A stretch of 43,880 bases of DNA from Pseudorhodobacter antarcticus (GTDB taxonomy: Bacteria > Pseudomonadota > Alphaproteobacteria > Rhodobacterales > Rhodobacteraceae). The stretch's first letter is position 1, and each line of letters starts with the position of its first letter. Made by a program: the position numbers and the translations under genes. Where the stretch lies: positions 1-43,880 of the forward strand of contig CAMAYO010000014.1 of assembly GCA_945862465.1 (NCBI GenBank), given 5' to 3'. Below, in pieces: positions 1-43,880 of the stretch. Below the pieces are notes generated by a model. That model was not told the origin of the DNA. It was given only the letters and a program-made list of their open reading frames with translations, and did not search any database.

Positions 1-23
1 ATGTCCTTGTTGCGGCGGTGGAA

Positions 24-77
24 CCGGGGGCTGTCTGCCCCCGGACCCCCGAGGATATTTGAACACGAATGAAAGGG
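24..77 (+). repeat. Dispersed hairpin element, copy A
   Basis: A GC-rich hairpin (GGGGGC at 26-31 pairs with GCCCCC at 37-42) is followed by GACCCCCGAGGATATTTG and then CACGAATGAAAGGG. The same layout recurs at 24062-24112, 25829-25884 and, more diverged, at 17374-17427. This copy ends directly at the pccA stop codon. If it follows the rule of the other copies, a plus-strand gene ends just left of the window. Similar intergenic sequences are common in Rhodobacteraceae genomes as far as I recall; the function is unknown. There is no gene in bases 1-77. Confidence 0.75.
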
Positions 78-2081
78 TCAGACGAATTCTAAGATGATGT
101 CGTCAACCTTCAGCGAGGCGCCTGGGGCTGCCTTGATCGCTTTGACCACGCCCGCACGTGTGGCTTTGAGGATGTTTTCCATCTTCATTGCCTCAACCGT
201 GGCAAGAGTTTGGCCTTCTTGCACCTCATCCCCCACAGCCACAACCAGGGTGACAAGCAAGCCGGGCATGGGGCAAAGAAGGAATTTCGACGTATCGGGC
301 GGACTCTTTTCCAGCATATGCTGTGAGAGTTCTGCCGCGCGGGGCGAGCGGACCAGAACTTTAAGATCCGCGCCGCGCAAACGCAGGCGGAAGCCCATGG
401 GAATTTTGCCAACTTTCATCACCAGCGGTTGGCCATCCACCATCAGACGCGCCAAGGCTTGGCCCGGTTGCCAATCAGAGGTGACGCGCAGTTGTGTGGC
501 GTCGGCGAAGGTGATGGTCGACCCATGATGGTCGGCCGCAATCGTCAAGGCGATGCGTTCGCCTTGCAGATCGACCATCCAATCATCGCCGACCTTGCGT
601 TTGTGATTGTCCATGGTGCCAGAAATGCGCGTGCGGCGAATTTCGGCGACACGGTTCATCGCAGCAACTGCGGCAGCGACGCGGCGCAGCAGGTCGGGGC
701 TTAGCGCGGCCCCTTTGAAGCCTTCAGGGTATTCTTCGGCGATAAAGGCCGTAGTGATATTGCCAGAGGTGAAACGCGGGTGATCCATCACGGCGGCGAC
801 AAAGGGCAGGTTGTGACCGATGCCTTCGACCTCGAACGTATCCAGCGCCAGACGCATTTCTTCAATCGCAGCCGAGCGGGTCGGGGCCCAAGTGCACAGC
901 TTGGCAATCATCGGATCGTAATACATCGAAATCTCGCCGCCCTCAAAGACGCCCGTATCATTGCGCACGATGCCACCGCGTTCGGTGGCACCTTCAACAG
1001 GGGGGCGATAGCGGGTGAGACGACCAATAGAGGGGAGAAATTTGCGGTAAGGGTCTTCGGCGTAAAGACGGCTTTCCATCGCCCAGCCGTTGATTTTGAT
1101 ATCTGCTTGGGCGAAGGGCAGCTTTTGCCCATCCGCCACACGGATCATCTGTTCGACCAGATCAATCCCCGTGATAAGTTCCGTCACCGGGTGTTCCACC
1201 TGCAACCGAGTGTTCATTTCCAAGAAGTAGAAGTTACGGGCGCCATCCACAATGAACTCCACCGTGCCAGCCGAGGTATAGCCCACAGCGCGCGCCAAGG
1301 CGCAGGCCTGTTCGCCCATGGCCTTGCGGGTGGCGGCATCAAGGAAGGGTGAGGGCGCTTCTTCGATCACTTTTTGATTGCGCCGCTGGATCGAACATTC
1401 GCGTTCGTGCAGGTAGACGGTGTTGCCGTGTTGGTCGGCCAGAACCTGAATTTCGATGTGGCGGGGTTGGGTAACGAACTTTTCAATGAAAATGCGGTCA
1501 TCGCCAAAGGAAGCCGCAGCTTCGTTCTTGGAAGACTGAAAGCCCTCGCGCGCCTCGTCTGCATCCCATGCAATGCGCATGCCTTTGCCACCACCGCCAG
1601 CCGAAGCCTTGATCATCACGGGATAGCCAATTTCGCCCGAGATTTTCACAGCTTCGTCAGCATCTGCGATGATGCCCATATAACCCGGCACCGTGGAGAC
1701 CCCCGCAGCTTGGGCGATCTTCTTTGAAGTGATTTTGTCACCCATCTGTTCGATGGCCGAAGAGGGCGGGCCGATGAAGACCACGCCTTCGGCTTCCAAA
1801 GCCGCCGCAAAAGCGCGGTTTTCGGATAGGAAGCCGTAGCCGGGGTGAACGGCTTGGGCGCCGGTGGCGCGCACAGCTTCTAGGATCTTATCGATCACGA
1901 TATAGCTTTGGGCCGCAGCGGCGGGGCCGATGTGATAGGCCTCATCCGCCATTTTCACGTGCAAGGCGTTGCGGTCAGCGTCGGAATAGACGGCCACGGT
2001 CTTGATGCCCATCTTGCGGGCAGTCTTGATCACGCGGCAGGCAATCTCGCCGCGGTTGGCGATCAGGATCTTGGTGAACAT
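78..2081 (-). CDS. pccA: Propionyl-CoA carboxylase, biotin carboxylase/BCCP (alpha) subunit
   Basis: This subunit carboxylates its own biotin with ATP and bicarbonate, and PccB then transfers the carboxyl group to propionyl-CoA to give methylmalonyl-CoA. The 667 residues match the family length. A biotin-carboxylase/ATP-grasp domain fills about residues 1-445, with the glycine-rich ATP loop KASAGGGGKGMR and the EMNTRLQVEHPVTE segment. A linking domain (about 490-590) and a biotinyl domain follow. The biotinylation motif EAMKMEN places the modified lysine at about residue 633. It is the last gene of the minus-strand pccB cluster, and the start codon opens directly with MFTKILIANRGEIACR, the standard N-terminus. 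A 3-methylcrotonyl-CoA carboxylase alpha subunit would look similar, but the neighbouring PccB argues for propionyl-CoA. Confidence 0.95.
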   Translation of the reverse strand: MFTKILIANRGEIACRVIKTARKMGIKTVAVYSDADRNALHVKMADEAYHIGPAAAAQSYIVIDKILEAVRATGAQAVHPGYGFLSENRAFAAALEAEGVVFIGPPSSAIEQMGDKITSKKIAQAAGVSTVPGYMGIIADADEAVKISGEIGYPVMIKASAGGGGKGMRIAWDADEAREGFQSSKNEAAASFGDDRIFIEKFVTQPRHIEIQVLADQHGNTVYLHERECSIQRRNQKVIEEAPSPFLDAATRKAMGEQACALARAVGYTSAGTVEFIVDGARNFYFLEMNTRLQVEHPVTELITGIDLVEQMIRVADGQKLPFAQADIKINGWAMESRLYAEDPYRKFLPSIGRLTRYRPPVEGATERGGIVRNDTGVFEGGEISMYYDPMIAKLCTWAPTRSAAIEEMRLALDTFEVEGIGHNLPFVAAVMDHPRFTSGNITTAFIAEEYPEGFKGAALSPDLLRRVAAAVAAMNRVAEIRRTRISGTMDNHKRKVGDDWMVDLQGERIALTIAADHHGSTITFADATQLRVTSDWQPGQALARLMVDGQPLVMKVGKIPMGFRLRLRGADLKVLVRSPRAAELSQHMLEKSPPDTSKFLLCPMPGLLVTLVVAVGDEVQEGQTLATVEAMKMENILKATRAGVVKAIKAAPGASLKVDDIILEFV

Positions 2082-2153
2082 GGGTATTCCTTCGCAATAG
2101 GGCTGTCCGCTGGCGCGGTCGCAAGACGAGTGTTCAGACGGGGCACGCGCATC

Positions 2154-2549
2154 TTAATCCTCCCAATCCTCGTCGCCACCGCCCAAGGCATCGGGGGCGT
2201 CTTCGGCGAAGACTTCAGGATAAGACGACCGCGCACGCGCAGCATCGATTTTCAGCAGAGCGTCGTAAGAGGCGGGGTTGAACGGGTCTTCAGCGGGCAC
2301 AACTTCGCGGCCAAAGAGCCACGACAAGCGGCCCGCATCCAGATTGCCACGTTCAAAGGGTTCCTCACCAAAATACTGCCATAGGGCCGCCATAAAGCCC
2401 GCATCGGCCATACGGTCCACATGTTTGCGGTCGCGGAAGCGTTCGCGCTTGGTGATCTTTGTCGCACCCTCTTTCATGTTGGCGCGCCGGATGACAAATT
2501 GAAAATCAGACCCCGGCAGACGCCCAGGAAAGCCGCGGTGTTTCAGCAT
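2154..2549 (-). CDS. Conserved hypothetical protein in the pcc cluster
   Basis: The protein has 131 residues with a basic first half (KEGATKITKRERFRDRKH, about residues 26-43) and an acidic C-terminus ending GGGDEDWED. I see no signal peptide, membrane segment or catalytic motif, so it is probably cytoplasmic. It lies between the DUF6497-like gene and pccA on the same strand, 72 bases before pccA, so it is probably co-transcribed with the carboxylase subunits. The ribosome binding site before the ATG is weak (AAGAAAG). I do not recognise a function; the position suggests only an accessory role linked to the carboxylase, and that is inference. Confidence 0.7.
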   Translation of the reverse strand: MLKHRGFPGRLPGSDFQFVIRRANMKEGATKITKRERFRDRKHVDRMADAGFMAALWQYFGEEPFERGNLDAGRLSWLFGREVVPAEDPFNPASYDALLKIDAARARSSYPEVFAEDAPDALGGGDEDWED

Positions 2550-2584
2550 AGGCTAGACTTTCTTAAAGGGTGCGCGCGCGACAT

Positions 2585-3004
2585 TCAGAACATCTCCCAT
2601 TGGCAAGCGCCATCTTCGATCTTGTAAGAATTGAAGAATTGCGTGGCTTCGGGATCATCTTCCCCCAAGGGCACATCGCGGTCAGACAGCGAGATGATGA
2701 TTTCGATGGGCTTTAGATCGTCCGCAGGTAGGTTCTTAATCACATAGGTGTTGCACAGATGGTCCATATCACTGCCAGCGGTGTCGGCGTCAATGCTGCC
2801 CCCCTCCCGTGCTATGGCTGGGGCCAAAAAGCGAAAGCGCAGCGCGGGGCCATTGTTGCCCGGAACGTTTGACACCGCTTCCAGCAAGGTCACAGCTTGC
2901 CCCGAGGGCACGTTGATAGGCTCGCTCGCCCAAAGGGGCAGCGGCAGCAATATACCAAGCAGGGCGGGCCAACGCGGCATGGGGCTCATGTGTAAAGAGG
3001 GCAT
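2585..3004 (-). CDS. Secreted or periplasmic DUF6497-like protein
   Basis: The start chosen at 3004 overlaps the pccB stop as TGATG, a typical translational-coupling junction, and gives 139 residues. A longer reading from 3034 lies inside pccB. The N-terminus has a hydrophobic signal-like stretch (PRWPALLGILLPLPLWASEP), so the mature protein is probably periplasmic, perhaps cleaved after WAS. The mature part contains GQAVTLLEAV, a conserved-looking MDHLCN segment and a C-terminal Cys. From memory this resembles small Rhodobacteraceae proteins labelled DUF6497; I could not verify that. Its location inside a carboxylase operon despite an export signal is odd. Function unknown. Confidence 0.65.
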   Translation of the reverse strand: MPSLHMSPMPRWPALLGILLPLPLWASEPINVPSGQAVTLLEAVSNVPGNNGPALRFRFLAPAIAREGGSIDADTAGSDMDHLCNTYVIKNLPADDLKPIEIIISLSDRDVPLGEDDPEATQFFNSYKIEDGACQWEMF

Positions 3005-4533
3005 CAAAGCGGGATATTGTCGTGTTTTTTCCAAGGATTGGATTGCTTCTTGCCCCGCAGAGAGGCAAAGGCCCGCGCCACACGCTTGCGGGTGGATTGC
3101 GGGTGGATCACCTCGTCGATGAAGCCTTTTTCGGCGGCGACAAAAGGGTTGGCAAAGCGGGTTTCATAGTCTTTCACGCGGGCGGCGATCTTTTCTTTAT
3201 CGCCCAGTTCGGACCGATACAGAATTTCGACAGCGCCCTTGGCCCCCATCACGGCAATCTCTGCCGTAGGCCAAGCATAGTTGAAATCACCGCGCAGGTG
3301 CTTGGAGGCCATCACATCATAGGCCCCGCCATAGGCCTTGCGGGTGATCACTGTCACCTTGGGCACCGTTGCCTCGCCATAAGCAAACAGCAGTTTGGCC
3401 CCGTGCTTGATCACCCCGCCCAATTCCTGCGCCACACCTGGCAGAAAGCCTGGCACATCAACCAAGGTCAGGATCGGAATTTCAAAGGCATCGCAAAACC
3501 GCACAAACCGCGCCGCTTTGCGCGAGGCATCAATATCCAAGCACCCTGCCAGAACCATCGGCTGGTTGGCCACCACGCCCACGCTTTGGCCTTCAATGCG
3601 CACAAAACCTGTGATGATGTTGGCGGCATAATCGCGCTGAATTTCGAAAAAATCACCCTCGTCGGCAACTTTTTGGATCAGTTCCTTCATATCATAAGGC
3701 TGGTTTGGGTTGTCGGGGATCAGCGTATCAAGGCTCGCTTCCAACCGCGCTGGGTCGTCGAAAAACGGGCGGACGGGCGCTTTTTCGCGGTTGTTCAACG
3801 GCAAAAAGTCAAACAATCGGCGTGCTTCGGCCAGCATTTCGATGTCATTCTCATAAGCCCCATCAGCGACCGAGGATTTCTTGGTATGGGTTGATGCACC
3901 GCCCAATTCTTCGGCCGACACCACTTCGTTGGTCACGGTCTTGACCACATCGGGGCCAGTCACAAACATGTAAGAACTGTCTTTGACCATAAAGATAAAG
4001 TCCGTCATCGCGGGCGAATAGACCGCACCGCCTGCGCACGGCCCCATGATCAAGCTGATCTGCGGCACGACGCCCGAAGCCATGATGTTGCGCTGAAACA
4101 CCTCGGCGTAACCCGCCAGGGAAGCCACACCTTCTTGAATCCGCGCGCCGCCGGAATCGTTGATGCCAATCACCGGCGCGCCATTTTGAATGGCCATGTC
4201 CATGATCTTGCAGATTTTCTGCGCATGTGTTTCAGACAGTGACCCGCCAAAGACTGTGAAGTCTTGGCTGAACACATAGACCATGCGGCCGTTAATCGTG
4301 CCCCAGCCTGTAACCACGCCGTCCCCTGCGGGACGCTCGGCCTCCATGCCGAAATCGGTGCAGCGGTGCGCCACGAACATATCGAATTCTTCAAACGAGC
4401 CTTCGTCCATCAAGAGTTCAACCCGCTCACGCGCGGTCAGCTTGCCTTTGCCATGCTGCGCCTCGACCCGCCGTTGACCGCCACCCTCGCGGGCCGCCTG
4501 CCGCCGCGTTTCCAGTTCCAGCATTACATCCAT
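3004..4533 (-). CDS. pccB: Propionyl-CoA carboxylase, carboxyltransferase (beta) subunit
   Basis: This is the carboxyltransferase half that moves the carboxyl group from biotin on PccA to propionyl-CoA. The start at 4533 ([18 protein letters not shown]) is chosen because AAAGGA lies eight bases upstream and 509 residues fits the family; the open frame runs a further 35 codons upstream without support. Crotonase-fold glycine-rich oxyanion segments are visible ([25 protein letters not shown], then VDVPGFLPG and [10 protein letters not shown] in the second half). It heads the minus-strand set pccB, DUF6497-like gene, hypothetical gene, pccA. The upstream region holds a perfect 10-bp inverted repeat that may be regulatory. 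Confidence 0.95.
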
Positions 4534-4579
4534 GGCACGGGTCCTTTGCATTCGTGACGCCCGTATGACAGGCTTTGTG

Positions 4580-4629
4580 CGCGCAACATAGATGTGCCGC
4601 GCCGCAGCGGAAAGCAAAAATGTTGCGCG
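4580..4629. promoter_or_regulatory. Long-spaced inverted repeat in the pccB upstream region
   Basis: CGCGCAACAT at 4580-4589 is repeated exactly in reverse complement as ATGTTGCGCG at 4620-4629, separated by 30 bases. It lies in the 208-base divergent gap between pccB and the DUF486 gene, 47 bases upstream of the pccB start. It could be a pair of operator half-sites, or fold as a hairpin in a pccB leader transcript. A GCAA-N5-TTGC palindrome (4614-4626) overlaps its right arm. In Rhodobacter sphaeroides, PccR/ScfR recognises TTTGC-containing inverted sites near pcc genes; the resemblance here is partial. Confidence 0.4.
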
Positions 4630-4741
4630 GAGCCGCAATAAAATGACTTTAACGGCCCAAACTCACAGAGGTCAGACCCCGCTGCCCCTGCCCCTTAAGA
4701 AGTTTATGCGCTAACACTTCAACAAAATCGCTGAGGGTTCC

Positions 4742-5092
4742 ATGTCGTTTGTGCCAACGCCTGTCATTACCATTCTTCTGCTTATAGCATCGAACGTCTT
4801 TATGACCTTTGCTTGGTACGGCCACCTGCGGTTCAAAGCCGCTCCGCTGGTCATTGTAATCGCGGTCAGTTGGGGAATCGCCTTCTTTGAATATGTGTTG
4901 CAAGTGCCAGCCAACCGGATCGGCTATGGCTATTTCAGCGCAGCCCAACTCAAAACCATTCAAGAGGTGATCACCCTGATCACATTCGCCGTCTTTTCGA
5001 CCCTTTACCTGAAAGAGCCGATTGGATGGAACCACGCCATAGGCTTTGGCTTGATCGCGCTTGGCGCTTACTTCATCTTTCGCAAATGGTAA
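4742..5092 (+). CDS. DMT-family (DUF486) membrane protein
   Basis: The product is a small integral membrane protein of 116 residues with four hydrophobic segments (about 8-27, 33-50, 70-88 and 95-113). The motifs FAWYGHL, GIAFFEYVLQVPANRIGY and ITFAVFSTLYLKEP are typical of the DUF486 branch of the drug/metabolite transporter superfamily. The length is normal for this four-helix group. No substrate is known. It overlaps the following exporter gene by seven bases, so the two are probably co-transcribed and perhaps translationally coupled. Confidence 0.85.
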   Translation: MSFVPTPVITILLLIASNVFMTFAWYGHLRFKAAPLVIVIAVSWGIAFFEYVLQVPANRIGYGYFSAAQLKTIQEVITLITFAVFSTLYLKEPIGWNHAIGFGLIALGAYFIFRKW

Positions 5093-6297
5093 GCCCCTTG
5101 GCAGACAGCGTTTTCCTGAACCGGAAAACCCCACCCCGCTTGCTGACCCTGACCTTGCTGACAGGTCTTTCGGCGCTGACTTTGAATTTGATGCTGCCGT
5201 CTTTGCCGCAGATGGCGCTTTATTTCGACGTGCCCTATGGCCTGATGCAACTGGCCGTGTCGCTGTATCTGGCGCTATCGGCAGTGGTGCAGGTGGTGAT
5301 CGGGCCGATCAGCGACCGGTTTGGCCGCAGGCAGGTGGTTCTGGGCGCTTTGGCGGTGTTTTTGCTGGCAACCCTAGGCACGCTGCTTGCCCCGAACGCC
5401 ACAGTGTTCTTGGCCTTTCGCATGCTGCAAGCCGTGGTGACGGCGGGCATGGTCCTTAGCCGCGCCGTGGTGCGCGATATGGTCGAGGGGCCACGGGCCG
5501 CTTCGATGATCGGCTACGTCACCATGGGGATGAGTTTGGTTCCCATGATCGGCCCGGTTCTGGGCGGCACGCTGGAAGAGGCGTTTGGCTGGCAATCCAC
5601 TTTTGTTATGCTGCTGGTCTTGGGGTTGGTGGTCACGGCCCTGACTTGGGCCGATATGGGCGAAACCGCCGCCACGGCGCAGCGCAGTTTTGCTCAGCAA
5701 ATCCGGCTCTACCCCGCCCTTTTGGGCGCAGGGAGGTTCTGGGCTTATTGTGGGGTGGCCACCTTTGCCTCGGGCTGTTTTTATGCCTTTTTGGGCGGCG
5801 CCCCCTATGTGGGGGCCAAGGTTTTTGGGCTGCAACCTTCGGCCATTGGGTTGGCCTTTGCCCTGCCTGCCATGGGCTATGCGGCAGGCAACTTTTTGGC
5901 AGGGCGCTTTTCGGTGCGCTTTGGGATGAACCCGATGATTGTGGCGGGTACGATGATCACCACCTGTGGTATGGCGCTTTTGGCGCTGGTGACATGGATG
6001 GGGCTGTCAGGGCCCTTTGCCTTCTTCGGCGCAATGGTGGCTTTGGGCGTGGGCAATGGCATGGCGCTGCCTAATGCCAATGCTGGAATGCTATCTGTGC
6101 GGCCCGAGCTTGCCGGCACGGCCTCGGGCCTTGGTGGGGCGATTGTGATTGGCGGCGGGGCGGCATTGTCGGCCCTTGCCGTCGCAGCCCTGCCCCCAGG
6201 GTCAGGAGAGATGCCGCTGATCGGTTTGATGCTGGGGTGCTCGATCGTATCGACTTTGTCGATTGCCCCCCTTTTGTGGCGCGCGAAAAGCTTGTAA
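5086..6297 (+). CDS. Bcr/CflA-type multidrug efflux MFS transporter
   Basis: The product is a 12-helix major facilitator of 403 residues. The ATG at 5086 gives MVSPLADSVFLNRKTPPRLL and overlaps the DUF486 gene by seven bases; a longer reading (from 5026) lies within that gene. The Bcr/CflA signature is clear: LMLPSLPQMALYF in helix 1, then the loop motif GPISDRFGRRQVVLGAL between helices 2 and 3, and MLQAVVTAGMVLSRAVVRDMV in helix 4. Family members export drugs, sulfonamides or cysteine by proton antiport in the inner membrane. The specific substrate cannot be read from sequence. Confidence 0.88.
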   Translation: MVSPLADSVFLNRKTPPRLLTLTLLTGLSALTLNLMLPSLPQMALYFDVPYGLMQLAVSLYLALSAVVQVVIGPISDRFGRRQVVLGALAVFLLATLGTLLAPNATVFLAFRMLQAVVTAGMVLSRAVVRDMVEGPRAASMIGYVTMGMSLVPMIGPVLGGTLEEAFGWQSTFVMLLVLGLVVTALTWADMGETAATAQRSFAQQIRLYPALLGAGRFWAYCGVATFASGCFYAFLGGAPYVGAKVFGLQPSAIGLAFALPAMGYAAGNFLAGRFSVRFGMNPMIVAGTMITTCGMALLALVTWMGLSGPFAFFGAMVALGVGNGMALPNANAGMLSVRPELAGTASGLGGAIVIGGGAALSALAVAALPPGSGEMPLIGLMLGCSIVSTLSIAPLLWRAKSL

Positions 6298-6343
6298 TTT
6301 TGCGGTTCTGCGATAGCGATGACCTATTTTTATTGGATGAAAA

Positions 6344-6784
6344 ATGAAACTCAGCGGCTCTATTCCTTCAACCTGTTCACCTGAAAACCTGCTGCAGCTC
6401 TTGGGCGACTCGATCACGCTGGGCAAAATCGCACCCGAAGGGTTTGTGTTCGCCGAAAACCGCGCGGACACGGTTCCTTTCACCTTTCGGCGCAGGATTG
6501 GGGTGATTGTGCTTAATCTTGCGGGGCAAATGACCCTGCTTCTGACAGCAGACAAAACATCTGGCCATATCGACATTCAGGCCGATCACCGCATCGGCGG
6601 CGGCGTATCGATCGGGCTGGATATTGTCCAGCAGACCGAGCCAGATCGCAGCCCAATCTTGGCTTGGACAGGCTTGATGACAGCGCGGGGCCTTACAGCA
6701 CGGATCGTAAAAGACCGCGCCGCCGAAGCTGATAAGATCGTGCGAACACTGTTTGAACGCTTGGCTGCCCAAGCGGCAAACTAG
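6344..6784 (+). CDS. CoxG-like SRPBCC domain protein
   Basis: The protein has 146 residues starting MKLSGSIPS, close to the N-terminal strand of CoxG-type SRPBCC proteins. The middle ([15 protein letters not shown], then a hydrophilic strand and [14 protein letters not shown]) and the C-terminal helix ([15 protein letters not shown]) follow the order of that helix-grip fold. CoxG proteins recruit carbon monoxide dehydrogenase to the membrane in some species, but no cox genes are here, so the role is open. Its TAG stop shares the palindrome CTAG (6781-6784) with the stop of the convergent betA gene. The fold assignment is moderate and is by pattern only. Confidence 0.6.
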
Positions 6785-8436
6785 CGCTGCGCCGTGCGCC
6801 AGTTGGGGTTGATCCATGGCTGCTGATTAGACCGCGCCAGCATCCCTTTGCCCAAGATATGATCCGCTGCCTTTTCGCCCGTCATAATGGACGGCCCATT
6901 CAGGTTGCCATTGGTGACCTGCGGGAAGATCGAACTGTCGACCACGCGCAAGCCTTCCACCCCGATCACCCGCAATTCCGGATCAACCACCGCCATCAGA
7001 TCATCGCGCCGCCCCATGCGCGACGTGCCGCAGGGGTGATAGGCACTTTCCACATGGGCGCGGATGAACTCGTTCAGATCATCGTCCGATTGCACCGCAG
7101 AGCCGGGCTGGATTTCTGACTTCACAAAGGGCTTGAACGCCTCTTGCGCGAAAATCTCGCGGGTCAGGCGAATGGCGGTGCGGAAATCTTGCCAATCTGA
7201 CGGGTCGGACATGTAGTTGAACACAATCTTGGGCGGCGCAAGCGGGTCAGCCGAACGCAACGTCACCGCCCCGCGCGAGCGTGACCGCATCGGGCCCGTA
7301 TGCACCTGAAACCCATGCCCATGGGCCGAGGCTTTGCCATCATAGCGCACAGCGATGGGCAGGAAATGATATTGAATGTCTGGATATTCAATCCCCGCCT
7401 TTGAGCGGATAAATCCGCAGCTTTCAAACTGATTGGAAGCCCCAAGCCCTTTGCCTGTCAACATCCACTGCGCGCCAATCAGCGCCTTGCCCCACAGGTT
7501 CCAGTATTTATAGAGCGTGATGGGCTGGCTGGCGGCGAATTGCAGGTACAGTTCCAAATGGTCCTGCAAATTCGCCCCCACACCGGGGCGGTCGGCGACC
7601 ATAGGTATCCCCATTTCGGCCAGGTGGGCTGCGGGGCCAATGCCCGAATGCATCAGGATTTTCGGCGTATTGATCACCGATGCCGCCACAATCACCTCGC
7701 GCGCGGCGCGGATCACTTCGACCTTGTCGCCCCGTTGCAGTTCAACCCCAACTGCGCGGCCATCTTCGATCACCACTTTGCGCGCCAAACCGTGGTAGAG
7801 CTGCACATTGCCTTGTTTTAACGCTGGTTTTAGATAGGCGTTGGCCGCAGACCAGCGCCGCCCTTTCCAGATCGTCGCCTCCATCGCGCCAAAGCCTTCT
7901 TGGGCCTCACCGTTGTAATCGGCGGTGGTGTTGTAGCCCGCCTGACCGCCCGCTTTCACAAAGGCGTCAAACAGCGGGTTGTTGCGGGGACCACGGGTGA
8001 TGTGCAGCGGGCCATCGGTGCCGCGAAAATCTGACGGCGCACCATCTTCGCCGTGCCAGTTTTCCATGCGTTTAAAATAGGGCAGCACATCAGCATAGGC
8101 CCAGCCCTGCGCGCCCATGTCCTCCCATGTGTCATAGTCACGGGCATGGCCGCGCACATAGACCATACCATTGATGCTAGACGATCCGCCCACCACCCGC
8201 CCGCGCGGCGTGGCCAAAACCCGCCCGCCCAAATGCAGTTCAGGTTCAGAATGAAAGCCCCAATCATAGCGCGGCATATTCATCGGATAAGACAATGCCG
8301 CAGGCATCTGGATCAAAGGGCCCGCATCGGTGCCACCCGCTTCAATCACAATCACACGCATCCCCGCCTGCCCCAAGCGGTAAGCCAAAGCCGACCCTGC
8401 CGAGCCGGAACCGATGATCACATAATCTGCCTGCAT
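6781..8436 (-). CDS. betA: Choline dehydrogenase (GMC oxidoreductase)
   Basis: An FAD enzyme that oxidises choline to betaine aldehyde at the inner face of the membrane. The 551 residues include the FAD-binding [13 protein letters not shown] (from residue 9), the GMC signatures [19 protein letters not shown] and [13 protein letters not shown], and the C-terminal active-site region [12 protein letters not shown] with [19 protein letters not shown]. It follows betI by about 50 bases, so the two probably form one transcript. The usual partner for the second oxidation step, betaine-aldehyde dehydrogenase BetB, is not in this window. Another GMC alcohol dehydrogenase is possible by sequence, but the context makes choline very likely. 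Confidence 0.93.
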
Positions 8437-8487
8437 CTTTTATCGCCCCCTGCGGTGCGCCTCTTCTGTCGCTGGGTCAAAGTGACC

Positions 8488-9084
8488 CTATTTCATGGTT
8501 TGAAGCGGTTCAGCGCCAAGATGCGCCGCCAAGTAATCGCGCGCCATGGCTGCCGCTGCAGCGCCATCAGGCGCACCTGGGCGCAGAACTTGGCGCAGAT
8601 ACAGCCCGTCGATCAGCGCGCCCAAGCCTTCGGCAATCGTTTCCGCCCGGGCACCAGCCAAGGGGCGCAAGCCCACCAGCAGGTTCGATTTCAGCCGTCG
8701 CTGATAGACCGCGACCAGACGCTTGGCTTGCGGCACAGTTTGCGCCAAAACCCAAAAGTTCAGCCAAGCCCCCACTGCCTCGCGCCGGAAATTGGCGGGA
8801 CTGAAGGAGGCGACCACAATCGCCTCAATCCGATCCATCGGGGTTTGCGCCACGCTTAAAGCCCCGCGCACTTCAGCCCCGTAAATCGTCATCACGTGGC
8901 GCATTGCGGCCAAAAACATGTCTTCTTTGGACCCAAAGTAGTGATGCGCCAAAGCGCTGGACATCCCCGCGCGCTTGGCAATCTGGCTGACCGTCACGTC
9001 TAAAGAGCCCGTCCGCCCGATCTCAGAGATCGTGGCTTTGACGAGCGCGTCTTTGCGTATAGGCTCCATTCCAAGCTTCGGCAT
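8488..9084 (-). CDS. betI: TetR-family choline-responsive repressor BetI
   Basis: A transcriptional repressor of choline/betaine genes that is relieved by choline. The start at 9084 gives MPKLGMEPIRKDAL, the standard BetI N-terminus, with AAGGA six bases upstream, and a protein of 198 residues. The helix-turn-helix lies at about residues 25-55 (VTVSQIAKRAGMSSALAHHYFGSK). The ligand domain contains AVGAWLNFWVLAQ and the C-terminal GLGALIDGLYLR segment. It is the first gene of a betI-betA unit divergent from choXWV. A perfect palindrome 57 bases upstream of its start is the likely operator. Confidence 0.93.
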   Translation of the reverse strand: MPKLGMEPIRKDALVKATISEIGRTGSLDVTVSQIAKRAGMSSALAHHYFGSKEDMFLAAMRHVMTIYGAEVRGALSVAQTPMDRIEAIVVASFSPANFRREAVGAWLNFWVLAQTVPQAKRLVAVYQRRLKSNLLVGLRPLAGARAETIAEGLGALIDGLYLRQVLRPGAPDGAAAAAMARDYLAAHLGAEPLQTMK

Positions 9085-9114
9085 GCTGTCCTTAAGGGGG
9101 GTTGTGAAAAACAC

Positions 9115-9144
9115 TTGCTTTTTGCAGCTAGCTTGAAGTTTATT
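9115..9144 (+). promoter_or_regulatory. Possible choX promoter
   Basis: TTGCTT (9115-9120) and TTTATT (9139-9144) are spaced 18 bases apart and point toward choX. The right element overlaps the palindromic candidate BetI operator, as expected for repression by occlusion. The -10 match is weak, so this is a proposal, not a firm call. Confidence 0.35.
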
Positions 9145-9155
9145 GACTCGTCAAT
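9142..9155. promoter_or_regulatory. Candidate BetI operator
   Basis: ATTGAC-TC-GTCAAT is a perfect palindrome of two 6-base arms. It lies in the 93-base gap between betI and choX, 57 bases from the betI start and 22 bases from the choX start. BetI sites described in other bacteria have TTGA...TCAA-type arms, which this fits. One site could control both directions. Confidence 0.6.
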
Positions 9156-9177
9156 CAACAAAAAACGGGGAGCCCCT

Positions 9178-10113
9178 ATGACCTTCAAATCCACACTGCT
9201 TGCCACCGCCGTGGCGTTTGCCTTCACGGGCTCTGCCTTTGCGGCGGGCTGCGATAAGGTAACTTTTTCTGACGTTGGCTGGACGGACATCACCGCCACC
9301 ACCGCCGTATCCAGCCTGATTTTGCAAGCCTTGGGCTATGAAACCGCAACGCAAGTTCTGTCCGTTCCCGTGACCTATGAAGGACTCGCCTCGGGCGATG
9401 TCGATGTGTTCTTGGGCAACTGGATGCCCACGATGGCGTCAAACATCCAACCCTATCTGGATGCCAAAACCGTCGAATCGCTGACCGCCAACTTGGAAGG
9501 GGCCAAATACACCTTGGCCACCAACGAAGCGGGCGCTGCCCTTGGGATCAAAGATTTTGCCGATATCGCAGCCCATGCCGCCGATCTGGATGGCAAGATT
9601 TACGGGATCGAAGCTGGCAATGACGGCAATAAGCTGATCCTCGACATGATCGAAGCCAACGCCTTTGGCCTGAAAGATGCAGGCGTCGAGCTGATCGAAA
9701 GCTCGGAACAAGGGATGCTGGCCCAAGTCGCCAAAGAAGATCAGGCACAAAAAGCAATCATCTTCTTGGGCTGGGAACCCCACCCGATGAACGCCAATTT
9801 CAAGATGACCTATCTGACGGGCGGCGATGATTTCTTTGGCCCCAATCTGGGCGGTGCAACTGTCTACACCAACACCCGCGCGGGCTATGCGACCGAATGC
9901 CCCAACACGGGTAAGTTCCTGTCCAACCTCGTCTTCTCGCTTGCAATGGAGAATGAGATCATGGGCGCAATCTTGAACGACGGCACCGATCCGGCTGTTG
10001 CGGCCAAAACTTGGCTGGCGGCAAACCCCGATGCCATCACGCCTTGGCTGGCCGGCGTCACCACCAAAGACGGTGGCGACGCGGTGGCTGCTGTGACAGC
10101 AGCGCTGAAGTAA
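9178..10113 (+). CDS. choX: Choline ABC transporter, periplasmic binding protein
   Basis: The product captures choline in the periplasm for ChoWV. The ATG at 9178 gives a clean signal peptide (MTFKSTLLATAVAFAFTGSAFA, cut before AGCDK) and a total of 311 residues; longer readings from 9115 run into the control region. Aromatic residues that could form the choline cage are visible in VGWTDITATTA, FLGNWMPTM and LGWEPHPMN, as in Sinorhizobium ChoX. It is first in choXWV and divergent from betI. A strong intrinsic terminator follows the gene, which should make binding protein more abundant than the membrane and ATPase subunits. Confidence 0.93.
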   Translation: MTFKSTLLATAVAFAFTGSAFAAGCDKVTFSDVGWTDITATTAVSSLILQALGYETATQVLSVPVTYEGLASGDVDVFLGNWMPTMASNIQPYLDAKTVESLTANLEGAKYTLATNEAGAALGIKDFADIAAHAADLDGKIYGIEAGNDGNKLILDMIEANAFGLKDAGVELIESSEQGMLAQVAKEDQAQKAIIFLGWEPHPMNANFKMTYLTGGDDFFGPNLGGATVYTNTRAGYATECPNTGKFLSNLVFSLAMENEIMGAILNDGTDPAVAAKTWLAANPDAITPWLAGVTTKDGGDAVAAVTAALK

Positions 10114-10120
10114 GACTTGA

Positions 10121-10150
10121 AGGCCCCAGATCAATTCTGGGGCCTTTTTC
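10121..10150 (+). terminator. Intrinsic terminator between choX and choW
   Basis: AGGCCCCAGA (10121-10130) pairs perfectly with TCTGGGGCCT (10136-10145) across a five-base loop and runs into TTTTTC. It lies seven bases after the choX stop and 19 bases before the choW start. No separate choW promoter fits in the remaining gap, so it probably acts as a partial terminator that lowers choWV transcription relative to choX. Confidence 0.85.
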
Positions 10151-10168
10151 TATAAAGGAACGTGCGGC

Positions 10169-11002
10169 ATGGATTGGCTGACAGGCACAAAGATCCCCGT
10201 GGGATCAGGGGCGAATGTGGTTTTCGTCTGGATGAAAACCCATCTGACGGCTGTCTTTGATGCCATTTCGTGGGCACTAGAGGGGCTGATTGCGGGCTTC
10301 TTGTGGCTGCTACAAGCGCCCAACCCCTTGGTTTTGATTGCGGTTTTCGTAGCTCTTGCTTGGGTCTTGCAGCGCAATTGGAAGATCTGTGTCGGCGTGG
10401 CGCTGGGGTTCTTGTTTGTGGTGAACCAAGGCTATTGGAAAGAAACCACCGAAAGCCTGACGCTTATCTTGTCATCTTGCGCTGTCTGCATGGCGATTGG
10501 TGTGCCCGTTGGCATCGCCTGCGCGCACAATGCGCGCCTCAACGCCGCTATTTCGCCTGTGTTAGACCTGATGCAAACCCTGCCGACTTTTGTTTACCTG
10601 ATCCCCGCCATCATCTTTTTCGGCATCGGCATGGTGCCCGGCCTGATTGCGACAGTGATTTTCGTTCTGCCCGCCCCGATCCGCCTGACCGAACTGGGCG
10701 TCGCATCAACCCCCACAGCCCTTTTGGAAGCGGCCACCGCCTTTGGTGCCACCCCGCGCCAACGCCTGTGGAAGGTGGAACTGCCTTGGGCCTTGCCGCA
10801 GATTATGGTGGGGTTGAACCAAACCATCATGCTGTCGCTGTCGATGGTGGTGATCGCCTCAATGGTCGGGGCCAATGGCTTGGGCGTGCCGGTCATGCGC
10901 GCGCTCGCGTCAGTCAACGCCGCCAAGGGATTTGAATCGGGCTTTGTCATCGTCGTGGTGGCCATAGCGCTGCGCAGCATCTTTCAACGCGAGGTGAAAT
11001 GA
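10169..11002 (+). CDS. choW: Choline ABC transporter, permease
   Basis: The membrane channel subunit of the ChoXWV importer has 277 residues. Several hydrophobic helices are visible, starting with AISWALEGLIAGFLWLLQ and LVLIAVFVALAWVL. The binding-protein-dependent transport signature is visible around EAATAFGATPRQRLWKVELP, the loop that contacts the ATPase. AAAGGAA lies eight bases before the ATG. The gene begins just after the choX terminator and its stop overlaps the choV start (ATGA), so choW and choV are translationally coupled. Confidence 0.93.
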   Translation: MDWLTGTKIPVGSGANVVFVWMKTHLTAVFDAISWALEGLIAGFLWLLQAPNPLVLIAVFVALAWVLQRNWKICVGVALGFLFVVNQGYWKETTESLTLILSSCAVCMAIGVPVGIACAHNARLNAAISPVLDLMQTLPTFVYLIPAIIFFGIGMVPGLIATVIFVLPAPIRLTELGVASTPTALLEAATAFGATPRQRLWKVELPWALPQIMVGLNQTIMLSLSMVVIASMVGANGLGVPVMRALASVNAAKGFESGFVIVVVAIALRSIFQREVK

Positions 11003-12027
11003 TGACGGCCGTCATCTTTGATCGCGTTTCGATTATCTTTGGCGACAAGCCCGAACTAGCCCTGCCCTTGATGGATCAAGGGATGAGCCGGGCAGATATT
11101 CAAACCCAAACCGGCCAGATTTTGGGTGTGCATGACTGTTCCCTGACCGTGGCCGAGGGCGAGATTCTGGTTTTGATGGGCCTGTCAGGCTCGGGCAAAT
11201 CGACGCTTCTGCGCGGGGTGAATGCGCTGAACCCCGTGGTACGGGGCGAGGTGTTGGTGTCAGACGGCTCCAGGATGGTATCTGTCACCAAGGCCGATGC
11301 CCCCACCCTGCGCCATCTGCGGCTGAACCGCATTGCCATGGTTTTTCAACAGTTCGGCCTACTGCCCTGGCGCAGCGTGCGCGAGAATGTGGGGCTGGGG
11401 CTGGAACTGGCGGGCCTTGATGCCGCAAGCCGCAAGCCGCGCGTGGATGAGCAACTGGCGCTGGTGAACCTGTCGCAATGGGCTGACAGGAAGGTGGGCG
11501 AATTGTCGGGCGGAATGCAACAGCGCGTGGGTCTGGCCCGCGCCTTTGCCACGCAAGCGCCGATTTTGCTGATGGATGAACCCTTCTCGGCTCTTGACCC
11601 CTTGATCCGCGCGCGTTTGCAAGATGAACTCTTAGACCTGCAAGCCAAGCTGAAACGCACGATCATTTTCGTCAGCCATGATCTGGACGAGGCGTTTAAG
11701 CTCGGCAATCGCATCGCCTTGATGGAAGGTGGGCGCATCGTGCAAATCGGTACGGCCCGTGAGATCATCGCCAACCCAGTCAGCGACTATGTGGCAGATT
11801 TTGTGGCCCACATGAACCCTTTGGGCGTTCTGACGGCGCAAGATGTGATGGAGACGGGGGCCACAGACGCCTCTGCCAGTGTGGATGCTCAACTGCCCGT
11901 CAAACAGGTGATGGCGCTGCTGGCCAAAGGGGCTGCGGAACTCGCCGTGACGCAAAATGGCGCGCGCATCGGTGTTGTTCGGGCGGCGTCCCTGATGGGA
12001 CGCCTGATCGACCCGCGCAAAGGGTAA
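10999..12027 (+). CDS. choV: Choline ABC transporter, ATP-binding protein
   Basis: The ATPase that drives the choline importer has 342 residues, as in ProV/OpuAA-type subunits. Walker A is GLSGSGKST, the Q-loop is VFQQFGLLPW, the signature is LSGGMQQRVGLARAFA, Walker B is LLMDEPFSALDPL and the H-loop is VSHDLDEAF. A C-terminal extension of about 80 residues (from MNPLGVLTAQDVMETG) may be a degenerate regulatory domain of the CBS type. The ATGATG start overlaps the choW stop. The gene ends three bases before the convergent topA stop codon. Confidence 0.94.
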   Translation: MMTAVIFDRVSIIFGDKPELALPLMDQGMSRADIQTQTGQILGVHDCSLTVAEGEILVLMGLSGSGKSTLLRGVNALNPVVRGEVLVSDGSRMVSVTKADAPTLRHLRLNRIAMVFQQFGLLPWRSVRENVGLGLELAGLDAASRKPRVDEQLALVNLSQWADRKVGELSGGMQQRVGLARAFATQAPILLMDEPFSALDPLIRARLQDELLDLQAKLKRTIIFVSHDLDEAFKLGNRIALMEGGRIVQIGTAREIIANPVSDYVADFVAHMNPLGVLTAQDVMETGATDASASVDAQLPVKQVMALLAKGAAELAVTQNGARIGVVRAASLMGRLIDPRKG

Positions 12028-12030
12028 GCT

Positions 12031-14658
12031 TTAACCTTCCACAGCCTTTGCTGCAGGCTTTTTGACCGCCACTTTCTTGACCGCAGCCTTTTTCACAGCG
12101 GCCTTGGCGGCAGCGGTCTTAGGCTTGGCCGCAGCCTTTGGCTTGCCGGCGGCTTTGGGGGCGGCGGCTTTGCGGGCAGGCTTCTTAGCCGGGGCCTTGC
12201 CCGCCTTTTCCACAATCAGCGCCAAAGCGTCTTCCAGCGTCAGCGCCTCTGGGTCGATCGTTTTGGGGATCGTGGCGTTGATCTTGGCCCATTTGACGTA
12301 AGGGCCATATTTTCCTGGCATGATGGTAACCGCCCCACCATCGGGATGTGCACCCAATTCTTTCAGCGGCGCCGCCACAGCCCCGCGCCCCGGACGACCG
12401 GCCAGCTTTTGCGCCAAAACCTCGACCGCGCGGTTCATGCCAATGGTGAATACCTCCTCGACATCGGGCAAGTTTGCATAGGTGCTGTTGTGCTTGACGT
12501 AGGGGCCAAAGCGGCCAATCGCGGCCTCCACAGGGGCAGCATCGTCGGGATGCTGGCCCACAAGGCGCGGTAGGTTCAAGAGATCAAGGGCGCGTTCAAG
12601 CGTAAGGTCTTCGGGAGGCCAAGACTTTGGCAGGCTGGCGCGTGGCGGTTTGGGCGCTTCAGTCGTGGCGTCACCCTTTTGCACATAGGGGCCAAAACGC
12701 CCCGTGCGCAGGCTAATTTCCAGCCCGTCTTCCAGCCCCAGAACACGGCCTTCGACCGAACCACCCTCTTCGTTGCCTGAAATAGCGCGGGTATAGCGGC
12801 AATCAGGATAGCTGCCGCACCCAATAAACGCCCCACCAGAGCGGGCGGTTTTCAGGTGCAAACGGCCCTTGCCACAGGTCGGGCAAATACGCGGATCAGA
12901 CCCGTCAGCGCGAACTGGATATAGGTGGGGCGCTAGAAATTCGTCAATCTTTTCCAGCACCTCGCCAATTCGCAGATCGGCAGTTTCGGCGATGGCGGCG
13001 TTGAAATCACGCCAAAAGCGGGTCAGAACATCGGTATAACTGCGGCTGCCAGCCGATACATCGTCAAGTTCAGTTTCCAAGCCTGCGGTGAAGTCGAAAT
13101 CGACATAGCGGCGGAAGTAGTTGGTCAAAAACGCTGTCACCAACCGCCCTTTATCTTCGGGGATTAGGCGGTTCTTGTCTTTCTTGACATATTCGCGGTC
13201 CTGGATCGTCGTGATGACCGAGGCATAGGTGGATGGCCGACCGATCCCCAATTCTTCCATCCGCTTGACAAGGGTCGCTTCAGTGTAGCGCGGCAAAGGC
13301 TGGGTAAAGTGTTGTTCTGGCGTGACTTTGCGCTTTTCAACCTTATCGCCCGCGTCAATCTGGGGCAGACGGCCTTCGTCGTCATCCTCATCATCGCGGC
13401 CCTCGTCATAAACCTTCAGGAATCCGTCAAACAACACCACCTGCCCATTGGCGCGCAAACCCACCTGCCCATCGGGCGAGGCGATTTCCACAACCGTCCG
13501 CTCCATCCGCGCGGCGGACATTTGGCTGGCGATAGTGCGCTTCCAGATCAGGTCGTACAGCTTGCGCTGATCAGCCTCGATCAGACGCAGCTTTTCGGGG
13601 GCTGCGGCCATATCGGTGGGGCGAATGCATTCATGCGCTTCTTGGGCGTTCTTCGCCTTGTTTTTATACATCCGCGGACTGTCAGGCACATAGGCCGCAC
13701 CAAAGGTGGCCCTGATCACATCACGGGCCGACATGACGGCTTCGGGGGCCATGTCGATGCCGTCGGTGCGCATATAAGTGATATGGCCCGCTTCATACAG
13801 CCGCTGTGCCGCCGACATACAGGCCTTGGCCCCCATCCCATATTTGCGGCTGGCTTCTTGTTGCAGGGTCGATGTCATGAAGGGCGCATAGGGGTTTCTG
13901 CTGGCAGGCTTCTTATCAGCCGAGATCACCTGAAATGTTCTATTATTGATAGCTGATACTGCCAAATCGGCAACCTCAGCAGATGGAATATCGAATTTAT
14001 CTAACTTCTTGCCGCCCAGCACAACCAAGCGTGCTTCAAACTCTTGCCCGCGCGGGGTGGTCAGAACGGCAGAGACAGTCCAAAATTCTTGAGCACGAAA
14101 GGCTTCAATCTCCATCTCACGTTCAACAATCAGGCGCAGGCAGACAGATTGCACCCGTCCCGCGGATTTTGCGCCCGGCAGCTTGCGCCACAAAACGGGC
14201 GACAGGGTAAAGCCCACCAGATAATCCAAAGCCCGCCGCGCAAGATATGCTTCCACCAGCGGTTGGTCGACTTGGCGCGGATGCGCCATGGCTTCCGTCA
14301 CGGCCGCTTTGGTGATGGCGTTAAAGGTCACGCGGCTGACCTTTTTCTTCCCCTTGGCGATGACAGAGGCCAGCGCCTCCGTCAGGTGCCAAGAAATCGC
14401 CTCTCCCTCGCGGTCAGGGTCGGTCGCCAAGATCAGCTCGTCATCGGTTTTCAGCGCATCTGTGATGGCCTTGATGTGCTTGCGGCTGTCGGCGGCGACT
14501 TCCCATGTCATGGCGAAATTGTCATCGGGGTCGACCGAGCCATCTTTAGGCGGCAAGTCCCGGACATGGCCGTAAGATGCCAAAACGGTGTAATTGCTGC
14601 CCAAATATTTGTTGATCGTCTTGGCCTTGGCCGGGGATTCGACAACGACAACGGGCAT
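12031..14658 (-). CDS. topA: DNA topoisomerase I
   Basis: A type IA topoisomerase that relaxes negative supercoils. The start at 14658 (MPVVVVESPAKAKTINKYLG) has AAAGGA upstream and gives 875 residues; the open frame upstream is unsupported. The Toprim domain carries DPDREGEAISWH (80-91). The catalytic tyrosine is in GHITYMRTDG at residue 295. Only one clear zinc-finger-type tetracysteine motif is visible (CPTCGKG...CGSYPDC), followed by repeated TopoI C-terminal modules (RFGPYVQ, RFGPYVK, KYGPYVK). It ends in a Lys/Ala/Pro-rich tail of about 55 residues, common in alphaproteobacterial TopA and probably DNA-binding. Confidence 0.96.
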   Translation of the reverse strand: MPVVVVESPAKAKTINKYLGSNYTVLASYGHVRDLPPKDGSVDPDDNFAMTWEVAADSRKHIKAITDALKTDDELILATDPDREGEAISWHLTEALASVIAKGKKKVSRVTFNAITKAAVTEAMAHPRQVDQPLVEAYLARRALDYLVGFTLSPVLWRKLPGAKSAGRVQSVCLRLIVEREMEIEAFRAQEFWTVSAVLTTPRGQEFEARLVVLGGKKLDKFDIPSAEVADLAVSAINNRTFQVISADKKPASRNPYAPFMTSTLQQEASRKYGMGAKACMSAAQRLYEAGHITYMRTDGIDMAPEAVMSARDVIRATFGAAYVPDSPRMYKNKAKNAQEAHECIRPTDMAAAPEKLRLIEADQRKLYDLIWKRTIASQMSAARMERTVVEIASPDGQVGLRANGQVVLFDGFLKVYDEGRDDEDDDEGRLPQIDAGDKVEKRKVTPEQHFTQPLPRYTEATLVKRMEELGIGRPSTYASVITTIQDREYVKKDKNRLIPEDKGRLVTAFLTNYFRRYVDFDFTAGLETELDDVSAGSRSYTDVLTRFWRDFNAAIAETADLRIGEVLEKIDEFLAPHLYPVRADGSDPRICPTCGKGRLHLKTARSGGAFIGCGSYPDCRYTRAISGNEEGGSVEGRVLGLEDGLEISLRTGRFGPYVQKGDATTEAPKPPRASLPKSWPPEDLTLERALDLLNLPRLVGQHPDDAAPVEAAIGRFGPYVKHNSTYANLPDVEEVFTIGMNRAVEVLAQKLAGRPGRGAVAAPLKELGAHPDGGAVTIMPGKYGPYVKWAKINATIPKTIDPEALTLEDALALIVEKAGKAPAKKPARKAAAPKAAGKPKAAAKPKTAAAKAAVKKAAVKKVAVKKPAAKAVEG

Positions 14659-14763
14659 GGAATTCCTTTCACTTGTGCCGAAGGCCCCAAAAAGACGGGG
14701 TCTGCACAGCGGCGCAAGATGGCGGGGATTGGCGCGGAATGTCAACCGGGGCTGTGGCGCAGT

Positions 14764-15888
14764 TCAGCGGCGGGTGATCAACCCGCCTGAATGGCGTTCA
14801 ATTCTGCCATCCAACTCCAACGTCACCAACTCGCTGGTCAGCGATGCGGCTGGCAGGGCTAAATCGCGGATCAACTGATCCTCGGCCAAGGGCGACGGGC
14901 CAAGCCGCGCCAAGATCTGTGCGTGCAAGGCCGCCGTGTCGCCCAAAGGGCGGCGGGGCGGAATTGGGCCTGCGGGTGGTTCGCACAGCGCCTGATCGGC
15001 GGGGTCGGAGCGCTGCACAACCTTGGCTGCAATCCCCAGCACATCAAAGATATCTTGCGGCCCACGCAGCAAGGTTGCGCCATCACGGATCAGTCGATTG
15101 CACCCTTCGGCACGCGCATCAAAGGGGTGGCCGGGCACAGCAAAAACCTCGCGCCCTTGTTCCAGCGCCGTCTCTGCCGTGATCAGCGATCCGGACTTCG
15201 CGGCCGCTTCGACCACGACCACGGCCCTTGCAAGGCCCGAGATGATTCGGTTGCGCAGCGGGAAATGGCGGGTTTGGGGCTGCATCCCGATAGGTTGTTC
15301 TGAAATCCGACAGCCCTGCGCCAAGATTTGGGCGGCAAGATCTGCGTTTTCGGCGGGGTAAATCACATCCACCCCGCCGGCCTGAACCGCGACAGTGCCC
15401 GTGGCAAGGGCCGCGTCATGGGCTGCAGCATCAATGCCACGCGCTAGGCCCGAAACCACCACTTGCCCTGCCCCGCCCAGCGCCAAAGCCAAGCGCCGTG
15501 CCATTCTTAAGCCCAAAGACGATGCATTGCGCGCACCCACCAAGGCCACCATGGGCCGGTTAAGCAGCGACATATCGCCTTGCACCCAAATCACTGGCGG
15601 GGCATCGGGCAGCGAAAGCAATGTTTGCGGATAATCCGCCCCACCAAACCGCAGCAACCGCGCCTTGGCAGCTCGGCCCTGCGCCAGTTCGTGGCGCACA
15701 ACGCCAATCGGGCAAATCTCATACCCCTCTACCCCTGCCGCTTTGGCGATGTCGGGCAGCGCCGCCAAGGCCGCTTCCACCCCACCATGGTCGGCCAAAA
15801 GTCTGTGAAAGGTCACAGGCCCGATCCGACGCGAACGGATCAGCTGCAGCCAAAGGGCCGGGTCTTCTTGGGCAGGAGGGTGGGACAT
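14764..15888 (-). CDS. dprA: DNA-processing protein DprA
   Basis: DprA binds incoming single-stranded DNA and loads RecA during natural transformation. The start at 15888 (MSHPPAQEDPALW) has CGGAG upstream and gives 374 residues; an open frame reaching 16335 runs into gabT and is rejected. The Rossmann-like core shows VALVGARNASSLG, VVSGLARGIDAAAHDAAL, GGVDVIYPAEN, RNRIISGLA and the nucleotide-site segment AAAKSGSLITAETALEQGR. A C-terminal winged-helix (DML1-like) domain starts near LGPSPLAEDQL. It lies about 100 bases upstream of topA on the same strand. Competence is not proven by dprA alone. Confidence 0.93.
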   Translation of the reverse strand: MSHPPAQEDPALWLQLIRSRRIGPVTFHRLLADHGGVEAALAALPDIAKAAGVEGYEICPIGVVRHELAQGRAAKARLLRFGGADYPQTLLSLPDAPPVIWVQGDMSLLNRPMVALVGARNASSLGLRMARRLALALGGAGQVVVSGLARGIDAAAHDAALATGTVAVQAGGVDVIYPAENADLAAQILAQGCRISEQPIGMQPQTRHFPLRNRIISGLARAVVVVEAAAKSGSLITAETALEQGREVFAVPGHPFDARAEGCNRLIRDGATLLRGPQDIFDVLGIAAKVVQRSDPADQALCEPPAGPIPPRRPLGDTAALHAQILARLGPSPLAEDQLIRDLALPAASLTSELVTLELDGRIERHSGGLITRR

Positions 15889-16071
15889 CAAGGCTCCGAT
15901 CGGGGCAACTCTTGCCCACGACCGGTTAAAGAAGGGTGAACCCCGCCCTGCCCCAAGGCTCACCCAGCGAAAAAAGTCGCTCAAGGGATTGAAGACGCCC
16001 CCAAACTTCGTGCAAATAGCGCCAAAGCCGCAGGGGCAGGCCCTTTCCCCCGATGCGGTGCATAGGAGAGC

Positions 16072-17352
16072 ATGATGAAGAACGCAGATGTCGCCCTTCG
16101 CCGGACTGATTCGATTGCCCGTGGCGTGGGTATGCAGACCCAAATTTATGTCGACAAAGCCCTGAACTCGGAAGTTTGGGATATCGAAGGCAACCGCTAC
16201 ATCGACTTTGCGGCAGGCATTGCCGTGGTCAACACAGGCCACCGCCACCCCAAGGTGATCGAAGCTGTCCACAAGCAACTGGAACGCTTCACCCATACCT
16301 GCCACCAAGTGCTGCCCTATGAGAATTACATCCACTTGGCCGAACGCCTGAACGCGATTGTGCCGGGTGATTTTGACAAGAAGACCGTCTTTGTGACGAC
16401 CGGCGCTGAAGCGGTTGAGAATGCGATCAAAGTGGCGCGCTATGCCACGGGGCGCTCAGCCGTGATCGCCTTTGGCGGGGCGTTCCATGGCCGCACGTTC
16501 ATGGGCATGACCCTGACGGGCAAGGTTGAACCCTACAAAAAGGGCTTCGGTGCGATGATGCCCGATGTCTACCACGTGCCCTTCCCACAAGAGGTGCACC
16601 ATATCTCAACCGCCGATGCCATGGCGGGGATCACCAAACTATTCAAAGCCGATCTTGATCCGGGCCGAGTTGCCGCGATCATCTTTGAACCGGTTCAAGG
16701 CGAGGGTGGTTTTTATCCCGCCCCGGCCGAACTGGTGAAAGCCATCCGCGCTTTGTGCGATGAACATGGCATCGTCATGATCGCCGATGAAGTGCAAACA
16801 GGCTTTGCCCGTACCGGCACGATGTTTGCCATGGAAGGCTACGGCGTATCAGCTGACATCACCACTATGGCCAAGGGCTTGGGCGGTGGCTTCCCGATTG
16901 CGGCCCTGACAGGCAAAGCCAGCCTGATGGACGCCGCCAACCCCGGTGGTCTGGGCGGCACCTACGGCGGCAACCCGATCGGCATCGCCGCAGCCCATGC
17001 GGTGCTGGACGTGATCGAAGAAGAAAAGCTGTGCGCGCGCGCCAATGAACTGGGCAGCCGTTTGAAGCAAAAGCTGGAATCGATCCGCTCGACCACGCCA
17101 GAGATTTGCGACATCCGTGGCCCGGGCTTTATGGTTGCCGTGGAATTCGCCAACCCGTCGAACCACGAACCGGACGCGGGCTTTACCAACCGTGTGAAGA
17201 ACGAGGCGCAAAAGCGCGGGCTGATCTTGTTGACCTGTGGCGTCTACGGCAACGTGGTGCGCTTCTTGGCCCCCATCACCATACCGGACGCACATTTCAC
17301 CGAAGCCATGGCGATCTTGGAAGACTCGGTCGCTGCGGCGCAAAAGGGCTAA
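16072..17352 (+). CDS. gabT: 4-aminobutyrate (GABA) aminotransferase
   Basis: A PLP-dependent class III aminotransferase that converts GABA and 2-oxoglutarate to succinate semialdehyde and glutamate. The 426 residues include TTGAEAVENAIKVAR, GAFHGRTFMGMTLTGK, the cofactor aspartate in IADEVQTGFARTG (D239) and the Schiff-base lysine in TTMAKGLGGGFP (K268). The start ATGATG at 16072/16075 has GGAG upstream. No gabD is adjacent; the next genes are the biotin importer, separated by a terminator, so gabT appears to be transcribed alone. A related omega-amino acid transaminase is possible, but the overall pattern fits GabT. Confidence 0.9.
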   Translation: MMKNADVALRRTDSIARGVGMQTQIYVDKALNSEVWDIEGNRYIDFAAGIAVVNTGHRHPKVIEAVHKQLERFTHTCHQVLPYENYIHLAERLNAIVPGDFDKKTVFVTTGAEAVENAIKVARYATGRSAVIAFGGAFHGRTFMGMTLTGKVEPYKKGFGAMMPDVYHVPFPQEVHHISTADAMAGITKLFKADLDPGRVAAIIFEPVQGEGGFYPAPAELVKAIRALCDEHGIVMIADEVQTGFARTGTMFAMEGYGVSADITTMAKGLGGGFPIAALTGKASLMDAANPGGLGGTYGGNPIGIAAAHAVLDVIEEEKLCARANELGSRLKQKLESIRSTTPEICDIRGPGFMVAVEFANPSNHEPDAGFTNRVKNEAQKRGLILLTCGVYGNVVRFLAPITIPDAHFTEAMAILEDSVAAAQKG

Positions 17353-17373
17353 GCCTGCACTTTGGGCCTAGGG

Positions 17374-17427
17374 CCGGGGGCCAGCCCTCAGACCACTTGG
17401 ACTATTTTTGCCGAAATGAAGAAGGGG
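17374..17427 (+). repeat. Dispersed hairpin element, copy D (diverged)
   Basis: The order matches the other copies: a GGGC-CA-GCCC hairpin, then a GACC...GGACTATTTTTG segment, then CGAAATGAAGAAGGGG. Similarity to copies A-C is partial. It lies directly after gabT in the same orientation and runs into that gene's terminator. Confidence 0.45.
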
Positions 17428-17453
17428 TGATCCGCACGGGTCGCCCTTTTTTC
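17422..17453 (+). terminator. Intrinsic terminator after gabT
   Basis: AAGGG(G)TGATCC (17422-17433) pairs with GGGTCGCCCTT (17438-17448) through a GCAC loop, with one bulged G and two G-T pairs, and runs into six T residues. It ends gabT transcription and separates it from bioMNY. Confidence 0.7.
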
Positions 17454-17507
17454 TTTGCGAAGGACCGTTTGGGGGCTAAAGCGCATGGAGGAAAAGGGAA
17501 AAGTGCT

Positions 17508-18233
17508 ATGGCAACGTCAGGGATAGAACTGCGCGGAGTGGGCTATGCCGTGGCGGGCAAAGCCATTCTGACGGGTATTGATCTGCACCTCAGCGAGGCG
17601 CGCATCGGCATCGTCGGGCGCAATGGGTCAGGCAAGACCAGCCTTCTGCGTGTCATGGCAGGGCTGGTCGCGCCCAGCAGTGGCGCGGTGAGGGTGGCGG
17701 GCAAAGACCCCGCGCGCGACCGCAGAGCGATGTTGGCGCAAGTGGGAATTTTGTTTCAAAACCCTGATCATCAAATTCTGTTTCCCACTGTGGGTGAAGA
17801 ATTGGCCTTTGGCCTGACCCAGATGGGGCAAGCAACGCAGGACGCGCGAATGTCTGCGCGCGCTATCTTGGCCCAAGAAGGCCGCGCCCATTGGGAAGGG
17901 GCGGCGACCCATACCCTAAGCCAAGGGCAGCGCCAGTATCTCTGCCTTTTGGCTGTCTTGGCGATGGAACCCGCCACGCTTTTGTTGGATGAACCCTTTG
18001 CGGCCCTTGACCTGCCCTCACAAGCGCAGTTGCGGCGCCGGTTGGCAGGCTTACCCCAGCAGATCATCACGATCAGTCACGACCCCGATGCTGTAGCAGG
18101 ATGCGACCGCGTGATCTGGCTAGAAAGCGGGCGCGTGGCGATGGACGGGACTGCAGGGCCGGTGCTTGGTGCCTTTACGGCCGAAATGGCGCGGATCGGG
18201 GGGCTGGATGCTGACGCTGACCTCGCCAGTTAA
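17508..18233 (+). CDS. bioM: Biotin ECF transporter, ATPase component BioM
   Basis: The ATPase of the energy-coupling-factor biotin importer. The start ATG at 17508 (MATSGIELRGVG) gives 241 residues, with AAAGGGA upstream; the open frame extends far upstream into gabT and is rejected. Walker A is GRNGSGKTSL, the Q-loop is FQNPDHQILFPTV, typical of the cobalt/biotin ECF ATPases, the signature is LSQGQRQYL, Walker B is LLLDEPFAALDLP and the H-loop is ISHDPD. It overlaps bioN by 26 bases. No BioR-type TTATNTATAA box is visible upstream. Confidence 0.92.
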   Translation: MATSGIELRGVGYAVAGKAILTGIDLHLSEARIGIVGRNGSGKTSLLRVMAGLVAPSSGAVRVAGKDPARDRRAMLAQVGILFQNPDHQILFPTVGEELAFGLTQMGQATQDARMSARAILAQEGRAHWEGAATHTLSQGQRQYLCLLAVLAMEPATLLLDEPFAALDLPSQAQLRRRLAGLPQQIITISHDPDAVAGCDRVIWLESGRVAMDGTAGPVLGAFTAEMARIGGLDADADLAS

Positions 18234-18804
18234 GACATGGGCGCATGAGGTGCGGGCTTGGGTCAAGCTGGCAACTCTGTGCCTTTGGACAGTCGCTTTG
18301 CTGCGGGTGGACGGGATTTGGCTGGCGGGGGCTGTCGTTTTGGTCTTGATCCTAGCGGCCAGCGGCGGGCGGGTGTTTTTTGCCCAATGGCTGGCGATGT
18401 TGCGCCCGCTTTGGCCTTTCGCGGTCGTGATCGTTCTGTGGCAGGTTTGGTTGGGCGCGCCGATGGCGGCTTGGCCCATCCTTGCACGCTTGGGCGCTGC
18501 AGTAGGGCTCGCCAATGCCGTGACCATGACCACCGAACTGGCCGAGATCATCGCCCTGCTCACCCGCATAACCCGCCCCTTGGCACGACTTGGCCTGAAT
18601 CCGAAGGTGTTTGGCCTGTCGGTCGCCTTGGTGATCCGCTTTGTGCCCGTCATGCTGCAGCGGTACGACCAGATCGTTCTAGCCTTTCGCGCCCGCAGTC
18701 CGCGCCGTCCGGGTTGGCGCATCTTGATGCCCGTGCTTTTGGCCGCCCTCGACGATGCCGACCGCGTGGCCGAGGCCTTGCGTGCCAGAGGTGGGGCGGG
18801 CTAA
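18208..18804 (+). CDS. bioN: Biotin ECF transporter, transmembrane T component BioN
   Basis: The transmembrane coupling subunit that links BioM to the BioY substrate unit. The start at 18208 (MLTLTSPVKTWAHEVRA) gives 198 residues and overlaps bioM by 26 bases. Hydrophobic helices lie at about residues 20-52 and 60-90. The cytoplasmic coupling helices near the C-terminus show the T-component pattern ALVIRFVPVMLQRYDQIVLAFRARSPRR and ADRVAEALRARG. A 30-base gap separates it from bioY. Confidence 0.9.
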   Translation: MLTLTSPVKTWAHEVRAWVKLATLCLWTVALLRVDGIWLAGAVVLVLILAASGGRVFFAQWLAMLRPLWPFAVVIVLWQVWLGAPMAAWPILARLGAAVGLANAVTMTTELAEIIALLTRITRPLARLGLNPKVFGLSVALVIRFVPVMLQRYDQIVLAFRARSPRRPGWRILMPVLLAALDDADRVAEALRARGGAG

Positions 18805-18834
18805 GTGCAGGTCTGATTGAAAGGACCACCGCCT

Positions 18835-19377
18835 ATGGAACGCAACCTGACCCACATCGCCCTGTTTGCAGCCCTGATCGCTGTCTTGGGCCTGATCCCC
18901 AAGATCGATCTGATCAGCGGCGTGCCTGTCACCGCGCAATCCTTGGGGATCATGCTATGCGGCACGGTTCTGGGTGCCAAGCGTGGCTTTCTGGCGGTGG
19001 TTTTGTTTGTTGTGCTGGCGGCGGCGGGCCTGCCGCTTCTGTCGGGCGGGCGCGGCGGGATTGGGCTTTTTGTCGGGCCTTCGGCTGGCTATCTGATTGG
19101 CTTTCCCTTTGCCGCTTTTGTGGCAGGGCTGGTGGTAGAGCGTTGGCAGGTGCGGGTTGGAGTTGCTGCTTTTGCGGGGGCCATTTTGGGTGGCATCGTG
19201 GTGCTTTATGCCTTTGGCATTCCCGGCATGGCGCTGGCACTTGGCAAATCGCTGCCAGAAGCCGCTCTGCTTGCCACGCCGTTCTTGGTGGGCGATTTGA
19301 TTAAGGCTGCTCTGACAGCTCTGGTCACCCAAGCCATAGCCCAAGCCCGTCCTAACTCTTTGCTGTCGCGGGCTTAA
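18835..19377 (+). CDS. bioY: Biotin ECF transporter, substrate-binding S component BioY
   Basis: A six-helix membrane protein that binds biotin with high affinity. The start at 18835 (MERNLTHIALFAALIAVLGL) has AAAGGA upstream and gives 180 residues; a TTG 18 bases earlier is less likely. The family motifs are present: PVTAQSLGIMLCGTVLGAKRG, AAAGLPLLSGGRGGIG and GPSAGYLIGFPFAAF. Biotin import fits the biotin-dependent PccA encoded in the same window. Its TAA stop shares the palindrome TTAA (19374-19377) with the stop of the convergent thiolase gene. Confidence 0.93.
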   Translation: MERNLTHIALFAALIAVLGLIPKIDLISGVPVTAQSLGIMLCGTVLGAKRGFLAVVLFVVLAAAGLPLLSGGRGGIGLFVGPSAGYLIGFPFAAFVAGLVVERWQVRVGVAAFAGAILGGIVVLYAFGIPGMALALGKSLPEAALLATPFLVGDLIKAALTALVTQAIAQARPNSLLSRA

Positions 19378-20456
19378 CGCGCCACCACTAAGGCCGTGCC
19401 CAAACCACCAGCCGCAGCAATGGCCGCAAGGCCGTGGCCTGCCGCCAGCCCGTGAAACAACCGCACAGCCAAAATAGCGCCCGAGGCCCCGATGGGATGC
19501 CCCCGCGCCAAAGCGCCGCCATCTGGGTTGACGATGGCGGCATCAAGGGCCGAGCCTGCAACACAGGCTATGGCTTGGGCGGCATAGGCCTCCATCACCT
19601 CGGCCATGCGAAGCTTTGACGGCGCAATGTCAGCGGCGCGCAGGGCTTGAGCGGTGGCCTCTACCGGTGCCAAGCCCGGCTCTGCTGGATCAGCGCCGCG
19701 CGTCAGCCCTGCCACGATGCGCAAGGGGTTTGGCCCAAGCGGTCGGTCTGAAACGATGACAAAGGCCGCGCCATCGGCCGCCACGGCGGCATTGGCGGCG
19801 GTGATGTCGCCCACCAAAACTGGTGCGCGCGTCGCCAAGGCGGGCGTCAGGGCGCGAGAAAAGGCATCCGCAGTCACGCCCAAAAGGGGCGCAATCTCGG
19901 CCATCAGGCGGGCGCGCCCTGCCAGCGCCTTGGCGTGGCTTTCCATGGCCCAAGCGTCCATCCGCGCGCGCGTCAGGCCCAGCTTTTGCGCCAAGTGCCA
20001 AGCGGCCTCGTGCAGATCCGGATCTCGGTCAGGGAAAGGAGAGAAGGCGGGCCTGTCATAGGGCACGGCAGGGCCGCCCTCTGGGTCGGTGGCAAGCCGC
20101 AGCGGTCGGCGGGAATAGCTTTCCGCCCCCCCCGCCACCACAATCCGCGCAGCCCCACTTTCCACCAAGGCCCGTGCCAATAGGATCGCATCCAACCCCC
20201 CCACGCATTGCCGGTCAATCGACAGGCCCGCCACCCATTCCGGCAGGCCCGCCGCCAAGGCGGCCAACCGCGCAGGGTTGCCACCGCCGCCCAGGGCGTT
20301 GGAGAGGATAACTTCGTCCACATCCTGCGGACCCAGTCCCGCATCCGTCAGACAGGTGCGGATCACGGGCGCTGCCATCTCATGCACCGATAGCCGTCGG
20401 AACGCGCCGTTGACAGGCACCACAGCTGTGCGGCGGGCGGCCACGATCCATGTCAT
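19374..20456 (-). CDS. Atypical thiolase-family protein
   Basis: A thiolase-fold protein of 360 residues, somewhat shorter than typical acetyl-CoA acetyltransferases (about 390). The nucleophilic cysteine is kept in DRQCVGGLD (C84) and the histidine in LARGHPIGASG (H320). Two family residues appear lost: the NEAF motif reads MEAY (288-291), removing the oxyanion-hole asparagine, and the C-terminal CxG motif reads IAAAGG (346-351), so the second catalytic cysteine is alanine. The alignment is by eye. The start overlaps the stop of the upstream acyl-CoA ligase as ATGA, so the two are coupled. It may cleave or bind an acyl-CoA rather than condense two; the substrate is unknown. Confidence 0.85.
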   Translation of the reverse strand: MTWIVAARRTAVVPVNGAFRRLSVHEMAAPVIRTCLTDAGLGPQDVDEVILSNALGGGGNPARLAALAAGLPEWVAGLSIDRQCVGGLDAILLARALVESGAARIVVAGGAESYSRRPLRLATDPEGGPAVPYDRPAFSPFPDRDPDLHEAAWHLAQKLGLTRARMDAWAMESHAKALAGRARLMAEIAPLLGVTADAFSRALTPALATRAPVLVGDITAANAAVAADGAAFVIVSDRPLGPNPLRIVAGLTRGADPAEPGLAPVEATAQALRAADIAPSKLRMAEVMEAYAAQAIACVAGSALDAAIVNPDGGALARGHPIGASGAILAVRLFHGLAAGHGLAAIAAAGGLGTALVVAR

Positions 20457-21604
20457 CGCACATCCATTTCCAAGCGCGGCAGATCGGGCTTGCCCGAAGG
20501 CAGTAAGGCAAAATCATCGCGCCAAATCAGCGTTTTGGGCGATTTGAGCGGGCCAAACTGGGTGCGCAAGGCCTGAAGGATCACTTGCTCTTGCGCGGCA
20601 TCACCCTGCAATACAGCGACCAAATGCACCCCACGCAAGGCATCGGGGCGGGGCAGCACGGCGGCTTGGGTCACACCGGTTTGCGCCAAAAGGAAGCTCT
20701 CGATCTCTTCGGGATACACTGCTTGGTCGGCCACCTTCACCATGCGGCTGGCACGGCCTGATAGATATAACTGGCCATCTTGCAGCCTGCCCATCTCGCC
20801 CACAGATAAAAACCCGTCTTGCCAACGGGCCGATCCGGCGTCGCTGGCGTAGCCTTGGAACAGGTAGGGGCTTTTGACCCAGACCTCGCCATCACTGACG
20901 CGCAATTCGACCCCCGGATAGGCCGAACCCACCGCATCAGGGGGCGTGTTTGGCCCCGCGAGGGTGATAAAACTCGCCTCTGCCGCCCCATAAAACTCAT
21001 GCACAACGCAGGCGGGGGCCATTTGGGCCAAACCCGCGCGTAAGGCAGGGTCAAGTTTTGACCCGCCCACCAGTGCATAGCGCAGATCGGGCAGCGCGGC
21101 GCCACCAACTGCCACCAACAAGCGCAACTGGGCGGGGGTCGCGTAAAGCAGACGCACGCCCCGTGCGGCCAAGGCAGTGTGTTGGCGGTCGGGGCGCAGG
21201 TCGCCTAGCAGGTGCAACTCTGCACCCAAATGCAGCCCCTCAATAGCGCCGTATAGGGCGAGTGAGTGGATCAGTTCCCCCAAAACCGCTACTTTGCAGT
21301 GGGGCCCAATGCCAAACAGACCGGCGTTAACGCCAAAGCTGGCGATCCAACTGGCTTGGGTGTGCCTGATACGGCGCGGGATACCGCTTGACCCGCCGGT
21401 CAGGGTTTCAAACACCGGTTCAGGCCCCACTTCCGGCGCGGGCCCTACACCGCCAATGCGAAAAGCGGATGCGCCCAATCGGGCGAGGGCAGCACTGGCG
21501 GGAACAGCAGCAATCACGCCCTGCACGGGTTCCCCCCTTGGCACAGACTGCCCCGCCGCATCAAACAACTGCGCTTTAGGGTGCCACGCAAAGCCCTGAG
21601 ACAT
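20453..21604 (-). CDS. Short AMP-dependent acyl-CoA synthetase
   Basis: An adenylate-forming enzyme that probably activates a carboxylic acid to its CoA ester. Key motifs are present: the phosphate loop TLTGGSSGIPR (about 67-77), EFYGAAEASF (about 206-215), the hinge region LSGRASRMVKVADQAVYPEEIE and the catalytic lysine in LLPSGKPDLPRLE (about 373). With 383 residues it is about 120 or more shorter than usual and lacks most of the N-terminal subdomain, although the catalytic core is complete. The start at 21604 is preceded by GAGG; it lies 19 bases after the aroQ stop and is coupled to the thiolase downstream. The substrate cannot be inferred. Confidence 0.82.
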   Translation of the reverse strand: MSQGFAWHPKAQLFDAAGQSVPRGEPVQGVIAAVPASAALARLGASAFRIGGVGPAPEVGPEPVFETLTGGSSGIPRRIRHTQASWIASFGVNAGLFGIGPHCKVAVLGELIHSLALYGAIEGLHLGAELHLLGDLRPDRQHTALAARGVRLLYATPAQLRLLVAVGGAALPDLRYALVGGSKLDPALRAGLAQMAPACVVHEFYGAAEASFITLAGPNTPPDAVGSAYPGVELRVSDGEVWVKSPYLFQGYASDAGSARWQDGFLSVGEMGRLQDGQLYLSGRASRMVKVADQAVYPEEIESFLLAQTGVTQAAVLPRPDALRGVHLVAVLQGDAAQEQVILQALRTQFGPLKSPKTLIWRDDFALLPSGKPDLPRLEMDVR

Positions 21605-21623
21605 GGGGGCCTCGGCCAAAAGC

Positions 21624-22067
21624 CTAACCTTTGGCAAGCAGGTTTGCCACACGGCGCAGCGCCAGAAGATACCCTTCCGTGCCACAACCCGCGATCACGC
21701 CATCGGCTCGTGATGAGACAAAGGAGTGATGGCGAAAGGCCTCGCGCTTGTGGATGTTTGAGATGTGCACCTCGATCACGGGGCCATCGAAAGTGTTCAA
21801 CGCATCAAGGATAGCCACCGAAGTGTGCGAATAAGCGCCGGGATTCAGGATGATGGCAGACCCGTTCAGGCGCGCCTCTTGAATCCAGTCGACCAACTGG
21901 CCTTCGTGGTTGGATTGTAGCGGCTTGATGGTCAGGCCCAAACTGCCCGCCAGATCTGTGCAGGCCTGCACCACATCGGCTAAGGTTTCGCCGCCGTAAA
22001 TCTCGGGCTGGCGCTGACCCAAAAGGTTCAGGTTGGGGCCATTCAGGATATAGACGGGCTTGCTCAC
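21624..22067 (-). CDS. aroQ: Type II 3-dehydroquinate dehydratase
   Basis: The enzyme catalyses the third step of the shikimate pathway, 3-dehydroquinate to 3-dehydroshikimate. The 147 residues are typical of the dodecameric type II enzyme. Motifs include [20 protein letters not shown] with the catalytic tyrosine (Y24), [27 protein letters not shown] and [17 protein letters not shown], which carries the catalytic histidine. It lies between metF and the ligase/thiolase pair on the same strand and may share a transcript with both. The 111-base gap to metF contains only a weak hairpin without a T-run. Confidence 0.96.
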
Positions 22068-22178
22068 CAGATTTCTCCGCTTCCTTTTGCGGGCAGACTA
22101 ACGGAAAGCCCCCCCTTTTCACAACCAACAAAAGGGACAGAACCAGAAAGCGCTGGTGAGGGGTGGCAGAGGCGCACA

Positions 22179-23045
22179 TTAAGCCACGCGCGACAGGGCG
22201 AGATCGGGGCCAAGCCCAAGCGCGCGCACCACATCGCGGGTCAGATCGGCTGAATTGAGGGTGTAAAAATGCAAGCGTGAGACGCCTTCGCTCAACAATC
22301 GATCGCACAGAATGGCGCAGTGGCTCAGAGCAAAAAGGCGCTCGCGTCCGTCACGGGTGGCGGCGGCGAAGCCCTCATCCAGACGAACTGGCACCGATGC
22401 ACCACAGCGCAGGGCAAGACGCTTGGCTCCAGCCCAAGAGTGGATGGGCAGGATGCCCGGGATCAGTGGGGCTGTGATGCCCGCCTTGGTGCAACTATCT
22501 CGAAAGCGCAGGAAGGTTTCAGCTTCAAAGAAGAACTGGGTGATGGCAGAACTGGCCCCCGCATCAATCTTGCGTTTCAGCCAATCAATATCGGCTTGAG
22601 AATGGGGTGCATCAGGGTGGCGTTCAGGATAGGCCCCGACGCGCAAGGTGAACTGGCCCGTCTTGGCAAGGGCCGATACAAGGTCAACCGTGGTGGCAAA
22701 GCCGTAAGGGTGGGGCACAAAGTGGGCCGCCCCTTGCGGCGCATCGCCACGCAAGGCCACAATCTGGCGCACGCCAGAGGCGGCAAAGGCCGCAGCGATT
22801 TCCAAGGTTTCAGCGCGGCTTGCGCCAACGCAGGTCAGATGGGCTGCGACTGGCAAGCCATAGCTGCCTTGCAAGGTTGCCAGCGTGTCTTGCGTCTTAT
22901 GGCGCGCCCCACCCCCTGCGCCATAGGTAACCGAAATGAAATCGGGATGCAGCGGGGCTAGGGCCTGCACCGCCTCCCACAGGCGAAACGAGGATTCAAC
23001 GCTTTGCGGCGGGAAAATTTCGAAGGAAACTTGGACGCGGGGCAT
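22179..23045 (-). CDS. metF: Methylenetetrahydrofolate reductase
   Basis: An FAD enzyme that reduces 5,10-methylene-THF to 5-methyl-THF for methionine synthesis. The 288 residues fit the short bacterial type. Motifs are VSFEIFPPQS, FISVTYGAGGG, AHLTCVGASRAE, IVALRGDAP and ITQFFFEAETFLRFRD. The gene starts 91 bases from the divergent LysR regulator gene, the arrangement expected for MetR control, and the gap contains palindromic sites. The start ATG is at 23045 with AGGAG upstream on the coding strand. Confidence 0.95.
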   Translation of the reverse strand: MPRVQVSFEIFPPQSVESSFRLWEAVQALAPLHPDFISVTYGAGGGARHKTQDTLATLQGSYGLPVAAHLTCVGASRAETLEIAAAFAASGVRQIVALRGDAPQGAAHFVPHPYGFATTVDLVSALAKTGQFTLRVGAYPERHPDAPHSQADIDWLKRKIDAGASSAITQFFFEAETFLRFRDSCTKAGITAPLIPGILPIHSWAGAKRLALRCGASVPVRLDEGFAAATRDGRERLFALSHCAILCDRLLSEGVSRLHFYTLNSADLTRDVVRALGLGPDLALSRVA

Positions 23046-23091
23046 CAGACTTCTCCTTATTTGATTGCCCTTGTGTGGCAGGCACGAAATA

Positions 23092-23124
23092 ATGATTCAA
23101 ATTCATATTTTTCACGATGATCAT
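23092..23124. promoter_or_regulatory. Palindromic sites between metF and metR
   Basis: Two symmetric sites lie in the divergent gap. ATGATTCAAATTCAT (23092-23106) has outer arms ATGA/TCAT with a T-N11-A spacing typical of LysR-type sites. ATGATCAT (23117-23124) is a perfect 8-base palindrome next to the metR ribosome binding site. Either could be bound by MetR; this is inference from position. Confidence 0.45.
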
Positions 23125-23136
23125 GAGGTTGATCGC

Positions 23137-24042
23137 ATGTATCTAGAACTTCGCCACTTTCGCACCCTGCGCGCCATTCAAGCAGCGGGCGGCTTGGCCC
23201 GCGCGGCAGATATGCTGCACACCACACAATCTGCCCTGTCGCATCAGGTGGCGGGGCTAGAGGATCAGGTGGGGATGGACCTATTTGTGCGCCGTTCCAA
23301 GCCGCTGCGGCTCTCGGCGGCGGGCATCCGGATGCTGCGGGTGGCAGAACGCATCCTGCCCGAGATTGCAGCGCTGGAAGACGAGTTTCGCGCCCTGACC
23401 TCGGGCAAAACCGGCCGACTGCATATCGCCATCCAATGCCACGCCTGTTTTGACTGGCTGTTTCCAGTGCTGGAGCTGTTTCGCCATGCTTGGCCGGAAG
23501 TGGATGTCGACATCCGTGCGGGGCTGGCCTTTGACGCCTTTCCCGCGCTTCTGCGCGAGGAGGTGGACTTGGTCATCTCGTCTAACCCCGAACCCTTGGA
23601 CGGACTGACCTTTCACCCGTTGTTTGATTATCACCCAACCTTCGTCGCCTCTGCCCGCAATCCCTTGGCGACCAAGGCTGTGATTGCGGCGGAAGATTTT
23701 CGCGACCAAACGCTGATCACCTACCCGGTGGGGCGCGATAAGCTGGACATTTTCACCGAACTTCTGACCCCAGCGCGGGTGGAACCGCGCGCGCAACGGG
23801 CGGTAGAGCTGACGGCGGTGATCTTGATGCTGGTCGGATCAGATCGCGGGGTGGCGGTGCTGCCCGATTGGGTGATCCGAGATGTGAAAAGCCATGCCGA
23901 CTACATCACCCGCCCCTTGGGGCCTGGGATGATCACCAAGCGGCTGTTTGCCGCCACCCGCAACGAAGACGCCGCCCGCCCCTATATGGCGCATTTCCTG
24001 CGACTTGGTCGCAGTGAGCCGGTCAAGCTGCAACGGGGATAG
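23137..24042 (+). CDS. metR: LysR-family regulator, MetR-like
   Basis: A LysR-type regulator of 301 residues. The start at 23137 (MYLELRHFRTLRAIQAAGG) has GAGG eight bases upstream and is the usual MetR N-terminus; the open frame reaches back to 23065 without support. The winged helix-turn-helix spans about residues 1-60 (LARAADMLHTTQSALSHQVAGLE). The effector domain includes RLHIAIQCHACFDWLFPVLELF, characteristic of MetR, which senses homocysteine. It is divergent from metF, a known MetR target in other bacteria. A copy of the dispersed hairpin element follows the gene. Confidence 0.88.
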   Translation: MYLELRHFRTLRAIQAAGGLARAADMLHTTQSALSHQVAGLEDQVGMDLFVRRSKPLRLSAAGIRMLRVAERILPEIAALEDEFRALTSGKTGRLHIAIQCHACFDWLFPVLELFRHAWPEVDVDIRAGLAFDAFPALLREEVDLVISSNPEPLDGLTFHPLFDYHPTFVASARNPLATKAVIAAEDFRDQTLITYPVGRDKLDIFTELLTPARVEPRAQRAVELTAVILMLVGSDRGVAVLPDWVIRDVKSHADYITRPLGPGMITKRLFAATRNEDAARPYMAHFLRLGRSEPVKLQRG

Positions 24043-24061
24043 GGTGTGCTTGTGGCAAGCG

Positions 24062-24112
24062 CCCCGGGGCGCTGCCCCGGACCCCGGGGTATTTGGGCAC
24101 GTATGAAAGGGG
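24062..24112 (+). repeat. Dispersed hairpin element, copy B
   Basis: A CCGGGGC-GCT-GCCCCGG hairpin is followed by ACCCCGGGGTATTTGGGCAC and GTATGAAAGGGG. It lies 20 bases after metR in the same orientation and shares the box ATTTGGGCAC with copy C. The remaining bases of the 240-base gap hold a second hairpin (GCCCTGC at 24193-24199 with GCAGGGC at 24207-24213) but no T-run and no convincing gene. Confidence 0.75.
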
Positions 24113-24282
24113 TTGACGAAAGGGCACGGGGCCGCGACTTTGGGCCTATGACACATCGTTGTGAGAAGCCCCGCCGCCCCTGCCCTGTCTTTGCCCTGCA
24201 ATTTTAGCAGGGCGGATTTCTTGACGCGAAGGTTCAAGACCCGCCCCAAGGCGCTGTTGCGCGTGTTTTTCTGGAGCCTGTC

Positions 24283-25791
24283 ATGAGCGTGCTTGCCGTA
24301 AAATCCCTGTCCCTTACCCTTGGTTTGCCCTTGTTTTCCGATCTGAGCTTTGCGCTTGAGCCGGGGGATCGTTTGGGTTTGATCGCGGCGAACGGGCGCG
24401 GCAAATCTTCGTTGCTGCGCTGTTTAGCCGGAGAGTTAGAGGCTTCGGCAGGGGATATCACCCGGGCGCGCGGCGTGACGCTGTGCCGTGTCGAGCAAGA
24501 CGTGCCTGACGCGCTGCGCACGATCACTCTTCGCGAGGCGGTTGCAGGGGCATTGGCTGATCCCGAGGGGGAATTCTGGCGCGTTGATGTGGCGTTGGGC
24601 GCGTTAGAGGTACCAGAGCCCGTGCGCGATCAGCCCTTGGGCGATCTGAGCGGTGGATGGCAACGCACAGGGCTTTTGGCGCGCGCAGCGGTGGTCGAGC
24701 CTGACATTTTGCTGCTAGACGAGCCTACCAACCATTTGGACCTGTCGCGCATTGGTATCTTGCAACGCTGGCTGAAGGGCTTGGCGCGGGATGTTGCGGT
24801 GATCGTCGCCAGCCACGACCGCGCCTTTCTGGACGCGGTGACAACGCGCAGTCTATTCTTGCGCGATGTGGGGTCACGCGCCTTTGCGCTGCCCTATTCG
24901 CGGGCGAAAGCATCCTTAATCGAGATGGATGCCGCGCAAGGCCGCCAGTTCGAAAATGACCTCGCCAAGGCCGAACAATTGCGCAAGCAAGCGGCCAAGC
25001 TGAAGAACATTGGCATCAACAACGGGTCGGACCTGTTGGTCGTCAAGACAAAGCAACTGAAAGAGCGGGCCGAAAAGATCGAGGCGCAAGCCAAAGCCGC
25101 GTTCAAAGAGGTGTCAGCCGGCGAAATTCGGCTGGCCAATTCTGGCACCCACGCCAAGGCGCTGGTCAGCCTGATGGACGCGCAGATTGCCACACCGGAT
25201 GGTCGGCCCTTGTTTCGCAGCGGGCAGAAGTGGATCGAAAAGGGCGACCGAGTGGTGCTTTTGGGGCGCAACGGGGCGGGCAAGACGCAACTGGTGCAGG
25301 CCGTGCTGGGGGCGATTACACGGGGCCATGACCAGATCAAGGTTCCCCCGTCGTTGGTTTTGGGCCATTCCGATCAGGCCTTGGCCCAGTTGCCACCCAA
25401 GGCCAAGCCCCATGATCTGGTCACAGCGTTTAACACCGGCGATGGCCCTGCCCGCAGCCTGCTGGCAGAGGCGGGCATAAGGTTGGACATGCAGACCAAA
25501 CCCCTAGGCCCGCTGTCAGGTGGGCAAAAGGCGCGGTTGGCCATGCTGTTGTTGCGGCTGGCCAAGCCCAACTTTTAACTGTTGGACGAGCCCACCAACC
25601 ATCTGGACATTGATGGCCAAGAAGCCTTGGAAGCCGAGCTGTTGACCCAAGGGGCCACTTGCTTGCTGGTAAGCCATGACCGCAGTTTTGTGCGCACTGT
25701 GGGCACTCGGTTCTGGTTGATTGATGGAAAGAAGCTGATCGAGGTTGACGACCCAGAAGCGTTTTTCAGCGCAGAGATCAACGGCGCCTGA
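24283..25791 (+). pseudogene. ABC-F family ATPase interrupted by an in-frame TAA
   Basis: A soluble ABC-F protein with two ATPase domains, a family that acts on the ribosome (translation factor or antibiotic protection). Domain 1 has NGRGKSSL, LSGGWQRTG and LLLDEPTNHLDL. A charged linker runs from about residue 215 to 270. Domain 2 has GRNGAGKTQ and LSGGQKARLAML. At codon 432 (25576-25578) the frame reads TAA between LAKPNF and LLDEPTNHLDIDGQEALE, then continues open for 70 more codons to TGA at 25789. Relatives have a tyrosine here (PNFYLLDEP), so one base change (TAC or TAT to TAA) explains it. The stopped product (431 residues) lacks the second Walker B and H-loop (SHDRSF). Nonsense mutation, sequencing error or readthrough all remain possible. 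Confidence 0.9.
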
Positions 25792-25828
25792 CCAAAGCGG
25801 CGAAAGCCATGACACGGGGGCGCGCTAG

Positions 25829-25884
25829 GCCCCGGGGCGCTGCCCCAGACCCCGGGATATTTGGGCACATATGAAAACGGGGAG
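25829..25884 (+). repeat. Dispersed hairpin element, copy C
   Basis: A CCGGGGC-GCT-GCCCC hairpin is followed by AGACCCCGGGATATTTGGGCAC and ATATGAAAACGGGG (written here in two parts). It lies about 40 bases after the ABC-F stop codon in the same orientation, the same placement as copies B and D. Confidence 0.75.
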
Positions 25885-25984
25885 TGGGGGGACGCATTTT
25901 CGCCCTGCGACCTTTGGGCCTTTCCTTCATGGGCCGTGCCGTGTATTGCCCAGCCGTTCCAGCCATCCTTTACCGGAGTGCCCC

Positions 25985-26773
25985 ATGCAAGGCAGTGCCA
26001 ACCTTAACCTTATGATCAAAGCCGCGCGCAAAGCGGGGCGTGCCTTGGTTAAAGACTTTCGCGAGGTGGAGAACCTGCAAGTGTCGGCCAAGGGGCCGGG
26101 CGACTTTGTGACCAAGGCCGACCGTGAAGCCGAACGGCTGATCAAGGAAGATCTGATGGAAGCCCGCCCGACCTATGGTTGGCTGGGCGAAGAAACTGGC
26201 GCTACGGCGGGGGCTGACCCGACACGGCGCTGGATTGTGGACCCGTTGGATGGCACGACGAACTTTCTGCACGGTCTGCCGCATTGGGCGGTATCGATTG
26301 CGCTGGAACATAAGGGCGAGATCGTGTCGGGCGTGGTTTTCGATGCCGCCAAGGACGAGATGTATTGGGCCGAAAAAGGCGCAGGCGCTTGGATGAACGA
26401 GCGCCGCCTGCGCGTGTCAGGCCGCCGTCAGATGCACGAAGGGCTGTTTGCCACCGGCGTGCCGTTTGGTGCAAAAAAGACCCTGCCCGCCATGGTGGCC
26501 GATCTGGCGCGCCTGATGCCCGGTTGTGCGGGTGTGCGGCGCTGGGGGGCGGCTTCGCTGGACTTTGCTTATGTCGCGAGCGGCCGCTATGACGGGTATT
26601 GGGAGCGCGAGTTGCAGCCTTGGGACATGGCCGCAGGCCTGTTGCTGGTGCGCGAGGCGGGCGGCTTTGCCCAAGCCGTGCGCGAGGGCGATGATATTTT
26701 GGACGCAGGCTCTGTCATCTGCGGCAACGATGGGCTGTTTGACGCCTTTGCGAAGATTATCCGCAACGCCTAA
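25985..26773 (+). CDS. suhB: Inositol-1-monophosphatase family protein (SuhB)
   Basis: A magnesium-dependent phosphatase of the inositol monophosphatase family. The start at 25985 (MQGSANLNLMIKAARKAGRAL) has CGGAG upstream and gives 262 residues; the open frame extends 38 codons upstream without support. The metal sites are present: the GEETG motif, DPLDGTTNFLHGLPHWAVSIAL and the C-terminal QPWDMAAGLLLVREAGG. In many bacteria SuhB also supports rRNA antitermination through NusA. A second family member, hisN, is at the other end of the window. It ends three bases before the convergent GFA gene. Confidence 0.93.
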   Translation: MQGSANLNLMIKAARKAGRALVKDFREVENLQVSAKGPGDFVTKADREAERLIKEDLMEARPTYGWLGEETGATAGADPTRRWIVDPLDGTTNFLHGLPHWAVSIALEHKGEIVSGVVFDAAKDEMYWAEKGAGAWMNERRLRVSGRRQMHEGLFATGVPFGAKKTLPAMVADLARLMPGCAGVRRWGAASLDFAYVASGRYDGYWERELQPWDMAAGLLLVREAGGFAQAVREGDDILDAGSVICGNDGLFDAFAKIIRNA

Positions 26774-26776
26774 ATT

Positions 26777-27157
26777 TTAAGATTTGCGATCGGCGGGGTG
26801 GTTCACCCCGTCCATCATGGGCACTTGGGCAAAATCGCGCGGGCTGACCCCGTCGAGAATACCGGTGTTGATGCCATATTGCAGCGGGTTTGAACGGCGC
26901 TGGTGGTGGGTATAAATCCCGCAGGTCTGGCAGAACCAATGCTTGGCCGTTCCAGTGCCCCATTGGTAAAGCGTCAGGTTGTCTGCGCCCTTCACAATCA
27001 CAACGTGATCCAAAGGGGCCGATACGACAATCGCGCCCCGCCTCCGGCAATAGGAGCAATCGCAGCGGCGGGCAGAGGCTAGCCCTTCAGGCAAGCGCAC
27101 CACAAGTTCGACCGCGCCACAATGGCACGTGCCGCGCAGGTTGGTCATAGGGTTCAT
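26777..27157 (-). CDS. GFA-family zinc-binding protein
   Basis: A small zinc protein of the glutathione-dependent formaldehyde-activating (GFA) fold with 126 residues. The zinc-binding cysteines are CHC (11-13), CDCSYC (32-37) and CQTC (76-79), in the standard order for the family. The start at 27157 has AAGGA upstream. Most members are not proven formaldehyde enzymes, and no formaldehyde oxidation genes are adjacent, so the biochemical role is open. The next gene upstream on the same strand encodes the 41-residue basic protein. Confidence 0.85.
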   Translation of the reverse strand: MNPMTNLRGTCHCGAVELVVRLPEGLASARRCDCSYCRRRGAIVVSAPLDHVVIVKGADNLTLYQWGTGTAKHWFCQTCGIYTHHQRRSNPLQYGINTGILDGVSPRDFAQVPMMDGVNHPADRKS

Positions 27158-27226
27158 GGGCGATCCTTGGGGCCTAATGGCCTTGGGGGGTGCTGGCCCG
27201 CGCAGGATCAAGCCCCCCAAGAGGCC

Positions 27227-27352
27227 TTATTCTTTGGATTTATTCACATTCAGCTCGCCCTTAGAGCTTGCCACCGCGATCGAGGTTGTGGCCTTGGCCG
27301 CCTCTTTCTTGGGTTTCTTGACTTCTTTGCGTTTGTTCATGCCCTTGGCCAT
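27227..27352 (-). CDS. Small lysine-rich protein (41 residues)
   Basis: The ATG at 27352 opens a 41-codon frame beginning MAKGMNKRKEVKKPKKEAAK and ending LNVNKSKE. AGGAG lies eight bases upstream on the coding strand, one of the clearest ribosome binding sites in the window. Eleven of the 41 residues are lysine, concentrated in the first half. It resembles small MAKGMNKKKEVKKPKKE-type proteins I recall from other Rhodobacteraceae; that recollection is unverified. A nucleic-acid or ribosome association is plausible from charge alone. It lies between the sugar operon and the GFA gene on the same strand. Confidence 0.75.
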   Translation of the reverse strand: MAKGMNKRKEVKKPKKEAAKATTSIAVASSKGELNVNKSKE

Positions 27353-27442
27353 GTCATTCTCCTGCTGGCGCGGATGCGCTGTAATGAAGCCAGTGTAGAC
27401 CTTTGCGAGGCGCGGGGGAATTCCCGATTTTCCTACGTAAAA

Positions 27443-28384
27443 TCAGGTCTGCGCGGCCAGATCGGGGTGAAACACCAAGGCTGCAGCCCCAATCAGGCTA
27501 GAGGTGGTGCCCAACTGGGCGCAGTGCAGCGCCACCCCATCAAAGCCGGGTTTCAGGTGGGAGGCTAGGGTTTCTGTGATCACGGGGGCCAGTTGGTCAA
27601 AGGCTTGGCTCATGCCGCCGCCCAAAATGACCGCTTCTGGCGACAGGATGTGGATCAGGCTGGCGCAGCCGATGCCCAAAAGGGTGGCTTCATCGTGCAC
27701 AAGGCTTTTTGCCAAGCTGTCGCCCAAGGCTGCCGCCTCGTAAACGGCACGGGCGTCGAGGGCGCGGCCGTGCAGAGAGGAGGCGGGGGTTTGGGCGGCA
27801 CGCGCGGTGGCACGGTCGGCAAGGGCCGGACCTGCGCCCCAATCTTCAAAGCAAGGCATCGTTGCACCGGCATAGCGCGGCCAATCGCGGTGAAAGAACA
27901 TATGCCCCAGATGCCCAGCCATACCGCGCCGCCCACGCAGTGGCCTGCCATCGGCAATGATGCCGCCGCCGATCCCGGTGGAGATGGTGATATAGACAAA
28001 GTCGCTATAGGCGCGCCCTGCCCCATGGCAAAGTTCGGCCACAGCACCCGCGATGCCGTCATTTTCCACCTGAACCGACATGGCGAGTTTTTGCGAAAGC
28101 ATATCGCGCAGGGGGAAATCCTCAAACCCTTTTAGGGTTTGCACGCCAAAGACCCGCCCCGTGAGTGTATCCAACGGGCCGGGGGCGCAGATGGCGGCCC
28201 CCTTAACCTGCGTGCCGAAAAGCACCTGCGCGCTAAGCTGGGCAATCTGGTCCAGCACAACCGCCGGCCCCGCCATGGCTTGAGTGGCGATGGCTTGTTG
28301 CGTGACGATCTGGCCCAATGCGTCAACCAGACCCACCCTGATCTGGGTGCCGCCAAGGTCGATTGCCAGCGCCAGATCGGCCAT
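27443..28384 (-). CDS. ROK-family sugar kinase
   Basis: An ATP-dependent sugar kinase of the ROK family (glucokinase, allose kinase, N-acetylmannosamine kinase group). The start at 28384 overlaps the stop of the upstream epimerase gene as TAATG and gives 313 residues. The phosphate loop is AIDLGGTQIRVGL (7-19), the catalytic aspartate is in VENDGIAGAVAE (D109), and STGIGGGII and AGHLGHM follow. The usual zinc motif CxCGxxGC after GHLGHM is absent; residues 162-185 contain a single cysteine. It is the last gene of the seven-gene carbohydrate operon, and the substrate is not evident. Lack of the zinc site does not exclude kinase activity. Confidence 0.85.
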   Translation of the reverse strand: MADLALAIDLGGTQIRVGLVDALGQIVTQQAIATQAMAGPAVVLDQIAQLSAQVLFGTQVKGAAICAPGPLDTLTGRVFGVQTLKGFEDFPLRDMLSQKLAMSVQVENDGIAGAVAELCHGAGRAYSDFVYITISTGIGGGIIADGRPLRGRRGMAGHLGHMFFHRDWPRYAGATMPCFEDWGAGPALADRATARAAQTPASSLHGRALDARAVYEAAALGDSLAKSLVHDEATLLGIGCASLIHILSPEAVILGGGMSQAFDQLAPVITETLASHLKPGFDGVALHCAQLGTTSSLIGAAALVFHPDLAAQT

Positions 28385-29082
28385 TACAGAGCTGCCAGCC
28401 AAGCCATGCGCGCGGCAAGGTCGGGCGCGTTGAAGGCAAGCGATCCCAGAACCACTGTCTGCGCACCTTCGGCCCGCATACGAGGCACAGTGTGTTCGCG
28501 AATGCCACCGTCTGCCGCCAAGATCACCTGCGGGGCTTTGGCATCCAGCAAGGCGCGGGCTTCAGCAAGGCGCAGATATGTCGTCTCATCAGGTTGCACC
28601 CCTTTGATGCCGATGGGGGTGGATACCAGCGTCAGCATCGCCACGTCGGCGAGCCAAGCTTCGGCCTGTTCCACCGGCGTTTCCAGCTGCAGCACCAGCC
28701 CTGCCTTTAGCCCCAAAGCCGCGATGATGGCAAAGGCTTCGCGCAGAATGGCAGGATCGGTTTCGGCGTGGATCGAGATTAAATCCGCCCCTGCTTCGGC
28801 GAACTGTTCGATCTGCGACAGCAAGACCGAACCCGTTACCATCAAATGCACGTGCATCGGCTTGGCTGTGGCCTTGCGCAGGTTGGCGATCTGATCGGGA
28901 AAGAACAGCAAGGCGGCGGTGAAATGGCCATCCGACACATCAATATGCAGCATATCAACATGCGGTTCTACCCGCGCCAAATCGGCGCGCAAAGCGCCCA
29001 AATCGGCGCTCCACACCGAAAATTCGGCGATGAGGCGGGTTTTGGGCAGGCTTTGCAGCCAATTTGCGTCAGGTCGTGCCAT
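28384..29082 (-). CDS. Ribulose-phosphate 3-epimerase-like protein
   Basis: A TIM-barrel epimerase of the Rpe/AlsE family with 232 residues. The start at 29082 has AAAGG upstream. Metal and catalytic positions are mostly kept: HIDVSDGHF (H46, D48, D51), HVHLMV (H79) and AADGGIR (D191). The first strand reads FSVWSADLG instead of SILSADF, and the phosphate-side loop reads STPIGIKGVQP instead of VNPGFGGQ. It is therefore not a standard housekeeping Rpe, and an AlsE-like enzyme acting on another ketose phosphate is plausible. It lies 38 bases after the transaldolase gene and is coupled to the kinase gene by a TAATG junction. Confidence 0.82.
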   Translation of the reverse strand: MARPDANWLQSLPKTRLIAEFSVWSADLGALRADLARVEPHVDMLHIDVSDGHFTAALLFFPDQIANLRKATAKPMHVHLMVTGSVLLSQIEQFAEAGADLISIHAETDPAILREAFAIIAALGLKAGLVLQLETPVEQAEAWLADVAMLTLVSTPIGIKGVQPDETTYLRLAEARALLDAKAPQVILAADGGIREHTVPRMRAEGAQTVVLGSLAFNAPDLAARMAWLAAL

Positions 29083-29120
29083 GGGTGGTGCCTTTGGTCT
29101 GCGCCCCAAGGGGCCTAGGG

Positions 29121-30056
29121 TTACAGTTTCGCTGCGACCAAAGCTTCTAGCTTCATCGCGTCGATGTGGAAGTTGCGAATGCCTTCGGCCAGCTTTTCGG
29201 TGGCCATGGCGTCTTCGTTATGGGCCCAACGGAAATCAGCTTCTGAGGTCGGCGCTGCCTTGCCCGTTACCGCCCCTGCGGTCAGCTTGCGCGAAAGCGC
29301 CCCTTCGTCGGCGGCAAGCTTTGCGATCAAGTCGGGAGAGATCGTCAGGCGGTCGCAGCCGGCCAGCGCTTCAATCTGGCCTGGGTTGCGAAAAGACGCG
29401 CCCATCACCACGGTGGCGATGCCGTGCGATTTGTAATGGTCATAAATGCGGCGCACCGACAGAACGCCGGGGTCTTCCTCGGCCGTGTAGGTCTGGCCCG
29501 TGGCTTTGGAAAACCAATCCGTGATCCGGCCCACGAAGGGCGAGATTAAGAACACTCCCGCATCCGCACAGGCCTTGGCTTGCGCCATGGAAAACAACAG
29601 GGTCAAGTTGCATTGGATGCCTTCGCGTTCCAGAACTCGGGCGGCTTGGATGCCTTCCCATGTGGCGGCGAGTTTGATCAGGATGCGGTCCGCGCCCACA
29701 TCCAGCTTGGCATAAGCGTCAATTAAAGCGCGGGCTTTGGCGATTGAGGCGTCTTTGTCAAACGACAGGCGGGCGTCGACTTCGGTGGACACTCGTCCCG
29801 GCACGATGGCGGCCAATTCTGCGCCCAAGCCCACGGTCAGGTCTTGCACAATCGCGGCGACTGCGTTGCTTTTGCCTTTCATACGCGCCACTGTTTGGGT
29901 GAATTTGTCCTGCATCGCGGGGCTTTGCATGGCTTTTAGCACCAGCGAGGGGTTTGTTGTGCAGTCTTGCGGGGCCAAACGGCGCACAGCCTCTAGGTCG
30001 CCGGTATCGGCCACAACAACAGTCATGGCGTTGAGTTGGTCAAGTTTGCTGGTCAT
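29121..30056 (-). CDS. tal: Transaldolase (TalB type)
   Basis: The enzyme transfers a dihydroxyacetone unit between sugar phosphates in the non-oxidative pentose phosphate pathway. The start at 30056 (MTSKLDQLNAMTVVVADTG) has AAAGGA eight bases upstream and gives 311 residues, as for TalB; the longer open frame upstream lies inside the regulator gene. Motifs are QDCTTNPSLVLKAMQ, STEVDARLSFD, the Schiff-base lysine in RILIKLAATWEGIQAA (K128) and PFVGRITDWF. The start overlaps the stop of the ROK regulator as ATGA. Its place within a sugar operon suggests that the pathway's product enters at the sedoheptulose/fructose phosphate level; that is inference. Confidence 0.93.
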   Translation of the reverse strand: MTSKLDQLNAMTVVVADTGDLEAVRRLAPQDCTTNPSLVLKAMQSPAMQDKFTQTVARMKGKSNAVAAIVQDLTVGLGAELAAIVPGRVSTEVDARLSFDKDASIAKARALIDAYAKLDVGADRILIKLAATWEGIQAARVLEREGIQCNLTLLFSMAQAKACADAGVFLISPFVGRITDWFSKATGQTYTAEEDPGVLSVRRIYDHYKSHGIATVVMGASFRNPGQIEALAGCDRLTISPDLIAKLAADEGALSRKLTAGAVTGKAAPTSEADFRWAHNEDAMATEKLAEGIRNFHIDAMKLEALVAAKL

Positions 30057-31276
30057 GAAGTGGTCCTTTGGCGAAGTGCGCGGGAAGCGGGGTTGGCCCT
30101 GTTTGGCACGACAGGCGCGGTTGGGAAAGGGGTTGCTGAGGGGCTTTTGCCCAAGTCGGGCAAGGCAAAGATGCGCGCGCGCAGGCGGGCAGCAGCCCCG
30201 ATGGCAGCCCCTTCGCCGCCATAGCGCGCCAGATGCAGACTGGGGGCGGCGTGGCCTTGCAGCATCAGCGCGGACAAGCGCTGCGTGACGGCATCTGCCA
30301 CAGCGGGGTAAAGGACTGACAAAGGCCCGCCCAACACGATGCGGGAGGGGTCTAGAAGGTGGGTGGCATTGGCAAGTCCTATGGCCAATGCCTCGGCCCA
30401 CAGGTCAAGGGCGGCAAGGGTTTCAGGCGTGTTGGCTGTGGCCAGCACGTCTGCCACACCTTGCGCAACCGACCAACCGGGGCGCATGGCGGCAGGAAAA
30501 CCTGCGGCCCCTGCCATGGTTTCCAAAGCTCCCGATTTGCCGTGAACCGAGACAATCATATGCCCCAGTTCGCCCGCAAACCCATGCGCGCCGCTGATCA
30601 TGCGGCCTTCATCCAGATAGGCTGACCCCACCCCTTCGGCCAATAGCACCATCAGCAGGCTGCTGGGTTCTAGATCGGCCGCACGCTCGGCGCTGGCAAA
30701 GGCGAAGGCGTCGTTGCAGACATCGATTTGCCAAGTGGCGGGGGCAGCATCCTGCAGCGCTTCTTGCAGGGCAAAGTTCCGCCAGCCCAAGAGCGGCGCG
30801 TTGACCACTTGGCCATGCCGCCCGACCAAACCCGGAACGGCCACGCCAAGACCCGCAAGGCGGGCAGGATCGGTATGTGCAGCAAGACTTTGCGCTGCCG
30901 AAAGGATGCGCGGCACCATGGCTTTGGGGTCGTGAAAGGTGTCTCCCACGGGGTCAACCTTTCGCGCGATCACGCGCATCGTCAGGTCCAACAGCACGGC
31001 CGAGACGGCTCGGGTGTCAATTTCAACCCCCATAAACAGCGCCCCTTGCGGGTTAAGGCGCAGCGCCACGCCGGGGCGGCCAATGCGCTCTGGCGTGGGG
31101 GTGGGCGTTTCCAGAACCAACCCTGCCGTTGCCAATTCGGCCACAGCGTGGCCGATGGTGGCGCGGGTTACGCCCAGGGCGCGCGCCATATCAGCGCGGC
31201 TGAGGCTTTGCCCACCTTGTAACAGGCGCAGGCACTGCAGAGAGATCATTCGGCGGAGAAAGCGAGGGGTGTTCAC
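30053..31276 (-). CDS. ROK-family transcriptional regulator (NagC/XylR type)
   Basis: A sugar-responsive repressor or activator of 407 residues. A winged helix-turn-helix lies at about residues 10-60 (LSRADMARALGVTRATIGHAVAEL), followed by a ROK sugar-binding domain (VEIDTRAVSAVLLDL, CNDAFAFASAE, GELGHMIVSVHG). The zinc motif CxCGxxGC expected after GELGHM is missing. The start is GTG at 31276, overlapping the hydrolase stop as GTGA. It is embedded in the middle of the operon it probably controls, so it would be autoregulated. The inverted repeat at 33981-34009 is the best candidate operator. Its C-terminal 30 residues are Pro/Ala/Arg-rich and extend past the ROK fold. Confidence 0.88.
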   Translation of the reverse strand: MNTPRFLRRMISLQCLRLLQGGQSLSRADMARALGVTRATIGHAVAELATAGLVLETPTPTPERIGRPGVALRLNPQGALFMGVEIDTRAVSAVLLDLTMRVIARKVDPVGDTFHDPKAMVPRILSAAQSLAAHTDPARLAGLGVAVPGLVGRHGQVVNAPLLGWRNFALQEALQDAAPATWQIDVCNDAFAFASAERAADLEPSSLLMVLLAEGVGSAYLDEGRMISGAHGFAGELGHMIVSVHGKSGALETMAGAAGFPAAMRPGWSVAQGVADVLATANTPETLAALDLWAEALAIGLANATHLLDPSRIVLGGPLSVLYPAVADAVTQRLSALMLQGHAAPSLHLARYGGEGAAIGAAARLRARIFALPDLGKSPSATPFPTAPVVPNRANPASRALRQRTTS

Positions 31277-32070
31277 GTCTGCGCCGTTAGAAACTGCGCG
31301 AGGGCGGTGCGAAAGGCCGCCACGTGGGCCAATTTGTCACGGCCTTTGGCGGGCAGGTCGGTCAGGATAGCATGGGGGATCAGGGCTGCCAGGTCTGTGC
31401 CATAAGCTGCGGGGTGGACATAGTCTTGGCCCGTGGTCAGCACCAAAGTGGGCAAGGTTAAGGTTGCGATTTGCGCGCGCGTTGCCCCCGGCCCATCAAG
31501 CGGTATGCGCTGCAAGAGGGCCAGCGTCGTTTCGGGGCGTGGCCGCGTGAAAAACGTGACCAGCGAGGCCGCATTGTCAGGCGAGGCAATGCTCAGGTCG
31601 CGGTAGATTTTTCCCGATTGAAACAGCACCCGCCCGATCTCGCCATGGCGGGCCAGTTGGCGGGCAACCTCGACATAAGATTGCATCGTTTCTGGGGCGG
31701 GGTGATCGACCCATGCGGGCCGCGCCAAAATCAGCGCCTTGACGCGCAGCGGATGCGTCACCGCCAGCCGCAAGGAAATGGCAGCCCCAAGCGAAATACC
31801 ACCCATCGCTACACTTTGCAGACCCAGATGGTCCATCAGCGCCAAAACATCTTGGCCAAACTGCGCGATAGACAAGCGGGCCAGATCGCCAAGGTCTGAC
31901 CCGTCATGGCCGCGACACATCAGGGTGATGCGGGTGAAGCCTTCTGGGAAGACCTCGGCAGGTTGGGCGGCTGTGGCACCTAAGCCGTGCTGCCAAAAGA
32001 CAGCGGGGCCTTGGCCTGCGATGTCGTAGGCAAGGCGGCAGCCGTCAGGGGTTTGGAACGTTGCGGTCAT
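31273..32070 (-). CDS. Alpha/beta hydrolase
   Basis: An alpha/beta-fold hydrolase of 265 residues. The start at 32070 overlaps the stop of the isomerase gene as ATGA. The nucleophile elbow is GGISLG (S93), the acid is in TTGQD (D216) and the histidine is in DKLAHVAAF (H249); the oxyanion segment is WQHGLGATAA. It resembles lactonase-like members such as 3-oxoadipate enol-lactonase. In an operon that also encodes a sugar dehydrogenase, hydrolysis of a sugar lactone or ester is a reasonable guess. The substrate is unproven. Confidence 0.85.
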   Translation of the reverse strand: MTATFQTPDGCRLAYDIAGQGPAVFWQHGLGATAAQPAEVFPEGFTRITLMCRGHDGSDLGDLARLSIAQFGQDVLALMDHLGLQSVAMGGISLGAAISLRLAVTHPLRVKALILARPAWVDHPAPETMQSYVEVARQLARHGEIGRVLFQSGKIYRDLSIASPDNAASLVTFFTRPRPETTLALLQRIPLDGPGATRAQIATLTLPTLVLTTGQDYVHPAAYGTDLAALIPHAILTDLPAKGRDKLAHVAAFRTALAQFLTAQT

Positions 32071-32888
32071 CTGTGGCACAGGTCTTGCAGCACGCGGGCG
32101 GCTTGGGGGGCTTGGGCGACATCAAAGCCATGGCCGATCAGCGCGCCGTGATAGCCCGCAAGGCGCAGACTTGCCGCGAAGGCGGGCAGGTCGATGATGC
32201 CATCGCCAGGGGCCACCACGCGGCCTGTGGCGTCGTGGTCTTTGGCATGGGCCAGCAGCACGTCAGCGCCCAATAGGTCAAAGGCTTGATCCAGAATGGC
32301 TGGCTGATGCACCGCCTGTTCGGGGGCAATCAGGTTGGCGGCATCCAGAACGATACCCAAATGCGGGGCTTGCATCTGGTCTAAGATCCGGCGGGCGGCG
32401 GGCGCATCGCAAATGACATTGGCAGGCTCAGGCTCGATCCCCAAATACAGGCCATAGTGGGCAGCGCGGTCCAAAGCGTGGGACAGTTCAGCCGCCATAT
32501 CTGCCCAAGCAGCGGCCGAGGTGTTTTGCGCATGCGCCGCCCACATATTGCCCGCATCGCGCGAACCGGTGCACAGCGTGACAATCGGCGCGCCTAGCGT
32601 TTGGGCCGCTTGCAGCACCAGTTCAAACCGTCCGCGCATCTGAATGCGATAGGCTGAATCTGGGTGCGCCATGTTCCAAGTGCCCGACAGGGCGCTGATC
32701 ACAACCCCCGCCGCAGCCGCCTGATCGCGCACGGCCTCCAAACCCGTGGGGGCGGTTTCGGGGATGGGCGGCAGACCCAGATTGGAAAGGTTGAACTGCA
32801 CCGCGCCAAAGCCATCGGCCTTTACAGCAGCAAAGGTCGCTTCAGCCGTCGTCAGCGGATAGGTGCGTGAGAAGATGGCGGGGGTCAT
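32067..32888 (-). CDS. Sugar phosphate isomerase/epimerase-type TIM-barrel protein
   Basis: A xylose-isomerase-like TIM-barrel protein (AP endonuclease 2 superfamily) with 273 residues. Probable metal ligands are E152 or E154 in LGIEPEPAN, D182 in GIVLDAANLI and H214 in LAHAKDHDATG. The final strand reads GYHGALIGHGFD, where family members usually have a glutamate ligand (LxLE), so the fourth ligand may be histidine (H253) or absent. Both ends overlap neighbours by four bases (ATGA), with the dehydrogenase gene upstream and the hydrolase gene downstream. Members interconvert keto and aldo sugars or epimerise them; the substrate is unknown. Confidence 0.85.
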   Translation of the reverse strand: MTPAIFSRTYPLTTAEATFAAVKADGFGAVQFNLSNLGLPPIPETAPTGLEAVRDQAAAAGVVISALSGTWNMAHPDSAYRIQMRGRFELVLQAAQTLGAPIVTLCTGSRDAGNMWAAHAQNTSAAAWADMAAELSHALDRAAHYGLYLGIEPEPANVICDAPAARRILDQMQAPHLGIVLDAANLIAPEQAVHQPAILDQAFDLLGADVLLAHAKDHDATGRVVAPGDGIIDLPAFAASLRLAGYHGALIGHGFDVAQAPQAARVLQDLCHR

Positions 32889-33964
32889 ACCGGCCCCGTG
32901 GCATCGGCCAGCTTCACCGGCTGCCCCGTTTCGGCTGATCGCATCACCGCCACCATAGCCCGCACAGACTCCAGCCCATCCACGATAGAAGCCCCCGTCA
33001 TCGGCGCGCCCTTCAAGATCACATCCCCAAAACCTTCCAACTGGCGGCGGTAAAAATGCCCATCTGCGCCGAGCACACGGAGGGTCGAGGCGTCAGCTTC
33101 GCGGAAAATATCCACCTCGGATGCGCGGAAATACCACGGGTTCAGGATATTCGCTTTGATCGACCCGTTCTGGCCGTAGATCTGAAAGCCTTCGTGCCAA
33201 TCCATCCGCACGGCCAAGGTCAGGTCCAAATGGCCCAAGGCGCGGTTTTCAAATTCGACATCAATGAACCACGACATGGCACCGTATTTTTCACGGTGGC
33301 GGGCGTGAACCTCGACAATTGGGCCCGACAGGTAGCGGGCAAGGTCCAAAAGATGGCAGCCGTGGGCCAGCATATTGTAGCGGCGCAGGTTGGCTTTGGG
33401 GTTTTCGCTGGGCTTGATCGCCCGCGACCCTGTGCGCGGCATGGGTTGGATCGCATCGGTGTTGGTATAGCGGGCAGTGGAATCGCAATACCACGCCTTA
33501 AGCGCCAAAATCTCGCCCATCTCATCGGTGAGAAAATCTTTGGCCGATTGGATGCCCGGATCAAAGCGCAGCATATGACCCACCTGCAAGGTCTTGCCCG
33601 TCGCATCGACAACCTTTTGCAGTTCCAGCACTTCTTCCACCGACAGGCCGATGGGCTTTTCACAAAACACATGCTTGCCCGCCTGCAAAGCGCGGATGGC
33701 CGCGGGCACGTGGAAAGCGTCCGAGGTGGCGATGATCACGGCTTCCACCATGTCGTCGGCCAGCATCGCGTCATAGTCCAGATAGATGGCGGCGGCGTCA
33801 TAGAAAGCGCCAAAGCGGTTGGCCAAGCCTTCATCCGCATCGCAAACAGCGCGCAGGTCGGTGTTGCGGGCCTTTTGCACCGATTCCAGATGGCCAAATT
33901 GTGAGATGGGGCCACAGCCCAAGATCCCCACCCCAAGCAGGCGCTGTTCTTTTTTGATGGCCAT
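32885..33964 (-). CDS. Gfo/Idh/MocA-family oxidoreductase
   Basis: An NAD(P)-dependent sugar or polyol dehydrogenase of the glucose-fructose oxidoreductase/inositol dehydrogenase family, 359 residues. The Rossmann motif is GILGCGPISQFGH (13-25), the catalytic lysine segment is CEKPIG (101-106), and the metal-free active-site motif HGCHLLD (201-207) follows. A C-terminal beta-sheet domain includes VEFENRALGHLDLTLAV. It is the first gene of the seven-gene operon, with AGGAGGA before the ATG, and a promoter with an inverted repeat lies directly upstream. There is no signal peptide, so it acts in the cytoplasm. Confidence 0.88.
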   Translation of the reverse strand: MAIKKEQRLLGVGILGCGPISQFGHLESVQKARNTDLRAVCDADEGLANRFGAFYDAAAIYLDYDAMLADDMVEAVIIATSDAFHVPAAIRALQAGKHVFCEKPIGLSVEEVLELQKVVDATGKTLQVGHMLRFDPGIQSAKDFLTDEMGEILALKAWYCDSTARYTNTDAIQPMPRTGSRAIKPSENPKANLRRYNMLAHGCHLLDLARYLSGPIVEVHARHREKYGAMSWFIDVEFENRALGHLDLTLAVRMDWHEGFQIYGQNGSIKANILNPWYFRASEVDIFREADASTLRVLGADGHFYRRQLEGFGDVILKGAPMTGASIVDGLESVRAMVAVMRSAETGQPVKLADATGPV

Positions 33965-33980
33965 GATGTCCTCCTATGAT

Positions 33981-34009
33981 GGAATTTGTTTACGAATGAT
34001 ACGAATTCC
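33981..34009. promoter_or_regulatory. Inverted repeat, candidate operator of the carbohydrate operon
   Basis: A 29-base imperfect palindrome with perfect outer arms GGAATT/AATTCC (33981-33986, 34004-34009) and further matches inside (GGAATT-N-GT-N-T on both strands). It also contains the direct repeat TACGAAT (33991-33997 and 34000-34006). It covers the spacer and -10 of the operon promoter. A GTTTAC/ATACG-type core is compatible with ROK-regulator sites, and the operon encodes a ROK regulator. Confidence 0.55.
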
Positions 34010-34015
34010 CGTCAA
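33987..34015 (-). promoter_or_regulatory. Candidate promoter of the carbohydrate operon
   Basis: Read on the minus strand, TTGACG (34015-34010) and TAAACA (33992-33987) are separated by 17 bases and sit 22 bases before the Gfo/Idh/MocA start. The -35 is strong and the -10 is moderate. It is overlapped by the inverted repeat at 33981-34009. Confidence 0.5.
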
Positions 34016-34080
34016 GGCTTTGCCGCTTGCGAAATCACCGCCCGGGTAGCATTATTTATACCTTTAGAAAGGCTTTCATG

Positions 34081-35448
34081 ATGCCCCTAACCTGTTTCAC
34101 CTCTTACGACATTCGCGGCCGCTTGGGCGTTGATCTTGATGCCACCATCGCCTTTCGCATCGGGCGCGGCTTTGCGCGGGCCTTGGGGGCCAAGGTGGTG
34201 GTGGTGGGACGCGACTGCAGGGCTTCGTCTTTGGAACTGGCCGAAGCGGTGACGGCGGCGTTGCGGGCTGAAGGCGTGAAGGTGCTGGATCTGGGGCTTT
34301 CGGGCACAGAAGAGATGTATCACGCCACCTCGCATTTCAGGGCCGATGGCGGGATTGTGGTCACAGCCTCGCACAATCCGATCGATTACAACGGGATGAA
34401 GATGGTGCGCAAAGGGTCTGCGCCGTTGGATGGGGCAACGGGTCTTTCAGCCATCCGGGCCTTGGCAGAGGCGGATGATTTTGGGCCAACGAAAGGCGGC
34501 GGTGAGCGGGTCAATGTGGCGGTGGAAGCGCGGGCGGCCTATGTTGAAACGGTGCTTTCCTTTGTCGATGTCGCAGCACTTCGCCCGCTGACAGTTCTGG
34601 TCAATGCGGGCAATGGCACGGCGGGGCCTACCTTTGACGCACTGGCCGAAGGATTGGCGCAGCGCGGCGCGCCCTTACGGTTCGTGCGGATGCACCACGC
34701 GCCGGATGGCAGCTTTCCCAACGGCATTCCCAATCCTTTGCTGATGGAAAACCGCCCCGTGACAGCGGCGGCGGTTCTGGCCAATGGGGCCGATCTGGGC
34801 GTGGCATGGGATGGCGACTTTGACCGCTGTTTTTTCTTTGACCATACGGGCGCTTTTGTTGACGGTGAATACATCGTGGGTCTGCTCGCTGCGGTCTTCT
34901 TGGCCAAAGAACATGGCGCGCGGATTGTTCACGACCCGCGCGTGGTCTGGAATACGCAAGACATCGTGGCAGCCCAAGGCGGTATTGCCGTGCAGTCGCG
35001 CACGGGACACGCCTTTGTCAAACAGGTGATGCGCGACACGGGCGCTGTGTATGGTGGCGAAATGTCAGCCCACCATTATTTCCGCGACTTCGCTTATTGC
35101 GATTCTGGCATGATCCCCTTTTTGCTGATCTGCGAACTCATCAGCCGCCAAGGCGCTTTGGCGGAATTGGTGGCAGGTCGCAAAGCGGCGTTTCCCTCTT
35201 CGGGAGAGATCAACTTTCGTCTGCCCAACGCCGCAGCATCGCTGTCGAGGGTGCGCGAGATGTTTGAAACCTTGGCCGAAACAGTCGATGAGACCGACGG
35301 GTTAAGCCTGTCTTTTGGCGATTGGCGGATGAACCTGCGCTCATCGAATACCGAGCCCTTGGTGCGGCTGAATATTGAATCGCGGGGCAATGCAGACCTA
35401 TTGCCCCAGAAACTGGCACTGATTTCCAAAGTGCTGCAGGAAGGATGA
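34081..35448 (+). CDS. manB: Phosphomannomutase/phosphoglucomutase
   Basis: A phosphohexomutase interconverting mannose-6-P and mannose-1-P, feeding GDP-mannose and surface polysaccharides. The phosphoserine loop is VVTASHNPIDYNGMK, the metal loop is AWDGDFDRCFFFD, the sugar loop is GGEMSAHHYFRDFAY and the phosphate loop is RSSNTEPLVRLNIES. Two adjacent ATGs (34078, 34081) are possible; the second has AAAGG eight bases upstream and gives 455 residues. It is divergent from the carbohydrate operon and shares its 116-base control region. PgmM-type dual specificity is possible. Confidence 0.92.
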   Translation: MPLTCFTSYDIRGRLGVDLDATIAFRIGRGFARALGAKVVVVGRDCRASSLELAEAVTAALRAEGVKVLDLGLSGTEEMYHATSHFRADGGIVVTASHNPIDYNGMKMVRKGSAPLDGATGLSAIRALAEADDFGPTKGGGERVNVAVEARAAYVETVLSFVDVAALRPLTVLVNAGNGTAGPTFDALAEGLAQRGAPLRFVRMHHAPDGSFPNGIPNPLLMENRPVTAAAVLANGADLGVAWDGDFDRCFFFDHTGAFVDGEYIVGLLAAVFLAKEHGARIVHDPRVVWNTQDIVAAQGGIAVQSRTGHAFVKQVMRDTGAVYGGEMSAHHYFRDFAYCDSGMIPFLLICELISRQGALAELVAGRKAAFPSSGEINFRLPNAAASLSRVREMFETLAETVDETDGLSLSFGDWRMNLRSSNTEPLVRLNIESRGNADLLPQKLALISKVLQEG

Positions 35449-35463
35449 CCCACGAAAGGGTCT

Positions 35464-36462
35464 TTAAGTGCGGTTCATCCGCGCCACGCGTCGTTTGAAC
35501 CGCGCTTCCATCTGCGCCTCGGCCTGAGCCGTGCCATCGTGCCATGTGCCGAAAAGCTTGTCCAAAGGCATCAGGCCATCGCCGTAGTTCACCTCGAAAT
35601 GCTTGTGGTGCAGGTAATGGGAATAGGCATGGGTATCAAACCCGCCCTGCCCCACCTCTACCTTGTCAAAACCGATATGCCCAACCATCGCGCCAAAGCC
35701 TGCAAAGTGCATCTGATACAGCGCCAAGATAGGGTTGGAGGGGATGATCAGGTGCAAAAGAACGGATGAGAAATACAAAATATGCTCAACCGGATGCATC
35801 GCCAGCGACGAAAAGGGTGAGGGATTGACCGAATTATGGTGCACCGAATGCACCCATTTGTACAGAAACGGTGTGTGGATCAGCCGGTGCACACAGAAAA
35901 AGTGCAGCTCGTGCCAGATGGGCAGCGCAAAACCCAAGGCCAGCAGATACCACAGATTATCGCTAAAGCTGACCCATGGCACATAGCCATTGGCGAAAAC
36001 CCAAAAGACGCCGACTTGATAGCCCGTCCAAATCGGAACGCCAAAAGCAAAGCACCAGACCAGACTGTCCAGCGATTGCTTTTTGAACAAAAAGACATCG
36101 CTTTTGGTGTCATCGGGGAATTTGGCATTGTATTTGAAATGGGTGCCCTGTCGGCGCTGGATGAACAGTCGCAGTTCAAAGACCCCGTAGAACACAAAGA
36201 TCGCGGCCATGTTCAGGGCCAATATCCGCAAAACCCAGCCCCAAGCGAGATGCTGCATCGTGGCAAGATCGGGCATCAAATAATGCCAAAACACCACGGC
36301 CGAGACCATGAACAGCACGTTCCACGGCAGAAGATAGCCTGGCAGCCATTTCAAAATCTTGATCGGGTTGGGCGGAAAGGTGAAGAGAGGCGAGATTTGC
36401 AGCGCCCGCTTTGGGGCCCAATCGCCGCGCTTGTTGCGCGTGCCGTGTTGAAGGTCGTCCAT
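35464..36462 (-). CDS. Sterol desaturase/fatty acid hydroxylase family protein
   Basis: A di-iron membrane oxygenase of 332 residues. The histidine clusters HELHFFCVHRLIH, HSVHHNS and HYLHHKH follow the HX3-4H, HX2HH, HX2HH order of the family. Hydrophobic segments precede them (LLPWNVLFMVSAVVFW, LNMAAIFVFYGVF, LWYLLALGFALPIW). Members hydroxylate or desaturate lipids, hopanoids or carotenoids; the substrate cannot be told here. GGAGA lies before the ATG. It is convergent with manB, leaving 15 bases between the stops. Confidence 0.88.
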   Translation of the reverse strand: MDDLQHGTRNKRGDWAPKRALQISPLFTFPPNPIKILKWLPGYLLPWNVLFMVSAVVFWHYLMPDLATMQHLAWGWVLRILALNMAAIFVFYGVFELRLFIQRRQGTHFKYNAKFPDDTKSDVFLFKKQSLDSLVWCFAFGVPIWTGYQVGVFWVFANGYVPWVSFSDNLWYLLALGFALPIWHELHFFCVHRLIHTPFLYKWVHSVHHNSVNPSPFSSLAMHPVEHILYFSSVLLHLIIPSNPILALYQMHFAGFGAMVGHIGFDKVEVGQGGFDTHAYSHYLHHKHFEVNYGDGLMPLDKLFGTWHDGTAQAEAQMEARFKRRVARMNRT

Positions 36463-36563
36463 CTGCGTCTCCTGCCAATACAGCGCAACGATAGCTTAGG
36501 CTTTTGCGTTTGGCTATTGGCAAGAACGGCATGGGGATTTCCCCTTTAATGCCTTGATTTTAT

Positions 36564-36649
36564 TGGTGCCCGCGGCCGGACTTGAACCGGCACGGCCGTT
36601 CGGCCTAGAGATTTTAAGTCTCCTGTGTCTACCATTTCACCACGCGGGC
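36564..36649 (-). tRNA. tRNA-Leu (anticodon UAA)
   Basis: The minus-strand sequence starts GCCCGCG and ends CGCGGGC-A-CCA, giving a perfect 7-bp acceptor stem and an encoded CCA. The anticodon loop reads CTTAAAA (anticodon TAA) on the stem GGAGA/TCTCT. A long variable arm (AGGCCGAACGGCCGT) marks it as a class II tRNA, and the T arm GCCGG-TTCAAGT-CCGGC is intact. It is 86 bases including CCA. Confidence 0.96.
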
Positions 36650-36786
36650 GGCGGGGCCACACTATCGCAGTCGGCAGGGCGGGGTAAAGGCTTGGCAGAC
36701 ATCTTGTGCCAAATCCGCCGCAACGCGGCATTGACTAAGCCCGCGCGGCGCGGTTTGGTGCGGCCGAGAGTTTGCCGGAGGGTGCG

Positions 36787-37491
36787 ATGAAGAAAGAATT
36801 TGCCAGTGCGTCTGCAGCACTGGAGGGATTGTTGTTTGATGGCATGACCATCGCCAGCGGCGGGTTCGGCCTGTGCGGCATCCCCGAACTTCTGATTGAG
36901 GCCATCAAGAACGCGGGCACCAAAAACCTGACCATCGCGTCCAACAACGCGGGGGTTGATGGCTTTGGCTTGGGCGTTTTGCTTGCCACCCGTCAGGTCA
37001 AAAAGATGATCTCGTCCTATGTGGGCGAAAACGCGGAATTCATGCGTCAGTATCTCAGCGGCGAGCTGGAACTGGAATTCACCCCGCAAGGCACCTTGGC
37101 CGAGCGTCTGCGCGCAGGGGGTGCTGGCATCCCCGGCTTCTACACCAAAACCGGTGTGGGCACGGTGATTGCCGAGGGCAAAGAGCATAAGGATTTCAAC
37201 GGCCAGACCTATATTCTGGAACGTGGTATCGTAGCAGATTTGTCGATTGTGAAAGCATGGAAGGCCGATCCTTCGGGCAACCTTGTGTTTCGCAAAACCG
37301 CGCGCAACTTTAACCCGCCTGCGGCTACGGCTGGTAAAATCTGCGTCGCAGAGGTGGAAGAGATCGTGCCGCTGGGCAGCCTTGACCCCGACACGATCCA
37401 CCTGCCGGGCATTTATGTGCACCGCCTGATCAAAGGGCCGCACGAAAAGCGCATCGAAAACCGCACCACGCGCAAGAAGGAAACACTCTGA
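36787..37491 (+). CDS. scoA: 3-oxoacid CoA-transferase, subunit A
   Basis: The alpha subunit of succinyl-CoA:3-ketoacid CoA-transferase, which activates acetoacetate with CoA from succinyl-CoA. The start at 36787 ([16 protein letters not shown]) follows GGAGGG and gives 234 residues, normal for the family. The signature [16 protein letters not shown] is present, along with [14 protein letters not shown] and YIKG-like glycine-rich segments. The stop overlaps the scoB start by one base (TGATG), so the subunits are coupled. An AtoD-type acetate:acetoacetate transferase is the main alternative. Confidence 0.92.
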
Positions 37492-38135
37492 TGGCTGACG
37501 CGATCAAAGGCTGGGACCGCAATCAAATCGCCGAACGTGCGGCGCTGGAATTGCGCGATGGGACTTATGTAAACCTTGGCATCGGCATTCCGACATTGGT
37601 GTCAAACTACATCCCCAAAGGGGTAAACGTGACGTTGCAATCAGAAAACGGGATGCTGGGCATGGGCCCCTTTCCGTTTGAGGGCGACGAGGACCCCGAT
37701 CTGATCAATGCGGGCAAGCAAACTATCACAGAACTGCCGCAAACGGCCTATTTTGACTCGGCGCAATCATTCGCCATGATCCGTGGTGGCAAGATTGCCA
37801 TGGCGATCTTGGGCGCGATGGAGGTCAGCGAAGCGGGCGATTTGGCCAACTGGATGATCCCGGGCAAACTGGTCAAGGGCATGGGCGGTGCTATGGACCT
37901 TGTGGCGGGCGTGGGCCGCGTGGTGGTGGTGATGGACCACACCTCTAAGCACGGCGAATCCAAGGTGCTGCGTGAATGTTCGTTGCCTTTGACGGGCAAG
38001 GCTGTGGTCAACCGCATCATCACCAATTTGGGCGTGCTGGATGTGGTGGCTGGTGGGTTGAAGATTGTCGAATTGGCCGAGGGTGTGAGCGAAGCCGATC
38101 TGCGTGCTGCAACCGAGGCGCGGATCGTAGGGTAA
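37491..38135 (+). CDS. scoB: 3-oxoacid CoA-transferase, subunit B
   Basis: The beta subunit of the CoA-transferase, carrying the catalytic glutamate in the signature [14 protein letters not shown] (E52). It has 214 residues. [15 protein letters not shown] and [29 protein letters not shown] are typical segments. It begins at the last base of scoA and is followed after about 55 bases by hairpins that probably end the transcript. Together with the thiolase genes that such organisms carry, the pair feeds ketone bodies or polyhydroxybutyrate breakdown products into central metabolism. Confidence 0.93.
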
Positions 38136-38191
38136 TCACATCGGGTTGAGCGCAAAGGCATTTCGATGCCTGCGTCGAAAAAAAATCAAAA

Positions 38192-38226
38192 AAGGCCAAG
38201 CTTCTCAAGGCTTGGCCTTAATTTTG
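38192..38226. terminator. Bidirectional-looking hairpin terminator after scoAB
   Basis: AAGGCCAAGC (38192-38201) pairs perfectly with GCTTGGCCTT (38210-38219) across eight bases. On the plus strand it is followed by AATTTTG. On the minus strand it is followed by a long T-rich run, so it looks stronger leftward. A second hairpin, AGGCAT-TTCG-ATGCCT, lies at 38156-38171. Confidence 0.7.
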
Positions 38227-38364
38227 CCAAAAAGCATACTTATCTTTTTCTAACATTTTCAACGCAACTGTCGACAGTCCTGATCTTAGGATGACACTTG
38301 CACCGTTTCAGGCCCGCGCCATCAGGCCTTTCTGATTTAACCTTGATCAAAAGGGATTGGCTTT

Positions 38365-38559
38365 ATGAAAATATCTTTCCTTACCAAAGCCGTAAGCAAA
38401 GCTCAGATCAACGTGGATTGGGTGGTTCTCGCCGCCTTGGTTTTGGGCGTGGGGGTGGTTTTGCTCACCTCCATCGGGGGGATATTGAACGGTCTTAACT
38501 TTCAACTTTGGGGCGAGGTTGGTAGCCGCGTTACCGGAGCCACAACGCAAAACCCCTAA
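38365..38559 (+). CDS. Small single-span membrane protein, pilin-like
   Basis: A 64-residue protein with AAGGGA nine bases before the ATG. A basic N-terminus (MKISFLTKAVSKAQ) leads into VDWVVLAALVLGVGVVLLTSIGGIL, one hydrophobic helix of about 25 residues, and a polar tail ending VTGATTQNP. The VDWVVL-type entry into the helix recalls small Flp/TadE-like proteins of Rhodobacteraceae, but no tad pilus genes are nearby and a prepilin cleavage site is not clear. It stands alone between scoAB and the convergent cyclo-ligase gene. Function unknown. Confidence 0.65.
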   Translation: MKISFLTKAVSKAQINVDWVVLAALVLGVGVVLLTSIGGILNGLNFQLWGEVGSRVTGATTQNP

Positions 38560-38566
38560 GCCGCTG

Positions 38567-39112
38567 TCACGCAAACCAGCGCGGGCCAGCCTCGGTCACG
38601 ATCAGGTCTAGCCTTTGATCGAAGTCATCAGTCGGCACAGCGTCAACCTCTTGGGCGGCGAAGGCAAAGCCTATGGCCAAGACGGGGCCTTTGGCGCGCA
38701 GACCTTGCAGGGTGCGGTCGTAAAAGCCGCCGCCATAGCCCAAGCGAAAACCCCGCGAGTCAAACGCCAAAAGCGGCACGATCACCACCTGCGGTGTGAC
38801 CCAAGCGCCCTCAGCGGGGATCAGCGCACCAAATTCTCGGGCCACCATCGCCACACCGGGGCCCCATTCGCGAAACTTCAAGGGCGTGGCTGCGGCCATT
38901 ATCACCGGTACGCCGACCAAGCCTTGATGGGCGGACATGGCGGGCAAAGGGTTAATCTCGGTGCGCATGGGCATATAGCCCGCCAAGGCTTTGCCCTGAT
39001 GGGCGCTTAACACATCGGCCAAAATCTCAGCTGCTTGGCCCTGCCCTGCGGCAAAGGCCGCCTTGCGCCGCGCGAAGGCCGCCGTGCGGGCCGCTGCTTT
39101 TGGATCGGTCAT
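38567..39112 (-). CDS. 5-formyltetrahydrofolate cyclo-ligase
   Basis: The enzyme converts 5-formyl-THF to 5,10-methenyl-THF with ATP, recovering folate. The start at 39112 (MTDPKAAARTAAFARRKAAF) has GGAAG upstream and gives 181 residues. The open frame continues 49 codons upstream through a tandem repeat and is not believed. Core motifs are VIVPLLAFDSRGFRLGYGGGFYDRTL and AIGFAFAAQEVDAVPTDDFDQRLD, including the ATP-binding glycine-rich loop and a C-terminal DxxLD-like segment. It is divergent from guaD. Confidence 0.92.
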   Translation of the reverse strand: MTDPKAAARTAAFARRKAAFAAGQGQAAEILADVLSAHQGKALAGYMPMRTEINPLPAMSAHQGLVGVPVIMAAATPLKFREWGPGVAMVAREFGALIPAEGAWVTPQVVIVPLLAFDSRGFRLGYGGGFYDRTLQGLRAKGPVLAIGFAFAAQEVDAVPTDDFDQRLDLIVTEAGPRWFA

Positions 39113-39149
39113 ATCTGCTTCCCCCAATTTAGGGCCCAAATACACCAAA

Positions 39150-39207
39150 TGCCCCGCCCTGTCCGCCCCATTCTGCCCCGCCCTGTCCGCCCCATTCTGC
39201 CCCGCCC
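39150..39207. repeat. 24-bp tandem repeat
   Basis: Two perfect 24-base units (39150-39173 and 39174-39197) and ten bases of a third lie between the cyclo-ligase and guaD genes. Each unit begins TGCCCCGCCC and ends CCCCATTC. The unit length is a multiple of three, so in the upstream extension of the cyclo-ligase frame it would encode a repeated eight-residue peptide; that extension is probably not translated. Confidence 0.9.
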
Positions 39208-39320
39208 CTTTGGCATTGCTGCTTCTTGACGCTAAGGTGTTTCTGCCAAAGCCCTGCATTCGGGAAATTTACCGCTGCCCCGAAAGCCTTTAAACTTTGC
39301 CGCAAAGAAGAAGGTGACCG

Positions 39321-40592
39321 ATGGCTGATCTTTTGCTTGGGCAAGTTTTGTCCTTTGACGGCGACCCTTTTGTACTGGGGCCAGAGGCGGCACGGGTCAA
39401 CGAGGCCGTCTTGGTCGACAGTGGTCGCATCAGCGCCGTGGGCAACGCCAAGACACTGCGCGCAGCCCATCCGCAGGCGCGGGTGACTGACTATGGCAAA
39501 GCGCTGATCTCGGCCGGATTTGTCGACGCCCATGTGCATTACCCGCAAACGGCGATCATCGCCTCTTGGGGCAAGCGGTTGATTGACTGGTTAAACCAAT
39601 ACACCTTCCCCGAGGAAATGCGCTTTGCCGACCCCGCCTATGCCGCCGAAGTCGCCACCCGCTACTTCGATCTAGCCTTAGCCCACGGCACGACGTCGAT
39701 GTGTTCTTATGCCACGATCCATCCCGCCTCGGTCGATGCCTTCTTTGACCAAGCTCAGGCGCGGGGATTGCGGGCCTTTGCGGGCAAGACCTGCATGGAT
39801 AGGAATGCACCGGAAGGCCTGCGCGATACGGCGCAAAGCGCTTATGACGACAGCAAGGCGCTTTTGACCAAGTGGCACGGGAAAGACCGCTTGTCTTACG
39901 TCATCACCCCGCGCTTTTCGCCAACCTCTACGCCTGAACAACTCGCCGCCATGGGTGCTTTGTGGCGCGAACATCCCGATTGCCTTATGCAAACCCACCT
40001 GTCCGAACAGACAGACGAGATTGCTTGGGTCAAAGACCTGTTCCCTCAGTCGCGCGATTATCTTGACACCTACGAAGCTCAAGGCTTGCTGCGCCAAGGA
40101 GCGGTTTACGGTCACGCCATCCACCTGACCGCCCGCGAAAAGGCGCGGCTGGCCGAGGCGGGGGCGAGTGTGGTGCATTGCCCGACATCAAACACCTTCA
40201 TCGGGTCGGGTCTGTTTGACATGGGGCTGACGCAAAGCCTGCGCGTGGGGTTGGCGACCGATACAGGCGGCGGATCATCGTTTTCCATGCTGCGCACGAT
40301 GGCTGCGGCTTACGAGGTCGCCCAGTTGCGTGGCCAAGCGCTGCATCCTGCCCAGTTGTGGTGGCTTGCAACCCAAGGATCCGCCCGCGCCTTGCGGGCA
40401 GAGCATCAGATCGGCAACATCGCCGTGGGGCACGAGGCGGATTTGGTCGTGGTCAACCTTGCCTCGACCCCCGTGATTGAACAGGCGACACGGCGGGCCG
40501 AGGATATTTGGCAAGCCCTTTTCCCCACGATCATGCTGGGGGATGACCGCGCCATTCAGGCGGTTTGGATCTCAGGAAGCCTCGTCCTCTAG
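39321..40592 (+). CDS. guaD: Guanine deaminase
   Basis: A zinc amidohydrolase that deaminates guanine to xanthine. The 423 residues include the metal site GFVDAHVHYPQTA, the LNQYTFPEE segment typical of GuaD, MQTHLSEQTDEI, GHAIHLTAREKARLAEAG, HCPTSNTFIGSGLFD and the second-site aspartate in GLATDTGGGSSFSML. GAAGG lies eight bases before the ATG. It is convergent with the RraB-like gene, with a 21-base overlap at the 3' ends. A second purine deaminase gene lies just beyond. Confidence 0.93.
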   Translation: MADLLLGQVLSFDGDPFVLGPEAARVNEAVLVDSGRISAVGNAKTLRAAHPQARVTDYGKALISAGFVDAHVHYPQTAIIASWGKRLIDWLNQYTFPEEMRFADPAYAAEVATRYFDLALAHGTTSMCSYATIHPASVDAFFDQAQARGLRAFAGKTCMDRNAPEGLRDTAQSAYDDSKALLTKWHGKDRLSYVITPRFSPTSTPEQLAAMGALWREHPDCLMQTHLSEQTDEIAWVKDLFPQSRDYLDTYEAQGLLRQGAVYGHAIHLTAREKARLAEAGASVVHCPTSNTFIGSGLFDMGLTQSLRVGLATDTGGGSSFSMLRTMAAAYEVAQLRGQALHPAQLWWLATQGSARALRAEHQIGNIAVGHEADLVVVNLASTPVIEQATRRAEDIWQALFPTIMLGDDRAIQAVWISGSLVL

Positions 40593-40904
40593 CCCCAGAT
40601 CCCAGCCATCGGGATAAAAGTCATAAGCCAGTGCGACTTCGGTGGCGACACGCTCATGCGTCCAGATGGCATCGGGCGTTACAGGAATGGGACCTACCTT
40701 GGCCACGACCAGATCGTCATCGCGGTTGCAGCGATAGCCCTTGGCGGTCAACGCCTTCATCACCGCGCCATAGTTGGCGTCGTGTTCTTCGGGGTAGAAC
40801 AGAAAATCCACCTCGGCCCGTTCGGGCAGCTTTTTCATGCCCTTGGGCAAATCCCGAAAGGTGTTGAAAGTTTCACGGCGTTGGGCGTCGAAATTATGGC
40901 TCAT
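40572..40904 (-). CDS. RraB-like (ribonuclease E inhibitor B family) protein
   Basis: A 110-residue acidic protein. The pattern VDFLFYPEEHDANYGAVMKALTAKGY and the ending ALAYDFYPDGWDLG match the RraB family (Escherichia coli RraB binds RNase E and lowers its activity). The first 25 residues (RRETFNTFRDLPKGMKKLP) appear specific to the alphaproteobacterial branch. It lies 12 bases after the 8-oxoguanine deaminase gene on the same strand, which may be only convenient spacing. The 3' end overlaps guaD by 21 bases. Confidence 0.72.
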   Translation of the reverse strand: MSHNFDAQRRETFNTFRDLPKGMKKLPERAEVDFLFYPEEHDANYGAVMKALTAKGYRCNRDDDLVVAKVGPIPVTPDAIWTHERVATEVALAYDFYPDGWDLGLEDEAS

Positions 40905-40916
40905 CGCGGCGACCTA

Positions 40917-42251
40917 TCACGCCATCAATCGGCGGGCCAGATGGTTTTGGCGTTCAACCACGCGGGGCAGGTCAATGGTCAGCATATGTCCGTCGCCCAC
41001 CACTTGGCGGCCTTCGACAAACAGATCGCGCACGCGGGTGGGGCCTGCCAGCAAAAGTGCCGCCGGATCCCACGACCCAGCACTTTCCACGCCCGACACA
41101 TCCCAGACAGCCACATCGCCGCGCTTGCCCACTGCAAGCGAGCCGCAATCAGGGCGGCCCAGCACCTGAGCGCCGCCTATGGTGGCTATCTCTAACGCCT
41201 CGCGTGCGCTCATCGCATCGGCGCCAAGGGCCACACGCTGCAACAGCATGGTCTGGCGTGCCTCGGCCATCAGGTTGCCAGCGTCATTGCTGGCCGACCC
41301 GTCAACGCCAAGCCCCACCTTTACCCCTGCATCTCGCAAGGCACGCACGGGAGCGATACCTGACCCAAGCCTGCAATTGGAACAGGGGCAATGGGCAATA
41401 CCGGTTCGGGTGCGCGCAAAAAGGTCAATCTCTAGCGCATCCAGCTTGACGCAATGGGCGTGCCAGACGTCATCGCCCGTCCAGCCCAGATCTTGGGCGT
41501 ATTGCCCCGGACGGCAGCCAAATTTGGCCAAGGAATAGGCGATATCCTCGTCATTCTCGGCCAAATGGGTGTGCAGCATCACACCCTTGTCACGCGCCAA
41601 AAGGGCCGCGTTGCGCATCAGATCGCGGCTTACGGAAAAGGGTGAACAAGGCGCAAGACCTACGCGCAGCATCGACCCTTCGGCGCTGTCATGGTGGGCA
41701 TCGACCACGCGGATCATGTCCTCCAGAATGGCCGCTTCGCGCTCCACCAAACTATCCGGCGGCAGGCCACCGTCACTTTCGCCAATGCTCATAGCCCCCC
41801 GCGTGGGATGAAAGCGCAGGCCCACTTCGGATGCGGCAGCGATGGTGTCATCCAAGCGCGACCCATTGGGGAAGAGGTAGAGGTGATCTGACGTCAGTGT
41901 GCAACCCGACAGCGCCAGTTCCGCCAAGCCCACTTGGGTGGAGGTGAACATCTCTTCCGGTCCAAAGCGCTCCCAGATCGGATACAGCGTTTTCAGCCAA
42001 CCAAACAGCAGCGCATCCTGCCCGCCTGGCACAGCACGGGTCAGAGTTTGGTACAGATGATGGTGCGTGTTCACCAAGCCGGGGGTGACCACACAGCCCT
42101 TGGCCTGCACCACGCGGCCCGTGGTGGTTAGCCCATGCCCCACAGCGGCCACAACGCCACCGCGCAGCAAAACATCCGCGCCATGCAATTCGCGCCGCGC
42201 CGCATCCATCGTCAGGACGGTGTCGGCATTCTGGATCAGGATTTCAGACAT
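40917..42251 (-). CDS. 8-oxoguanine deaminase (amidohydrolase)
   Basis: A zinc-dependent amidohydrolase of 444 residues, closest in pattern to 8-oxoguanine deaminases of the AtzB/TrzN-like branch. Metal and active-site motifs are VTPGLVNTHHHLYQTLTR, TLTSDHLYLFP, MLHTHLAENDEDI, WHAHCVKLD, GIAHCPCSNCRLGSGIAPV and GLGVDGSASNDAG. It would convert 8-oxoguanine to urate, complementing the nearby guanine deaminase. Another aromatic deaminase or hydrolase of the same subgroup is possible. Confidence 0.88.
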   Translation of the reverse strand: MSEILIQNADTVLTMDAARRELHGADVLLRGGVVAAVGHGLTTTGRVVQAKGCVVTPGLVNTHHHLYQTLTRAVPGGQDALLFGWLKTLYPIWERFGPEEMFTSTQVGLAELALSGCTLTSDHLYLFPNGSRLDDTIAAASEVGLRFHPTRGAMSIGESDGGLPPDSLVEREAAILEDMIRVVDAHHDSAEGSMLRVGLAPCSPFSVSRDLMRNAALLARDKGVMLHTHLAENDEDIAYSLAKFGCRPGQYAQDLGWTGDDVWHAHCVKLDALEIDLFARTRTGIAHCPCSNCRLGSGIAPVRALRDAGVKVGLGVDGSASNDAGNLMAEARQTMLLQRVALGADAMSAREALEIATIGGAQVLGRPDCGSLAVGKRGDVAVWDVSGVESAGSWDPAALLLAGPTRVRDLFVEGRQVVGDGHMLTIDLPRVVERQNHLARRLMA

Positions 42252-42332
42252 AAGACCCTTTCACCCCCTTCGGTGCTGGGTCCACGGCGCGACAGAAGGG
42301 GAAAGGACTCGCGCCGTGTGTCTTTGGACGGG

Positions 42333-43133
42333 CTAGGCGTTCAAGAAAGCCAAAGCCTGTGCATGAATCTCGCGGTTGGCTGCGGCTAGAATATGGCCGC
42401 CCATCGGGCAGGGGTTGCCCTGCCAATCGGTGACGATGCCGCCCGCGGCTTCGATCACGGCGATGGGGCCTTGGACGTCATAGGCCAAAAGCCCCGCTTC
42501 AATCACAAGATCAATCTGCCCAGCAGCGATCAGGCCATAAGCGTAGCAATCGGTGCCGTAACGGGTAAGTCGCGCTTGGGCCTTCACACGGTTAAAGGCA
42601 GCACCGTCTTCGGGTGTGCCCACTTCAGGAAAGGTGGTGAACAAAATCGCCTCTGACAACGGGCGCGGGGCGCGGGTTTTTAACTGGCGCAACCCCATCG
42701 GCCCGCGCAGATCGGCGCGGCCAAGGCCACCTGCGAACCGCTCACCAATATAGGGTTGGTCGATCAGGCCATAGATCGGGCCGTTTTCATCCGACACTGC
42801 GATCAAAACGCCCCATGTTGGTGTGCCCGCCAAAAAGCTGCGCGTGCCGTCGATCGGGTCTAAAACCCATGTCAGACCCGAAGTGCCTGCGGTTGTGCCA
42901 AACTCTTCGCCCAAGATGCCATCGTTCGGGCGGCGCAGGACCAAAATCTCACGCATCATCTGTTCAGACAGGTGATCTGCCACGGTCACCGGATCGAAAC
43001 GGTCGGTCTCTTTGTTGTCGGCCGAAAGCCCCGCCGCCCGAAAGTGCTGCAAAGTCGCCAAACGCGCAGCATCAGCCAGCGCATCGGCGACCTCGATCAG
43101 TTCTGCGGCAAGTTCTTTGCTGATCTGCACCAT
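42333..43133 (-). CDS. hisN: Histidinol-phosphatase, IMPase type (HisN)
   Basis: An inositol-monophosphatase-fold enzyme that removes phosphate from histidinol phosphate in histidine synthesis. The 266 residues carry DRFDPVTVADHLSEQMMREIL, GEEFGTT, the metal motif DPIDGTRSFLAGTPTWGVLIAV and DVQGPIAVIEAAGGIVTDW. RSFLAGTP is typical of HisN rather than SuhB. GGGGAAG precedes the ATG. It lies 81 bases from the 8-oxoguanine deaminase gene on the same strand, with no other his gene in view. Confidence 0.88.
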   Translation of the reverse strand: MVQISKELAAELIEVADALADAARLATLQHFRAAGLSADNKETDRFDPVTVADHLSEQMMREILVLRRPNDGILGEEFGTTAGTSGLTWVLDPIDGTRSFLAGTPTWGVLIAVSDENGPIYGLIDQPYIGERFAGGLGRADLRGPMGLRQLKTRAPRPLSEAILFTTFPEVGTPEDGAAFNRVKAQARLTRYGTDCYAYGLIAAGQIDLVIEAGLLAYDVQGPIAVIEAAGGIVTDWQGNPCPMGGHILAAANREIHAQALAFLNA

Positions 43134-43178
43134 GGCTTCCCCCGTTTGCCTTGGCGCTACAGTCAGGCGGGCTTTGGG

Positions 43179-43529
43179 TCAAGCCGCCTCTGACAAGACC
43201 TTGGCCAGATCGAACAGGCGCCGCCGCTGCGCTTCGGGAATCGCGTAATACGACCGCACCAGTTCAGCGGCTTCCTTGTCAGCCATCACATTGGAGGGCA
43301 CAGACCTTTCCCCATCCATCCCATCGAAGAAAAAGCCTATCGTGACGCCCAAAGTTTCAGCTATTTCCCACAGGCGGGATGCCGAGACGCGGTTCATCCC
43401 GGTTTCATACTTTTGCACCTGTTGAAACTTGATCCCGACCTTTTCCGCCAGTTGCTGCTGGGTCATGCCCATCATCCACCGTTGGTGACGGATTTTTCTG
43501 CCCACATGGGCGTCAACGGGGTGTTTCAT
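43179..43529 (-). CDS. XRE-family transcriptional regulator
   Basis: A 116-residue DNA-binding protein. The start at 43529 (MKHPVDAHVGRKIRHQRW) has GGGAG seven bases upstream. A lambda-repressor-type helix-turn-helix spans about residues 15-70 (MTQQQLAEKVGIKFQQVQKYETGMNRVSASRLWEIAETLGV). The C-terminal part (EAAELVRSYYAIPEAQRRRLFDLAKVLSEAA) is helical and may dimerise. Close relatives are widespread single-copy regulators in alphaproteobacteria, from memory. It lies 45 bases upstream of hisN on the same strand. Its targets are unknown. Confidence 0.88.
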   Translation of the reverse strand: MKHPVDAHVGRKIRHQRWMMGMTQQQLAEKVGIKFQQVQKYETGMNRVSASRLWEIAETLGVTIGFFFDGMDGERSVPSNVMADKEAAELVRSYYAIPEAQRRRLFDLAKVLSEAA

Positions 43530-43880
43530 TGCAATCTCCCAAAGTGAACCCATGCTCGGAACAACAAAAAAGCGCTGCGTCGGAGATTATGAGTTTGCCG
43601 TCAGAACCTAGTGCCAGATTTATGTTCGGCCAAGTATTTTCGGTTGAATTGTGGAGGCATGGCCGGCCACGAAATGCGAAAACCTGACACGACTTAATAC
43701 GCCAAAGACAATAGGGCAGAGTGGTAATGTCGTGAGTGTTTTTAAAATATATAATATTATCATATATTTATACTAAAAAATCACCCTATGTATCTTGCCG
43801 TTTCCAAGGAATATGCACTTCAACAAACCTTTAACCTCTGTCCTTTTTTCTAACCTGTTACGTTGATTTTTTTCTAAGGC
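43530..43880. other. Gene-free right end with an AT-rich patch
   Basis: No convincing coding frame is present in these 351 bases. Bases 43741-43786 are almost entirely A and T, unlike the rest of the window, and contain an 8-bp A/T inverted repeat (AAATATAT at 43745-43752, ATATATTT at 43762-43769). The patch could mark a promoter region for a gene to the right, or foreign DNA beginning at the window edge. Confidence 0.6.

Follow-up and report, generated by a model that had tools for sequence, protein, structure and literature searches.

The window analysed here, a stretch of 43,880 nucleotides of Pseudorhodobacter antarcticus (contig CAMAYO010000014.1), carries a run of seven genes of which five form a conserved core: a Gfo/Idh/MocA-family dehydrogenase (Gfo), a xylose-isomerase-like TIM-barrel protein, an alpha/beta-hydrolase-fold protein, a ribulose-phosphate-3-epimerase-like (Rpe-like) protein and a ROK-family sugar kinase. 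We propose that the genes of this operon channel a rare ketose, or a sugar convertible to one, into catabolism, the likeliest substrates being heptuloses of the mannoheptulose or sedoheptulose type, a reading to which we assign a probability of about 0.38. Hexuloses of the tagatose type are close alternatives. The gene set, its conservation, the operon-like layout, the enzyme families and a statistical as well as physical link to a transport module of the Avi_5339 type were observed.

An ORF and junction check bore out the earlier description of seven unbroken minus-strand genes with five overlapping junctions and one of 38 bases: all seven open reading frames were present and intact between 33964 and 27443 (Table 1). 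The Gfo and TIM-barrel genes overlap by four bases (ATGA), and ATGA overlaps also join TIM-barrel to hydrolase gene and regulator to transaldolase gene. Hydrolase and regulator genes overlap in GTGA, Rpe-like and kinase genes by one base (TAATG), and the 38-base gap between transaldolase and Rpe-like genes is the sole junction of the six without overlap. The families previously given to the seven genes agreed with the Pfam and NCBIfam profile results, and both the operon-like layout and the carbohydrate role are supported. For the hydrolase gene, ATG 32070 is a possible start instead of GTG 32079. The transaldolase gene starts at ATG 30056, so that its frame in the program-made list, which runs from GTG 30401, is overlong. 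Aligned with five relatives, the promoter-like stretch had TTGA, part of a TTCGTA/TAAAC block and a purine-rich ribosome site in common with them; the hairpin-like sequence was, by eye, similar in L038, L039 and L066. In these three loci, as in G077 (L118) and G673 (L151), the CpsG-like gene also adjoins Gfo.

Table 1. Features of the seven-gene run and its flanks (positions in the window)
Feature	Position	Strand	Basis
Divergent phosphomannomutase/phosphoglucomutase (CpsG-like), neighbour, pathway role uncertain	34027..35448	+	PGM_PMM domains
Promoter-like stretch 5' of operon: TTGACG, repeated TTCGTA, GGAGGA ribosome site	33965..34026	-	alignment
Gfo/Idh/MocA-family dehydrogenase, core, first gene, 359 aa	32885..33964	-	PF01408, GFO_IDH_MocA_C
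Xylose-isomerase-like TIM-barrel protein, core, 273 aa	32067..32888	-	PF01261
Alpha/beta-hydrolase-fold protein, core	31273..32070 (alternative start GTG 32079)	-	PF00561
ROK-family transcription regulator, 407 aa, GTG start	30053..31276	-	PF00480 and sub-cut-off MarR_2
Canonical transaldolase TalAB, 311 aa	29121..30056	-	TIGR00874
Rpe-like protein, core, 232 aa	28384..29082	-	PF00834
ROK-family sugar kinase, core, 313 aa	27443..28384	-	PF00480
Hairpin-like sequence directly 3' of kinase gene, candidate terminator	27400..27442	-	read by eye

When the gene order was searched across relatives, the seven-gene unit of the earlier note held in the window's own clade, where all seven genes are found, but the conserved unit is the five-gene core, with the ROK regulator and the transaldolase as additions of the window's lineage. 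Gfo, TIM-barrel, hydrolase-fold and Rpe-like genes were contiguous in this order in 50 of 59 fetched related loci, and the ROK kinase came next in 36 of these. The full seven-gene order was kept in L038, L039 and L041, whose Rpe-like proteins are 97, 92 and 79% identical to that of the window. Since the order is kept at such identities, the gene set is not a product of chance, and a chance arrangement is ruled out by the conserved gene order across related loci. The seven genes as a functional unit were rejected as well, no tabulated full-core locus outside the window's clade having regulator or transaldolase inside.

The core Gfo was present in 13 of 394 genomes of the window's family, a count that includes the window's own genome and two reduced loci. 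In G077 and G673 Gfo and TIM-barrel genes were retained and the remainder of the core was gone; G077, of the same genus, kept Gfo, TIM-barrel and transaldolase genes, with hydrolase-fold, ROK regulator, Rpe-like and kinase genes absent at that locus. Plasmid records with the core Rpe-like gene numbered 107, of which 95 are from Rhizobium. They include pRL12 of the model strain Rhizobium johnstonii 3841, where the core from Gfo to ROK kinase is RL_RS33085-RL_RS33105; all nine records opened had the core, one without an adjoining ROK kinase. As to a phage origin, the Rpe-like protein, the one query compared with a phage collection, gave no match there at E 1e-20. In rhizobia, a second Gfo, TIM-barrel protein and alpha/beta hydrolase adjoin the core. 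We rejected a recent duplication as the origin of this trio, Gfo2 of L081 being only 31% identical to the window's Gfo over 117 residues; comparisons of the second TIM-barrel and hydrolase copies with those of the core gave nothing at E 1e-3.

The Gfo protein matched PF01408 with 87.8 bits. Lys103 of its EKP motif and His204 were invariant in an alignment of 33 sequences, and the position four before His204 was Ala200 in all 33. Its best phmmer match among solved structures was DgpA, an enzyme that oxidises C3 of glucosides. Inositol catabolism was discarded on profile scores: on IolG the core Gfo reached 129.1 of 355 bits, and on IolE the TIM2 that neighbours the core in L160 reached 72.7 of 290. 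The TIM-barrel protein (PF01261, 109.5 bits) had invariant E152, D182 and H214. Ketose 3-epimerases of the DTE type carry a Glu-Asp-His-Glu metal tetrad; this tetrad was not found here, the fourth ligand position, placed by a weak alignment, being His253 in 36 of 36 sequences. The AlphaFold model (pLDDT 96.9) had mixed Foldseek neighbours, Art22, ketose 3-epimerases, YcjR, AtHYD and IolI among them, and identity to AtHYD (16-17%) did not exceed that to the other TIM-barrel neighbours. The hydrolase-fold model had generic neighbours. Because the neighbours were mixed in the one case and generic in the other, Foldseek did not fix the chemistry of either protein.

The hydrolase-fold protein (PF00561, 50.5 bits) had been called lactonase-like. 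This label is weakened by NCBIfam scores far under cut-off, 70.9 against 255.85 bits for 3-oxoadipate enol-lactonase (TIGR02427), and by the active site. S96, D219, H222 and K245 (numbered from GTG 32079) were invariant in 36 of 36 sequences. The canonical Ser-Asp-His triad was not found in the family: its Ser and Asp were present throughout, and the position of the usual catalytic His, which was located through a C-terminal match of just 6.2 bits, was variable. Five residues further on, position 252 was His in 14 of the 36, the window included, and Tyr in 22, so that a shifted triad with H252 may be present.

The Rpe-like protein (PF00834, 123.7 bits) fell under the cut-offs for both Rpe (TIGR01163, 132.1 against 212.6 bits) and AlsE (NF007266, 101.2 against 271 bits). 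The metal ligands H46, D48, H79 and D191, which include the two acid/base Asp residues, were retained wherever the alignment had a residue (37 or 38 of 39 rows). The loop NPGFGGQ was seen in all eight housekeeping Rpe copies printed of 25; core proteins have (G/S)T.IG.KG in its place, STPIGIKG in the window. In a tree, 36 core sequences stood apart from the 25 housekeeping ones on a long branch; the support printed for it after rerooting, 0.28, is not leaned on here. The ROK kinase (PF00480, 180 bits) kept the catalytic Asp of its ENDG motif in 32 of 32 sequences, and the Glu of GE.GH was replaced by His in 26 of them. CxCGxxGC, the zinc motif of ROK kinases, was absent in the window, L033 and L041 and present in most other printed orthologues. 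The kinase scored far under an AlsK-type cut-off (88.5 of 253 bits).

The ROK regulator matched PF00480 with 109.7 bits, and its N-terminal MarR_2 match, 23.9 of 27, lay under the Pfam cut-off. Only the window's clade (L038-L041) had it within the operon; in many other loci different ROK regulators adjoin the core. The transaldolase exceeded the TalAB cut-off (TIGR00874, 423.5 against 396.2 bits) and was the only PF00923 match in the window's genome (G000, 92% complete). Since it is of the canonical TalAB type and no second one was found there, it is probably a captured housekeeping enzyme; being the sole copy, it is also a weaker substrate clue than it looks, and its use as a decisive one is weakened. 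A canonical TalAB over cut-off was found in 11 of 149 family genomes, while 137 gave a much weaker match to this model, mostly to its residues 77-253, and one gave none. A match to residues 77-253 is as expected of the smaller fructose-6-phosphate-aldolase type. In Celeribacter L044 a transaldolase lies near the core as well.

The earlier note's statement that there is no transporter stood for the window's operon, but in many relatives ABC importer genes flank the corresponding run or lie within it. Of 58 unique related loci, 11 had a binding protein of the Avi_5339 type next to the core. It occurred in 10 of 394 family genomes, six of them together with the core Gfo (Fisher p = 6.8e-8), and was lacking in 7 of the 13 core-positive genomes. 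Counting only loci with at least 6 kb of flank on one side, this transporter was found in 7 of 9 loci without the ROK kinase against 4 of 38 with it (p = 1.6e-4); both tests ignore shared ancestry. Among those seven loci, a TagK-like PfkB kinase was present in six and a ROK/P-loop fusion kinase in the remaining one (L082), a pattern suggestive of non-orthologous replacement. In several loci TagK-like and GatZ-like genes adjoin the core, both under their curated cut-offs (278.1 of 420 and 475.9 of 568.8 bits). Other relatives have importers of the CUT1 type next to the core; oligosaccharides or polyols are the more usual cargo of this type. In the window's own genome an Avi_5339-type binding protein was not found, the best hit having 31% identity (E = 2.4e-18). 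The binding protein of L071 matched PDB 5dkv (E = 1.3e-153), which we take to be Avi_5339, presumably crystallised with tagatose. Binding of mannoheptulose by Avi_5339 is cited as an unpublished observation in PMC5507952 (2017), whose accessible text predicts a route for mannoheptulose in which aldolase and kinase are of the same types.

Every substrate and reaction of the pathway that we propose for heptuloses we infer. The NAD(P)-dependent Gfo enzyme would oxidise a ring hydroxyl, the TIM-barrel enzyme would epimerise or rearrange the keto sugar, and the hydrolase-fold enzyme may carry out a further step. The ROK kinase would then phosphorylate the terminal hydroxyl, and the Rpe-like enzyme would invert the resulting ketose phosphate at C3. 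Transaldolase, which accepts sedoheptulose 7-phosphate, could pass a product such as this one into the non-oxidative pentose-phosphate pathway; the earlier idea of a phosphorylated ketose passing to the pentose-phosphate pool is plausible. A heptulose is favoured by the conserved core order, the co-occurrence with the Avi_5339-type protein, the excess of its transporter in loci without the ROK kinase together with the substitute kinases there, the 5dkv match, the mannoheptulose binding and pathway given in PMC5507952, and the transaldolase in the operon and near the core in Celeribacter. Against it speak the lack of the transporter in the genome itself and of a tagatose-bisphosphate aldolase in the window's operon, the 7 core-positive family genomes without the binding protein, the CUT1-type importers of other relatives, the second-hand citation of mannoheptulose binding, a transaldolase that may sit in the operon only as the sole housekeeping copy, and a hydrolase-fold protein for which no assigned step accounts.

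A more specific version is possible but doubtful: the core as an undescribed C7-ketose pathway, which would lead to sedoheptulose 7-phosphate through an Rpe-family heptulose-7-phosphate 3-epimerase, or to a 2,4-diketone that a hydrolase-fold enzyme, its active site departing from the standard one, would split into glycolate and ribulose, the sole transaldolase lying inside the operon in the window's lineage.

Rather unlikely is a route for a rare hexose or hexulose of the tagatose, sorbose or allulose type, in which the sugar, once converted to a ketohexose, would receive a phosphate at C6 from the ROK kinase, after which an AlsE-like enzyme would invert C3 toward fructose 6-phosphate or tagatose 6-phosphate. 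The TagK-like and GatZ-like genes beside the core and the presumed tagatose ligand of 5dkv would suit it, as would the label D-allulose-6-phosphate 3-epimerase carried by rhizobial Rpe-like copies in a plasmid record and, in the accessible text of PMC5118466, by pRL120033, which from gene spacing would be RL_RS33100. However, the Rpe-like, TagK-like and GatZ-like proteins all score under the respective cut-offs, and fructose 6-phosphate gives no call for a transaldolase.

Unlikely, too, is a carbon-cleaving route. Oxidation of a pyranose at C3 by Gfo would yield a 1,3-dicarbonyl on ring opening, which the hydrolase-fold enzyme would cleave by a retro-Claisen reaction, a heptulose giving glycolate and a ketopentose and a hexose formate and a ketopentose. 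With a gluco- or manno-like configuration the ketopentose would be D-ribulose, converted by the kinase to ribulose 5-phosphate and by the Rpe-like enzyme to xylulose 5-phosphate for transketolase and transaldolase. Such a route would give Gfo, hydrolase-fold protein, kinase, Rpe-like enzyme and transaldolase each a job, and DgpA as the best structural match of Gfo would fit. HbpS/GlcG-like matches downstream of the core in L054, L065, L157 and L160 also point this way, as do glcF, two more FAD-oxidase genes and malate synthase G near the core in L160, but the former occur in just 4 of 59 loci, and glcF-type genes in one locus, in the opposite direction. The hydrolase-fold family does not keep the usual catalytic His, the housekeeping Rpe would make a second one superfluous, the core protein lacks the usual loop, and no precedent was found in the literature searched, which mostly left subscription journals outside its coverage.

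Glycoside cleavage by 3-keto chemistry, with Gfo oxidising the glycoside, the TIM-barrel enzyme eliminating the aglycone or hydrating a glycal and the other enzymes handling the sugars, is improbable: an A. tumefaciens operon offers a precedent (PMC10628242, accessible part), AtHYD is among the Foldseek neighbours, CUT1 importers adjoin the core in several relatives and Gfo and TIM-barrel genes persist alone in G077 and G673, but AtHYD is no closer than other neighbours, and the Rpe-like enzyme and the link to a CUT2 (monosaccharide-type) importer are left unexplained.

Heptuloses occur in plants, and bacterial catabolism of the free sugars seems little described; in the searchable literature we found no bacterial pathway for them besides the prediction in PMC5507952. 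The core may be an undescribed route that feeds rare sugars into central metabolism, and its enzymes include several subfamilies in which active-site residues have changed. Since it lies on Rhizobium plasmids, pRL12 included, it is genetically testable at once.

Rhizobium locus tags led only to one transposon-sequencing paper, with no substrate given in its accessible text. No described pathway with exactly this gene set was found in the literature searched, thin on subscription journals, in agreement with the earlier note. In the D-allose/D-allulose pathway, the ROK kinase AlsK acts with the Rpe-like epimerase AlsE. The window's operon shares with it a ROK kinase and an Rpe-family 3-epimerase, but both score far under the curated cut-offs, and we know of no Gfo, TIM-barrel or hydrolase-fold partner in that pathway. 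Catabolism of D-tagatose, galactitol and altritol in Agrobacterium uses TagK and a GatZ-type 4-epimerase; counterparts of both adjoin the core in relatives, but neither is in the window's operon. The A. tumefaciens operon for 3-keto deglycosylation combines a glycoside dehydrogenase with another oxidoreductase and two enzymes annotated as sugar phosphate isomerase/epimerase (PMC10628242); the likeness lies in the sugar dehydrogenase and the TIM-barrel enzymes so annotated, whereas the accessible text mentions no kinase, Rpe-like or hydrolase-fold protein. The mannoheptulose locus predicted for Rhodobacteriaceae bin08 names, in the accessible text of PMC5507952, no Gfo, TIM-barrel, hydrolase-fold or Rpe-like enzyme, and the window's genome lacks its transporter, but the same type of binding protein stands beside the core in those 11 of the 58 unique loci, most of which also have the aldolase family and/or ROK-type kinases of the bin08 prediction.

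The operon in the window contains a conserved accessory core for catabolism, made up of five genes (Gfo, TIM barrel, hydrolase fold, Rpe-like epimerase and ROK kinase) and with altered active sites; a transaldolase, probably captured, has joined it here. Window reading frames and family profile matches gave seven consecutive minus-strand genes (Table), with a four-base overlap at four junctions, a one-base overlap at one and a 38-base gap at the last. By eye, a promoter-like block and a ribosome site, partly kept in five relatives, were seen 5' of Gfo, and a hairpin-like sequence 3' of the ROK kinase gene that ends the operon. A CpsG-like phosphomannomutase gene lies upstream in divergent orientation. 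The earlier note, which had claimed a seven-gene operon, was right about the operon, its five overlapping junctions and its one gap; its outline was fair overall, but the conserved unit has five genes, not seven.

Features of the window and of related loci (L-numbers), with coordinates
Feature	Sequence	Position	Strand
Operon, 5' to 3': Gfo/Idh/MocA dehydrogenase (Gfo), xylose-isomerase-like TIM barrel, alpha/beta-hydrolase fold, ROK regulator, transaldolase, Rpe-like epimerase, ROK kinase	window	33964-27443	-
Amidohydrolase-family gene	window	39321-40592	+
Amidohydrolase-family gene, on the strand opposite to the former	window	40917-42251	-
MFS transporter, 15-22 kb from the operon (range for this and the next two rows)	window	5026-6297	
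GMC oxidoreductase	window	6781-8436	
ABC permease/ATPase pair	window	10169-12027	
Phosphomannomutase, Gfo, TIM barrel, transaldolase	L118	5075-9703	
GDP-mannose pyrophosphorylase-like gene and, divergent from it, phosphomannomutase-Gfo-TIM run	L151	6682-11661	
Partial ROK regulator matches	L066	~8300-9000	
Sulfatase gene (SGSH-type C-terminus)	L049	5622-7205	
HbpS/GlcG-related stretch, also glycolate oxidase-type genes and malate synthase G	L160	12853-20675	
HbpS/GlcG-related stretch	L157	11699-12124	

With the Rpe-like protein as query, a pattern scan over a genome collection of 84,980 species returned 43 loci; 34 were kept (L038-L071) and nine remote ones left out (L072-L080, 31-37% identity). 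With 4 and 11 further loci from whole-genome searches, nine from 107 plasmid records and that of genome G077, 59 loci were tabulated, the window excluded; L035 is the same contig as L053, which leaves 58 unique loci. Since the loci were retrieved through Rpe or Gfo, what carries information is which other genes accompany these two. The Gfo, TIM, hydrolase and Rpe genes were contiguous in 50 of the 59, the ROK kinase following directly in 36. The remaining nine comprise five loci of the window's clade, with ROK regulator and transaldolase between the hydrolase and Rpe genes (L040 being a fragment), two contig fragments (L069, L070) and two reduced loci (L118, L151). In one of the five, L066, the regulator was matched in pieces only, between hydrolase-fold and transaldolase genes, while the flanking genes matched at full length; it may be decaying.

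The core is sparse: its Rpe occurred in 5/149 family genomes, the window's own counted, and its Gfo in 13/394 family genomes and in 6/398 genomes of the phylum, all within the window's class; at E 1e-20 the TIM protein was found in one of 385 genomes of the class, namely the window's own. In rhizobia it is often plasmid-borne, the Rpe-like gene being present on 107 plasmid records (95 from Rhizobium). Three MAG contigs titled Acidobacteria (L062, L068, L069) carry the whole or partial core, perhaps through binning error or horizontal transfer; on L062 two CLC-type chloride channel genes lie downstream. In one alphaproteobacterial MAG (L049) a sulfatase gene stands directly 5' of Gfo. Our search of the open literature matched no pathway to this gene set, in agreement with the earlier note.

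Active-site residues and scores below cut-off advise against adopting lactonase, 3-epimerase or Rpe labels as functions. The Rpe-like protein retains the metal ligands, has (G/S)T.IG.KG in place of the housekeeping NPGFGGQ loop and reaches neither the Rpe nor the AlsE curated cut-off. In the ROK kinase the catalytic Asp is present in 32/32 sequences, the Glu of the GE.GH motif is His in 26 and Glu in six, and the zinc motif is absent from the window copy. The fourth metal-ligand position of the TIM barrel, set by alignment, is His in 36/36. Ser96, Asp219, His222 and Lys245 of the hydrolase-fold protein are likewise invariant (36/36), with a variable residue at the site matching the catalytic His, a site set by a weak match; five residues further, position 252 is His in 14, including the window, and Tyr in 22, so that a shifted catalytic His is possible in some members. 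Structure searches with predicted models of the hydrolase fold and TIM barrel (mean pLDDT 95.9 and 96.9) gave generic or mixed neighbours. A transposon-sequencing table in PMC5118466 gives NE (taken as no effect) for pRL120033 under each of the two conditions shown; under one of them the housekeeping rpe, RL2598, is marked GD (growth-defective). Gene spacing suggests that pRL120033 is the core copy; if so, the core Rpe did not make up for the housekeeping one in that setting, which may reflect mere lack of expression.

The window transaldolase scores over the TalAB cut-off, as do proteins in 11/149 family genomes, and is the sole PF00923 match in its genome (92% complete). In G077, of the window's genus, the locus (L118) has kept the transaldolase but has no gene for the hydrolase-fold protein, the ROK regulator, the Rpe-like protein or the kinase; CUT2-type ABC matches (28-41%) lie directly upstream. 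The simplest reading is that the operon captured the cell's sole transaldolase, which was then retained as other genes vanished, and that Gfo and TIM together serve a separate purpose. L151 (genome G673), where a divergent GDP-mannose pyrophosphorylase-like gene adjoins the retained run, suggests that these two can act without the other core genes, perhaps near mannose metabolism. Outside the window's clade, the only transaldolase near the core in the fetched stretches was in Celeribacter (L044), inside an ABC transporter set, which suggests a real pentose-phosphate pathway link.

Linked importers, which the earlier note proposed to look for in relatives, were indeed found. In 11/58 unique loci a CUT2 transporter lies near the core, its binding protein being that of L071 or 72-93% identical to it; in 10 of the 11 it lies on the core's strand, 2.3-6.8 kb from Gfo. 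The L071 protein matches PDB 5dkv (E = 1.3e-153), which we take to be Avi_5339 of Agrobacterium vitis. Among 394 family genomes, six have both core Gfo and binding protein, seven Gfo alone and four the binding protein alone (Fisher p = 6.8e-8, uncorrected for ancestry); adjacency was seen in four of the six (G132, G623, G628, G655), the genes of G022 and G728 lying on separate short contigs. A ROK kinase match was present in 43/58 unique loci and missing in 11 despite at least 1 kb of sequence past Rpe; two end at the contig and two are reduced. Among loci with 6 kb or more of flanking sequence to one side, a limit that excludes kinase-less L036 (partial ROK match) and L149, the CUT2 transporter accompanies 7/9 kinase-less loci versus 4/38 with ROK kinase (p = 1.6e-4). 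The pattern points to substitution of the core kinase by TagK-like or ROK/P-loop kinases, which would then share its ketose or use a related one. L051, L060, L181 and L182 show a recurring SDR and GMC oxidoreductase, 67-78% identical to the query copies, both by the core and, in core-less genomes, by the binding protein; polyol or heptitol oxidation is a possible role.

These associations make a heptulose a testable lead for the five-gene core. Mannoheptulose is tagatose plus one carbon and sedoheptulose fructose plus one carbon, and transaldolase accepts sedoheptulose 7-phosphate. A tagatose-6-phosphate-type 4-epimerase would convert mannoheptulose 7-phosphate to sedoheptulose 7-phosphate, and a 3-epimerase would do so from allo-heptulose 7-phosphate. 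We infer all of these reactions; the shared product would join transporter, TagK/GatZ-like genes, Rpe-like enzyme, kinase and transaldolase, with the Gfo, TIM and hydrolase-fold steps outside the scheme. The chief alternative mechanism is an oxidative cleavage that yields a ketopentose plus glycolate or formate; it draws slight support from HbpS/GlcG-like matches in 4/59 loci (L054, L065, L157, L160), all downstream of the core, and from glcF-type genes near the core in L160. The importers speak against the heptulose lead: CUT1 systems lie directly upstream of Gfo in L052, L064 and L157 and around the core in L145, L154 and L160, and the window's genome holds no close relative of the Avi_5339-type binding protein (best 31%), with 36% as its highest identity to a CUT1 one from beside the core. 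Either the core thus has substrates from more than a single class of sugars, or its transporter was exchanged.

For the heptulose lead, the nearest known system is the mannoheptulose locus that PMC5507952 predicts in a Rhodobacteriaceae bin. It combines an Avi_5339-like binding protein (83% similarity) with a COG3684 aldolase and two kinases, one of ROK type and one of COG0529; binding of mannoheptulose by Avi_5339 is cited there as an unpublished observation. In the four genomes with binding protein and without core, ROK and P-loop matches came in separate pieces. The locus of PMC5507952 shares the aldolase type with our related loci, among which a ROK protein bearing a C-terminal P-loop domain also occurs.
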